Positions 1-44,220 of a stretch of DNA of 44,220 bases are shown here, piece after piece (positions within the stretch are counted from its first letter, which is position 1; the number at the start of each line of letters is the position of its first letter). Under the pieces are notes generated by a model that was not told where the DNA came from, did not search any database, and worked only from the letters and a program-made list of their open reading frames with translations. The stretch comes from a virus, in the IMG/VR virus record IMGVR_UViG_3300021425_002236, positions 1 through 44,220 of that record. One strand, written 5' to 3'. Position numbers and translations under genes: made by a program.

Positions 1-549
1 TATATGAAGCTCTATCTCTTGCTGTCATATTACTTGTGTCTAAGTCTGCTGTATATCCTTGTACTTTGTTACCTAGTGTAACTAATACACCTGTAACGTC
101 TTTAACAAAGTTAATTGCTTCGTCACGCTCAGTACGTGCTGAGTCTCTTGATGTTTTTATGTTTTCAGATGCTTTAGTAAGTTTGTCTAATGTTTCGTTT
201 AAACTTGCTAAGAAAGATGCTTTTATGTTTTCATCAATATCACTTGCTTCAATAGTAGCAATATCGGCTTTTAATCTTTGTAATGCAGATTCTGCTTCTT
301 GGTCTTCACTACCTAATGCTTCTGTTTGCGGTTCTGGAGTTTTCTTAATATTCTTAGTAACAAAGTCTCTGACCTTTTGAGCAAGACTTGTTAAATTACT
401 TACTACGTTAGACTTAACTGTTGGGTCCATAGTAGCAACAGCATTGCTAATAGCATCAATATCATGCATTGCATGTTGAGCTTCTAGTCCGGCATTAGCC
501 GACTCGTCTAATTTTTTTGATTCTATAAGTTTAAAGTCGCTATAACGCA
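1..549 (-). CDS. Putative capsid-cargo/scaffold-type protein, C-terminus cut by window edge
   Basis: The frame opens at an ATG at 549 and runs off the left edge without a stop, so at least 183 residues are present. The N-terminus begins MRYSDFKLIES and carries L-I-E, L-D-E and L-E-A tripeptides within about 25 residues. These match the L/I-x-E sites cut by the T4-type prohead protease gp21. The rest is polar, rich in Asp, Glu, Lys and Ser, and looks helical or coiled coil. A late-promoter core (TATAAATAC, 577-585) sits about 30 nt upstream, overlapping the stop codon of the bilin reductase. The N-terminus resembles those of the 34-41 kb cluster, which suggests a virion-internal or scaffold role. 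Function is not otherwise recognised. Confidence 0.75.
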
Positions 550-576
550 TTATTAGTTGTTCCTAAATTATTAATA

Positions 577-585
577 GTATTTATA
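577..585 (-). promoter_or_regulatory. T4-type late promoter core
   Basis: The minus strand reads TATAAATAC, an exact match to the T4 late -10 element TATAAATA. It lies inside an inverted repeat (AATAGTAT/ATACTATT) that also covers the stop codon of the bilin reductase gene. It points at the partial gene starting at 549. Confidence 0.6.
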
Positions 586-1273
586 CTATTTTAGGAAACA
601 GCATGTCTGTGCAGAACTTATCTACATCTTCTTCTGCAAGACCGAGTGTTTTCATAACGTTAGGCGTATGTGGATTTTGTTGCTGGTTATGACAGTAATA
701 GTTCTGACTTGCTGCAACTATCTCGCAATTACCGTCACCGTCGGATAATGGTACTTCGTCAAACCAAGCATTAAGATTAGCAATAGCAATGTCAATAATA
801 GCAACTGCTTCTTCCTCTGTTTTAACATTGCCTGCGGCAAGCATTTTATCTGTAAAAATATTTGTTGCCCATTCGGGTAGTTGTCTTTGTTTGCTAGGAA
901 TAAATTCTTCAACACTTTCTCTGTATCCATCAATCATAGGATGGTCTGGATTAGAACTAGGACTAAAGTCATGGAAGGCTCCGGTCATTTTGTTTTTGCC
1001 TGCAATAACATCAAAGCCGTATATTGGCGCATCATTGTTAAGAACTGGAAAACAACATACATGCATCATCCATAAGCCTCTAGACTCACGTGCATCTACA
1101 ACATCAATATGTGCTCTACGAACACTATCATTTGCCCACACACGATTAATCCAACCATTCTCTGGTTGATTAAAATGTGATAACCCTGGTTCTTCTATTT
1201 CTTTTGCTCGACTGTCAAAGATGCTTATAATTTCATCTTGGCATTCAATTAACCGGTTCCATATAACGCTCAA
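581..1273 (-). CDS. pcyX: Ferredoxin-dependent bilin reductase, PcyX-like
   Basis: This 230-residue protein has the ferredoxin-dependent bilin reductase signature (YGFDVIAG, then FHDFSPSS). The family reduces biliverdin IXa with electrons from ferredoxin. His71 and Asp88 are 17 residues apart, the same spacing as catalytic His88 and Asp105 of PcyA. The residue at the PcyA Glu76 spacing is Val59, so this is not a standard PcyA and fits the four-electron enzymes (PebS, PcyX) that make phycoerythrobilin. The start is TTG with a GGAG Shine-Dalgarno 7 nt upstream. The gene overlaps the 3' end of heme oxygenase by 29 nt, implying coupled translation and substrate hand-over from biliverdin production to reduction. 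The PcyX label is inferred from the residue pattern and context; PebS or PcyA remain alternatives. Confidence 0.82.
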   Translation of the reverse strand: MSVIWNRLIECQDEIISIFDSRAKEIEEPGLSHFNQPENGWINRVWANDSVRRAHIDVVDARESRGLWMMHVCCFPVLNNDAPIYGFDVIAGKNKMTGAFHDFSPSSNPDHPMIDGYRESVEEFIPSKQRQLPEWATNIFTDKMLAAGNVKTEEEAVAIIDIAIANLNAWFDEVPLSDGDGNCEIVAASQNYYCHNQQQNPHTPNVMKTLGLAEEDVDKFCTDMLFPKIV

Positions 1274-1811
1274 TGTCTAACTCCATTAGTTCTTTAAATA
1301 AGTTGGTTGCTGTTTCGAAACAAAACTTTGCTTCGTCTGCCATGCCGTCATGAATTTTACTACGTATGGCTTCTTTTAATTCTTGTGTGTCAACTTTGAA
1401 GTTATACATATTACCCGTGCCTGGAATACGTTTCTTAATCATTTGTCCGCCACTTAGGTCGCCCATGTGTAACGTATAAATGTGTGCCATCAGTGCTTCG
1501 GGGTCAGCCATTATACTACGCATATGTTCGATGTATTTTTCTGTACTAGGTAGTATTGGTGGCTCTTCTTCTTTCTTAGTCCACAACTCAAAGAAATCTT
1601 TTTCAATTTCTTGTTTACGTCTGATACCTGGAAGGTCGTCTAATACGCCATTTGCTCCTGCTATTGCTTCAAGTAGGTCATACTTCTTATGTTGATTCCA
1701 TAAGTAGATTGCGTATAATTCTGGATTGATCTTACCACTCATCATAACTTTTACAAATTCTTGTCTTTCTGCGTCTTTATGGTGTTCCCATGTAAGATCT
1801 TTTAGGCTCAT
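1245..1811 (-). CDS. ho1: Heme oxygenase
   Basis: This 188-residue protein opens heme to biliverdin IXa, CO and Fe2+ using reduced ferredoxin. The proximal heme ligand is His11 in an H-x-x-A-E motif, and the distal helix is HMGDLSGGQMI, the family hallmark G-D-L-S-G-G. Length is slightly short for the family, as is usual in phage copies. The ATG at 1811 follows the clpS stop by only two bases, with a weak purine-rich ribosome site (AAAGAG). It overlaps the bilin reductase downstream, so clpS, ho and pcyX read as one transcript. Heme oxygenase with a bilin reductase is well known in T4-like cyanophages; here the other evidence favours a non-cyanobacterial host. Confidence 0.93.
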   Translation of the reverse strand: MSLKDLTWEHHKDAERQEFVKVMMSGKINPELYAIYLWNQHKKYDLLEAIAGANGVLDDLPGIRRKQEIEKDFFELWTKKEEEPPILPSTEKYIEHMRSIMADPEALMAHIYTLHMGDLSGGQMIKKRIPGTGNMYNFKVDTQELKEAIRSKIHDGMADEAKFCFETATNLFKELMELDIERYMEPVN

Positions 1812-1813
1812 AT

Positions 1814-2125
1814 TTACTCTTTCTCTAGTTTAATTTGTAATGGAAAGCCTTGACTTCTACTTTGGTCTTGTGCTTCAAGTGCTTTCTGTTCTGCTATTTC
1901 ATAAGTATATATGCCAGCAACGCCTGAACCATCGGTATGAATGGTTAATGTTATTTTTTCAGCATTCTCGTTTGAATGTCTAAATATTTCTACTAAAACT
2001 TTTATTACCCAATCAATAGGCGTAACATCATCATTTAGTAATACTACTTTAAACTTTGGTGGCTCAGATATTTGTTTAGATAATTTCTCATCTATCTTTA
2101 CATCTAAAATTACTTCTTCGCTCAT
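1814..2125 (-). CDS. clpS: ClpS, N-degron adaptor for ClpAP protease
   Basis: This 103-residue protein matches ClpS across its length. ClpS binds proteins with N-terminal Leu, Phe, Tyr or Trp and delivers them to ClpA. The binding-pocket residues are present: Asn31, Asp32 and Asp33 in LLNDDVTP, and His63 in TIHTDG. Their spacing equals E. coli N34/D35/D36/H66 with a constant offset of three. The end carries the usual AEQKALEAQ helix. GGAG precedes the ATG at good distance. It lies between hsp20 and heme oxygenase. A phage copy could redirect host ClpAP or change which host proteins are degraded; that role is inferred. Confidence 0.92.
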   Translation of the reverse strand: MSEEVILDVKIDEKLSKQISEPPKFKVVLLNDDVTPIDWVIKVLVEIFRHSNENAEKITLTIHTDGSGVAGIYTYEIAEQKALEAQDQSRSQGFPLQIKLEKE

Positions 2126-2139
2126 TTCTTTCTCCGTTA

Positions 2140-2168
2140 AGTGGGGGAGGGTTTCCCACTCCCCCTAG
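2140..2168 (-). other. Strong GC-rich hairpin between hsp20 and clpS
   Basis: The short gap holds a run of G and C able to fold as GGGGGA/TCCCCC with an inner GGG/CCC, or alternatively as AGTGGG/CCCACT. It has no following U tract, so it is not a standard terminator. It may set relative expression of the two genes, or be an RNA processing site. Confidence 0.45.
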
Positions 2169-2173
2169 ACAAT

Positions 2174-2635
2174 TTACTTGCCTGTTTCGCCTTCAATAGT
2201 AAGACCTTCATTGATCTTAATTTTCTTAGGCTGTAGTTCTTCTGGAACTTCACGTACTAGATGAATGTTTAGCATACCTAGTTCAAGGCCTGCACTTTTC
2301 ACTTCTACGTGATCAGCAAGTGTGAACTCCCTACGGAAGTTGCGTCCGCCAATACCTTTATGTAGGTAATCAACGTCTTCATCTCCTTTAGGAGCCGTAC
2401 CTTCAATTGTTAAAAGTTTGTTATCCTTCTCAATTGAAAGATTATCCATACCAAAGCCGGCAACAGCCAATGAGATCATATACTCATCTTCGTTGATTTG
2501 TGCAATGTTGTATGGTGGATATCCATTCTTATTAGGGCTATTTTCAAACTGGCGTTCTAGCTCGTTGAAAATTCTATCGAAGCCGATAGTAGCTCTATGT
2601 AGTGATGGGATGTCTAAGGTAGTTAGTCTTGTCAT
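2174..2635 (-). CDS. hsp20: Small heat-shock protein, Hsp20/IbpA family
   Basis: The alpha-crystallin domain fills most of this 153-residue protein, with the class A signature near the N-terminus (IGFDRIFNELER) and the core YMISLAVAGF...L.IEG. Such proteins are ATP-independent holdases that keep unfolding proteins soluble. The frame extends upstream to 2659, but the Shine-Dalgarno AGGAGG (2643-2648) would then lie inside the gene, so the ATG at 2635 is the start. The 5' leader contains competing hairpins that could mask the ribosome site. Hsp20 genes are common in T4-like marine phages, where they may help capsid or scaffold folding. Confidence 0.93.
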   Translation of the reverse strand: MTRLTTLDIPSLHRATIGFDRIFNELERQFENSPNKNGYPPYNIAQINEDEYMISLAVAGFGMDNLSIEKDNKLLTIEGTAPKGDEDVDYLHKGIGGRNFRREFTLADHVEVKSAGLELGMLNIHLVREVPEELQPKKIKINEGLTIEGETGK

Positions 2636-2638
2636 AAT

Positions 2639-2690
2639 GTTTCCTCCTTTAATAAGCAAGTTAACTATTGAAACCCTTTCGGCGTTTCAG
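2639..2690 (-). promoter_or_regulatory. Candidate RNA thermometer or switch in the hsp20 leader
   Basis: On the transcript, GUUUC (2670-2674) can pair either with an upstream GAAAC (2684-2688) or with GAAAC inside the ribosome site (2639-2643). A UUGCU element (2655-2659) can also pair with AGGAA of the Shine-Dalgarno with one G-G mismatch, the arrangement typical of ROSE thermometers of alphaproteobacterial small heat-shock genes. This is pairing by eye, not a folding calculation. Confidence 0.35.
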
Positions 2691-2708
2691 TTTATTTAAA
2701 AATATGTA

Positions 2709-2748
2709 AGGAGAATCAATCTCCCTACACATTTATTTATCATTTATA
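2709..2748 (-). promoter_or_regulatory. Late-promoter-like cores and a short hairpin upstream of hsp20
   Basis: The minus strand reads TATAAATG (2741-2748) and GATAAATAA (2733-2741), close to the T4 late core. They are followed by a GGAGA/TCTCC hairpin (2710-2724) and an AT-rich tail, which could end transcription of the barrel gene upstream or shape the hsp20 leader. Confidence 0.35.
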
Positions 2749-2759
2749 ATACAAGTATA

Positions 2760-3356
2760 CTATAGATTGAGTTTAAAGTCAACCCCAAAGAATGCTGTAT
2801 CTTTCTTAAAATCATCGTCAAAATCGACTTCAACAAAAGGCGACACTGAGAATGATCCAAACTTGTATTTTGTACCTATAAACGTTTGTAAATGGCTGTA
2901 ATCTAAATTACTACCTTCATACGTATATTGTACATGTGGTTCAAAGATTAAGAACGGTGAACCAAACAATAAGTTAGGCTGTCCTTGTGCTTCTAAACCA
3001 AACTGTGGGCGATAACGCATAACGTTTTCTCTACCTTCTCTTGATCTATGTTCAAATCTTGAGTTGTAAAAGAACGCTCCATTTTTAATCTGCTTGACTT
3101 GAAAACGAATCCAATCTTCGCCTACGCCTGCACGATCAATTTTTCTATACTCTAAACGATATGGATTTCCTTCAAAGTCATATCTTAAGATACGCTGAGA
3201 GTAATCTTTATCAGCATACTCTCTTACACCAAAGGTCCAATTGTCTTTAGTTACGAAAGTGTTTACTTCTGTATAATCAAAATCATCTGCACTTGCATTA
3301 CTTGTGCCAGCAAACATTAAAATGCTTGCCATAAATGCTGTTATAATAAATTTCAT
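2760..3356 (-). CDS. Predicted outer-membrane beta-barrel protein
   Basis: This 198-residue protein has a clear Sec signal peptide (residues 1-23, ending A-S-A before Asp-Asp). The mature part has alternating polar and aromatic residues, as in a small beta barrel (repeats such as YRLEYRKID, FIFEPHVQYTYE, FSVSPFVEVDF). It ends FFGVDFKLNL, beta-strand-like but lacking the usual terminal Phe. The ribosome site AGGAG is well placed. It follows the transporter gene, separated by a terminator hairpin. A phage-encoded outer-membrane protein may alter host permeability or block superinfection. No specific family is recognised. Confidence 0.7.
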   Translation of the reverse strand: MKFIITAFMASILMFAGTSNASADDFDYTEVNTFVTKDNWTFGVREYADKDYSQRILRYDFEGNPYRLEYRKIDRAGVGEDWIRFQVKQIKNGAFFYNSRFEHRSREGRENVMRYRPQFGLEAQGQPNLLFGSPFLIFEPHVQYTYEGSNLDYSHLQTFIGTKYKFGSFSVSPFVEVDFDDDFKKDTAFFGVDFKLNL

Positions 3357-3387
3357 TTTTTTCTCCTATAAAATAAAATTAGTCAAA

Positions 3388-3416
3388 ATAATTGGTAGCG
3401 AACCTACGCTACCAAT
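3388..3416 (-). terminator. Rho-independent terminator after the transporter gene
   Basis: A perfect 9-bp stem (TTGGTAGCG/CGCTACCAA) with a six-base loop is followed by TTATTTT on the minus strand. It separates the transporter from the barrel gene. Confidence 0.75.
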
Positions 3417-3433
3417 ACTAGTTCCCATAATTT

Positions 3434-4483
3434 TTATAAAATTAAGGTTGCTCCACCTGCACCTACTAATAGTAGCATCCAGACACCAAGAGCACTGGCG
3501 TATTTACGCCACGGTGTACCAAAATACATCTTACCAATTGCCATACATTTATGCATAGGCGATACTAAGTATCCTGCATAATCTAAAGCAAAGAACCATA
3601 CAAAGTATTCAACTCCGTATACTAATGATAAGATTGTTGTGATAGCCGCGAACCTACTGCTTGATCCAAACGCAAAAGCTGAACCAAATGCAATAGCACT
3701 AAGAGTAATAAACCCCTTAGTGGTGTTAATATCAAACGCCGAGTTTTCTAAGTATGCTTTAACAACGTCAGTATATTCTCTTGCAAAGTTGGCCATTATG
3801 ATAATGACAGCAACCCAAGCAATTAACCTAAAGTCAACATAGCTCAGTAACTTTTTGTAATCCCATGTCATAGTTAAAACCATGTAATAGAATAACAACC
3901 CGCCAAACACTAACCACGGATCTAAGCCCGCAATTGGTTTAAGTGCTAGTGCGATAGCAAATAAGAAAGGTACTACATTTCTTAAAACATTAGAAACTTT
4001 AAAATGAGTTTTTTGAATATTAAGATCAATATCGTCTTCTTTGATAAAGAATATAATATATGCAAACACTAATCCTAAAGATACGATTAACAGTGGCAGT
4101 AGTGAATATACTACAGCACCGTATGTGATGCTAAATGCAGCCATCGGAATAAGAATAGTCTTTTCCAGTGGTGACCACACATAGTAGTGGTGTGTCGACA
4201 AATAGTCGATGATGCCAAATTTTTCTCGTCCTTTTGTTCCTTTTGGAGGAGCGATAGTATCTAGCATTCCAGCCGAGATTGTAACTCGTCCCGACACGGG
4301 GAGTATACCTGTAAATGCACTCATTAGTGCAACAATTACTCGTTTTGACTTAAAGACTTTTTGAATGTAGGCATATGCACCTGCAAACAAATTCTTTTCT
4401 TTTATCAAGCCAGCAATCATCATAATGAACGCAATAAACAATAGGTATTCTTGCCCCTTGTATAGCAAGTTTATATTTTCCAA
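3434..4483 (-). CDS. Polytopic membrane transporter, DUF401/ion-transporter-superfamily-like
   Basis: This 349-residue protein is strongly hydrophobic with about ten membrane segments. An early loop reads GILPVSGRVTISAGMLD, resembling the conserved re-entrant loop of DUF401-type proteins (G-x-L-P-x-x-G...SA-x-M), which belong with the ion-transporter and gluconate/citrate-type carriers. The start is TTG at 4483, supported by AGGAGAAAA seven bases upstream; no better ATG exists. It ends just before a strong terminator. Neighbouring genes are an outer-membrane barrel and GMP reductase. Substrate is unknown. The family assignment rests on the loop motif and topology and is moderate. Confidence 0.65.
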   Translation of the reverse strand: MENINLLYKGQEYLLFIAFIMMIAGLIKEKNLFAGAYAYIQKVFKSKRVIVALMSAFTGILPVSGRVTISAGMLDTIAPPKGTKGREKFGIIDYLSTHHYYVWSPLEKTILIPMAAFSITYGAVVYSLLPLLIVSLGLVFAYIIFFIKEDDIDLNIQKTHFKVSNVLRNVVPFLFAIALALKPIAGLDPWLVFGGLLFYYMVLTMTWDYKKLLSYVDFRLIAWVAVIIIMANFAREYTDVVKAYLENSAFDINTTKGFITLSAIAFGSAFAFGSSSRFAAITTILSLVYGVEYFVWFFALDYAGYLVSPMHKCMAIGKMYFGTPWRKYASALGVWMLLLVGAGGATLIL

Positions 4484-4560
4484 GGTAATTTTCTCCTATA
4501 ATTTATTGCATAACAAGATTGATTTCTTATTATGTAGGTTAAAAGAATTCTCTCTTTCAA

Positions 4561-5703
4561 CTATCTATTTACGTTGTTGGCGTAAATCCCATTGAACTGC
4601 TGAGTGCAACGTACAAATGTAGTACACTTACTGAGTTGTTTAAGTCCTATTGCACCTGCATAGGTACAAGTGCTTCTTACACCGCCTAATAGGTCTTGTA
4701 TTGTGTGCTTTACCTTGCCGCGATAAGGAACCAATACTTCTCGTCCTTCGCTACTACGGTATTCTTTTAATCCGCCAAAGTGTTTTTCGTTTGCGGCATT
4801 TGAGCTCATTCCGTAAAACTGTACATATTTTTCTTGTACAATTTTTTTCTGTGTGTGAATAATTTCGTTTGTTTCAAATTGCTTTACAATTACTTCACCA
4901 CCGCCTTCATCGTGTCCTGCTAACATACCTCCCAGCATAACAAAGTCAGCGCCTCCGGCAAAAGCCTTGGCAACATCGCCAGGGCAAGTACATCCGCCGT
5001 CAGCGATAATATGACCACCGAGACCGTGTGCCGCATCGGCGCATTCGATAACCGCCGATAGTTGCGGATACCCCACACCAGTTTGTATCCGAGTAGTACA
5101 AACACTACCAGGACCAATGCCAACCTTAACAATATCTGCTCCTGCAAGAATCAATTCCTCCGTCATTTCTCCTGTAACTACGTTGCCTGCAATAATAACA
5201 ATATGTGGATAATTATTACGCAACCCTCTTACAAATGTTGCAAACCTTTCTGAGTAGCCATTTGCTACATCAACGCAAACATACTTTAATTTATATCCAA
5301 CTTGTTCGTATACTTCTTTGAACTTAGTATAATCATTATCTGTAATGCCAATACTCATAGCAACATACTCTGTACGTTCTACTCTGTTGTTATTAACTAG
5401 TACGTCACCGTTGAAGTAATTTACAAGTTCGTCCTCACTATATGTTTTAACAAGACAAGTTAGGATGTTTTGTTGTGCAAGTGTGTCTGCCATTTCCATT
5501 GTACCGACACCATCCATGTTACTTGCAATAATTGGAATACCACTATAATGATATTCAGCGGAATTATCTGGAAATGTTGGATTATAATTCCTATATGTAA
5601 ATTTACGATCTAAGTTTACTTCCTTGCGACTACCTAGTATGGATCGTTTAGGTCTAATCAGAACATCTTTGTAGTCAAGTTTTATATCTTGTTCAATACG
5701 CAT
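4561..5703 (-). CDS. guaC: GMP reductase
   Basis: This 380-residue TIM-barrel enzyme of the IMPDH/GMPR family converts GMP to IMP and ammonia with NADPH. Catalytic Cys202 lies in [18 protein letters not shown]. The barrel continues with [35 protein letters not shown], and no CBS domains are present, as expected for GMP reductase rather than IMP dehydrogenase. The flap region ([10 protein letters not shown]) is also GMPR-like. The length is somewhat over the E. coli enzyme (347). The ATG at 5703 has a moderate site (AAAGGTAG). It would recycle guanine nucleotides into IMP for adenine nucleotide synthesis, suiting an AT-rich genome. Confidence 0.93.
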
Positions 5704-5715
5704 TATTCTACCTTT

Positions 5716-6291
5716 TTACTTTTTTTCGCCGTAGTTAAATGAAACACTGATTCTGTCAGTTGTTCCAATGTTTCCTTGAACACTATGTTTAAGCCATCCA
5801 GGAAAAATGTACAATGCATTAGTCTTAGCGGCATATGTTGCTCTTGTACTTGTATAGTAGGTTTCTTGTGCAATATCATAGGGGATATGATATTCGCCGC
5901 CATCGTTTCTTTCAAATTGTATATTACCTTGATTCTCTGCATCAACATAATATACTCCACTTAATACACTACCTACATGGTTGTGTAAGTGATTATAACT
6001 GTGTGGAGGATTAATGTTTATCCAAATGTTATATATTTCACATTCTTTTAAACCAACTTGTGTGGCACAAGTTTTCATTTCTTCATTGAGGGTTTTTACT
6101 AAACGATCGATTTGATCAGACTCGCCTGGCTTTATATCGTTACTTTGCCAACCTCCGTAATTACTAATAACCCTACCTTTATCAGTTTGCTTACGTTGAT
6201 ACGCAAACTTCTTAAGTTCATCGTTATTAACTACGTGAATGATCGAGCTCCAGATAACACTCGGAAACCATAGTTCCGTATGCATTGCCAT
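5716..6291 (-). CDS. 2-oxoglutarate/Fe(II)-dependent oxygenase-like protein
   Basis: This 191-residue protein fits the phage 2OG-Fe(II) oxygenase family (TIGR02466/PF13759-like). The core H103-N-H105-VGSVLSGVYYVD supplies the first iron ligands, and H169 (LKHSV) the distal histidine. Arg180 (DRISVSFNY) is placed to bind 2-oxoglutarate. Related genes are abundant in T4-like marine phages, but substrates are not established; hydroxylation of protein, nucleobase or small molecules is possible. The ATG at 6291 has AGGAAG upstream, which is the end of the bS21 gene, so the two are closely coupled. Confidence 0.85.
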   Translation of the reverse strand: MAMHTELWFPSVIWSSIIHVVNNDELKKFAYQRKQTDKGRVISNYGGWQSNDIKPGESDQIDRLVKTLNEEMKTCATQVGLKECEIYNIWININPPHSYNHLHNHVGSVLSGVYYVDAENQGNIQFERNDGGEYHIPYDIAQETYYTSTRATYAAKTNALYIFPGWLKHSVQGNIGTTDRISVSFNYGEKK

Positions 6292-6293
6292 GA

Positions 6294-6575
6294 CTACTTC
6301 CTACGTTTAATCTGTGACGGAGGTAACTTACCGTCCATTTCCATTTGACGTTGTTTCTTCATCCAACGAGCTCTGCCCGCCGCTTTTGCTTTTGCACGTT
6401 TTTCGCTAGGCTTTGTGTATTCTTGTCTGTCACGGACTTCTTGAATAATTCCAGCCTCCATAACTTTCTTTTTGAAAATTCTTAGTGCTTTATTAAAATC
6501 GCCGTTTCTTACTTCAACAGTTAAACCATTTCCAAATGATTGGCTGTTGTCGTTTTTTCTATTGTTTCTTCTCAA
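6294..6575 (-). CDS. rpsU: Ribosomal protein bS21, phage-encoded
   Basis: This 93-residue basic protein matches bS21 (VEVRNGDFNKALRIFKKK, then EVRDRQEYTKPSEKRAKAKAA). bS21 sits near the anti-Shine-Dalgarno end of 16S rRNA and affects initiation. It is about 20 residues longer than E. coli bS21, with extra polar residues at the N-terminus and a lysine-rich tail. The start is TTG at 6575, and its GGAGGA site lies inside the last codons of the preceding gene, which it overlaps by 17 nt. It also has its own near-consensus promoter (6637-6666). Phage bS21 genes are known, including in pelagiphages, and are thought to alter ribosome specificity. Confidence 0.93.
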   Translation of the reverse strand: MRRNNRKNDNSQSFGNGLTVEVRNGDFNKALRIFKKKVMEAGIIQEVRDRQEYTKPSEKRAKAKAAGRARWMKKQRQMEMDGKLPPSQIKRRK

Positions 6576-6957
6576 ACTGTCCTCCGATTGTTTCAGTTAA
6601 AAAGTCTAAATTATATAATCTATTCTTTGATAATACATTATACATGTTTTCACCACTGTTTGTCAACCAAAAAGTTTTGTTTTTGGAAATAAAATATGAT
6701 GTGAAATCTTTTACTTTTGGGTCACAGTTATCAATATCTATAATAACATAGTCCGCGGCATGAAAGGTATCCATAAGCCATTCTGGTTCATGATTGGGTT
6801 CTTTCTGTTCGTATAGGTAAACTACAAATGGAATGTTATATTGCTGAACAAAGTCATTAAACTGTTCTTTAATAACTTCACTAGGATACACTAAAAGAAA
6901 ACTTGGTTCGCTAGTGTAGTACTTGTCTGGTGGTGTAACTAATGTTATATCACTCAT
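6559..6957 (-). CDS. Hypothetical acidic protein upstream of bS21
   Basis: This 132-residue protein is not recognised. It begins MSDITLVTPPDKYY and shows alternating hydrophobic strands and helices (FLLVYPSEVIKEQF, YVIIDIDNCD), suggesting a small alpha/beta fold. There is no signal peptide or membrane segment. Its ATG overlaps the end of the large membrane protein gene by eight bases, and its own end overlaps the bS21 start. A sigma70-like promoter for bS21 lies within its coding region. The conserved position between a membrane protein and bS21 hints at a shared operon, but no function can be assigned. Confidence 0.75.
   Translation of the reverse strand: MSDITLVTPPDKYYTSEPSFLLVYPSEVIKEQFNDFVQQYNIPFVVYLYEQKEPNHEPEWLMDTFHAADYVIIDIDNCDPKVKDFTSYFISKNKTFWLTNSGENMYNVLSKNRLYNLDFLTETIGGQFEKKQ
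6637..6666 (-). promoter_or_regulatory. Sigma70-type promoter driving bS21
   Basis: The minus strand has TTGACA (6661-6666) and TATAAT (6637-6642), both perfect consensus, with an 18-base spacer, inside the preceding gene and about 60 nt before the bS21 start. The -35 context GGTTGACAAA recurs at other promoters in this window. Confidence 0.75.
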
Positions 6958-8641
6958 CTTTGGGCCTGATGTTTTTCCATTTACTGTCTGAAGAGTTTTG
7001 TTCTTCGTTCTGTATATATCCTTGGCCCTCGGATGGTTGTTCTTGTTGTGGTTCTGTTTCCAGTTTGATTTGTTTGTTATTATCTTTAATCATAAACTTT
7101 TGCGGAGTAAAATGTTTTTCCCACGGTAACTCGTCTATCTTACCTTCCAGATATAATTGTTTGTATATCTTTAAAGTTAATGTAGGATTCTCGTCTTTCC
7201 ATGCTTGTTTAGCATTTTCCCAATCTTGTGTATCTTGTTCATCAAGTTTCTTTTGACGATCCTCTACTGATTCTTCCGATAATTTTATATCTTTTTTTTT
7301 CGGTTCTGGATCTACTTCTACTTCTTTTAGATCTTCTACTTCAGGAAGTTTATCCTCAGTGTCACCTATAATCTCTTCTGGTTCTGGTTCTTTTTCTGGT
7401 TCAAACGATGGCGGAACATTAGAAGCTATTACTTCTGCTCTCATTCGTTCGTAGTCTTTCCATTCATCGTTATCAAGTGCGGGCTTACGTTTTCTACCCC
7501 ATTCAAATGTATACTGACTTGCTATAAGTAATAGTACAGCAAGTGGATCAAATACAAATATAATTGTAATAATAACCCAACGTACTGCTTCTTCCAACAT
7601 ATTGCGATCAGCACTTTCGCCGTATACAAACTCAGCAATGTATTTGATAGGTCCTACTTCTGCTTCTAGTTTTCTGTATTCTGCTTCTAGTTCAAACTTT
7701 TCATCAGTTAGGACTTCAATTTCTGCGTTTGCTGTGCGAACTCTTTCAAACTGTTCATCTAGTAACTCATCAAGATTAACATCGTCTGTTCCTAGTTTAC
7801 TTCTTAGTCTATTAATAAGTTCGTTTGACTGTTTAATGTTATCTTCTGCAACAGTTCTTAATCTTTTAATTTCTTCACGTGCCGCTATTACTGTAGGCGA
7901 ACTTGCGGCTTCTTGAATCTTTACTACCCATTCTGCACGTTCTTCTTTCTTTTCGTCTTTCCAGTCGCCGATCTTTTCTGCTGTCTTTTTACCAAAGATA
8001 CCATCTGCACTAGCACCAATCATTTGTTGTGCTTTTTTAACTTCGCCATTGTCTACATAACCTTGAAGTGTTTCTAGGTCTGCATCAATTTTATCTAATT
8101 CGTTTTGGAATAATTGTGTTACGTTTGCAATTATATCATTCTGTTCTTTAATTGCAGGATTAATACGATCGTATGCTGTGTCAATACGTGTCTGTTCTTT
8201 ATCAATCTGTTCTTGTATTTGTGAGTCGTTGTTGAATGTGCTTGACTCTAGTTCTCTAATTTTGTTTTCTGCACGGCCAATAACACTAATGTATCTTGTT
8301 ATTTCATTATCAATGCGTTCTACTTGAGCAACACTTTCTTCGCCAGCACTTGTTTGTTCAATATGGGCTTTACTTAAAAAGCCGAAAATACCCATACTTG
8401 TTATAAGCATGAGTACAAGGACGGCTACACTTAGATAACCTTTAAGCCACCAGGAAGCCTTCTTCCAATATTTGTGTAACCAAACAGCCGTTACTAGTTT
8501 ACCAACTTCTAGTACCCCACCCATAATCATAATAGGAAGTGCGGCAGCCGCAAAAATAGCAACCAATCCTGCTACTGAATAGTATATTGCCACCGCTGAA
8601 ATACTTAGAGCAGTGATTAATGTTAGAATCGCTAACAGCAT
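6950..8641 (-). CDS. Large membrane and coiled-coil protein with peptidoglycan-binding-like motif
   Basis: The chosen start (ATG at 8641) gives 563 residues. An upstream in-frame ATG at 8692 lacks a ribosome site, while AGGAGAGGAAAC precedes 8641 and a late promoter (8669-8677) lies inside the longer version. The protein has two or three N-terminal membrane segments (MLLAILTLITALSISAVAIYY and onward), a long charged coiled coil, a short AQQMIGASADGIFGKKT stretch resembling a peptidoglycan-binding repeat, another membrane segment (WVIITIIFVFDPLAVLLLIA), and an acidic Pro/Glu-rich tail. Similar proteins occur in T4-like marine phages. It may span the inner membrane and touch the wall, but its role is unknown. 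Confidence 0.85.
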   Translation of the reverse strand: MLLAILTLITALSISAVAIYYSVAGLVAIFAAAALPIMIMGGVLEVGKLVTAVWLHKYWKKASWWLKGYLSVAVLVLMLITSMGIFGFLSKAHIEQTSAGEESVAQVERIDNEITRYISVIGRAENKIRELESSTFNNDSQIQEQIDKEQTRIDTAYDRINPAIKEQNDIIANVTQLFQNELDKIDADLETLQGYVDNGEVKKAQQMIGASADGIFGKKTAEKIGDWKDEKKEERAEWVVKIQEAASSPTVIAAREEIKRLRTVAEDNIKQSNELINRLRSKLGTDDVNLDELLDEQFERVRTANAEIEVLTDEKFELEAEYRKLEAEVGPIKYIAEFVYGESADRNMLEEAVRWVIITIIFVFDPLAVLLLIASQYTFEWGRKRKPALDNDEWKDYERMRAEVIASNVPPSFEPEKEPEPEEIIGDTEDKLPEVEDLKEVEVDPEPKKKDIKLSEESVEDRQKKLDEQDTQDWENAKQAWKDENPTLTLKIYKQLYLEGKIDELPWEKHFTPQKFMIKDNNKQIKLETEPQQEQPSEGQGYIQNEEQNSSDSKWKNIRPKDE

Positions 8642-8668
8642 GTTTCCTCTCCTGGAGATCTCTATGTT

Positions 8669-8677
8669 GTATTTATC
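8669..8677 (-). promoter_or_regulatory. T4-type late promoter core
   Basis: The minus strand reads GATAAATAC 27 nt before the ATG at 8641. It matches the cores at 577 and 32661 and supports the shorter gene start. Confidence 0.5.
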
Positions 8678-8706
8678 GGTATTTTGGCTCATAATAAAGT
8701 GTTGTG

Positions 8707-9144
8707 TTATCTAACAATAAACCTCCAGCCATTATGTCCTACGTCTTGACACGCTGTTTCTTCAAAGTTACGTGTCTTTCCTTTAACTGTAATAGTGCTG
8801 TAAATTACTTTACAAAACCCGCTACTCATAGGATATCCATGTACCGCTTTTACACTACCTTTGGCTGTACTTTCAAACCAGTTGTATACTGTACCGTATT
8901 CACTTTCAAGTGCGGCATGTACAGCACCACTTTGTTTACGCTTTTGTTCGTCAGTTAAACGAAACCACTGATACTTACTAAGGTTAATAACAGTACTAAC
9001 TACTCCGCCATTTGTATAATTCATTTCAGCACTATGTGAAATGCTTTTACTTTGCTGATAGGGTGTAGTTGTAGAGCAGGCTCCTAAACTACCTAACAGT
9101 ACCGTTAATGTTAAGAATTTCCCAACTGCCGTCAAGTTTCTCAC
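8707..9144 (-). CDS. Lipoprotein with surface-antigen-like domain
   Basis: This 145-residue protein starts with GTG at 9144 (GAGGAG upstream). It has a lipoprotein signal peptide ending in the lipobox LGSLGAC. The mature domain has the pattern SEYGTVYNWFES...G..KAVHGYP...CKVIYSTITVKGKTRNFEETACQD.GHNGW, resembling the C-terminal domain of Rickettsia-type 17-kDa surface antigens. It is the last of three lipoprotein genes and overlaps its upstream neighbour by 56 nt. It is probably anchored in the outer membrane. A role in surface change, superinfection exclusion or lysis is possible but unproven. Confidence 0.8.
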   Translation of the reverse strand: MRNLTAVGKFLTLTVLLGSLGACSTTTPYQQSKSISHSAEMNYTNGGVVSTVINLSKYQWFRLTDEQKRKQSGAVHAALESEYGTVYNWFESTAKGSVKAVHGYPMSSGFCKVIYSTITVKGKTRNFEETACQDVGHNGWRFIVR

Positions 9145-9421
9145 ATCTTACTCCTCTTACTTTTGTTAGTTTACCCCAACGGGTTTCGTTATACCAAAAT
9201 TCTTCGCAACCTGTATCGATACCTGCCCTAGCAATTTCCATTTGATTACCGGGACGATCAGTACACTCTAAAACAGTTTCACTGTCAACTGTTTGACCTT
9301 GTTCCATTTTTATAGTTTGGTCAGTGTAACAATACGGTGCGTCATAGTCATAATAGTCAGGGGTGATTGAACACCCTGCACTACTAATTACTATTAGACT
9401 GAGTAGAAGATGCTTGAGCAT
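9089..9421 (-). CDS. Small cysteine-containing lipoprotein
   Basis: The ATG at 9421, with GAGG upstream, gives 110 residues; a TTG five codons earlier is less likely. The signal peptide ends in the lipobox ISSAGC. The mature part has several cysteines (APYCYTD, VLECTDRPG, DTGCEEF, VRCEKLD), probably disulfide-bonded in the periplasm. It overlaps the genes on both sides. No family is recognised, but the position between two other lipoproteins suggests a joint envelope function. Confidence 0.75.
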   Translation of the reverse strand: MLKHLLLSLIVISSAGCSITPDYYDYDAPYCYTDQTIKMEQGQTVDSETVLECTDRPGNQMEIARAGIDTGCEEFWYNETRWGKLTKVRGVRCEKLDGSWEILNINGTVR

Positions 9422-9899
9422 TATTGGCCTCTGCAATTAGTTGATCAAAAGTTTCTAGTGGCATCTTGATTCTTACATAGGTATGTACTCTACCTGTACT
9501 TGCAAGTTCATATGAATACTTTTTAACTTCAAGATGTTCTCTAATAGTTGTATCTTTAACAAGATGCTCTACTCGAGTTCTATCCTTTCTAGTATCGCCT
9601 GAGATGTCAACTACTGTTGAACTGTTTACAACGCCATTAATACGTTCAGCAAAACCTTTTACAGCAAATGCATATGCTTGTGATTCACTTGCTTGTTCAT
9701 ATTTGCTTTCGCCCATGCCACATGCATAAGCATACTTGTCTTTCCAAAATAGAAAACCTTCTTTGCCAATTTGTTCGCAATCTGCGTACCATTTTGGATT
9801 TGCCTTAGTTTCTCGTACATCAATGGTTGTCATTGATGAACATGCACCTAGGGTAATTATCATACCTACTAGTGTTGCCTTTTGAATTACGCCTTTCAT
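9384..9899 (-). CDS. LPP20-like lipoprotein
   Basis: This 171-residue protein has a lipoprotein signal peptide (lipobox ITLGAC) followed by a domain with PKWYADC...G.G.SKYEQASESQAYAFAVKGFAERINGVV...RVHTYVRIKMP, a layout typical of LPP20-type outer-membrane lipoproteins. The C-terminus is Ser/Asn/Gln-rich. GGAGG precedes the ATG by seven bases. It is the first gene after a strong sigma70-type promoter (9936-9964), so the three lipoproteins are probably expressed early, apart from the late genes. Confidence 0.8.
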   Translation of the reverse strand: MKGVIQKATLVGMIITLGACSSMTTIDVRETKANPKWYADCEQIGKEGFLFWKDKYAYACGMGESKYEQASESQAYAFAVKGFAERINGVVNSSTVVDISGDTRKDRTRVEHLVKDTTIREHLEVKKYSYELASTGRVHTYVRIKMPLETFDQLIAEANNAQASSTQSNSN

Positions 9900-9935
9900 T
9901 TTATAGCCTCCATTAGCCTATTAGTTTATTGTTAT

Positions 9936-9964
9936 ACTATACTATCGTATAGTAGATTAGTCAA
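9936..9964 (-). promoter_or_regulatory. Sigma70-type promoter for the lipoprotein operon
   Basis: TTGACT (9959-9964) and TATAGT (9936-9941) are separated by exactly 17 bases. The -35 box lies in an imperfect inverted repeat (GTTAACC/GGTTGAC) that could be an operator or the end of a terminator for the SleB gene. Confidence 0.75.
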
Positions 9965-9979
9965 CCACTTTTGGTTAAC

Positions 9980-10564
9980 CTAGTGCCACCTATAAAAAAT
10001 GTGTGATCCAATCCGACCAATCTGATCAAGTTCGGACGCCCATCTAGGTGAAACATACGTTGCATGATAGTGAGTAGCACCTTCAGTGATACCTCTATAA
10101 GAACCTATATATACTAATCTCTCAGCAATGTCTTGAGCTCGCATCCACGAATCAATATCAAATGCTTTGTCGCTTCTGCCATCACACCACCAACTAAATT
10201 GACATTTATTTCTAATAGGAATATACTTACGTTCGCTATCAAGCAGTTCAGGATATTGTTTTGTTTTCCAACTTTCCTTATACTTTCCGTCCTTTACTAC
10301 TTCACAAATAGTATTCGGATAACGTGTATCCTTTACACGATTTAAAACTACATCAGCAACAGCATACTGACCTGCTAAGTTGTCTGCTCTTGCTTCATGA
10401 TAGATATTCATTGCTAAACAATATAACTCAGGCTGGTCTTTTTCTGTAAAAAGTTCGCCTGGTACTGGATCTTGGAAAGTTGAAGGGTATGCTATAGTTG
10501 CCCCAACAATTCCAAATGTAAAAATAAAAGTTCCAACTACCCAATTAAAGATTTTACTCATCAT
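9980..10564 (-). CDS. SleB/CwlJ-type cell-wall hydrolase, membrane-anchored
   Basis: This 194-residue protein has an N-terminal membrane or signal-anchor segment (about residues 6-25) and a Hydrolase_2 domain. The domain starts at AMNIYHEARADNLAGQYAVADVVLNRVKD and includes C-Q-F-S-W-W-C-D-G and ATHYHATYVSPRWA. Glu in YHEAR is the likely catalytic residue. The family cleaves peptidoglycan glycan strands, so it is a good endolysin candidate, with the anchor allowing Sec export. The first ATG is only two bases from GGAGG, so the second ATG (10561) may be used. It is followed directly by a lipoprotein operon that could complete lysis. Confidence 0.9.
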   Translation of the reverse strand: MMSKIFNWVVGTFIFTFGIVGATIAYPSTFQDPVPGELFTEKDQPELYCLAMNIYHEARADNLAGQYAVADVVLNRVKDTRYPNTICEVVKDGKYKESWKTKQYPELLDSERKYIPIRNKCQFSWWCDGRSDKAFDIDSWMRAQDIAERLVYIGSYRGITEGATHYHATYVSPRWASELDQIGRIGSHIFYRWH

Positions 10565-11016
10565 TACCTCCGCATCTTTGCGATTTCTTCTGCCTGTTTA
10601 GTGCCACGCATAACAGGAACAGCATTTGATTTATGCATAGTTGCAATACCTACAATAAGGTCACCTGTATATTTAGGTGATTCTTTTTTAGTACCGCCCG
10701 AACAACCTCTATTGAATGTACCATTCTTAATTGCTTCTTCCATTGCAGAAGGAATTTTTGGTTGTTCTCTATGCCACGATGTGTCTGGTGTATATGTGCC
10801 ACGACTACGTTCAGGTGCTTTATACTCGCCCCTTACATATGCAATGTAATCTTCAACAGTTGCATATTGTAGTGCATGATTATGATTTCGACGCATCGCT
10901 TTATTGTGTTTACGCCATTCGACAGTATACCTTTCGATATCTTTTTGTGTAAGAGGTTTTTTCTTACGCTTCTTAGTACTGATAGTACTAAGTCCTCTTG
11001 CTAAATGCATTGTCAT
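10564..11016 (-). CDS. Conserved phage protein of unknown function, basic
   Basis: This 150-residue protein begins MTMHLARGLSTISTKKRKKKPLTQ and has a basic N-terminal half with WRKHNKAMRRNHNHALQYATVEDYIAYVRGEYK. Its look is familiar from T4-like marine phages, but I know no function. No membrane segment or signal peptide is seen. It has its own sigma70-type promoter upstream and a well-placed ribosome site (AGGTAGGCACA). It overlaps the SleB start by one base, so it leads an early transcript with the wall hydrolase. Confidence 0.8.
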   Translation of the reverse strand: MTMHLARGLSTISTKKRKKKPLTQKDIERYTVEWRKHNKAMRRNHNHALQYATVEDYIAYVRGEYKAPERSRGTYTPDTSWHREQPKIPSAMEEAIKNGTFNRGCSGGTKKESPKYTGDLIVGIATMHKSNAVPVMRGTKQAEEIAKMRR

Positions 11017-11047
11017 TGTGCCTACCTCGTGCCTATATTATAGTAAT

Positions 11048-11076
11048 ACTATAACATGAGTAAACACTAATGTCAA
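11048..11076 (-). promoter_or_regulatory. Sigma70-type promoter
   Basis: TTGACA (11071-11076) and TATAGT (11048-11053) have a 17-base spacer and lie about 30 nt before the gene starting at 11016. Confidence 0.75.
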
Positions 11077-11091
11077 TCTATTTTGGTGATT

Positions 11092-11547
11092 TTACTTTTT
11101 TGATTTTTTTGACTTTGGTAATGTTACTTTACCTTCACGTAGAAGTTTTTCTCTATTTGCCATGTGCTTCATTTCAACTTCTTCTTTTGATCCGCCAAAA
11201 TATGCTACAGCATATCCTTCTTCAACAAGTACTTCAGTAACTCGCTTATCGTCTATAATAAAGTCTCCAAGGATTCTTCCAAACTTTCCTCTTTTATCTT
11301 CGCCACTTCTATCAATTTCTGTTTTAAGATGTTGAATTGATCCAATTGGTAACATTTCTTTTAGTCTTGCTTTTGATGCTAATCCAAATGCTTTTTCTAC
11401 TTTATCTCTTGTTCTTGACTCAGGCGTATCTATGCCCATTATACGAACACGCTCTTTGTGCATCCACATTCCAAACCCTAAATCAATATCTATATCAACA
11501 GTGTCTCCATCGACTACTCTTAATACTTTACATTTATATTCGTACAT
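11092..11547 (-). CDS. Thermonuclease-like (SNase) nuclease
   Basis: This 151-residue protein is a staphylococcal-nuclease-fold enzyme that cuts DNA or RNA with calcium. The active-site set is complete: Asp15 in VDGDT, Arg35, Asp40, Thr41 and Glu43 in VRIMGIDTPE, and Arg91 in FGRILGD. The end is lysine-rich. There is no signal peptide, so it acts in the cytoplasm or after injection. AGGG precedes the ATG. A role in host DNA breakdown and nucleotide recycling would suit the phage, given ribonucleotide reductase and other nucleotide genes nearby. Confidence 0.92.
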   Translation of the reverse strand: MYEYKCKVLRVVDGDTVDIDIDLGFGMWMHKERVRIMGIDTPESRTRDKVEKAFGLASKARLKEMLPIGSIQHLKTEIDRSGEDKRGKFGRILGDFIIDDKRVTEVLVEEGYAVAYFGGSKEEVEMKHMANREKLLREGKVTLPKSKKSKK

Positions 11548-11583
11548 ACTTGCCCTCGCTTTGTAATAATTATATGCCCGTAT

Positions 11584-11592
11584 TATTTAGCC
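11584..11592 (-). promoter_or_regulatory. Late-promoter-like core
   Basis: The minus strand reads CTAAATAAT about 37 nt before the nuclease start and directly after the barrel-gene terminator. The match is imperfect. Confidence 0.3.
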
Positions 11593-11593
11593 A

Positions 11594-11623
11594 TAAAAAA
11601 AGGCCGCATAAAGCGACCTTTTA
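11594..11623 (-). terminator. Rho-independent terminator after the small barrel gene
   Basis: The minus strand folds AAAGGTCGC/GCGGCCTTT (one G-U pair) with a short loop and ends in a seven-base T run. Confidence 0.85.
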
Positions 11624-11639
11624 AGTTGCAGTATTTTAC

Positions 11640-12047
11640 TTAGAAGTTAAACGCTACACCAATTTCAATTTCACCACGACCTTTGTCTTTATTGTAGTCG
11701 TATGTTGTTTCGGCATATGCCATTGTGCTTGAATTGATAGTATAATCAACACCAAGTTCTAGTGTTGGCTTATGACCTTCGTCCCAAATGTTTGTTACAG
11801 CAAAATCATCGCCTGATGCGTGATCTGTTTCATACACTGTTAACGGAACTTCGCCATACATTGATAACGAACCTGCATTAGGTGTCCAACGTAATTCTGG
11901 CTCTACTGTAATGTGATTAGTTTCTGCATCTACTTTGTGAAATGCTTTTACTTCTGTGTTAAGTGACAGTCCGGCTATACCTAGATCTGCTGCACTTACT
12001 GATGTAGTAGCCAGAGCGGCTACGATTGCTAGTACGGTTGTACGCAT
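11640..12047 (-). CDS. Small outer-membrane beta-barrel protein
   Basis: This 135-residue protein has a Sec signal peptide (residues 1-19, ending S-V-S-A) and a mature part with alternating strands (LSLNTEVKAF, LSMYGEVPLTVYET, PTLELGVDYTIN, MAYAETTYDYN). It ends EIEIGVAFNF, the C-terminal Phe signature used for outer-membrane insertion. It stands alone between two hairpins upstream and a strong terminator downstream. The ribosome site AAAGGAAAC is good. It is the second phage-encoded barrel here and does not resemble the first closely. Function unknown. Confidence 0.75.
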   Translation of the reverse strand: MRTTVLAIVAALATTSVSAADLGIAGLSLNTEVKAFHKVDAETNHITVEPELRWTPNAGSLSMYGEVPLTVYETDHASGDDFAVTNIWDEGHKPTLELGVDYTINSSTMAYAETTYDYNKDKGRGEIEIGVAFNF

Positions 12048-12153
12048 TGATTAGTTTCCTTTTATTATTTTTATTAGTGAGCGAGGTGGGATTGTGTTGC
12101 TCACATTAATAGTTATCATTTATGCACTCTTATTGTGCAAGAGTGAAAGAATA
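12048..12153 (-). promoter_or_regulatory. Leader of the small barrel gene with two hairpins
   Basis: This gap holds hairpins GTGAGC/GCTCAC (12077-12104) and CACTCTT/AAGAGTG (12125-12145), plus a CATAAATGAT late-like core near 12114-12124. It separates the tmRNA terminator from the barrel gene. Confidence 0.4.
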
Positions 12154-12187
12154 AAAGAAAAAGGTGTTACATTTCTGCAACACCTTT
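12154..12187 (-). terminator. Rho-independent terminator of the tmRNA gene
   Basis: The minus strand has AAAGGTGTT/AACACCTTT with the loop GCAGAAATGT, followed by TT and a pyrimidine-rich tail. It ends the tmRNA transcript. Confidence 0.85.
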
Positions 12188-12231
12188 CCTGCTATGTTTG
12201 GTAACAAGGTCTAACTACCTCGTAGTAGCCC

Positions 12232-12261
12232 TTAGGCTGCTAATGCGAAGTTTTCGTTTGC
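12232..12261 (-). other. tmRNA proteolysis tag reading frame
   Basis: The resume codon is GCA (12259-12261). The frame reads A-N-E-N-F-A-L-A-A and ends in TAA. The last residues A-L-A-A are the ClpX recognition end. Confidence 0.92.
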
Positions 12262-12346
12262 TTCTATTTGTTTTCTTGCGATAACCGTGCTTGCGCCGGG
12301 CAACTCCACTTGTCTATTAACTACCAGTCGATCCTAGTTCGACCCC

Positions 12347-12412
12347 ATCATAAACACATTACTTTCGGTTAATAACCTCTATGAGTATAACACTGCAATC
12401 ACAATGTGTTTA
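12347..12412 (-). other. tmRNA intervening segment, removed by processing
   Basis: It lies between the encoded CCA of the acceptor piece and the G1 of the coding piece. The terminal 10-base inverted repeat would hold both mature ends together until cut, as in other permuted tmRNA precursors. Confidence 0.8.
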
Positions 12413-12479
12413 TGGTGGAGTCGCCGGGTACCGCCCCCGGGTCCTGTATAGCGTTTGATTTGCTTCAACGTTACAGTTA

Positions 12480-12510
12480 TATTTATACAGTCATTTTTTG
12501 TGTTTGTCAA
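12480..12510 (-). promoter_or_regulatory. tmRNA promoter, combined sigma70 and late type
   Basis: TTGACA (12505-12510) and TATAAA (12482-12487) have a 17-base spacer. The -10 box is also an exact T4 late core TATAAATA (12480-12487), so the gene could be read both early and late. Confidence 0.7.
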
Positions 12511-12722
12511 CCACCTGGAACAAATTCTTTTGGAGTATACCAATTCTTTTGATTATGTATGCGTCCAAGGAGTTCTTGTATCTCATGCATTTCTTCTTTG
12601 AGCTGAGGTGATGTTTCGCCTTGTGCAATAGCAAGACCCCTACGTCCTGCCTTGGCTCTTAATGCTTGTTCAATAATCTCTATGTCTCGTACTTCAAGAC
12701 TAAAATTTTTGTTAGGCTTCAT
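12507..12722 (-). CDS. Small conserved hypothetical protein
   Basis: This 71-residue protein reads as mostly helical (DIEIIEQALRAKAGRR, QLKEEMHEIQELLGRIHNQ) and ends with a short Pro/Gly tail. It has a good ribosome site (AAAGGATAG) and no membrane segment. Its stop overlaps the tmRNA -35 box. Function is not recognised. It is the last gene of the four-gene run that begins with glyA. Confidence 0.7.
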   Translation of the reverse strand: MKPNKNFSLEVRDIEIIEQALRAKAGRRGLAIAQGETSPQLKEEMHEIQELLGRIHNQKNWYTPKEFVPGG

Positions 12723-12734
12723 GGCCTATCCTTT

Positions 12735-13034
12735 CTACAGTTCGAATTCTAATTCAGCTTTTGTTTCTGCTTTTTCTTCTTCTGGTTTTATTGGTTCTAA
12801 CCATGTATCCGGAATGTATGCACGAGGCGATGGCCCTAACTGTATGCTTAGATCGTCTGCTTCAATCCACCAATAAGTGTCTGTAATAACGGCTTGACAG
12901 GGCATGCCTCTATATGCAAATTGTGTTCCGGCTTCGTAGCGACCTATAAGTTCCGCTACTTTAACAATACGCCCAATGTTCTCTGGACGTATGCTAAATT
13001 TTATAACGGCTAAGTCGCCTTGTTTACACTTCAT
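12735..13034 (-). CDS. Small conserved hypothetical protein, probable SH3-like beta fold
   Basis: This 99-residue protein opens MKCKQGDLAVIKF and contains GRIVKVAELIGRYEAG and YWWIEADDL, a pattern of short strands and turns like SH3-type barrels. The acidic tail (Glu/Lys-rich) is disordered. The ATG lies within the last codons of the preceding gene (11-nt overlap) and lacks a clear ribosome site, so translation is likely coupled. Function unknown. Confidence 0.7.
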   Translation of the reverse strand: MKCKQGDLAVIKFSIRPENIGRIVKVAELIGRYEAGTQFAYRGMPCQAVITDTYWWIEADDLSIQLGPSPRAYIPDTWLEPIKPEEEKAETKAELEFEL

Positions 13035-13248
13035 TATTTTTTTCGTATTTTGTTATTAATGCAGATAACTGATCTGACTTACGTAAGATTCCGTTTTCAT
13101 CTACTATAAAAACATCGCCTGGCTTGTATAACCAATGGTCTTTTTTATCGCCATTTAATTGACGACCCATTACTTCTCCAGGCCATTCTCCTTTTACAGT
13201 AAAACTTCCGTCTGGAAAACTTTCAATATTGTAATCTACCCACAGCAT
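13024..13248 (-). CDS. Small conserved hypothetical protein
   Basis: This 74-residue protein starts MLWVDYNIESFPDGSFTVKGEW and contains HWLYKPGDVFIVDENG, suggesting a compact beta fold. The ribosome site AAAGGAAC is well placed. It lies between glyA and the preceding small gene with short spacing. No family or function is recognised. Confidence 0.7.
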   Translation of the reverse strand: MLWVDYNIESFPDGSFTVKGEWPGEVMGRQLNGDKKDHWLYKPGDVFIVDENGILRKSDQLSALITKYEKNNEV

Positions 13249-13260
13249 TGTGTTCCTTTC

Positions 13261-14406
13261 CTATTGTTTTAAGAGGTCTGATATTCGTTGTGCTAAGTGT
13301 CCAAACCATGCTTCGTCATGGCCTCGTGTAGTTTCAGCTGCTGTTCCTATTCTGATACCACTGGTTTCAATAAACGATCTAGGATCATTTGGAACTCCGT
13401 TTTTATTTACAGTAATACCATTTGCTTCTAACAAATCAGCTGCTTGTCTACCACTAAACTTACTCGATGACAAGTCCATTAAAATAATGTGACTGTCAGT
13501 TCCGTTAGTTTGTACTTCTAATCCATTTTCTAAAAACACTCTACACATTGCCTTTGCATTCTGTACTACTTGTTGAGCATATTCTTTAAACTCATCTGTA
13601 TTTGCTTCAGAAAAACATTGTGCTTTAGCGGCAATGATATGCATCAACGGCCCGCCTTGTGTTCCTGGAAATATTGCACTATTAATTTGTTTTGTATATT
13701 CTGGATTATTCCATAGTATAATACCGCCACGTGGGCCTCTAAGAGTCTTGTGTGTTGTACTTGTTACTATGTCTGCATATGGTAACGGACTAGGATATGC
13801 ATTACCTGCAATAAGTCCTGAATAGTGTGCCATATCAACTAATAGTAATGCTCCTACACTATCTGCAATTTCACGGAATAAACTCCAATCAATAGATCTT
13901 GGATACGCACTTGCACCAGCAACAATCATTTTAGGTTGTACTTCTTTAGCCTGTGCCATTATAGCACCATAGTCTAATAACCCTTTTATTTCGTCAACAC
14001 CATAAGTGTGTGCGTTATAGATCTTACCAGATATGTTTGGTTTACTACCGTGACTTAAATGACCACCACTTGCTAGATCCATACCTAGTATTGTATCACC
14101 GGGCTTTAAAAATGCTTGATAAACTGCGGTGTTAGCATTTGCTCCGCAATGCGGTTGTACATTTGCAAATTCACATCCATATAACTTTTTTAGTTCTTCT
14201 ATGGCCAATGTTTCAATTTCGTCCATATGATCACAACCGTTGTAATATCTATTACCTGGATAACCTTCTGCGTATTTGTTAGTAAACACGCTTCCTGACA
14301 AGTCTCTTACAGCATCACTTGCAAAGTTTTCACTTGCAATTAATTCTATTGTGGTTGCTTGCCTATCAACCTCTTTGTCTAAAATTTCGTATATTCTTTG
14401 ATCCAC
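13261..14406 (-). CDS. glyA: Serine hydroxymethyltransferase
   Basis: This 381-residue PLP enzyme converts serine and tetrahydrofolate to glycine and 5,10-methylene-tetrahydrofolate. PLP-binding Lys220 is in TSTTHKTLRGPRGG; other hallmarks are IASENFAS, KYAEGYPGNRYYNG and VDMAHYSGLIA. It is 30-40 residues shorter than bacterial GlyA (about 417), mainly at the C-terminus, but the core is complete. The start is GTG at 14406. Methylene-tetrahydrofolate feeds thymidylate synthesis, and the gene fits with ribonucleotide reductase nearby. No thymidylate synthase is seen in this window. Confidence 0.95.
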   Translation of the reverse strand: MDQRIYEILDKEVDRQATTIELIASENFASDAVRDLSGSVFTNKYAEGYPGNRYYNGCDHMDEIETLAIEELKKLYGCEFANVQPHCGANANTAVYQAFLKPGDTILGMDLASGGHLSHGSKPNISGKIYNAHTYGVDEIKGLLDYGAIMAQAKEVQPKMIVAGASAYPRSIDWSLFREIADSVGALLLVDMAHYSGLIAGNAYPSPLPYADIVTSTTHKTLRGPRGGIILWNNPEYTKQINSAIFPGTQGGPLMHIIAAKAQCFSEANTDEFKEYAQQVVQNAKAMCRVFLENGLEVQTNGTDSHIILMDLSSSKFSGRQAADLLEANGITVNKNGVPNDPRSFIETSGIRIGTAAETTRGHDEAWFGHLAQRISDLLKQ

Positions 14407-14407
14407 T

Positions 14408-14617
14408 CTACCAGATTCCTAAGTTCCTGCCGTTACCGGCAATAATGCTAAAACAGGTTACGACATGTAACACTATCCAAAAGGTGCGAAAAGCCAGGGC
14501 CTTCTTTACACTCGATTGAGATATAGGAAGGAATTCTGGCTTATCGTCGTCTGTAATGCCAATGGGCATACCAACAGTTCGTGCCCATGTTCTGAGCCAA
14601 CGCCGCTGGCCGCTCAT
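14408..14617 (-). CDS. Small single-pass membrane protein
   Basis: This 69-residue protein has an Arg/Trp-rich N-terminus (MSGQRRWLRTWARTVGMPIG) and one membrane helix (FWIVLHVVTCFSIIAGN) near the C-terminus. Its ATG overlaps the stop of the upstream gene (TAATG), so translation is coupled. It ends two bases before glyA. A comparable arrangement occurs in other T4-like marine phages as far as I recall, but function is unknown. A holin role is conceivable but unsupported. Confidence 0.7.
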   Translation of the reverse strand: MSGQRRWLRTWARTVGMPIGITDDDKPEFLPISQSSVKKALAFRTFWIVLHVVTCFSIIAGNGRNLGIW

Positions 14618-14802
14618 TACATAGAGTTCTTGCGTTCTTGAATTTCAGCTCGACGTGATTTTGATAATTTACCAATATCACCTAATGCTTTACGAGCTCT
14701 TGCAGCAGCCGCTTTTACATTCTTTTCTTCGAATGTAGAATGCTCTGCCATGTATGAATTGTATGCTTGAACGATTTGTTCGTGTAATGTTTGTTCTGAC
14801 AT
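14617..14802 (-). CDS. Small basic helical protein
   Basis: This 61-residue protein reads as two helices rich in Ala, Arg and Lys (NVKAAAARARKALGDIGKLSKSRRAEIQERK). It resembles small conserved proteins of T4-like marine phages and may bind nucleic acid, although this is inferred from charge alone. AGGAG precedes the ATG. It opens the run that includes the membrane protein and glyA, behind a TTTAAATAC late-like core. Confidence 0.7.
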   Translation of the reverse strand: MSEQTLHEQIVQAYNSYMAEHSTFEEKNVKAAAARARKALGDIGKLSKSRRAEIQERKNSM

Positions 14803-14832
14803 AATTGTCTCCTATTAAGTTTTAATTACGCA

Positions 14833-14841
14833 GTATTTAAA
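14833..14841 (-). promoter_or_regulatory. Late-promoter-like core
   Basis: The minus strand reads TTTAAATAC about 31 nt before the gene at 14802. Confidence 0.4.
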
Positions 14842-14875
14842 TAATCTATGTCTTAGGGGTCTTAAATGTGGTTTA

Positions 14876-15172
14876 TTATGAATCAGCAAAAACGTCAGGA
14901 CTTCCTGTTTTGGCCGCATTTGCTCCCCAACTTCCGTGTCCTGTAGTAGCATCAGTTTTTCTATGTACTGCTATGTTATTTGCAAACACAGTTGCTGATC
15001 CTGCAGCCGCACCATCACCGCAAATAGTAGTATCACCTATTCTTACAGTTGATTCGTTATTAGTAAATACGTCAGGCGATCCTTCATTATAACTAGTTTG
15101 ATGAAATGGGTTAGGTGTATCAGAGTCATGTCCTTCATGAACATCTAAATTTTTTCTTACTACTTCTGGCAT
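14876..15172 (-). CDS. PAAR-domain tail-spike tip protein (T4 gp5.4-like)
   Basis: This 98-residue protein has the size of T4 gp5.4 (97) and PAAR-like repeats: VRIGDTTICGDGAAAGSATVF, NNIAVHRKTD and GHGSWGANAAKTGSPDVF. Such proteins cap the central baseplate spike and sharpen it for membrane piercing. The ATG overlaps the stop of the giant fibre gene (TAATG), with GGAT upstream. The early Asp/His-rich residues could bind a metal ion. Position next to a fibre gene supports a baseplate role. Confidence 0.85.
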   Translation of the reverse strand: MPEVVRKNLDVHEGHDSDTPNPFHQTSYNEGSPDVFTNNESTVRIGDTTICGDGAAAGSATVFANNIAVHRKTDATTGHGSWGANAAKTGSPDVFADS

Positions 15173-18100
15173 TATATTGATCCTATTGCTATTTCTATTA
15201 ATCTTACTTCGAACTCTTTTGGACAGTTTTCAATTGACTTACCAATAACAGCACCGCCTACCCACGACTCAGATCTACATGCAACGCCCGGAATTGAACT
15301 AGTTACTAGTAAGTCGCCTTTCTTAATTGGTCCTACTACATAACATGGTACTCGTCCTTTAAGTGCAACAGCAACACCTTTTGCTTCTGAGTTCATTAAG
15401 TATGCAGGGTCAGTTGATACAACACCTGCTACTTTAGTTGTTGCTAAACCAGTTGAAGTAGTAACTTCCTGCTCGCCGCCGAACATTACAACAGTACCTG
15501 GTCTATAGTTTATATCACTTGAATAAACTTCCGCCAAATCCGCATATTCTGCTGATGTCGCTGTACCTTGGAACTTAGTTGTCCTTAGTGTTGCTGAGCC
15601 AGGTATATAAGTTAATCCGCCAGTACCACTACTATGTTCGTCTACAGTTAATTCTTTTAATTGTGCAGCAGAAGTATTATCTGATGATCCGTCAACGAAT
15701 ACTAAATTCCACTCTGCTGTAGAAGTTTGATTATTTTCAATATAACTTGTATATGATTTAGTATCAGTATCAGTCCACGGCACATTGACATACATTCTAT
15801 TATTGCCGTCTAATTCAACTGCATAATAATTAGAAGCACTAATTTGAGCACCTATTTTAACAAGACCTGCTGTACTAGCTGTTGCAATATCATATTCTGT
15901 ATTATTATCTGTAAATAACGCATCTACTGGTACTGCTGTTTTAACATTATCAAATGCCCAGTCTGAGCTAATTGCTGTAGTTGTTGCTCCATTAGTTGGG
16001 GTACTAGATATTGCAAGTTGAGTATTATCATTTGGAGATGTAAGTGTTACTACGTAAGGATCTGCGGTTGTTCCAGATCCTGATGTATTGGTTCCTAATG
16101 CTCCTGTAGCCGTTACAAACTTAATAAATTTACCTTGACCAATAGTTACATCATCATCGTCACTGTCTCTTAAGGTCCAAGTAGTAAGTTGGTTCGTATT
16201 AGTATCTGTAAATAACGCATCTACTGGTACTGCTGTCTTAACGTTATCAAATGCCCAATTACTTGATATTGCTGATGTAGTTGCTCCATTAACAGGAGTA
16301 TCATCTACATCAACTGTAGTATCAGTTGAGCTAATTATAAATCCGTTAGCATTGTCACCATCAACCTCTATAGTTATATTTGTACCTGCTTCAACTGTTA
16401 CTAGGTCTGCAGTACCGCTACTAGGATTAAGTTTAATATCAACTGAGTCATTAGTTGTTAAGTTATCAACTAAACTTAAATCGTAAGTTGTATTGTTGTC
16501 AGTTGGGAAAGTGGCTTCTACTTTAAATGCTGATGCACTTGTTCTAGTTACACTTACGTCTCCTCCGCCACTAATTGTAATATCATCATTGGTGCCATCG
16601 CTGTCTGTTAAACGTATTATTGGATTGCTGTCATTACCTGCACTTGCTTGTACTACACTTGTTGAATATGTAGTATTGTCGTTAGCCCCAGCAGCTGGCA
16701 TTGTAAGTGTTTTAACATTGACCGCTGTTATATGGCCTCTAGCATTTGATGTAATGCTGTCTATTACATCAAACGTTCCTGCATATGCTAAACTACTACT
16801 ACCTGTTGTATCGGATCTAGTAATATCTGCGTGATCAATTGTAATTGTTTCTGCATCAGCTTGATTAAGTGTAAATGCTCCGCCTGTTGAAAGGTCAGTG
16901 CCTGCTGTTATTGTAATTTCTGCATTACTTGGGGCTGTAACAGTAGCACTTCCTACAGTTAGAACATGGCCAAACTCGTCAAAGGTAATTTCATTTACAA
17001 ATTCTTCAGCGCCAAGATCTACATTTGCTATACTAGGTGATGTATCAGCATGTGATACAGTATATGCTGTTCCGTCATCGGCACTAGCGGTAGTAGCAGA
17101 TATACCGTCACCTGCTGTAATTGTTGATGCATACTGACCACTTGTGTCTGTACCGAGTGCAACACTATTGGCTGCAATAGTAGTTTCAAAACTTGCTGTT
17201 GCACTACCTAAGTTGGTCATTGTTGCTGTGCCTGTACCCGTTACGTCACCTGTTAGTGTTACTGTAACTACAGGGTCTACTACATTCTGCAAGTATGACC
17301 AGTCTAGATTTCCTTCAAGTGTTCCTGCTGTAAATTTCTCAGTACCAACTGTCCATACATCATCGCCTTCATTCCAAATTAATGTTTTGTTAGCAGCATT
17401 ACCTCTTTCGATTTCAATACCTGAATTTTGTGTTGGTGCAACGTTACCTGCAAGATTACTATTAAGTAAAATAATATTATCAGCAAGGTTAATTGTTTCT
17501 GTATTAACAGTAGTTGTTGTACCATTAACAGTTAAGTCACCACCAATAGTTACATTACTACTTGTTTCAAGAGTTGCAACACTTAAGGCGTTTGTCCATT
17601 GAGGTGCTGTTCCGTCTGCTTTAACTTGTAGTACATTTCTAGCACTACCAATGGTTAATTTTGTTAGTGTCTCATTATAGTCTGCTGGTGAGCCTCCTAG
17701 TACTGAACCAGCATATAATAAATCACCTTGTGCATAATTAATTAAATTAGTTCCGCCTCGTTGTATTGGAACTCCTCTTGATAAGTTAACTGGGTTTAAG
17801 TAATAAGCACCTGTTTGATTATCAAGTTTGTCAGCATCAATAACACCACCGTTGCCTGATGCTTTAGTAGTTACTCGTCCATTGGCGTCAATTTCAAAGT
17901 GATCAAAGTGGTAACTGGCAACACCTAATGTTTCTGTTCCTACACTTGGTGCTGCTGGATTAGTATAACTTGCTTTTTCAATCTTAATGTCTACATTGTT
18001 ATAAAAATTATCCCCGTTAACATCTGCACTTGTTAAGGTTATTGGATCGCCTGCTGTAGTATTTGTAATAGACTGTACAGCCGTTGCCCAAGTTTGGTCT

Positions 18101-21100
18101 CCTCTTAAGAATGATTTGTCGTTTGCATTTCCACTGGCAAGTCTAGATGTATCTACTACACCACTAATAATATTTCCTGCATCAATAGTTGTTGTACTTA
18201 AACTACTCCAACTTGATTCTAAGTCGCCACTAGTATTAACATCGTCTACTATGATAACATTTTGTTCTGTTAGTGTTGCATTTACAGCGCCGCCTTGGCT
18301 AGTTATATTAATAGGCGATACTGTCAATCCAGCAACACTGTCTAGTGCCGCACCTCTTGCTTCGTGTAGTGTAAAACTGTTTAGTGTTACAGATCCAACA
18401 AAGAAAAAGTCGCCGCTGTCGACCCCAGTAGGTGGAGATGATGATTCAAACTTGATCGCATCTCCAGTGGATAGCCCATGGATTGGTACGAAGAAAGTAT
18501 TAGCATATTGGTTAACATTGAACACTTTAAAGTTGTGTGTTCCGCTACTTGATGCTGTTATGTCTACTTTCCCAGCGGCTGTTAAACCGTAATTTGCAAA
18601 AAGTTCAATTTCTGTAGTTGTAAGAACTTTTGCATAGTATGTAGTATTGTTGAGAAGACCACCTAATGGTGTATTTGCATTACTATCATAATACAACGGA
18701 TCTCCGTTTTGTAATCCGTGTGCTGATTGGAAAACAATTTTGTCATTAATAACATCAACATCTCCGCCACTGCCTGTACTTGTGGCTACGAATGCTTTAA
18801 TTGACTGTCCTTGCTGTGCTAGTGTATCTGTTGGAGGATTGTCATCAACTATAAAGTCTAAGTTTATATTACTTGCTGTAAATTGTAATCCTGTATCTGC
18901 ATTTAGATCAACATATAATCTATTTTGTATATCAGTTACACCAATGCTTATTGGACTACCACCTGAACGACCACCTACATCTGCATCATTAATTGTAACG
19001 TTATCAGATTCAGTATAGAACGACCCGCCTACTGTAACATCAAAACTAGTAATTGTTCCAGTTGCTCCAACAATGATATTTGCTTTTGCACCAGAACCAC
19101 TTCCGCCTTGTATGCTTACATTTTCATATGTACCTGGTGTAGTATATCCACTACCTCCTGGTAACGTTGCTACATCAACAGCATTAAGAACACCAACAAC
19201 ATGGCTAGTTACAGTTGCTACCGCTTTACTTGTTGCACCTTGAATTGGTGTGCTGTTAGAAATTATACTTGTAAAACTTGGTGTGCCGCCATCTTGTAAT
19301 ACTAGGAACTGACTTATTTTGTCTGTTTTTAAGAAGTAGTTATCATTAATTGTGTTTACTGGTGAAACAATAGTAGGTACACTACTTGCACCTAAATTTC
19401 CTGTTCCGCTACTACTAAGAGTGTCTGTTGTATTAAACGTTCCTGTAATTGTGTTTACTAATTTAAGAGTTGATGTTGTACCACTTTCTTTTACAATACC
19501 AGTTGCGCCTGATGTTGCCTGTGTAATAGTGTCGCCTGCTGTAACAGTTACAGCACCTGTTAGGTTTAACACAATTTCAGGGTAAGTTTCTACAACAATA
19601 TCACCTGCACTAATATTTGGAGCAGGTATATCCTGTGATACAGTTAATCGTCCGCCGTATTCGTCTACAGTGAAACTTTCAAATGCTCCTGTTGGAGGAA
19701 TAAGATCTTGATTAATTAAACCTTGACTGTTAAGTTGAACAACGGCACTTGGTACAGCATTAGTACTTACATTTCTGTCAATGAAGTTTCCTAGTCTATC
19801 GTTCATAAACGATTTGACTGCTAACTGTGTTACAAGTCTTGAATCTAATGCTCCATCAACATCATTGTCGCCAAGGTCTGGATCATTACTAATTGCTGTA
19901 ACTCTTACACCGCCACTTAGGCTAAGTGCCAAACTGTCTAATTCACCAATACTAACTTGGTTTCTAAATATGATATTACCAGTTCTGTTAAATGCTACAA
20001 TAAAGTCACCGATCTTAAAGTCACCAAGTTCATTAGTACCTGAAGTATATACTCTACCCGGCAAGTCGCTGTATTGTTCAAATGTGTCAACACCTACGCC
20101 ACCATTCTCTGGTAACGCATTATAGTCAACACCACTACCGCTATATTCCCAAGTGTGTGCTGATGAGTTTGTAATACTTGGACGATGTAACCATGCTTGA
20201 TTACCTTGTAGTAAACCAAAACTTTGTACTTGTCTGTTTTTAGTAGTCTTAACAGCAGCATTAATTGTAACTAAATCTGTTCTATTAACTACATTGCTAA
20301 CTGTTACAGAACTAACACTAATTTCTCCTGCATTTATAACAGCACCTGTACTAAAGAAGTTAGTTACTGAAACACTACCTTCTTGTACTTTTTCAACTGA
20401 AACTGTTAGTATATTGTTATCAAAGTTTACAACAGTTGCACTAATATTATCACTACCTGATGTTGCTGATATCAATGCTCCTTTAGTAACAGTATAAGAA
20501 CCTGCTGGCAAATAAACATCTTGATAGTTATTATGGCTTGATAAAACTTCGTCAATGAATATTTCTTCAAAGTCATGTAACAGTTGATGAGTTCCTGTGC
20601 TTGATCCACCATTAACACCCGTAACAGGTTTAGTTAGATCAGCATCATGGAATAATTGTAGCGAAGTTGTATTGACAACAGAAACATAGTAAGTTGCTTC
20701 GTTAAGTAATCCTACTATTTCTAAATTACCATTTTTATTATATTGTACTAGATCACCTGTAGATAATCCATGGCTGCCAGTTGTGGCAATACTATTACCC
20801 GATGCATTGCCTGCTGTAAACGATACTGTTACCCCTCTTGCTGTATCATTATTAAATGTATTAGTAACGTCTTGGCTTGCTAGGTTCATTACTCGCATTA
20901 CATATTGGTTTACAGTATCACGTTGAAGTCCTACAATGTTAACATTTTGTACATTGTCTACAACACCAACGTTACCAATAATACCTTTGTCAGTATCAAA
21001 TACCCTTGGCGAATAACCTGTTGACCTTAATGCAAAGTAACCAAAGTTTGTTGCTGAGTTTGTAATAGATAGATAACCACCGTTCTGTGTTAAACACCCT

Positions 21101-24100
21101 TGTTCTGCAAAAATAACAAAACAACTAACCAACTGTGCATATGCATCGTTCATTACACGCCATGCTACACCTCCAAAGGATAGAATAGTAAATGCATTAG
21201 CAACCATACTCTTACCTTGTTCAGGCTGTCCATCTTCTGGTGTTACAGGATTCTCTGCTTCAATAGCATTACTCGGTGTGTTAGGAGTAACAACAAGGTC
21301 TCCGTCTATTTCAACACCATTAGCACCTAAGAAGCTGATTACTGAACAGTTTTGTAAATATGGTGAAGTAGTTATTAACACTCGTGTGTTAGGCAGGTTT
21401 GTGTATCCTGCTCTACTTGTAGCAGAATCATTTGGATTATCAAATGCTACAGCAAATCTAAATGCTGCTATAGGTACAGTTCCTGATAGTGCATCTCTAA
21501 ATGTCATGTTAAACATGTAAGAAGCGTTACGCACTCTAAACATGTCTTCGTTTTCATTTGCTGGTCTTAAAATTACAGTTCTAATACTGTCGCCTACAAT
21601 TGAAACATTGTCTGGAATAATTACAGGGTTATCAAGTATGTACTCGCCTGTTGCAACCATTACTGTAGCTCTGTCTACAACATCTTTAGATACATTGTAT
21701 ACCATGCCTGATGCAATTTGCATAGCACGTTTGATAGTTGCTACAGGTGCTGTTACACCGTCATTTGCATCATTACCTTTTTCAGCACTTACATAAACTC
21801 TTTTACCACCAAAGATATCACTGTCACTAAATCCTAGTTGTCCTAGTCCGTCTGTACTTACTAGTTGTCCTTTAGTTCCGTCTTGTAAAGGTAATACATA
21901 ATCGTTTAAAGTTAACTTGTCATTTAGGAACAGCTCACTCCAACGTTTTGTATTTGTACCTAGGTCATATAAATCGTCTGTATCAGGTATAAGATTGCCT
22001 TCAAAGTCTGCTGATACTATAATTGAATCTGTATCTGTATCGCCAATTGTAATGTTTCCACCAATAACTACATTACCAGTAATCTCAGCATTGCCGTCAA
22101 CTGTTAGTTTGGTCCCGTTGAATGTTAAGTTTGCACTATCTTCTATCTCTCCGTCAGTGCCTGCTAGTAATACTCGCCCTGCAGTTAAGTCCTCAACTTT
22201 TAGTGTTGCAATTTCTGCTGATGTTCCTACATCAAGTGTAGCAACATCTATGTCTCCAGGCGTTAAAATATTACCTGTTGCAAAGTCCATAGTAACTTTG
22301 TTTAGTCCGTCACCAAATTTAAAATCACCAGTTTCGTCAATTTGTAATCTTTGTGTTCCTGCTGTATAAAAATCTAAATCATCATTGTCATTACCTGGAG
22401 TTGTTTCGCCTTGTACATAAGTGTCACCGTCGACATCACTTACTCCACCTAATGAGCCCCATTGATTGGATGATAAGTAACCTTCAAATCTTTGTGTATC
22501 AGTATTGTATTTTATATCACCAACGTTTCCACTTGCTACTGTTCCTGCTGACGGAACACTTAATCTTGATGTTGCATCAAGTGTTGCTACAGTTAACACA
22601 CTGATATTATCAATGTTATTGCTATCCATATCTAAATTGCCAGCCATAGCCTTTGTGCCATTTAGATCTAAGAAGCCTGGTCCTATAATACCTGGTACAG
22701 TTGCGCCTGCATGATTAAGTCCTAGTCTACGATTTACATAGTTTCTTACAGCACTTTCAACTGGTACAGTATCAGTAGCATTGTCTGTCATACCGTCGTC
22801 AGTACTAAACTCACTTACAGCAACACCACGTTTAAATCCAATACCGTCTAAGTTTGAAAGAGCAATACTTGCGGCAAAAGTAACTGTACCGGTTCCTTGG
22901 TCAACTTTAAAATAATCTCCTACTCTAAAGTTACCGTCTTGGTCAGTTGTTACAAAGAACACACGCCCTTTACCTTCTTCAACTACTTCTCTTGCTTGGT
23001 TTTTAGCAATCTCTGGCTTACCATAAATTTCTCTTGGATAACTTGATGTTTGGTAACTTCCAGTACCGATATCAAGTAAATCATGTCCAGTAACTCTAAG
23101 TGTACTAATACCTACTGTAATGTCTGCTTGTCCACCTGCTGGTAAACCTGCTCGTAGTGTAGGCTTATCTGGGTAGCCGCCGAGTGATTTAGTAAGAGCT
23201 GGTGTAACATCTATTTCAGCATATGTTTGTCCTGTTGTGGCTTTATTTCTATATGCTGTTACTTGGTGTATAGTATCATTAAATCCAAAGATGTATTTTG
23301 GTCCAACACTAATTCCGTTTTCAATTCTTGTTTGCTCATTTGGATCTAGGTCAGTGTCAAGTCTAATAGTAGTATCACCTACTTGTCCTGATCCTGCTGT
23401 ACTACCTGCTGTGTCGTCGACTACTAATTTAACATAGTCATAACTTTCACGCAATGTAATTCTTGCTACATTGTCAGGCAATCCGGCAACATCATATGCT
23501 AGTACACGATATACTTTGTCTGGATCATCGTCATACTGTAATGCTGTACTTGGTCTAGTAGGGTTAATATCTAATATATCATCATATTTAATTACTTGGC
23601 TATTACGTAAAACTACAGGAGTTCCATCTGGTACAGTAACTTGAACACCAGGATTACTTGCTTCTCCTGCTGCAATGTTAAGTTGATATAATTGAGGCGT
23701 AGTTCCTTCAACGGCACTAACACTAATAACTTCATATCTTACTAGATAGGTTGGATCGCCTAGTACGTTATTTGCTCCACCGTGATCAACATCAACTTCA
23801 CTGATGTTATACGGTGCATATGAAAGATTGTCGACATAGATAACTGTTCCACCTTGTATATTTGTGTAGGTAGCATCAGTCATTGCTGTACCAGTTTGAA
23901 TCATATCATCAGCTAGTACTACATCATCACTAACTTCTAGAGGATCACTACCTCTTGCTAATAATGCATAGTCACCGTATGCTGTTGATCCATTTAGTGA
24001 TCTAATATCTGAACCGTTTTCTGCAAGATAACTTACATGACAATAATAACAGAATACACTAACTGCTTCTGCACGTGAACCGTTTGTAGTATACAGTCCA

Positions 24101-26094
24101 TAACCCAAATCGTTAACTTGTGTAAAGTCATTTGACAGCATGGATATATTACCTGCTGTTAATATTTCTATATCATAAGGCAGTGTTGGTAAAGTTTGCC
24201 CTGGATTGATTACTTCGTAATGTGCATCAGTCCATGGAGTATCTTCTGACAATACACATCTCCACTGGTCTGCTGATACGCCAACTTTGTCTACTTTGTT
24301 AATTTGCCACCTAACACCATCAATAAAGAAACTAGTTGGAGTTTGTGGCTCTCTGTATATGTTGTCTATAACAATTTCAGTTGTGTTATTTGCTTGTACA
24401 ATTCTTGCATCTTGGTTACCACAGAATCCGTCAACAAACATACCACCTGCAAAACTTACTTTAGGTGCTAATGATTTACTAAAACTTGAACAAGTTTGTG
24501 TATATGGTGACTTGGTAAGTATTTGCCCTTCTGGGTCAAGCACTTCCATAAATCCGCCATGTCCTTGTACTGACAAGTTTCTAATAATTGTAGCATCGTT
24601 CATTAAAAATACATCAAGTGTATCATTTTCTTTAGGAGCATTAAATCCTGTGCCACGTATAATATTTGCAATGCCGCCTATAAAACTATTTGATATTACT
24701 TGTGCATCTGTTGTTAGTAAAGGTGCTATCTGTGTTGCTAGATAATCAAGTGCCGCGGCAGTTTCTGTTACTTGGTCTGCTGGTAGTTGACCTTGATACA
24801 TTAGTGCATTGTTTAGTGTTTCTAATCTTCCACCATCTCTTAAGTCTATTGAAAGAGCATCAACAATATAGCCAACATCACGCCTACACTTGTCTACGTC
24901 ATATGTTAAACTAGGATATGTGCTTGTTATAAAAGTAATTACAGCATCTTGAAGTGTTGCTTTACTAGCAAACAATACATTATAATCATCAACATATGCA
25001 CCTGGATTGTCAACAAAGGTATATATTAGGTTATCACGATCTGTTAAGTAGTGAGCACCAAACGGACGTTCTCCAACAACATCAGGATCAAGTTCTAGTT
25101 TGTCAGCATTACGTTTAAATTTTATTTCTGAGTATGGACTTGCACTTGGTCCAGGTCTTGGACGAATAATACTTCTTCTAAATTCGTCACCCTTAATAGA
25201 AACATTGTTTGGAACTTTAATTGGAAAATGTTCGTAGTAAATACCTGTTTCAAGTCTAATAGTTATTTCTGGTGATTCACTATTGCCTGCTGAGTACGTT
25301 TGATAAGGTAAACTAGGAATAGCATTACCAAATTTAACTTGTTCGCCTTGTAAAAATTCACCATACTCTACATCAATAATAAGTGTATCAGATGTGCCGC
25401 CAACATTTTTAGTATATTCTTCTACAAGTCCAATAGCACCACTGTTTTGTCCAACAATACGCATACCACTTCTTAGTTCAGTTGTGGCATCTAGCTCGTA
25501 TGTCTCTTTGGACATTTGAATATCTTTATATGGTCCACTATCAGTAACTGAAGATATTACTGACCTTACTTGTGCATCAGAAGCGTTAGTATATGTAATC
25601 CATTTTTGGTATGGGCCTAGTCCTTTAGCGGCTTTGTCCATAACACGTTGGGCTTCTCTACAAGCTGCATTTAGTGTTTTAAATGCTGTACCTGGAGTAC
25701 GACCTCTTTTTGAACCGTATGTATTATCGTCTTTACCATTTGTTGAAACATACAGTACATTTGATGATCCTGTAAAAGGACTTGATGCTACTTGGTAAAA
25801 TGTATTACCATCGGAGTATTCTAAACTTTGTGTTAATGCATTATAACGAAATAAACCTTCAACTGGTGCTGGTCTAGGTTCTTCACCTCGCATATAAATT
25901 TCTGATAAGTTACCAGCAGAATCAACTTTGACTTTGTCACCAAATACTGTAGTACCACCTGCTGTTTGTGCATCACCTACATGTAGTTGACCTGTAGTGG
26001 TATCATATATTATTTCACCATTAAGTGGAGTAAAAGCATCTCTGTCAGTTGTTGGACCACGTCTTACAAGAATACTACCATTTTCACTTGACAT
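15172..26094 (-). CDS. Giant tail fibre/baseplate structural protein
   Basis: This 3640-residue protein takes a quarter of the window. The N-terminal 60 residues resemble the Mtd-type fibre N-domain (VRRGPTTDR...LNGEIIYDTTTGQLHVGDAQ), as in the second fibre. Two pectin-lyase-like beta-helix regions follow (around residues 110-640 and 1430-1700), each opened by an S-x-x-G-x-D motif and a P-N-N/D-V-S-I-x-G-D turn. Low-complexity Gly/Thr/Asp-rich strands come next, then a GDLTVNGTTTTVN module near 2850. The last 130 residues (ADLAEVYSSDINYRPGTVVMFGGE onward) form a compact C-terminal domain common on marine phage fibres. It has GGAG before the ATG, coupled to the small gene upstream, and is probably a host-recognition or baseplate wedge fibre. 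Confidence 0.9.
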   Translation of the reverse strand: MSSENGSILVRRGPTTDRDAFTPLNGEIIYDTTTGQLHVGDAQTAGGTTVFGDKVKVDSAGNLSEIYMRGEEPRPAPVEGLFRYNALTQSLEYSDGNTFYQVASSPFTGSSNVLYVSTNGKDDNTYGSKRGRTPGTAFKTLNAACREAQRVMDKAAKGLGPYQKWITYTNASDAQVRSVISSVTDSGPYKDIQMSKETYELDATTELRSGMRIVGQNSGAIGLVEEYTKNVGGTSDTLIIDVEYGEFLQGEQVKFGNAIPSLPYQTYSAGNSESPEITIRLETGIYYEHFPIKVPNNVSIKGDEFRRSIIRPRPGPSASPYSEIKFKRNADKLELDPDVVGERPFGAHYLTDRDNLIYTFVDNPGAYVDDYNVLFASKATLQDAVITFITSTYPSLTYDVDKCRRDVGYIVDALSIDLRDGGRLETLNNALMYQGQLPADQVTETAAALDYLATQIAPLLTTDAQVISNSFIGGIANIIRGTGFNAPKENDTLDVFLMNDATIIRNLSVQGHGGFMEVLDPEGQILTKSPYTQTCSSFSKSLAPKVSFAGGMFVDGFCGNQDARIVQANNTTEIVIDNIYREPQTPTSFFIDGVRWQINKVDKVGVSADQWRCVLSEDTPWTDAHYEVINPGQTLPTLPYDIEILTAGNISMLSNDFTQVNDLGYGLYTTNGSRAEAVSVFCYYCHVSYLAENGSDIRSLNGSTAYGDYALLARGSDPLEVSDDVVLADDMIQTGTAMTDATYTNIQGGTVIYVDNLSYAPYNISEVDVDHGGANNVLGDPTYLVRYEVISVSAVEGTTPQLYQLNIAAGEASNPGVQVTVPDGTPVVLRNSQVIKYDDILDINPTRPSTALQYDDDPDKVYRVLAYDVAGLPDNVARITLRESYDYVKLVVDDTAGSTAGSGQVGDTTIRLDTDLDPNEQTRIENGISVGPKYIFGFNDTIHQVTAYRNKATTGQTYAEIDVTPALTKSLGGYPDKPTLRAGLPAGGQADITVGISTLRVTGHDLLDIGTGSYQTSSYPREIYGKPEIAKNQAREVVEEGKGRVFFVTTDQDGNFRVGDYFKVDQGTGTVTFAASIALSNLDGIGFKRGVAVSEFSTDDGMTDNATDTVPVESAVRNYVNRRLGLNHAGATVPGIIGPGFLDLNGTKAMAGNLDMDSNNIDNISVLTVATLDATSRLSVPSAGTVASGNVGDIKYNTDTQRFEGYLSSNQWGSLGGVSDVDGDTYVQGETTPGNDNDDLDFYTAGTQRLQIDETGDFKFGDGLNKVTMDFATGNILTPGDIDVATLDVGTSAEIATLKVEDLTAGRVLLAGTDGEIEDSANLTFNGTKLTVDGNAEITGNVVIGGNITIGDTDTDSIIVSADFEGNLIPDTDDLYDLGTNTKRWSELFLNDKLTLNDYVLPLQDGTKGQLVSTDGLGQLGFSDSDIFGGKRVYVSAEKGNDANDGVTAPVATIKRAMQIASGMVYNVSKDVVDRATVMVATGEYILDNPVIIPDNVSIVGDSIRTVILRPANENEDMFRVRNASYMFNMTFRDALSGTVPIAAFRFAVAFDNPNDSATSRAGYTNLPNTRVLITTSPYLQNCSVISFLGANGVEIDGDLVVTPNTPSNAIEAENPVTPEDGQPEQGKSMVANAFTILSFGGVAWRVMNDAYAQLVSCFVIFAEQGCLTQNGGYLSITNSATNFGYFALRSTGYSPRVFDTDKGIIGNVGVVDNVQNVNIVGLQRDTVNQYVMRVMNLASQDVTNTFNNDTARGVTVSFTAGNASGNSIATTGSHGLSTGDLVQYNKNGNLEIVGLLNEATYYVSVVNTTSLQLFHDADLTKPVTGVNGGSSTGTHQLLHDFEEIFIDEVLSSHNNYQDVYLPAGSYTVTKGALISATSGSDNISATVVNFDNNILTVSVEKVQEGSVSVTNFFSTGAVINAGEISVSSVTVSNVVNRTDLVTINAAVKTTKNRQVQSFGLLQGNQAWLHRPSITNSSAHTWEYSGSGVDYNALPENGGVGVDTFEQYSDLPGRVYTSGTNELGDFKIGDFIVAFNRTGNIIFRNQVSIGELDSLALSLSGGVRVTAISNDPDLGDNDVDGALDSRLVTQLAVKSFMNDRLGNFIDRNVSTNAVPSAVVQLNSQGLINQDLIPPTGAFESFTVDEYGGRLTVSQDIPAPNISAGDIVVETYPEIVLNLTGAVTVTAGDTITQATSGATGIVKESGTTSTLKLVNTITGTFNTTDTLSSSGTGNLGASSVPTIVSPVNTINDNYFLKTDKISQFLVLQDGGTPSFTSIISNSTPIQGATSKAVATVTSHVVGVLNAVDVATLPGGSGYTTPGTYENVSIQGGSGSGAKANIIVGATGTITSFDVTVGGSFYTESDNVTINDADVGGRSGGSPISIGVTDIQNRLYVDLNADTGLQFTASNINLDFIVDDNPPTDTLAQQGQSIKAFVATSTGSGGDVDVINDKIVFQSAHGLQNGDPLYYDSNANTPLGGLLNNTTYYAKVLTTTEIELFANYGLTAAGKVDITASSSGTHNFKVFNVNQYANTFFVPIHGLSTGDAIKFESSSPPTGVDSGDFFFVGSVTLNSFTLHEARGAALDSVAGLTVSPINITSQGGAVNATLTEQNVIIVDDVNTSGDLESSWSSLSTTTIDAGNIISGVVDTSRLASGNANDKSFLRGDQTWATAVQSITNTTAGDPITLTSADVNGDNFYNNVDIKIEKASYTNPAAPSVGTETLGVASYHFDHFEIDANGRVTTKASGNGGVIDADKLDNQTGAYYLNPVNLSRGVPIQRGGTNLINYAQGDLLYAGSVLGGSPADYNETLTKLTIGSARNVLQVKADGTAPQWTNALSVATLETSSNVTIGGDLTVNGTTTTVNTETINLADNIILLNSNLAGNVAPTQNSGIEIERGNAANKTLIWNEGDDVWTVGTEKFTAGTLEGNLDWSYLQNVVDPVVTVTLTGDVTGTGTATMTNLGSATASFETTIAANSVALGTDTSGQYASTITAGDGISATTASADDGTAYTVSHADTSPSIANVDLGAEEFVNEITFDEFGHVLTVGSATVTAPSNAEITITAGTDLSTGGAFTLNQADAETITIDHADITRSDTTGSSSLAYAGTFDVIDSITSNARGHITAVNVKTLTMPAAGANDNTTYSTSVVQASAGNDSNPIIRLTDSDGTNDDITISGGGDVSVTRTSASAFKVEATFPTDNNTTYDLSLVDNLTTNDSVDIKLNPSSGTADLVTVEAGTNITIEVDGDNANGFIISSTDTTVDVDDTPVNGATTSAISSNWAFDNVKTAVPVDALFTDTNTNQLTTWTLRDSDDDDVTIGQGKFIKFVTATGALGTNTSGSGTTADPYVVTLTSPNDNTQLAISSTPTNGATTTAISSDWAFDNVKTAVPVDALFTDNNTEYDIATASTAGLVKIGAQISASNYYAVELDGNNRMYVNVPWTDTDTKSYTSYIENNQTSTAEWNLVFVDGSSDNTSAAQLKELTVDEHSSGTGGLTYIPGSATLRTTKFQGTATSAEYADLAEVYSSDINYRPGTVVMFGGEQEVTTSTGLATTKVAGVVSTDPAYLMNSEAKGVAVALKGRVPCYVVGPIKKGDLLVTSSIPGVACRSESWVGGAVIGKSIENCPKEFEVRLIEIAIGSI
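15909..15995 (-). repeat. Direct repeat copy within the giant fibre gene
   Basis: It encodes AISSDWAFDNVKTAVPVDAL. A near-identical copy lies exactly 297 bases (99 codons) away at 16206-16292, so this is an in-frame module duplication. Confidence 0.8.
16206..16292 (-). repeat. Direct repeat copy within the giant fibre gene
   Basis: It encodes AISSNWAFDNVKTAVPVDAL, the partner of the copy at 15909-15995. Confidence 0.8.
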
Positions 26095-26097
26095 TAA

Positions 26098-26343
26098 TTA
26101 ATCTCCAATTATTGGACTGTCGGGTCCGTAAGTAACATTAGGATCATATGATGCGGTACCTTTTAATGGTATTGCTCCGCCATCAAAGTATGATGCAGGG
26201 GGTGCAGCAATAGCGCCGCCTTCTATATCGGAAATTTTAACAGCAACATATGAGGCTTGATTAATTTCACCGCCGTCTATTGGTGGGATATTAAAGAAGT
26301 TATTCTCATCAAATGGTGCTCCTCGTCTTATAGCCATAAACAT
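26098..26343 (-). CDS. Small conserved structural-type protein upstream of the giant fibre
   Basis: This 81-residue protein begins MFMAIRRGAPFDENNFFNIPPIDGGEI and is rich in Gly, Pro and Ala with no helix, as in small virion proteins. It has a good ribosome site (AAAGGATAG) behind a late-type core (26357-26365). Its stop is three bases before the giant fibre start, and its last codons carry that gene's ribosome site. It may be a fibre-attachment or baseplate piece; function is inferred from place only. Confidence 0.7.
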   Translation of the reverse strand: MFMAIRRGAPFDENNFFNIPPIDGGEINQASYVAVKISDIEGGAIAAPPASYFDGGAIPLKGTASYDPNVTYGPDSPIIGD

Positions 26344-26356
26344 ACTATCCTTTTGT

Positions 26357-26365
26357 ATATTTATT
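26357..26365 (-). promoter_or_regulatory. T4-type late promoter core for the fibre operon
   Basis: The minus strand reads AATAAATAT 15 nt before the ATG at 26343, the first gene of the fibre-PAAR run. Confidence 0.5.
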
Positions 26366-26385
26366 ACTTTTAGACGAGAGAGTTT

Positions 26386-26673
26386 TTAAAGTGCGATGCC
26401 AGTTGTTTGTGATGTGTATTGTTTTGCAATCTCTGTTTCTGTCTTAGCAAGACAACTTACAGAGTGTGCTAGTAATTCAAATTTTGCATCAGGGGATACG
26501 CCAAACATAAATGGTGCTAGACCTAGTCCTTGCTGTTGTGCAATAAGAACCATTGGTTTGTGTAACTTATATGAAGTAGCCGTCTCTTCTTCTAATCGAG
26601 CTACTAATTCTTCGCCCGAACTTAGTTTAAAAGACACTGTGTCTCCAATTTTGTATGGTGTTTCTAATAACAT
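26386..26673 (-). CDS. Conserved phage protein, LSm/SH3-like fold
   Basis: This 95-residue protein starts MLLETPYKIGDTVSFKLSSGEELVARLEEE, a bent-sheet pattern like LSm/SH3 domains, then YKLHKPMVLIAQQQGLGLAPFMFG and a helical end. Similar proteins are common in T4-like marine phages next to glutaredoxin or nrd genes, as I recall. It could bind RNA or serve structure. The ribosome site is weak (AGAGAT). It follows glutaredoxin by ten bases. Confidence 0.75.
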   Translation of the reverse strand: MLLETPYKIGDTVSFKLSSGEELVARLEEETATSYKLHKPMVLIAQQQGLGLAPFMFGVSPDAKFELLAHSVSCLAKTETEIAKQYTSQTTGIAL

Positions 26674-26683
26674 ATTTTTATCT

Positions 26684-26935
26684 CTAAAGTGTGTGTCCGG
26701 TACCGTTATATCCGGTATCGTCTAAATAAGCGGCAAATTGCTCGTAGCCGCCAACTGCTTTGCCACTAACTTTAATTTGTGGGAAAGTTCTTGCACCTGG
26801 AAACATTTCCATGATTTCTTCTCTATCAAAGTCTGTTCCTAGTTGCTTGTATTCAAAACTAAGTTGACGCATTTCGCAAAGTTGTTTTGCTTTAACGCAA
26901 CTTGGGCATTGTGGTTTGCCATAAATTTCTATCAT
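26684..26935 (-). CDS. grx: Glutaredoxin
   Basis: This 83-residue protein is a classical glutaredoxin with active site C10-P-S-C13, cis-Pro in ARTFPQIKV and a G-G-Y glutathione-binding turn (AVGGYEQF). It passes electrons from glutathione to ribonucleotide reductase. The ATG overlaps the stop of nrdB (ATGA), matching the supply of reducing power to the enzyme made by the two upstream genes. The last ten residues (Gly/Thr-rich) are extra. Confidence 0.93.
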   Translation of the reverse strand: MIEIYGKPQCPSCVKAKQLCEMRQLSFEYKQLGTDFDREEIMEMFPGARTFPQIKVSGKAVGGYEQFAAYLDDTGYNGTGHTL

Positions 26936-28035
26936 AATGAAAATCCTTTGAGGCTGTCTGTATCAACATCCTGCTTAATGCCACCAATGATATAACTTTC
27001 AACTTCTGTCTCTTGAGGTGCAACTTGCAAGCCTGAGCTAGATAGCCAATGTTGTGTCCAAGGTAGCGGGTTAGTATTAATAGGTGCATCAAAGATAGCA
27101 TTGTATCCTAATGCTTTTAACCTACGATTAGCAATGTACTCTACATATTGATTAAGTAACTGTGCGTTCAAACCAATCATAGAACCATCTTTAAACAAGT
27201 ACTCAGCCCATGCCTTTTCTTCTGCAACACATTCGCGCCACATATCATATACTTCTTCTTCACACTCTTTAGCAATCTTCTTCATTTCTGGATCGTCTTT
27301 GCCTTGAGCCCAAAGTTTAAGAACGTGAGTACTAAGTGCCAAATGCTGTGCTTCATCCCTAGCGATAAGACTAATAATCTTAGCACTACCTTCCATTAGT
27401 TTTAGTTCACCAAAACCAAAGGTGCAAGCAAATGACACATAGAAACGTAACCCTTCAAGAATGTTTACATTCATCATTGCAAGGTACAGTTTCTTTTTCA
27501 CATCACGCATGTTGCCTTCTTTACGATGGATAAACGCATCAGCAGCTTCAGTAAATGCATCATAGTTCTTAGTAACGGCTGTTGCACGTTTGATAATTTC
27601 TTTATCATCTAAGATAGTGTCAAATACTTCTGCAGGATCGGCGTACACATTTTTCATAATGTGTGTATAAGAACGTGAGTGAATTGTTTCAAAGAAATCC
27701 CAAGTAACAATACAACCTTCTAGTTCAGGCAATGATACATGCGGCAAAAATGCTAAACATGGACCACGTCCTTGTACACTATCAAGTAGAGTTTGATACT
27801 TTAAGTTACTTGTAAAGATATGCTTCTGCTCAGGGCGGAAGTTTGCAAAGTCGGCTCTGTCTTTTTGTAGACTAACTTCTTCTGGTCGCCAAAAGTAACC
27901 AAGCATTGTTTGATTAAGTTTGTCAAACACAGGGAAACGAAATGTATCGTAACGCTGTGTATTTTGATCTGCTCCGAAGAACATGTTCTGTTTGGTGAAG
28001 TCCACCTTGTCTTGATTAAAAACTGTCTTTGCCAT
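26932..28035 (-). CDS. nrdB: Ribonucleotide reductase class Ia, small (beta) subunit
   Basis: This 367-residue protein carries the di-iron ligands Asp85, Glu116, His119, Glu194, Glu228 and His231, and the radical tyrosine Tyr123 in ETIHSRSYTH. The numbers run one ahead of E. coli NrdB at the first four positions, so the site is intact. It makes and stores the tyrosyl radical used by NrdA. It has its own sigma70-type promoter in the gap after nrdA, so its dosage can differ from the large subunit. It is followed by glutaredoxin. Confidence 0.96.
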   Translation of the reverse strand: MAKTVFNQDKVDFTKQNMFFGADQNTQRYDTFRFPVFDKLNQTMLGYFWRPEEVSLQKDRADFANFRPEQKHIFTSNLKYQTLLDSVQGRGPCLAFLPHVSLPELEGCIVTWDFFETIHSRSYTHIMKNVYADPAEVFDTILDDKEIIKRATAVTKNYDAFTEAADAFIHRKEGNMRDVKKKLYLAMMNVNILEGLRFYVSFACTFGFGELKLMEGSAKIISLIARDEAQHLALSTHVLKLWAQGKDDPEMKKIAKECEEEVYDMWRECVAEEKAWAEYLFKDGSMIGLNAQLLNQYVEYIANRRLKALGYNAIFDAPINTNPLPWTQHWLSSSGLQVAPQETEVESYIIGGIKQDVDTDSLKGFSL

Positions 28036-28062
28036 CTGTTTGATTCCTTATATCTCTAATAT

Positions 28063-28091
28063 ACAATACTATAGTTTTGACTGAATGTCAA
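28063..28091 (-). promoter_or_regulatory. Sigma70-type promoter for nrdB-grx
   Basis: TTGACA (28086-28091) and TATTGT (28063-28068) have a 17-base spacer, in the short gap between nrdA and nrdB. Confidence 0.7.
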
Positions 28092-28094
28092 CAA

Positions 28095-30401
28095 CTAAAT
28101 TGCACATGCCTCACATTCTTCGCCATCTTCGAAGTCATTTTCTGATGGCTGTAACTCTACTTCTTTTTCTTCTAGTTCTAGTTCACTTGGATCTGTTTTG
28201 TAATCATACGTGTTTTGATAGTATGATGTCTTCCAACCTAGTTTATAAGTTGTTAACAAATCTTTTAACATAACACTCATTGGAACTTCGTTGTTCTCAA
28301 AGTGTGTTGGATTGTAACTCCAGTTACCACTAATCGCTTGATCAAAGAACTTTTGCATTACAGCAACAATATTAATATAGCCTTCGTTACTAGGCATATC
28401 CCATAGTAAACTGTAATTATTTTTTAACGTCTGATACTGTGGAACAATTTGCTTAAGAGGCCCTTTCTTGCTTTTCTTAACGGACAAGTATCCTCTAGGT
28501 GGCTCAATTCCGTTTGTTGCGTTTGACACAACAGAACTGCTCTCCGATGGCATCTGTGCGGACAACGTTGAGTGTCGTAGCCCGTGTTCCTTAATGTCAT
28601 TGCGTAAACTATCCCAATCATAGTTAAGTTTAACCTTTACAATATCATCAACTTCCTTTTTATAAGTATCAATCGGAAGTATGCCTTCTGAGTATTTAGT
28701 ACGATCGAAGTATTCACATGCACCTCGCTCCTGTGCTAAATTGTTACTAGCTTTAAGCAAATAGTATTGAAATGCTTCTGTCAATTCGTGTACAGCCTTC
28801 CAACTTTCTGGGTCTTCGTATTTTGTTTTATTCTTCGCAAGATAGTGTGCTAACCCAATATAGCCTACTCCTAATGAACGTCTTGCTTTAGTTGATTTCT
28901 CTGCAGCTAAAATAGGATACTTTTGATAATCAATAATTTCCTCTAATGCTCTTACAGCCAAATCACATAGTTCATCTAAATCATCTAAACTTCTAATAAT
29001 ACCTACATTAATAGCACTTAAAATACATAGAGCAATCTCACCTTCTGGGTCATCAATGTGCTGTAATGGTTTTGTAGGCAATGTGATCTCTTGGCAAAGA
29101 TTGCTCATGTAAACTGTGTCTTTAAATGAACTGTGTGTATTACAATGATCCACGTTCATTACATATATACGTCCTGTTTCTGCACGTTCTTTAATTAGAG
29201 CAGAAAATAATTCCATTGCTGGTATAGTCTTCTTCTTAATACTTGTAGCACGTTCATACTTTTCGTATAGTTCATTAAACGCATCTTGGTCACCAAAATA
29301 TGCTTCGTATAAACCTGGCACATCATGTGGCGAGAAAAGAGTTATATTGGCACCGGCCAACAATCTTTCATACATAGTTTTGTTTAACTGAATTGAATAA
29401 TCTAATTTACGTACACGGTTGTCTTCTGTACCTTTATTATTTTTTAATACAAGAACGTCTTCAATCTCTTGATGCCATAAAGGGAAATGGGTAGTTGCAC
29501 TGCCGCCACGTACTCCATTCTGTGTACAACAACGTACTGTACTTTCAAATTTCTTTAAGAAAGGAATGATACCAGTGTGCGCCACTTCTCCACCGCGTAT
29601 CTTCGCATTGACTCCACGTATCCGCCCAGCATTGATACCAATCCCTGCACGTTGAGCTGTATAGCGGCCAATAGCCATATCACTAGAAAAAATGCTGTCA
29701 AGAGTGTCATCGCTGTCAACAAGAACACAACTTGCAAACTGTCTAACAGGAGTTCTGACACCCGCCATGACTGGGGTCGGTATGTTGATTTTAAAAAGTG
29801 AGGTCGCATCGTAGTATCTCCTTACGTAATGCATACGTGAATCTTTTGGATAGTTAGCAAACAATGTTGCCGCAATCATCATATACATGAATTGTGGAGT
29901 TTCAAATATTTTGCCTGTGCTTCTGTCTTGACACAAATACTTGTCTACTACTTGTCTTAGTCCTGCGTATGTAAAGTTTTCGTCTCTCTTGTGACGAATG
30001 TAACTGTCTAGTGTTTCAATTTCTTCTGGAGTATATAGATCTAAAAACTCTTTGTCATACACTCCACGCTCGATATTTTTATCAATATTTTGTTTTAGAG
30101 TAATTGCTGTATACTCTCCAAATACATCTTTATTAACACCATAACTTAATAGTCTTGCTGCGGCAAATTGATAGTTAGGTGCTTCTAATGAGATAAGGTC
30201 GTTTGCACTACGTACTAATACTTCTTGTATTTCTGATGTACTCATGCCATCATAGAATTGTAAGTTTGCATTCATTTCTATCTGGCTTGCACTTACTCCT
30301 GCTAAATCTTCACATGCAAATTGCACCACCTTGTGTATTTTATCAATGTTAATTGGCTCCTTGGAACCGTCTCGCTTAATAATATAGATGCCATTTGACA
30401 T
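28095..30401 (-). CDS. nrdA: Ribonucleotide reductase class Ia, large (alpha) subunit
   Basis: With the ATG at 30401 (AAGGAG upstream) the protein has 768 residues; an ATG eight codons earlier has a weaker site. The N-terminus has an ATP-cone-like region (MSNGIYIIKRDGSKEPINIDKIHKVV), which binds ATP/dATP for overall control. The catalytic core has Cys in ASCVLVDSDD and NLCQEITLPT, and SVVSNATNGIEPPRG. The C-terminal tail ends EECEACAI, the redox pair that takes electrons from glutaredoxin. It reduces ribonucleoside diphosphates for phage DNA synthesis. No intein or intron interrupts it. Confidence 0.95.
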   Translation of the reverse strand: MSNGIYIIKRDGSKEPINIDKIHKVVQFACEDLAGVSASQIEMNANLQFYDGMSTSEIQEVLVRSANDLISLEAPNYQFAAARLLSYGVNKDVFGEYTAITLKQNIDKNIERGVYDKEFLDLYTPEEIETLDSYIRHKRDENFTYAGLRQVVDKYLCQDRSTGKIFETPQFMYMMIAATLFANYPKDSRMHYVRRYYDATSLFKINIPTPVMAGVRTPVRQFASCVLVDSDDTLDSIFSSDMAIGRYTAQRAGIGINAGRIRGVNAKIRGGEVAHTGIIPFLKKFESTVRCCTQNGVRGGSATTHFPLWHQEIEDVLVLKNNKGTEDNRVRKLDYSIQLNKTMYERLLAGANITLFSPHDVPGLYEAYFGDQDAFNELYEKYERATSIKKKTIPAMELFSALIKERAETGRIYVMNVDHCNTHSSFKDTVYMSNLCQEITLPTKPLQHIDDPEGEIALCILSAINVGIIRSLDDLDELCDLAVRALEEIIDYQKYPILAAEKSTKARRSLGVGYIGLAHYLAKNKTKYEDPESWKAVHELTEAFQYYLLKASNNLAQERGACEYFDRTKYSEGILPIDTYKKEVDDIVKVKLNYDWDSLRNDIKEHGLRHSTLSAQMPSESSSVVSNATNGIEPPRGYLSVKKSKKGPLKQIVPQYQTLKNNYSLLWDMPSNEGYINIVAVMQKFFDQAISGNWSYNPTHFENNEVPMSVMLKDLLTTYKLGWKTSYYQNTYDYKTDPSELELEEKEVELQPSENDFEDGEECEACAI

Positions 30402-30444
30402 GTGTTTGTTCTCCTTCTCATTCATTTTTGTTTCTTCGTATTTG

Positions 30445-30453
30445 ATATTTAGT
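30445..30453 (-). promoter_or_regulatory. Late-promoter-like core before nrdA
   Basis: The minus strand reads CTAAATATC about 45 nt before nrdA. The match is partial, and nrd genes are normally early, so this is weak. Confidence 0.2.
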
Positions 30454-30877
30454 TTAACTTTGGCATGGAGTAGACTCGTTGCGAAAATAGTTGTGTAGTT
30501 AAATCACTTCTATCTATGCAGTCGTCATCATCAATGCCGATTATTTTTTCATCCACAAATAGCAAGTACATTAGCTCTGAATTTGTTTCATCTGATGCTA
30601 TATGTATCTCAAAATTTGAGTCCTTAAAACGATTGGTTAACTGTAGCGAATAGCACATTCCTAATACACATGAGAAGTCACAATACTGGTTCTCCTCAAC
30701 TAACTGCCACGGAGTTGGCCAAGTGCTTTGGTCCCATGGATCAGTATGAATACTTACTAACGGAGCTCGCTTATATTTCTGTATAAGGTCGCTGAAAGGA
30801 GTCTCGGATTCTTCTAGTAAATCCCTGAACTCTCGCCAAGCAGAGATCCTTAAATGGTATTCAGTGTTTTCAAACAT
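30449..30877 (-). CDS. Conserved phage hypothetical protein
   Basis: This 142-residue protein contains IHTDPWDQSTWPTPWQLVEEN, then CDFSCVLGMCYSLQLTNRF and a C-terminal acidic stretch (IIGIDDDDCID). The W-P-T-P-W motif is familiar from T4-like marine phage proteins of unknown function. It has three conserved cysteines and no membrane segment. No ribosome site is visible; its ATG is three bases after the fibre stop, so it is probably read by re-initiation. It may be a virion or fibre-assembly protein, given that it sits behind a fibre gene. Confidence 0.75.
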   Translation of the reverse strand: MFENTEYHLRISAWREFRDLLEESETPFSDLIQKYKRAPLVSIHTDPWDQSTWPTPWQLVEENQYCDFSCVLGMCYSLQLTNRFKDSNFEIHIASDETNSELMYLLFVDEKIIGIDDDDCIDRSDLTTQLFSQRVYSMPKLN

Positions 30878-30880
30878 GTT

Positions 30881-32632
30881 TTATGAACGTGATTCAATTG
30901 TAAAGTCTAAAGTTGCATCGTTGTTGATAGTATTATAGCATTCTATGTATGCTGTGTCAACTCCTAATGCACCTGAAACGTTTACTAAATGTCCAGAAAA
31001 GACTATTGATTCTCCGTAGGTAGTAACTAGCCCTGTCGCATCATAATCATCAGTAACTTTAATAGTATCATCTTCTCTGTTGATATCTACTGTAAGTACT
31101 CCTGTACGTGTAAAGTTTACTGTTACATTATATACATAACGTATTTTAAACTGCCTTGTTTCGTTTGCTGGCAATCTAAAACTAGTAACTTCATTGTTTG
31201 GAGTATAAGTTAATGGTATAGTATTCACTACGTTGCTAGTTGAAATAAATGATCCTTCTATTTCGGGGATATAAGGAACTGTGTCTTCGTCATAGTTTGG
31301 ATAGTTAGATGATGATGTATTAACAGTAACAAAAGTTGTTCCATAAGAAAGATCCTGTGTACGTTGGAACCAATCATCTGTTGACACATTACCTTGTGTT
31401 TCAAACTTAACAATACTTGTAACCGCTGTTGTACTTGAACCGCCGTCATTACCTACTTTGTGATATGTATTATCAAGTGATTTATTGTTAACACCCTTTG
31501 CTACCCAAACACCTTGTTTAAAAACATCATCCATTATACTGTTTTTAATAACAGTATTTGTAGGTCCGTATGCTTGTCCTTCTGCAATCTTATCTGCTAA
31601 GTTACTTGGAGTTACAGCAGGCATGTTCTTGCCTAATACAACACCATAACCGCAATTAAATACGTCTAGGTTATCAAATGTATTATCATAAATGTCATAT
31701 GAGCTAGTTACAGCCTCAGACAAGTTTTCTATCTTAATATTATTAAATGTATTGTTTTTTGATGGATAAGAAGAACTTTGGATACTTCTAATATCAAATC
31801 CTGCTTCTCCAGTATTTACAGTATAGTTAGAACTTGTTCCCCACTGTCCTGATAATTTTAAGTTTCTAAACACACTGTCTTTGATACTTGTTAGTTCGAA
31901 AATGTTCTTTTGTATCGTTATAGCAGCACCGTCTAGATCAACCAAACTGTGTTTAAATGTAAACCCATCAACAACAACACCTCGTGTTTGTTTTAGTTGA
32001 CTGTTTTCAAAAAGAGTAGTTGTATCATAAACCATTACATCAGTACCAGGACTAAAAGCACTAGCACTTGTAACGTTTGTGAAAATTGGATTGTTTGAGC
32101 ATTGGATTATTTCTGTGCCATCTACTCCTGCACCGTATAGTTTAGCAAAAGGAGGAAGTTTCAAACTGTTTGTAATTTTATATGAGCCTGCACCAAAATG
32201 TAATTCAACTCTGCTTTCAGCATTTACTTTATCTGAGTTTAAAAACAGTTGATCTATTGCACGTTGTATTGCTACTGTGTCGTCAGTTGTATTGTCGCCT
32301 TTTGCTCCAAAGTCTGCAACATATACAATGTCATCCATCTTACTTTGTAGTGTACGTTTAATTGGGGAGTTATCAGTAGCACCTGTTTGAATTAATGCAT
32401 CGTCTGTTTTGTAAGTATACTGTTCTGCAAAACTAAACAAGTTAGTATGTTCAGTTAAAATCTCTGTATTACCTACGCTAGGTGCACCTTCAGCAACCGA
32501 ACCGTTACCAATGTAAAGCTCTTGCGAGTCCACAGCCCAACCCATTTCACCGCTTGCTAATTGCGGTAAACCCGATCCGGAATTTTTCTTACCTCTTCTA
32601 AGTTGTATACGACTGATTTGGACTACGGCCAT
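30881..32632 (-). CDS. Tail fibre/spike protein with pectate-lyase-fold domain
   Basis: This 583-residue protein begins with a short fibre attachment domain (RIQLRRGKKN...LPQLASGEMGWAVDSQELYIGNGS), related to the N-terminus of the giant fibre. Residues about 105-420 form a Pectate_lyase_3-like beta helix (VADFGAKGDNTTDDTVAIQRAID, LPPFAKLYGAGVDGTEI). The last 150 residues are a beta-rich domain. It may bind or cut a surface glycan. The ribosome site GGAG and a late core (32661-32668) are well placed. Confidence 0.88.
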   Translation of the reverse strand: MAVVQISRIQLRRGKKNSGSGLPQLASGEMGWAVDSQELYIGNGSVAEGAPSVGNTEILTEHTNLFSFAEQYTYKTDDALIQTGATDNSPIKRTLQSKMDDIVYVADFGAKGDNTTDDTVAIQRAIDQLFLNSDKVNAESRVELHFGAGSYKITNSLKLPPFAKLYGAGVDGTEIIQCSNNPIFTNVTSASAFSPGTDVMVYDTTTLFENSQLKQTRGVVVDGFTFKHSLVDLDGAAITIQKNIFELTSIKDSVFRNLKLSGQWGTSSNYTVNTGEAGFDIRSIQSSSYPSKNNTFNNIKIENLSEAVTSSYDIYDNTFDNLDVFNCGYGVVLGKNMPAVTPSNLADKIAEGQAYGPTNTVIKNSIMDDVFKQGVWVAKGVNNKSLDNTYHKVGNDGGSSTTAVTSIVKFETQGNVSTDDWFQRTQDLSYGTTFVTVNTSSSNYPNYDEDTVPYIPEIEGSFISTSNVVNTIPLTYTPNNEVTSFRLPANETRQFKIRYVYNVTVNFTRTGVLTVDINREDDTIKVTDDYDATGLVTTYGESIVFSGHLVNVSGALGVDTAYIECYNTINNDATLDFTIESRS

Positions 32633-32660
32633 GTTATAATCTCCAATATGTTCTTATACA

Positions 32661-32668
32661 TATTTATC
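32661..32668 (-). promoter_or_regulatory. T4-type late promoter core
   Basis: The minus strand reads GATAAATA about 29 nt before the fibre gene at 32632. Confidence 0.55.
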
Positions 32669-32680
32669 TGTTAGACATAG

Positions 32681-33385
32681 TTACTGTTGTTTCTCGTAGT
32701 ACTGATATACCCTATTATACCATTCTTCGCGCCATTCGTCGTATTCATGTGGCCAAAGATCAAACTGTTGATAAGTTTCGCCGCCTAATTCCATACTATG
32801 ATCGCCTCGACTACACATAAACACATGTCCTTCACGTATATTAGTTCCGTAAATTTCGTTATGTGCTTCTGCGTATGCAACCATTTGCAAATAGTAATCA
32901 ACTACCCATTCTTGCTTCTTGGGTTTATTTGTTTGTTTGAAATCCATAATACAAGGATTTCCTTTGTATTGTCCTACAAGGTCAGTTGTGCCTGCATACA
33001 TCTGTGGCATATATAAATTAACTTCACTACCCCATATTTCATCTACGTCTCCCATGGCTTTGTCACGTATTACTTCTGCCATACGATGAGCTTTAATAGC
33101 AAAGGGGTTACTGCCCGGAGTTGGCCATTCACCAAACTCAATGTAGTCTTCTAGGTACTTGTGCATTCTAGTACCTACGCCTGCAGCTTCTGTAGTTATT
33201 TCTCTTGCTTTTGTTTCGCCTACTCTTTTGCGCCAAGCAATAAGGTGTGTCTTGTCTTTAGTGGCGTCTAAGATTGTTGTAACGCTCGCTACAGCGTTTC
33301 CATCTGGTGTTGCATACAAACGCTTACCATTTACTTCTTTTCGTGATATAGGCTTATAGCCATATCGATCAATTATTAATGACAT
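32681..33385 (-). CDS. PD-(D/E)XK exonuclease, RecB-like
   Basis: This 234-residue protein has the nuclease core: MHKYLEDYI helix, then Asp in YAGTTDLVGQYKGNPCIMDFKQTNK (active-site D and D-x-K) and the QMVAYAEAHNE helix (Q-x-x-x-Y). These features are shared by phage exonucleases and RecB/Cas4-type nucleases, so it could process DNA ends in recombination or packaging, or break down host DNA. The N-terminus carries a short beta region. The ribosome site is weak (GGA), and the upstream nfu gene ends 15 bases away. Confidence 0.87.
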   Translation of the reverse strand: MSLIIDRYGYKPISRKEVNGKRLYATPDGNAVASVTTILDATKDKTHLIAWRKRVGETKAREITTEAAGVGTRMHKYLEDYIEFGEWPTPGSNPFAIKAHRMAEVIRDKAMGDVDEIWGSEVNLYMPQMYAGTTDLVGQYKGNPCIMDFKQTNKPKKQEWVVDYYLQMVAYAEAHNEIYGTNIREGHVFMCSRGDHSMELGGETYQQFDLWPHEYDEWREEWYNRVYQYYEKQQ

Positions 33386-33400
33386 GTATTTTAAATTCCG

Positions 33401-33679
33401 TTATGTGTAATATGGGTCAACAGTACTGTTTTCTTCGTCTTCTGATATGATTTCTGTTACTTCTGGAACATAATGTTTCATCATGTTTTCTATTCCAAAT
33501 TTAATAGTAGTAGTACTGCCGGCGCAACCTGAACAAGCACCTGCCATTTGTAGTTTTAATTTACCATCGTCGTATGAAATAAAGTTAACAAACCCACCGT
33601 GATGACTTACGGCTGGAGCAACTCGTGTTTCCAGTATGTCTTTTATTTGTGTAATGATTTCGTCGTTGGATCTAGTCAT
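33401..33679 (-). CDS. Nfu/NifU C-terminal-type iron-sulfur scaffold protein
   Basis: This 92-residue protein matches the NifU C-terminal domain, which holds and passes a 4Fe-4S cluster using a C-x-x-C pair: Cys49 and Cys52 in AGACSGCAGSTTTIKFGIE. It lacks the extra N-terminal domain of NfuA. It has its own sigma70-type promoter and ribosome site (AGGAAAAC). Ferredoxin-linked enzymes here (bilin reductase, heme oxygenase) need Fe-S donors, and the nuclease gene downstream might carry a cluster, but the client is unknown. Confidence 0.92.
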   Translation of the reverse strand: MTRSNDEIITQIKDILETRVAPAVSHHGGFVNFISYDDGKLKLQMAGACSGCAGSTTTIKFGIENMMKHYVPEVTEIISEDEENSTVDPYYT

Positions 33680-33699
33680 ATAGTTTTCCTATTCGTTAT

Positions 33700-33728
33700 A
33701 GTATACTATACATTTATACGATTGTCAA
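33700..33728 (-). promoter_or_regulatory. Sigma70-type promoter for nfu
   Basis: TTGACA (33723-33728) and TATACT (33700-33705) are 17 bases apart, about 25 nt before the nfu start. Confidence 0.75.
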
Positions 33729-33732
33729 CCAA

Positions 33733-34062
33733 TTATCTACGTGCTTTGGTTGCTCTCTTTGCCATTTGACTAATAGAATCACTGCCGTTATCGTCCTGCG
33801 GTGCTAGTCCTGTTTCTTCTTGTTCTTCAGTATCTAGAGTAACTTTTTCTTGATCAAAGTTTTTAATCATTCTTTGGATACTAGGATTTGAATCGTATAC
33901 TTGCTTAAAGGAGCCGTAACTAAATTGTTCTGCTCCTGAGTTAGACATTAATTGATTAAGTTTGTCGAATGATAAAGTAACTGATTCGCCGGCTAAGTCT
34001 GCATCTTGTAGAATGTTTCTTAAGACTAACGCAAGTTTATTAGAAGCATTAGCCTCTGTTAC
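33733..34062 (-). CDS. Frameshift extension of the 34059-34931 protein (or broken separate gene)
   Basis: This 109-residue frame is open from the A9 run at the end of the preceding gene and reads VTEANASNKLALVLRNILQD...MSNSGAEQFSYG..., continuing to a Lys/Arg end. The only ATG (33948) is 38 codons into it and has no ribosome site. The preceding gene ends TCA AAA AAA AAG TAA. A -1 slip on A_AAA_AAG leads directly into GTA ACA GAG, this frame. The fused protein would have 399 residues. A 6-bp hairpin (34042-34057, AGAGGC/GCTTCT with one G-U) starts four bases after the slip site. Alternatives are an assembly error in the A run, or initiation at 33948 giving a 71-residue protein. Confidence 0.65.
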   Translation of the reverse strand, partial: VTEANASNKLALVLRNILQDADLAGESVTLSFDKLNQLMSNSGAEQFSYGSFKQVYDSNPSIQRMIKNFDQEKVTLDTEEQEETGLAPQDDNGSDSISQMAKRATKARR

Positions 34063-34071
34063 TTTTTTTTT
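34042..34071 (-). promoter_or_regulatory. Candidate -1 ribosomal frameshift signal
   Basis: The slippery heptamer A AAA AAG in the zero frame is directly followed by TAA, with a small hairpin (stem 34042-34047/34052-34057) close downstream. A weak AGG lies about 13 bases upstream, where internal Shine-Dalgarno stimulators usually sit. Confidence 0.55.
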
Positions 34072-34931
34072 GAAAGAATAGTACCTAACTTTCTGCTTCT
34101 TTCTACGCTTTCACGCTTCATACGTCCAGCTTCTTCTTCACCACCTGCGGCAGTTTCGTCTGCACTAAAGTCGTCTTCTACTTCAGCATCAACTTCTGCA
34201 TCAACATCAACTTCTGCATCAACTGGTGCGTCAGCATCTAGCTCTGCTTCTTCGTCGCCCATTGGTGTTGGCATGTCGCCTTCGCCTGTTAGTAATGTAA
34301 CACCACCTGTTAGTGCTTCACGTGTACCTTCTAGTGAAGTGTAAAGTGCTTCTAATGATGGTTTAACTAAATTAACAAATGCTTCTGATTTCTCAGAACC
34401 CATTTCGTCTCTAATACTATCAGCAAGTTCTAACATTGACTCAGTTTGCATTTCTGCGGTGTCTTCCATCCAACCTGTAATTTTATCTACCATATCTTTG
34501 GAAGCCATTACAAGCTCTGCTGATTCTTCAGCACCTTCGGTTACTACTGACTCATCTGTTTTCTTTTTTGCTTCTTTGTCTTTAATGGCTTTTTTCATTG
34601 GTTCTTTTTTGTCGCCATCTTTGTCCATATCTAAGAAGTCTGGTTTTGCTTTCTTTTCTTCTAACTCAGTTTCAACAACATCACTACGCTCGCCAATTGC
34701 GGCATTCAAAACGTCAAGGAAGAGTTTTGACTTTTGATATTCTTCTGTATGTACTGTGCTGAAACCTTCGTTGGTTTCTACTTGACTAAGACTTGTACGT
34801 ACTCTATTACGTGCATCTTGAAGTTGTTCTGTTGTGAAAGCGTCGATGTCAATGCGACTACCGAACTTCTTTGCTAGGCTTTCGTTTAACGACTGAGCCG
34901 TTATTGGTTTTGAAATTTCTCTAATATTCAT
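34059..34931 (-). CDS. Acidic structural/scaffold-type protein with capsid-targeting-like N-terminus
   Basis: This 290-residue protein begins MNIREISKPITAQSLNES. It has L-N-E and I-R-E sites within the first 20 residues, as expected for prohead protease cleavage. The middle has PDFLDMDKDGDKKEPMKKAIKDKEAKKK, and the C-terminal half is very acidic (Asp/Glu/Ala repeats DVDAEVDAEVEDD). T4-like marine phages carry related proteins, perhaps scaffold or prohead core parts; the exact role is not known to me. A late core (34972-34980) and AGGAAG precede it. The stop sits next to a slippery A run that may extend the protein. Confidence 0.8.
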   Translation of the reverse strand: MNIREISKPITAQSLNESLAKKFGSRIDIDAFTTEQLQDARNRVRTSLSQVETNEGFSTVHTEEYQKSKLFLDVLNAAIGERSDVVETELEEKKAKPDFLDMDKDGDKKEPMKKAIKDKEAKKKTDESVVTEGAEESAELVMASKDMVDKITGWMEDTAEMQTESMLELADSIRDEMGSEKSEAFVNLVKPSLEALYTSLEGTREALTGGVTLLTGEGDMPTPMGDEEAELDADAPVDAEVDVDAEVDAEVEDDFSADETAAGGEEEAGRMKRESVERSRKLGTILSKKK

Positions 34932-34971
34932 GTTCTCTTCCTATTGTTGAACCTGTATAAGTTTGTTATAG

Positions 34972-34980
34972 TTATTTATC
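34972..34980 (-). promoter_or_regulatory. T4-type late promoter core
   Basis: The minus strand reads GATAAATAA about 42 nt before the gene at 34931. Confidence 0.5.
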
Positions 34981-35415
34981 TCAGTAATAGATATAACTAT
35001 CCAAAAGCTCTTTGGCTTCTCTTGTTTTTGTTGCCGCTAAATCGTACCGTGTTATGGCTACAAATTTGCGAACTTCTTCTTTTGTAGTTTTAATGGTGTG
35101 TTTATAAAATACAGCATCATTAAAGTTCCTTGCAATTATATTATCAAGGCGTTCTATTTCTTTAAGATCTCTTGTATCACCAGTAAGTAAAGTTTTTGCA
35201 AGTGCTACAGCAGATGTTTTACAAAAGGTATTTGCTACTTGTTTATTATCTTTAGTATCGTATACTAAAAAGAAGCCTTTTTTGTTTTCACGTACTACGT
35301 ATCTACCAATCCTTATACTGTTACCTTTCACATAAGGAAAGTAACTTGTATCAAGTTGCTTATTGATTAGATCTTCTAATTCACTTCCTAGTTTTTCTTT
35401 AGTAAATTTTATCAT
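34981..35415 (-). CDS. Conserved hypothetical protein in the structural block
   Basis: This 144-residue protein reads MIKFTKEKLGSELEDLINKQLDTSYFPYVKGNSIRIGRYVV in its first part, then mixed helices rich in Lys/Arg/Asp. The N-terminus is not an obvious protease-site leader, although Glu-rich. It overlaps the end of the upstream gene by 17 bases and has GGTGGT as a ribosome site. Function unknown; location points to a virion or assembly role. Confidence 0.75.
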   Translation of the reverse strand: MIKFTKEKLGSELEDLINKQLDTSYFPYVKGNSIRIGRYVVRENKKGFFLVYDTKDNKQVANTFCKTSAVALAKTLLTGDTRDLKEIERLDNIIARNFNDAVFYKHTIKTTKEEVRKFVAITRYDLAATKTREAKELLDSYIYY

Positions 35416-35611
35416 TAACCACCACCAGTATAGAACCCTTATTGTACACTTTACTTACTATACTTTTACGTATCAGCCCTTCAATTATGAATTGTTCTCT
35501 CTCTGAAAAACTACTGAAGGGTCTAATATCTGTATCCATGTATTCTAGAAGTTTCTTTTCTTCATTAGATACGGAAATAGTAAACTCCGATATTAATTGA
35601 TTCAATTTCAT
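35399..35611 (-). CDS. Small capsid-cargo-like protein
   Basis: This 70-residue protein begins MKLNQLISEFTISVSNEEKKLLEYM. The L-I-S-E stretch at residues 6-9 resembles a cleaved targeting leader. The rest is short helices (EREQFIIEGLIRKSIV) and strands. Its ATG lies within the last codons of the preceding gene, overlapping it by four bases (ATGA), with AAGG upstream. Function unknown; grouped with the cargo set by leader and place. Confidence 0.7.
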   Translation of the reverse strand: MKLNQLISEFTISVSNEEKKLLEYMDTDIRPFSSFSEREQFIIEGLIRKSIVSKVYNKGSILVVVNDKIY

Positions 35612-36078
35612 TGTACTAAACCTTGTATAACTGAATCTAATTCTTTTTGTTTGTGTACTGTTTTGATTGGTTCGCCTGGTTTTGGCTTAGGATTGGCTAA
35701 TGTTACTTCATCGCCCTTAACATCGTCAATCTTAAAGTTTTGAGCTTTTCCACTACTATCAGGAATTGGTAGTTCCATTCCTTTTTTAAGTATGCTCTTT
35801 TTTAGTGTGGCTGCATTTTTAGCTGCTATCTTAGCTGCAAGGCCTTTGCCTGCACCTTGAGCACCATCAACAGCCGCGGCTCCTACTTTCTTTGCCGCTG
35901 ATGCACCGGCTTTGGCTGCTCCTTTTGCAAGACCTCCTGCGGCTTTTGCCGCCATACCGCCTATTGCTCTGGCTGCCATGCCAATTGCTGGAAGAACTTC
36001 ATCTATCTGTTGTTCTGATAGATTATGATTTTTAATTACGTTTTCTAATGCTTCGTTTTTAAACTCATCAAATTTCAT
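35608..36078 (-). CDS. Ala/Gly-rich protein with glycine-zipper-like segment
   Basis: This 156-residue protein begins MKFDEFKNEALENVIKNHNL and then has a long Ala/Gly stretch (AIGMAARAIGGMAAKAAGGLAKGAAKAGASAAKK), which could insert into or cross membranes after injection, or pack as a glycine zipper. The end is a small beta domain (FKIDDVKGDEVTLANP). The leader has A-L-E near residue 11, compatible with protease cutting. AAGGAAG precedes the ATG. A membrane-active ejection protein is a reasonable guess, not proven. Confidence 0.7.
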   Translation of the reverse strand: MKFDEFKNEALENVIKNHNLSEQQIDEVLPAIGMAARAIGGMAAKAAGGLAKGAAKAGASAAKKVGAAAVDGAQGAGKGLAAKIAAKNAATLKKSILKKGMELPIPDSSGKAQNFKIDDVKGDEVTLANPKPKPGEPIKTVHKQKELDSVIQGLVQ

Positions 36079-36410
36079 TTTATCTTCCTTCTTTTTGAAG
36101 TTGAACGTTTTTTAGGTTTCATTTTGCTACGATAGTGAACATTTAGTCTCGATAAACGTTGACTTGCAGCACCTGTTGCTCTACGTCTTCCTGTTTTAAA
36201 CGACATAACAGACCCACGTTTTCTCTTAGTCGTTTTCATTGTTGAAGATTTTTTAACATTACGCGGAGCAGTACAAGTTGTCGGACTAGCAACAATCCTA
36301 CCTTTTCTTGTACCAGAAGTACAACGATATTTACGGACATTTTTACCGTCCTTACGTCCCATAATTTGAACGTATGATTCTTCAATATCTTGTAGCTCTA
36401 CGTATCTCAT
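36075..36410 (-). CDS. Basic DNA-binding-type capsid protein, paralogue A
   Basis: This 111-residue protein has an acidic leader (MRYVELQDIEES, with I-E-E before Ser) followed by a very basic body: RKDGKNVRKYRCTSGTRKGRIVASPTTCTAPRNVKK and many Lys/Arg to the end. It shares the R-K-Y-R-C...G-R-x-G-R-I-V...C-x-A-P-x-N-x-K-K pattern with the next gene. The leader probably is removed in the capsid, leaving a histone-like protein that binds packaged DNA. Two conserved cysteines could bind metal. It overlaps both neighbours by four bases (ATGA). Confidence 0.8.
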   Translation of the reverse strand: MRYVELQDIEESYVQIMGRKDGKNVRKYRCTSGTRKGRIVASPTTCTAPRNVKKSSTMKTTKRKRGSVMSFKTGRRRATGAASQRLSRLNVHYRSKMKPKKRSTSKRRKIK

Positions 36411-36709
36411 CTTCTTGTCATTCTATTTAATCTTTGAACTGCCTTTGAAGCTCTGTTTGTGCGTTTAGTACGTTTTGCTTTACGCATCATTCTTGCACCT
36501 AGTTTAGCTCTAGTCTTTTTCATTTGCATACGCTTCTTCATGTTAGGCGCTGCAAAACATTGTGCTATTTTTGAGACTATTCTTCCATGCCTTTTACCTC
36601 CGGAACATCGATACTTGCGTACTACTTTGTTTCCTGAGCGAGCCCAGATCTGTTTTTCATCTAAATCTGTTTCTATTTCGGGTGTGGTTGTAATTTCTCT
36701 TAATAACAT
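36407..36709 (-). CDS. Basic DNA-binding-type capsid protein, paralogue B
   Basis: This 100-residue protein begins MLLREITTTPEIETDLDEKQIW, with L-D-E before Lys, then carries the same module as its neighbour: KVVRKYRCSGGKRHGRIV...C.AAPNMKKRMQMKKTRAKLGARMM and a Lys/Arg/Thr tail. The two look like a tandem duplication. No ribosome site is visible; a late core ends eight bases before the ATG, so the transcript may start at or next to the ATG. Role is likely DNA condensation or ejection with the genome. Confidence 0.78.
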   Translation of the reverse strand: MLLREITTTPEIETDLDEKQIWARSGNKVVRKYRCSGGKRHGRIVSKIAQCFAAPNMKKRMQMKKTRAKLGARMMRKAKRTKRTNRASKAVQRLNRMTRR

Positions 36710-36716
36710 AACAATG

Positions 36717-36725
36717 TTATTTATC
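36717..36725 (-). promoter_or_regulatory. T4-type late promoter core very close to a start codon
   Basis: The minus strand reads GATAAATAA, leaving eight bases to the ATG at 36709. Usual late-promoter spacing would give a nearly leaderless message. Confidence 0.5.
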
Positions 36726-36728
36726 GAG

Positions 36729-36965
36729 TTAGGATACGTTTAATAATATAACGACTATTGTTGAAAGTAAACCAGCTACGATTGTGCCGGCTGTTCCGAT
36801 AAGCACCTTAGTCATTGACTTCTGACCTTCAGTAATATCTTTATGAATGTGTTCGACTTTTTCTTCTATTTTAGAAAGACGTCTTTCTAAAACCTCATAC
36901 CTCTGCTGACACAAGTCAACATGTGCTTCTAGGTTTTCTCTTTCTAAATCGGTGGTCTTCGCCAT
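36729..36965 (-). CDS. Coiled-coil plus membrane-anchor protein, XhlA/holin-accessory-like
   Basis: With the ATG at 36965 this has 78 residues; a GTG eight codons earlier is less likely. It has a long heptad coiled coil (EVLERRLSKIEEKVEHIHKDI) followed by a C-terminal membrane helix (VLIGTAGTIVAGLLSTIVVILL). This layout resembles XhlA-type haemolysin/holin-accessory proteins. It may oligomerise at the inner membrane. The ribosome site is purine-rich but weak (AGAGAGA). Confidence 0.72.
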   Translation of the reverse strand: MAKTTDLERENLEAHVDLCQQRYEVLERRLSKIEEKVEHIHKDITEGQKSMTKVLIGTAGTIVAGLLSTIVVILLNVS

Positions 36966-36987
36966 TTTATTCTTATCTCTCTGTAAC

Positions 36988-37004
36988 ACCTACGCTCCGC
37001 AGGT
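36988..37004 (-). promoter_or_regulatory. Leader hairpin with GAG loop, upstream of the coiled-coil gene
   Basis: The transcript folds ACCUGCG/CGUAGGU (one G-U) closing a GAG triloop. A similar hairpin with the same CGGAGCG tip is found at 37916-37930. Confidence 0.5.
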
Positions 37005-37081
37005 TGATTAAGTAAACTCTTGGTTGGCCTTAATGTGTTTTTTAGATGCCTAAAATGGTTGTGTATTTTTTGCCTTCAATT

Positions 37082-37090
37082 GTATTTATT
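37082..37090 (-). promoter_or_regulatory. Late-promoter core
   Basis: The minus strand reads AATAAATAC directly after the stop of the 37092-37505 gene, about 117 nt before the coiled-coil gene. Confidence 0.4.
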
Positions 37091-37091
37091 A

Positions 37092-37505
37092 CTACTCGGC
37101 CGATTCATTATCTACATACTTAAACGTGATATTTTTAGTCTTCTTGCCTGTAGTATCTAACACACTTGTATTTATCTTAATTGTTTCCATTAGGTCAGTT
37201 ATTACCGGAATAAGGTGGAAATCATTCTCTAACATATCAAGTGTTAAACCACCATAGTACTCTGTATTAAACCTAAATGTCCATACAGTATGTCTTCCTT
37301 TATATGCAGAACCAAAGCCTAAGTCCTCAACTTTATCTACCATTTTACTTGTAACTTCTATAGGTAAGCAATTAACTCTTAAACCAATTGTATTGATAAA
37401 AGTATTATAATTTTGTTGCTGATTTAGTTTACGTTTATCAGTACCTCTGTGAAGTCCTGTTTCAGTAATGTCAATTAGCGTCTTAATTGCGAACTCTTGC
37501 ATCAT
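37092..37505 (-). CDS. Conserved phage hypothetical protein, possibly leaderless
   Basis: This 137-residue protein begins MMQEFAIKTLIDITETGLHRG and has mixed strands and helices (GRHTVWTFRFNTEYYGGLTLDML, NITFKYVDNE). It resembles proteins of unknown function in T4-like marine phages. There is no ribosome site: the late core TTTAAATAC (37509-37517) ends four bases before the first ATG. With the usual promoter spacing the RNA would start near the second ATG (37502), so this may be a leaderless gene. Confidence 0.8.
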   Translation of the reverse strand: MMQEFAIKTLIDITETGLHRGTDKRKLNQQQNYNTFINTIGLRVNCLPIEVTSKMVDKVEDLGFGSAYKGRHTVWTFRFNTEYYGGLTLDMLENDFHLIPVITDLMETIKINTSVLDTTGKKTKNITFKYVDNESAE

Positions 37506-37508
37506 ACT

Positions 37509-37517
37509 GTATTTAAA
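37509..37517 (-). promoter_or_regulatory. Late promoter core abutting a start codon
   Basis: The minus strand reads TTTAAATAC, four bases before the double ATG. Confidence 0.5.
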
Positions 37518-37522
37518 CAGTC

Positions 37523-37555
37523 AAAAAAAAGCCCACTGTAAAAGTGAGCTTTTTA
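37523..37555 (-). terminator. Rho-independent terminator after the 92-residue gene
   Basis: The minus strand folds AAAGCTCACT/AGTGGGCTTT (one G-U) around a short loop, followed by a long T run. Confidence 0.88.
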
Positions 37556-37557
37556 GT

Positions 37558-37586
37558 GTGACGCCTGCCCGTAGGCCATAAGTCAC
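37558..37586 (-). other. Two-level hairpin in the 3' untranslated region
   Basis: An outer GTGAC/GTCAC stem encloses GCCT/AGGC with loop GCCCGT (plus-strand reading). It lies between the 92-residue gene and its terminator. Confidence 0.5.
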
Positions 37587-37606
37587 GTTCCTAATGGTAG
37601 CTAGGA

Positions 37607-37885
37607 TTACTGTGTAAACGTCAATGTAGTTGCTGCTGTTACGCCTGTTGAACCAACACCGTAGTTAGAGCCATCAGTGATGCCAGCACCTTGTAACAAT
37701 ACTGTTACAACGTTTGTTTCCATGATTACGCCAGCAACTGTGTTGCCTTCGTTTTCAGCTGTTGTGATAGCTGCACGAGCTTCATCATTTGTGATGCTTG
37801 ATTTAGAAAGAGTTACTACTCTTGTTACCGGTCCTACACCGTTTCCAGCTGTTACAGCTGCGTTTGGATTACTTACTGTTGCCAT
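37607..37885 (-). CDS. Small beta-rich protein, candidate capsid decoration protein
   Basis: This 92-residue protein is rich in Thr, Val, Gly, Asn and Ala (MATVSNPNAAVTAGNGVGPVTRVVTLSKSS, later GVIMETNVVTVLLQGAG) and has almost no aromatics, typical of abundant small virion proteins. It has a strong ribosome site (AGGAG), its own late core (37941-37949), a leader hairpin and a strong terminator, so it is a single-gene transcript built for high output. Decoration (soc/hoc-like) or another surface role is inferred only. Confidence 0.78.
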   Translation of the reverse strand: MATVSNPNAAVTAGNGVGPVTRVVTLSKSSITNDEARAAITTAENEGNTVAGVIMETNVVTVLLQGAGITDGSNYGVGSTGVTAATTLTFTQ

Positions 37886-37915
37886 TTTATATCTCCTATA
37901 ATTTTAATGGACAAA

Positions 37916-37930
37916 TTCACGCTCCGTGAA
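37916..37930 (-). promoter_or_regulatory. Leader hairpin with GAG loop
   Basis: A perfect six-pair stem UUCACG/CGUGAA with a GAG loop lies about 31 nt before the start at 37885, between the late core and the ribosome site. Confidence 0.55.
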
Positions 37931-37940
37931 GTTGTTATAT

Positions 37941-37949
37941 GTATTTAGT
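37941..37949 (-). promoter_or_regulatory. Late promoter core
   Basis: The minus strand reads ACTAAATAC about 56 nt before the 92-residue gene. Confidence 0.4.
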
Positions 37950-37967
37950 CTTTTGAAAGAAAATACC

Positions 37968-38834
37968 TTATTTTAGGTACTTTTTGGCTCGATTGTGGGT
38001 ATTTCTTACCGCAGATACAAAACTTGGGCCTGCTTTTACTATATCATCTAGCATTTTAATGGCTGGTAAGTATGCTTGAACCATTGGTGCTGGAATAGGC
38101 TTACCCTGTTTAGCAAGTTCTAAAAATTTCTTAGTCAGTTGTAAATTTTGAGTGCCTACAAAGTATCTATACATCTGTAAGTCTCTGCCTGTTGGCACTA
38201 TGTCTGGAACACTTACTGTTGGTTCGTTATCAGGAACTCCGCCTACTTCTAAGTCTTTGTCAGCAGCTAGTGATTCTAAATATGATATAATATCTGAACT
38301 ACGTAATTTTGCTCTTGAAGCAATAAGCAATCTTGTTACTAGTTTTTTAATATCAATTTGTTGCATTGAAGATAAACTAAACAGTCCGCGTCTTATTGCT
38401 TTGTAATCTGTATTAGTAATTCGTAATGCTGACTCTATTTGTATAAATGTTTGTGAAGCATTACGATTAGTTCCGCTTGATACTGTTGATATATAACGGT
38501 TAACTGCCATTGTAGGCAGTGTAGTTGATTTGCGTAATGCTAATGCTGATCCAGGATCTTTAAGTTTGCTAAGGGCATCGTCATCACCTGTTACAAAATG
38601 TATAAAGTTGTATAGGTCTGTACTATTCATTCGAAAATGCTTATAAGAATCATGTGATACAGTCTTCTTAGCATACGCTTGGGCTTGTGGTCTATATGAT
38701 TTGAACTTGTATAACAGTTCTAAAACTAGCATAGAAAGATAAAGACGCTCACAACAATCTGTATATGTTAATACTCTTTGATTGTTTGCGTTGCGAGTCA
38801 TTCTCGCTTCGTGAAGATCTTTAATAAAGTCCAT
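37968..38834 (-). CDS. Conserved virion-type protein with capsid-targeting-like leader
   Basis: This 288-residue protein begins MDFIKDLHEARMTRN. L-H-E followed by Ala is a very good match to the T4 gp21 cut site (L/I-x-E, then Ala or similar), and the leader looks like those of T4 internal proteins. The body is helical and basic (YAKKTVSHDSYKHFRMNSTDLYNFIHFVTGDDDALS, IESALRITNTDYKAIRRG). T4-like marine phages have close relatives of unknown role, as I recall. It is the largest probable cargo protein without an enzyme motif. The ribosome site is weak (GAAG). Confidence 0.8.
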   Translation of the reverse strand: MDFIKDLHEARMTRNANNQRVLTYTDCCERLYLSMLVLELLYKFKSYRPQAQAYAKKTVSHDSYKHFRMNSTDLYNFIHFVTGDDDALSKLKDPGSALALRKSTTLPTMAVNRYISTVSSGTNRNASQTFIQIESALRITNTDYKAIRRGLFSLSSMQQIDIKKLVTRLLIASRAKLRSSDIISYLESLAADKDLEVGGVPDNEPTVSVPDIVPTGRDLQMYRYFVGTQNLQLTKKFLELAKQGKPIPAPMVQAYLPAIKMLDDIVKAGPSFVSAVRNTHNRAKKYLK

Positions 38835-38839
38835 GTTGA

Positions 38840-39211
38840 TTACTTCACAAACTTATTTTTATGTACAAATGCCAACATAGTTTGTAAGCCTTTTGAAGTT
38901 TGAATGTCCTTCATTATTTTTACTTTTACTTGTGGCTTGATGTTTGCACTTAAAACTCTAAGTAGTGCTTCTGCTTCAGCATGTTCAACTCTATGTTTTT
39001 TACCGTCGTCAGTTGTAACTGAACGTACAGGATTTTTAATATCATCATCCTCTGCGGAATCTGCTACTTTCATAAGTTGTACTTGCATTGCTTCTTGTTT
39101 GAAATTTGTCATGTCGCCATCATCATCTTTGTCAAGTTCCATACCGTGCTTGTCTAGACCTGGACGATAATCCATATCAAATTCATCTTCTACAAATTCT
39201 TTAATTCTCAT
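38840..39211 (-). CDS. Small acidic capsid-cargo-like protein
   Basis: This 123-residue protein begins MRIKEFVEDEFDMDYRPG (I-K-E near the start), followed by an acidic stretch with MELDKDDDGDMTNFKQEAM and a helical C-terminal half (AEALLRVLSANIKPQVKVKIMKDIQTSKG). AAGGAG precedes the ATG. It sits five bases before the next cargo gene. Function unknown; leader and place suggest a virion-internal protein. Confidence 0.75.
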   Translation of the reverse strand: MRIKEFVEDEFDMDYRPGLDKHGMELDKDDDGDMTNFKQEAMQVQLMKVADSAEDDDIKNPVRSVTTDDGKKHRVEHAEAEALLRVLSANIKPQVKVKIMKDIQTSKGLQTMLAFVHKNKFVK

Positions 39212-39221
39212 TTTATGCTCC

Positions 39222-40367
39222 TTAGCGTTGTACAGCTCTATTGGCTGCTGTGAATGTTGCTCTTGGTACTAATTTAATATCGCCTTCCGGGTGGGCTAGT
39301 ACATATCCCTCACCGCCAGGTTGTCCGTTAATGCTTTGTTTTACAGGAATGTCTTGCTTATCAAGTTGGTTAATGATGTCGTCTTTAACTCTCATCATTG
39401 TTCCTACTACTTCCCACAGTGCATTAAATCCGTTTTTGTTATCTGCTACATAAGTTGCAATCTTTTTCTTTGCCGCTCCGCTTAACTGGTTTCTGTTTTC
39501 AACCCAATCTAAAAAGTCAGCACCAAGGTTATCAAGCCCAGTATCTACTTTACTATTCATATATGTATAAAATACATCAGGTAACTTCTTTAACTTTAAT
39601 TCAGTAAGTTTGTTTGGATCTAATAAACTATCCATTGCGGCTGCATCTTTTGATATAATTGCTTTTAGTTGTGCTATACCGTCGGTATCTAGTTTAGGGC
39701 CTGCCGCGGCTGTTACTGATGGAAATACTAATAAGTCATTGCCTTCAAATGCATTAAACTTTAAGGGTCCTTCTCCACCTTCAGCATCTACTTCTCTGTG
39801 TATAACAATGCCTGCTTCACTTTGTGCAATCTTTTTTCCTAGCTCTGAATCTTGTTTAACTGAATACTCTACTAGTTGTGGTTTAAATTTAAAATAACCA
39901 TCTTCAACAGGCGGTGTTGTATAATACAATAAATCGCCTTTAAAAAATCCTCTGTGGTCTTTAGGTGTTGCGGCTTCAAAGACTGTAAATGCTCGTCCCA
40001 TCTTACTAGCAAACGCCTGCCTATCTGGATCATCTGCAAACTTTCCTCCGCTTCTACTTAGAAGTTCTTTTTCAAGTTCTTTTGGACTTTTAGATTGTGC
40101 AACTCCGCCCTTTTTAACAAACCCTGATTTGTCTGTGAATATAAATTCTCCATTTTCATCACGGCCAAAAATAACTGCGGGAGATCCGTCCCATTTAACT
40201 GTAACGTCTTTGTGTCCACCTTTTTCAAGATTAATTAAACTTTGTAATACTCTACTAGCACCTTTACTTCCGTCCCAAAAGACAAAATCCTCAGCATGTT
40301 GTATACGTGCCGCTTCAACTAAAGTAGTTGCTTCTACATTTACATTTTTAAATTCTACAAATCTCAT
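39222..40367 (-). CDS. Ligase-fold (DUF6267-like) protein with capsid-targeting-like leader
   Basis: This 381-residue protein has an N-terminal leader MRFVEFKNVNVEATTLVEAA with a textbook L-V-E before Ala at residues 16-19. Next comes VTVKWDGSPAVIFG, where Lys58-x-Asp-Gly matches motif I (K-x-D-G) of covalent nucleotidyltransferases such as ATP-dependent ligases. Near the end EGYVLAHPEGDIKLVPR resembles motifs IV (E-G-x-V) and V (K-x-V). It could join or adenylate DNA or RNA ends. Comparable DUF6267 proteins occur in T4-like cyanophages, as far as I recall, with no proven activity. Its ATG overlaps the end of the pol-beta-type gene (ATGA). Confidence 0.75.
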   Translation of the reverse strand: MRFVEFKNVNVEATTLVEAARIQHAEDFVFWDGSKGASRVLQSLINLEKGGHKDVTVKWDGSPAVIFGRDENGEFIFTDKSGFVKKGGVAQSKSPKELEKELLSRSGGKFADDPDRQAFASKMGRAFTVFEAATPKDHRGFFKGDLLYYTTPPVEDGYFKFKPQLVEYSVKQDSELGKKIAQSEAGIVIHREVDAEGGEGPLKFNAFEGNDLLVFPSVTAAAGPKLDTDGIAQLKAIISKDAAAMDSLLDPNKLTELKLKKLPDVFYTYMNSKVDTGLDNLGADFLDWVENRNQLSGAAKKKIATYVADNKNGFNALWEVVGTMMRVKDDIINQLDKQDIPVKQSINGQPGGEGYVLAHPEGDIKLVPRATFTAANRAVQR

Positions 40368-41122
40368 CTTACTAATACACTCGATAAAGTTTTTATTCTA
40401 CTTAGTTGCCTGTCTGCTAAACTTTCTGGCATTTCTAAGTTGTCTCTTGCAAATGCTTCTTTAGCATCTACTATTAAATCTTCATAGTCAGGACGGTTTT
40501 TAATTTTAGCATGTATAGTTTCTACACTGTCCAAGTCAGCTCTTTTTGCACCAGCACCTAACATTTTTTCTGCTATTTCATCTGGGTTGGCTGTAATAAG
40601 TTCATTGGTTGCTCTATCAAGTAACCCTTTGTTAGCAGACCATTTCATTCCTTGAGCTTTTGCAATACTTGCCATTAATAACATACGATGCATACCTTTG
40701 TACGGAGTATCATCTCCTGCACCTCTAAGTGAAAATTGCATAAACTCTGGGTTACCAAACATTAGGTCTGTTTGTACATATCCGTTCTTTTCGTCGCCAT
40801 TTATCGGAGTTTTAAAATGTACGTTAATGCCTGACTTTCTTATCCAGTTCTTAACGTCATCTTGTGGCTTGTTTTTTTGTACCCAAGCAGTTAACTTTGC
40901 AACTAAATCATCTTTACTAACTTCTTCTTGGTTAACAGCAATATCCATGTCTCCACTTGTACTTCTAATACCAGTTGAACCTAGTTTAAAGTCTTTGTGT
41001 GGAATTCCTGTAATCTTTTCTAACCATGCAAGAGTTGGATCAACATCTGCACGATTAATTCTTTGTGTTACAGGTACACCATCTTCGCCTTTAAACACAT
41101 TGCCGCCTTCTTTAAGAATCAT
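40364..41122 (-). CDS. Pol-beta-type nucleotidyltransferase
   Basis: This 252-residue protein carries the pol-beta superfamily active site: Gly48-Ser49 in KLGSTGIRSTSGDMDIAV, with Asp58 and Asp60 as metal ligands, and a third carboxylate Asp119 in YVQTDLMFG. The leader MILKEGGNVF includes L-K-E before Gly, a possible prohead protease site. The rest is helical. It could add nucleotides to DNA, RNA or protein, or fill gaps. It is directly followed by the ligase-like gene with a four-base overlap, pointing to a two-enzyme unit. Confidence 0.85.
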   Translation of the reverse strand: MILKEGGNVFKGEDGVPVTQRINRADVDPTLAWLEKITGIPHKDFKLGSTGIRSTSGDMDIAVNQEEVSKDDLVAKLTAWVQKNKPQDDVKNWIRKSGINVHFKTPINGDEKNGYVQTDLMFGNPEFMQFSLRGAGDDTPYKGMHRMLLMASIAKAQGMKWSANKGLLDRATNELITANPDEIAEKMLGAGAKRADLDSVETIHAKIKNRPDYEDLIVDAKEAFARDNLEMPESLADRQLSRIKTLSSVLVR

Positions 41123-41372
41123 TATTTTTACCCTCTATTACTTTTTGTATGCCACGTTTAAATTTTCTAGGATCACCGCTTTTAATTGAATTGATAAATC
41201 TTCGTTCAAGTTCGCCAGCTGTTGTTTCATCATAAGTATCACTAATTCTATTTAAAAGGTTAATAGAACTTTCAATTATGTTATTGGCTGTTGCACCTAT
41301 TAGATGATCGTTGTCATGCGATCGGCCTAAGTTATTAAGCTCTTCTAATATACTTCTAGTTTTCTTTCTCAT
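41112..41372 (-). CDS. Small hypothetical protein leading the cargo operon
   Basis: This 86-residue helical protein begins MRKKTRSILEELNNLGRSH; I-L-E-E could be a cleavage site. The middle is neutral and the end basic (RFINSIKSGDPRKFKRGIQKVIEGK). Its stop overlaps the nucleotidyltransferase start by 11 bases. CGGAG precedes the ATG, with a late core (41393-41401) upstream, so it opens the minus-strand run. Function unknown. Confidence 0.72.
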   Translation of the reverse strand: MRKKTRSILEELNNLGRSHDNDHLIGATANNIIESSINLLNRISDTYDETTAGELERRFINSIKSGDPRKFKRGIQKVIEGKNNDS

Positions 41373-41392
41373 ATTAACATTACTCCGATACA

Positions 41393-41401
41393 GTATTTAG
41401 T
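41393..41401 (-). promoter_or_regulatory. Late promoter core, minus strand
   Basis: The minus strand reads ACTAAATAC about 21 nt before the gene at 41372. It forms a divergent pair with the plus-strand core at 41411. Confidence 0.45.
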
Positions 41402-41410
41402 GAAATAATT

Positions 41411-41418
41411 AATAAATA
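41411..41418 (+). promoter_or_regulatory. Late promoter core, plus strand
   Basis: AATAAATA lies about 38 nt before the lipase ATG. A second AT-rich box (TTATACAT) follows. Confidence 0.4.
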
Positions 41419-41455
41419 TTGTTATACATGAACAGTATTATTACAGGGGCATTAA

Positions 41456-42223
41456 ATGAAATGTATAAAAGATTTAAATCATCTAGAAAAATCATTGTTA
41501 TTCGCCAAGTTATCGCAAATAGCATATAATAACATCACTGACGCAAAAAAGCAAGCAAAAGATTTAGGATTCACCACAATTGAATTTTACGACAGAGACG
41601 GGGCACAAGCATATCGCTTTATGAATAAAGCGGATCTTGTAATTGCATGTCGTGGTACACAACCAACAGAGTTTGGTGACATTAAAGCAGATTTACAGGC
41701 ACTACCTGTATTAGCAGAAACAGTTTCACGAGTACACAGAGGTTTTAAGAAAGAAGTAGACGATCTTTGGCCAATGGTAGAAGAAGACATTGATCGTAAA
41801 GTAAACTTAAAGAAAGATCTTTGGTTTTGCGGACATAGTTTAGGTGCGGCAATGGCTACTATTATGGCTTCAAGAGCGTTATATAACCAAAAACTTAATG
41901 ACCCAATTGAGTTATTCACGTATGGTTCTCCTAGAGTTGGATGGCCAGGATATTGTTCTAGCCTAGGTATTAATCATCACAGATGGAAAAATAATAACGA
42001 TGTTGTTACTAATGTTCCGCCTGCGTTTGTAGGTTATAGACATCACGGTACTGAAAATTATATAAACGCCTATGGTAATTTGAGATCACCAACTGGATGG
42101 CAAAGAATTAAAGATAAATTCAGAGGCATCTGGATGGGCTTAAAACAAGGTAAGATTGACAGCTTCTCAGATCACAGCATAGACGAATATATAAAACATA
42201 TCGAATCTGCGTTAGCCAAATAA
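41456..42223 (+). CDS. Class 3 lipase-like hydrolase
   Basis: This 255-residue protein has the alpha/beta-hydrolase fold of class 3 lipases. The nucleophile is Ser128 in GHSLG, the acid is probably Asp182 (NNNDVVTNVP), and the base His240 (DHSIDEY). ACRGTQPTE precedes the domain as in fungal-type lipases, and FTYGSPRVG is typical. No signal peptide is seen, so it acts in the cytoplasm or inner-membrane face. It is the only clear plus-strand gene, has AGGGG as a ribosome site, and converges on prs with a 12-base overlap. It might release fatty acids from host membranes or help lysis; both are inference. Confidence 0.9.
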   Translation: MKCIKDLNHLEKSLLFAKLSQIAYNNITDAKKQAKDLGFTTIEFYDRDGAQAYRFMNKADLVIACRGTQPTEFGDIKADLQALPVLAETVSRVHRGFKKEVDDLWPMVEEDIDRKVNLKKDLWFCGHSLGAAMATIMASRALYNQKLNDPIELFTYGSPRVGWPGYCSSLGINHHRWKNNNDVVTNVPPAFVGYRHHGTENYINAYGNLRSPTGWQRIKDKFRGIWMGLKQGKIDSFSDHSIDEYIKHIESALAK

Positions 42224-43171
42224 ACTACTAACGCTTTCTTCGTTTGATACTCTACGTATTGCTTCGCCTAACAGTGAGGCAACACTTACTTGTCTAGTTT
42301 TCTTACAGTTCTTTGGGCAACGATTCTTAATTGAGTCTGTTACTACCAATTCTTCTAGTACACTCTTTTCTACCTTTTGACAAGCCTCGCCTGACAAAAC
42401 TCCGTGTGTAATATATGCTCGAACTGACAGTGCGCCGGCTTTCATAATTGCGTCAGCGGCTTTAACAAGTGTGCCGCCACTATCAATAATGTCGTCAACT
42501 AGTATAGCATGTTTACCTTCTACGTCACCAATTAGTGCCATTACTTCTGACTTGCCTGCTTCAGGTCTACGTTTGTCAACAATAGCAATATCACCGTGGA
42601 ACATGTCTGCAAACTTACGAGCCCTAACGGCTCCGCCTGCATCTGGTGAAACAAAAACTGTTCCTGTTTGTATTACATCAGGATCATCAACTAACCCAAT
42701 ACTACGTTTAATATCTTTTGCAAATACAAGTCTACTTGTTAGATCGTCAACAGGAATATCAAAGAAGCCCTGTATCTGTCCTGCATGTAAATCCATAGTA
42801 AGTATTCTGTCTGCACCTGCTGTAACTAATAAGTTAGCAACTAGTTTGGCTGTAATAGGAGTACGACTTGCACTCTTACGATCTTGCCGTGCATATCCAA
42901 AATACGGAATAACTGCTGTAATACGACTAGCACTTGATCTACGTGCCGCATCAATCATTACTAGCAATTCCATTAAACTATCATTTACTGGTGAGCAAGT
43001 GGGTTGAACAACAAAAACATCTTCACCTCTTACATTTTCGTTAAACTCAACACTAGTTTCACCGTCTGCAAATGTTGTAATATTTGCTGGTACTAATCCA
43101 GCAAAACAATGTTCTGCTATTTCCTGTGCTAATGGTCTATTGGCATTCCCTGCAATAATTTTCATTTTCAA
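42212..43171 (-). CDS. prs: Ribose-phosphate pyrophosphokinase
   Basis: This protein of 317-319 residues makes PRPP from ribose-5-phosphate and ATP. Hallmarks: FADGETSVEFNENVRG, VIPYFGYARQDRK, MDLHAGQIQGFFD and the PRPP loop AILVDDIIDSGGTL. A TTG at 43171 has AAAGGG eight bases upstream, and the ATG at 43165 directly follows the stop of the preceding gene; the latter fits the usual family start (MKIIAGNAN), so the start stays open. PRPP feeds purine, pyrimidine and NAD synthesis. Confidence 0.96.
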   Translation of the reverse strand: MKMKIIAGNANRPLAQEIAEHCFAGLVPANITTFADGETSVEFNENVRGEDVFVVQPTCSPVNDSLMELLVMIDAARRSSASRITAVIPYFGYARQDRKSASRTPITAKLVANLLVTAGADRILTMDLHAGQIQGFFDIPVDDLTSRLVFAKDIKRSIGLVDDPDVIQTGTVFVSPDAGGAVRARKFADMFHGDIAIVDKRRPEAGKSEVMALIGDVEGKHAILVDDIIDSGGTLVKAADAIMKAGALSVRAYITHGVLSGEACQKVEKSVLEELVVTDSIKNRCPKNCKKTRQVSVASLLGEAIRRVSNEESVSSLFG

Positions 43172-43770
43172 ACGTTATCCCTTTCTAAAATTGTGTTGTA
43201 AATTTCTTTCCAGTTCTTACATACTGTAATTTCTGAATTCTTATTACCCATGTTGTGTCCATGTTCAACTAGGATAGGTTTAAGTCCTGCTTTAAGTCCT
43301 GCTTCACAGTTTTCTGGTTTGTCTTCTAACCACCATAGTCCACTGTCTTTCCACTTAGCAAGTGCATCGTCTTTATCAGCACCAGTATCTAAAAATTTAA
43401 ATCCTTTAAATGCACTCTTACCAAACAGTTTACGTAAATTCATTTTACGCAACTCACAAGCATCTTTGTTTTTGCTTAGACTTGTTACACAGATAAAGTC
43501 GTAACCATGTTCTTCATGTAAACGTTTTACATAATACATAGCATCTCTCAAAGGAGGTAGGAAGCCAATACTTGCACTTTCGTTAAACAGTTTAACTAAT
43601 TTTCTACTTTGATCTTTAGTTATTCCGTAACGTTCTCCAATATCATACATGAACTGGTATCCTTTTACCTTTTCATGACCATGCTGTTCCATCCAAATAG
43701 TAAATGCCCATTCCCAATCAAGAAGTACACCATCTGCATCTGTTAGTATTGTTTTTCTCACTTTATTCAT
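43168..43770 (-). CDS. HAD-family phosphatase
   Basis: This 200-residue protein has the HAD motifs: nucleophile Asp11 and acid Asp13 in TDADGVLLDW, a Thr/Ser in CVTSLSK, and WWLEDKPENCEAG for metal binding. It resembles HAD phosphatases found next to nucleotide genes in T4-like marine phages. It may dephosphorylate nucleotides or sugar phosphates. It shares a promoter and transcript with prs (stop and start almost touch), in line with nucleotide metabolism. Substrate not determined. Confidence 0.85.
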   Translation of the reverse strand: MNKVRKTILTDADGVLLDWEWAFTIWMEQHGHEKVKGYQFMYDIGERYGITKDQSRKLVKLFNESASIGFLPPLRDAMYYVKRLHEEHGYDFICVTSLSKNKDACELRKMNLRKLFGKSAFKGFKFLDTGADKDDALAKWKDSGLWWLEDKPENCEAGLKAGLKPILVEHGHNMGNKNSEITVCKNWKEIYNTILERDNV

Positions 43771-43792
43771 AATCTCCTCTGTATATGTGTAT

Positions 43793-43821
43793 ATTATACA
43801 TTACTAATATAGTGTTGTCAA
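43793..43821 (-). promoter_or_regulatory. Sigma70-type promoter, perfect consensus
   Basis: TTGACA (43816-43821), a 17-base spacer and TATAAT (43793-43798) lie about 23 nt before the HAD gene. Both boxes are exact consensus. Confidence 0.85.
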
Positions 43822-43839
43822 CCTAATAAAGATGCTGTT

Positions 43840-43848
43840 GTATTTAGG
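43840..43848 (-). promoter_or_regulatory. Late-promoter-like core
   Basis: The minus strand reads CCTAAATAC between pstB and the sigma70 promoter of the HAD-prs pair, so both promoter classes may feed these genes. Confidence 0.35.
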
Positions 43849-43849
43849 T

Positions 43850-44220
43850 TTATCCAAAGTCTCCGCTTACGTAGGCTTTAGTTTTTCTATGATTAGGATT
43901 GCTAAAGATTTTCTTTGTGGTACCTTTTTCTATGATCTCTCCCAAATGGAAATACGCTGTTGTATCTGAAATACGTTTTGCTTGTTGCATGTTGTGAGTA
44001 ACAATAACAATAGTATAGTTCTTCTTTAACTCTAGTATAAGTTCTTCAATTGCGTGTGTAGAGATAGGATCTAGTGCTGAACAAGGCTCATCCAGTAATA
44101 GTATCTGTGGATCAACGGCAAGGCTACGAGCAATACATAGTCGCTGTTGCTGTCCACCACTAAGGCCAAATGCATTGTCGTGCAATCTATCTTTTACTTC
44201 ATCCCAAAGATTTGCTTTCT
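43850..44220 (-). CDS. pstB: Phosphate ABC transporter ATPase PstB, cut by window edge
   Basis: The frame is open to the right edge; 122 C-terminal residues are present. It reads [25 protein letters not shown], the PstB-specific region before the ABC signature LSGGQ, then Walker [14 protein letters not shown] and the switch His in VTHNMQQA. It ends YVSGDFG, as expected for PstB (usually about 250-260 residues). PstB powers high-affinity phosphate uptake through PstA/PstC. An internal TTG at 44185 is not the true start, as homology continues upstream. Phage pstS is known; a phage pstB is much less expected. Confidence 0.9.

Follow-up and report, generated by a model that had tools for sequence, protein, structure and literature searches.

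The presence of a membrane carrier gene in a phage raises the questions of whether its product acts alone, what it might do for the infected cell and where it came from. The stretch of DNA in which these were investigated (the window) is a whole virus record of 44,220 bases, possibly a fragment, and ribonucleotide-reductase, tail-fibre and endolysin PHROGs mark it as phage DNA. The carrier ORF of this marine phage lies on the minus strand at 3434-4483 and encodes 349 aa from a TTG start, the product being a predicted DUF401-like inner-membrane carrier. A Shine-Dalgarno-like AGGAG (4493-4497, minus) stands 9 nt upstream of the TTG, with similar sites in relatives. The start is further supported by relatives that either share the TTG codon (for example L001, L009-L014, L016, L018, L019 and L022-L024, with a purine-rich site ahead of it and no alternative start between it and the upstream stop) or read ATG-ACC-TTG, with an ATG two codons ahead of the TTG position. 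Starts assigned to 182 unique full-length viral homologues, by a script that favours ATG, were 157 ATG, 20 TTG and 5 GTG. Purifying selection is evident from dN/dS values of 0.024-0.105 between the window and six relatives, so this is a maintained protein gene, and 50 columns are invariant in an alignment of 71 viral homologues. The ORF and TTG start proposed in a first-pass annotation are thus upheld by the ORF call, the AGGAG site, the relatives and dN/dS.

The same annotation had related the protein to DUF401 and the ion-transporter superfamily, a kinship supported by TIGR00529, by PF04165 in relatives and by a predicted LaINDY-like fold. In the profile search that it suggested, TIGR00529 aligned with the window carrier at E 8.6e-8 (31.9 bits, below the curated cut-off of 378.4; residues 16-327 on positions 61-364 of 387) and was found in 11 of 13 relatives at E up to 1 (best 2.7e-15), and PF04165 (DUF401) was found in 61 of the 71 viral relatives at E up to 0.01 (best 1e-15), but the window carrier itself had no Pfam match, to PF04165 or any other family, with E set as high as 1. 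The DUF401 link of the window protein therefore rests on TIGR00529, its relatives and the predicted fold. Five of the 71 matched CitMHS at E up to 0.01, and the window carrier matched phrog_14035, a group of function not known, at E 4e-76. Between the phage proteins and cellular DUF401 (bacteria and archaea; PF04165) profile matches are near full-length. Two plasmid-borne proteins annotated as DUF401 gave profile alignments at E 5.9e-8 and 2.4e-6 and were found again by a viral carrier model at E 8.2e-9 and 6.9e-11; the plasmid search with the window protein gave no match and that with the S-CAM4 protein two weak DUF401 matches. Alignment with 14 cellular members revealed the motifs P..G....SA, [ND]Y...H......P and SPxHxC in both phage and cellular proteins. 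In a separate alignment six phage carriers were 15-18% identical to a Peptoclostridium member, with H146, P153, S358, P359, H361 and C363 (numbering of that protein) invariant. A further viral protein, BFVD entry A0A1L7N0V7, is labelled there 'DUF401 family protein' of Ralstonia phage RP12 and is 31% identical over 350 columns (Foldseek E 4.9e-18); searches of the phage collection gave no match labelled RP12. The assignment of the window carrier as a divergent DUF401/TIGR00529-like protein holds, as far as profiles and motifs can take it.

An AlphaFold2 model of the carrier built with 71 viral sequences (mean pLDDT 88.5, pTM 0.82) is built of two repeats. Re-entrant hairpins lie at 47-59/66-75 in the first and at 255-272/275-289 in the second, and each repeat also contains a broken helix, at 87-102/108-117 and 291-307/312-321 respectively. 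Counting these two, eight membrane-crossing helices can be read from the model beside the re-entrant hairpins, their membrane placement being deduced from it, and the ten segments counted earlier are a fair description of this arrangement. The loop that had been called re-entrant, LPVSGRVTISAGMLD (residues 61-75; 4259-4303, minus; located by alignment and model), forms the tip of the first hairpin, and the structure prediction proposed as a check on it returned re-entrant hairpins at 47-75 and 255-289. The internal repeat was not significant at the sequence level (hhalign of the N-half against the C-half, E 0.053 over 45 columns).

Many of the residues invariant among the 71 viral homologues sit at the hairpin tips and helix breaks. 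The first tip holds L61, P62, G65, R66, V67, S70, A71 and D75. A phage-type signature, HHYYVWSPLEKT (residues 98-109; 4157-4192, minus), occupies the unwound stretch between helices 87-102 and 108-117 and contributes H98, H99, Y100, Y101, W103, S104, P105, E107 and K108. The second tip, GSSS (residues 273-276; 3656-3667, minus), has G273, S274 and S275, and the unwound stretch of the second repeat, SPMHKC (residues 308-313; 3545-3562, minus), has S308, P309, H311, K312 and C313. The 14 cellular DUF401 rows share P62, G65, S70-A71, H98, P105, G273 and SPxHxC with the phage carriers, but have other residues in place of R66, H99, S104, E107, K108, S274, S275 and K312, and read RHxWEY..P where the phage carriers have their signature. 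We infer from these differences that the binding site of the phage branch has probably changed and become more charged in character.

Among solved structures the best VIA match of the carrier model was LaINDY (Z 22.6, 346 of 349 residues, 4.1 A), with NaDC1, AtDiT1, Pho90 and NaS1 near it and ArsB and TRAP carriers following. With Foldseek, eight structures matched at E 0.001 or lower (best 8.3e-5), DASS-type anion carriers again ranking first. The carrier is accordingly predicted to have an ion-transporter-superfamily fold, and its predicted fold is like that of the DASS/SLC13 carriers (LaINDY, VcINDY, NaDC1, Pho90) over the whole chain. The hallmark of DASS is the SNT motif, which forms the Na+ and carboxylate sites. 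No SNT motif occurs in the 349 aa of the window carrier, whose hairpin tips are PVSGR and GSSS, and this sets it apart from the DASS family proper. A PDB sequence search with the window carrier gave no match, and one with profile A6 a single chance-level match.

It had also been claimed that phage-encoded carriers are rare, which is not so for this carrier family. In overlapping scans of IMG/VR, relatives were encoded by 474 of 537, at least 582 of 599 and 334 of 356 pattern-matching stretches, and the carrier was found in nine phage records, of four named cyanophages. The cultured cyanophages S-CAM4 and S-H25 have the gene. T4 gp23 was detected in 8 of 18 carrier-bearing records tested, the record of the window not being one of the 8. 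A scan of genome contigs with A1 gave 43 pattern matches and no carrier relative, and PF04165 was present in four of 16 genomes picked for variety, with none in the three Pelagibacteraceae genomes or the Prochlorococcus genome. An HMM search with profile A6 covered samples from three phyla: that of a Geobacteraceae genome gave 41 matching genomes of 247 (best 1.8e-12), that of a Pelagibacteraceae genome 0 of 398 and that of a Prochlorococcus genome 1 of 244. The phylum samples are partial and an empty result proves nothing by itself; the same model did match in the first of the three. Recent acquisition of the carrier from a host, which the first-pass annotation had raised as something for a phylogeny to decide, is unsupported by these genome searches, cellular matches being remote and nearly absent from two of the sampled phyla. 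The phage branch is better read as old or much changed than as a recent host copy.

The carrier had been described as isolated between a terminator and GMP reductase. The GMP reductase gene (4561-5703) does flank it on one side and a terminator-like hairpin does exist (3391-3416, minus), but the isolation was not borne out: the hairpin separates the carrier from an outer-membrane-type gene that adjoins it here and recurs beside the carriers of relatives. This partner gene (2760-3356, minus, 198 aa) is the next one downstream and its product has a signal-peptide-like N-terminus; hsp20, clpS, heme oxygenase and bilin reductase genes lie on the other flank of the pair. The hairpin speaks against simple co-transcription of carrier and barrel in the window, and intergenic folds of relatives were compared with it. 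Promoter-like sites in the window were at the shuffled level (20 against 20.7).

The partner is predicted to be a 12-stranded outer-membrane beta-barrel from a model built with 11 sequences (pLDDT 83.1, pTM 0.73). In Foldseek no PDB structure reached E 0.001, OmpU being first at a weak 2.4e-3. The first three places in VIA went to two NanC entries (Z 14.6 over 160 residues) and to VhGalP, an oligogalacturonate porin (Z 14.1), but the lead of NanC is small, with other 12-stranded barrels at 13.3, of which NalP was the next. The presumed lumen face was net positive in all 11 sequences, and the invariant strand charges R45, R71, E80, R84, K88, E102, R104 and R114 lie on it; since the lumen was taken as the less hydrophobic side of each strand, charged residues there are partly built in, and the sign of the net charge alone does not depend on that choice. 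The barrel may resemble the small KdgM/NanC porins (NanC, VhGalP), judged by the model with its 12 strands, its top VIA rank and its basic presumed lumen, but there is no sequence match to them: KdgM was matched by none of the 11 family members in Pfam and no porin appeared in the PDB profile search. DUF2490 was matched by 6 of the 11, the barrel of the window giving no match. Two comparisons of the barrel gene gave dN/dS of 0.126 and 0.245.

Studies of the neighbouring slot in relatives used 187 unique viral loci plus the window (188), of which 13 end after the carrier, leaving 175 testable. A caveat that must be applied is that the loci are the best 80 per scan and lean towards the queries, that near-copies remain after 47 of 234 were dropped as duplicates, and that the gene caller was a greedy script, some of whose calls beside carriers of the cyanophage branch are spurious ORFs that overlap. 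An outer-membrane-type gene lies directly downstream of the carrier in 59 of the 175, and six kinds were distinguished. The commonest was OMP_b-brl-like (24 loci; four of five scanned exceed the PF13505 cut-off), with a gap of 11 nt or less between carrier and partner in 18 of the 24. The barrel kind of the window followed with 20 loci, then a barrel of ~290 aa with a TonB-box-like N-terminus (8), a receptor-like protein of ~585 aa (4: L191, L204, L212, L230), a TonB siderophore-type receptor of 717 aa (2: L083, L087) and a TorF/Gcw_chp putative porin (1, E 4.1e-50). When five of the kinds were clustered, 58 of their 59 members lay directly downstream of a carrier and the remaining one, in L211, ended just ahead of it; by comparison an Hsp20 cluster occupied the slot with 9 of its 39 genes in the 188 loci.

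The partner in L083 and L087 is a TonB-dependent receptor by its plug and barrel domains as recognised by profiles: in L083 PF00593 matched at E 2e-43 (150.3 bits, cut-off 27) and the Plug PF07715 at E 9.7e-13 (49.0 bits, cut-off 23.9), with TIGR01783 at E 2.4e-58 (198.3 bits, below its cut-off of 223.5). Among TonB-dependent siderophore receptors the nearest solved structure is the enantio-pyochelin receptor. Unlike the receptors compared, these genes lie directly after a DUF401 carrier; in both loci the receptor gene is at 7048-9201, 9 nt after the carrier. The L087 contig bears phage baseplate genes, and its phage nature rests on these PHROGs, the record behind it having neither a gp23 nor a Terminase_6N match; the 17-kb L083 contig likewise gave no gp23 match. 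The ~585-aa kind is less clearly placed, with Plug scores of 19.6 and 14.7 bits (cut-off 23.9) and no barrel match in the two of four members scanned, and no PDB match for a four-sequence profile. The L204 contig, which carries this kind, has gp23 and terminase matches.

The association was also examined in reverse, by searching IMG/VR with four partner kinds alone, without the carrier, which gave 108 loci (28 of the window kind, 5 of the 585-aa kind, 53 of the TonB-box barrel and 22 of OMP_b-brl). The carrier was adjacent in 28, 5, 49 and 22 of these respectively, that is in all 104 that were testable; the other four end where the carrier would lie, the contig ending ahead of the barrel in L456 and L462 and after it in L486 and L498. 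Because loci recur between the forward and reverse sets, and because each family is of common descent, these are not independent counts, and changes of gene order, replacements and fusions are the stronger part of the evidence for pairing. The barrel comes first in one locus of the window kind (L434). Among the 53 TonB-box loci, in which 35 family members carry the strict TonB-box pattern, the carrier is first in 18, the barrel in 29, both are in one ORF in 2 and the carrier is missing in 4. Seven barrel-first junctions were read in this family and six overlap (L472, L479, L469, L489, L493, L484), the ATG of the carrier lying within the last barrel codons; in L459 the ATG follows the barrel stop. 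The one-ORF form occurs on two contigs, L464 (911-2551) and L463 (1-1200, partial). The ORF in L464 has 547 codons and reads, in order, carrier, a signal-peptide-like last helix ending SSAVNA, the box VEEVVVVSAG and the barrel, with the carrier part ~45 residues shorter in mid-chain as judged by eye.

The pair is probably an import module that the phage encodes for both membranes, in which the carrier stays constant while the outer-membrane half can be exchanged. The carrier would be an inner-membrane secondary carrier of elevator type, belonging to the ion-transporter superfamily and forming a phage branch of DUF401, and many relatives outside the cyanophage branch would pair it with an adjacent phage-encoded outer-membrane protein. 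That outer half may be a small porin-like barrel, as in the window, a TonB-box-like barrel, a TonB-dependent receptor or a TorF-type putative porin. Between them, the two would let the infected cell take up a small organic anion, either free or as a metal chelate. The direction is suggested by the TonB-type partners and the anionic substrate by the DASS-like fold, the positive lumen and the conserved Lys, Arg and His. An auxiliary uptake role is the most likely one for the carrier. Against the module stand the 116 of 175 testable loci that have no outer-membrane gene directly downstream, the cyanophage branch (52 rows) included, and the consideration that linkage inside each barrel family may reflect shared descent of the locus. 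The hairpin in the window, the narrow and Foldseek-weak porin likeness of its barrel, the sub-cut-off Plug scores of the ~585-aa kind, the strict TonB-box pattern in no more than 35 of 53 and the fit of the fold to exporters such as ArsB count against it as well.

Those 116 loci bear on an unlikely alternative, that the carrier fills an auxiliary metabolic role on its own and that the adjacent slot is a cargo hotspot gathering outer-membrane, chaperone and ferritin-like genes independently. Its contents do vary, the 116 dividing into 94 with other genes, 10 with none, 9 with Hsp20 and 3 with a Dps-like gene, the last two making up 9 and 3 of the 175; the cyanophage branch has no partner, and in the window a hairpin intervenes. 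Independent cargo would, however, be expected away from the carrier as well, whereas all 104 testable barrel or receptor loci adjoin it, in either order, with overlaps and two fusions. The Dps/ferritin-like genes directly downstream of a carrier are in L069 (1215-1652), L236 and L238, all of one branch.

Partner replacement is seen on a FastTree of 148 carriers, on which the presence of an outer-membrane neighbour changes 10 times (rows labelled 'none' left out) and partner kind 25 times. Near-identical carriers have different kinds of partner in L201 and L210 as against L204, and in L214 and L228 as against L212 and L230. A branch with three cyanophage records (52 tree rows) has no outer-membrane partner. 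TonB receptors and porins are common phage receptors, and frequent replacement between near-identical carriers is what an arms race would produce. It could on these grounds be argued that the outer-membrane proteins serve to hide the phage receptors of the host or to take their place, giving superinfection exclusion, with the carrier a membrane helper or functionally unrelated; this is decidedly unlikely, for 50 invariant columns and dN/dS of 0.02-0.11 point to a conserved function of the carrier's own, and exclusion has no need of a fused inner-membrane carrier. That the module works outwards, expelling for example a toxic oxyanion or a metabolite in the manner of ArsB-type carriers, is very improbable: the fold also fits exporters, ArsB from L. 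ferriphilum matching at VIA Z 14.5, and carriers of ion-transporter-type fold run both ways, but the partner in L083 is a TonB-dependent receptor, of a family established as importing, and no export adaptor was conspicuous by eye among the carrier neighbours displayed.

The import module would matter in several respects. Most of the auxiliary genes known from phages enhance metabolism within the cell; if the module reading is true, phages also broaden what an infected cell can obtain from its surroundings, with a bearing on nutrient flow in surface waters. The swapping of partners amounts to a natural experiment, in that features common to the outer halves should reveal the substrate. For DUF401, whose function is not known, the pairing supplies a hypothesis to work with and systems in which to test it. 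A bolder extension, to which slightly less than an even chance is given, is that a self-contained nutrient importer spanning two membranes, including a single-polypeptide version, is carried by T4-like phages and others related to them. Its conserved carrier would keep exchanging the outer half (porin, TonB-box barrel or TonB-dependent receptor), and the cell would be fed an organic anion or metal chelate that is scarce and that its own systems take up too slowly.

DUF401, the ion-transporter fold, porins and TonB receptors are all already known. Among the matches listed in the literature searches, which covered mostly open-access papers and no preprints, none was found to describe the pairing of a phage carrier with an outer-membrane protein, and the searches on phage TonB receptors, porins and carriers likewise listed nothing on carrier-partner pairing. 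Two matches for 'DUF401' with phage or transporter concerned DUF4015 and DUF4011 instead. TonB-type genes as such have been named in viral data before, in a gut study that has SusC and iroN among the functions raised in its phage data (PMC12352455); a further paper concerned host genes (PMC10013915).

Cellular neighbourhoods were read as a possible source of a substrate, but of 20 regions, in 19 of which the carrier was called, the contexts were varied and indicated none. Genes judged by eye to be of metallo-beta-lactamase-fold, LpxK-like and tryptophan type were seen in them. No recurrent outer-membrane neighbour was apparent by eye in the 19 loci, in contrast to the phage loci. A metallo-beta-lactamase-fold gene lies directly upstream of the carrier in L401, L403, L406, L408 and L409, and an LpxK-like gene in L407, L411 and L417, both again by eye.

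Several other genes of the window were noted. Heme oxygenase and ferredoxin-dependent bilin reductase genes, identified by Pfam, overlap on the minus strand at 1245-1811 and 581-1273. A hemO-pcyX/A (pcyA/X) tetrapyrrole cassette is known from phages (PMC11480375) and is present downstream in the window as this pair; the main text of that paper has 0 occurrences of 'transporter' or 'DUF401'. ClpS adaptor and Hsp20 chaperone genes follow at 1814-2125 and 2174-2659 (minus). A ribosomal protein S21 gene is found at 6294-6575 (minus; PF01165, 57.4 bits, cut-off 27), and a tail-fibre protein of 3640 aa is encoded at 15172-26094 (minus; phrog_5342, E 1.1e-181). Towards the far end of the window, at 42212-43171 (minus), lies a gene for a ribose-phosphate pyrophosphokinase-type protein (phrog_619, E 3.3e-49), which has a weaker match to nicotinamide phosphoribosyltransferase.
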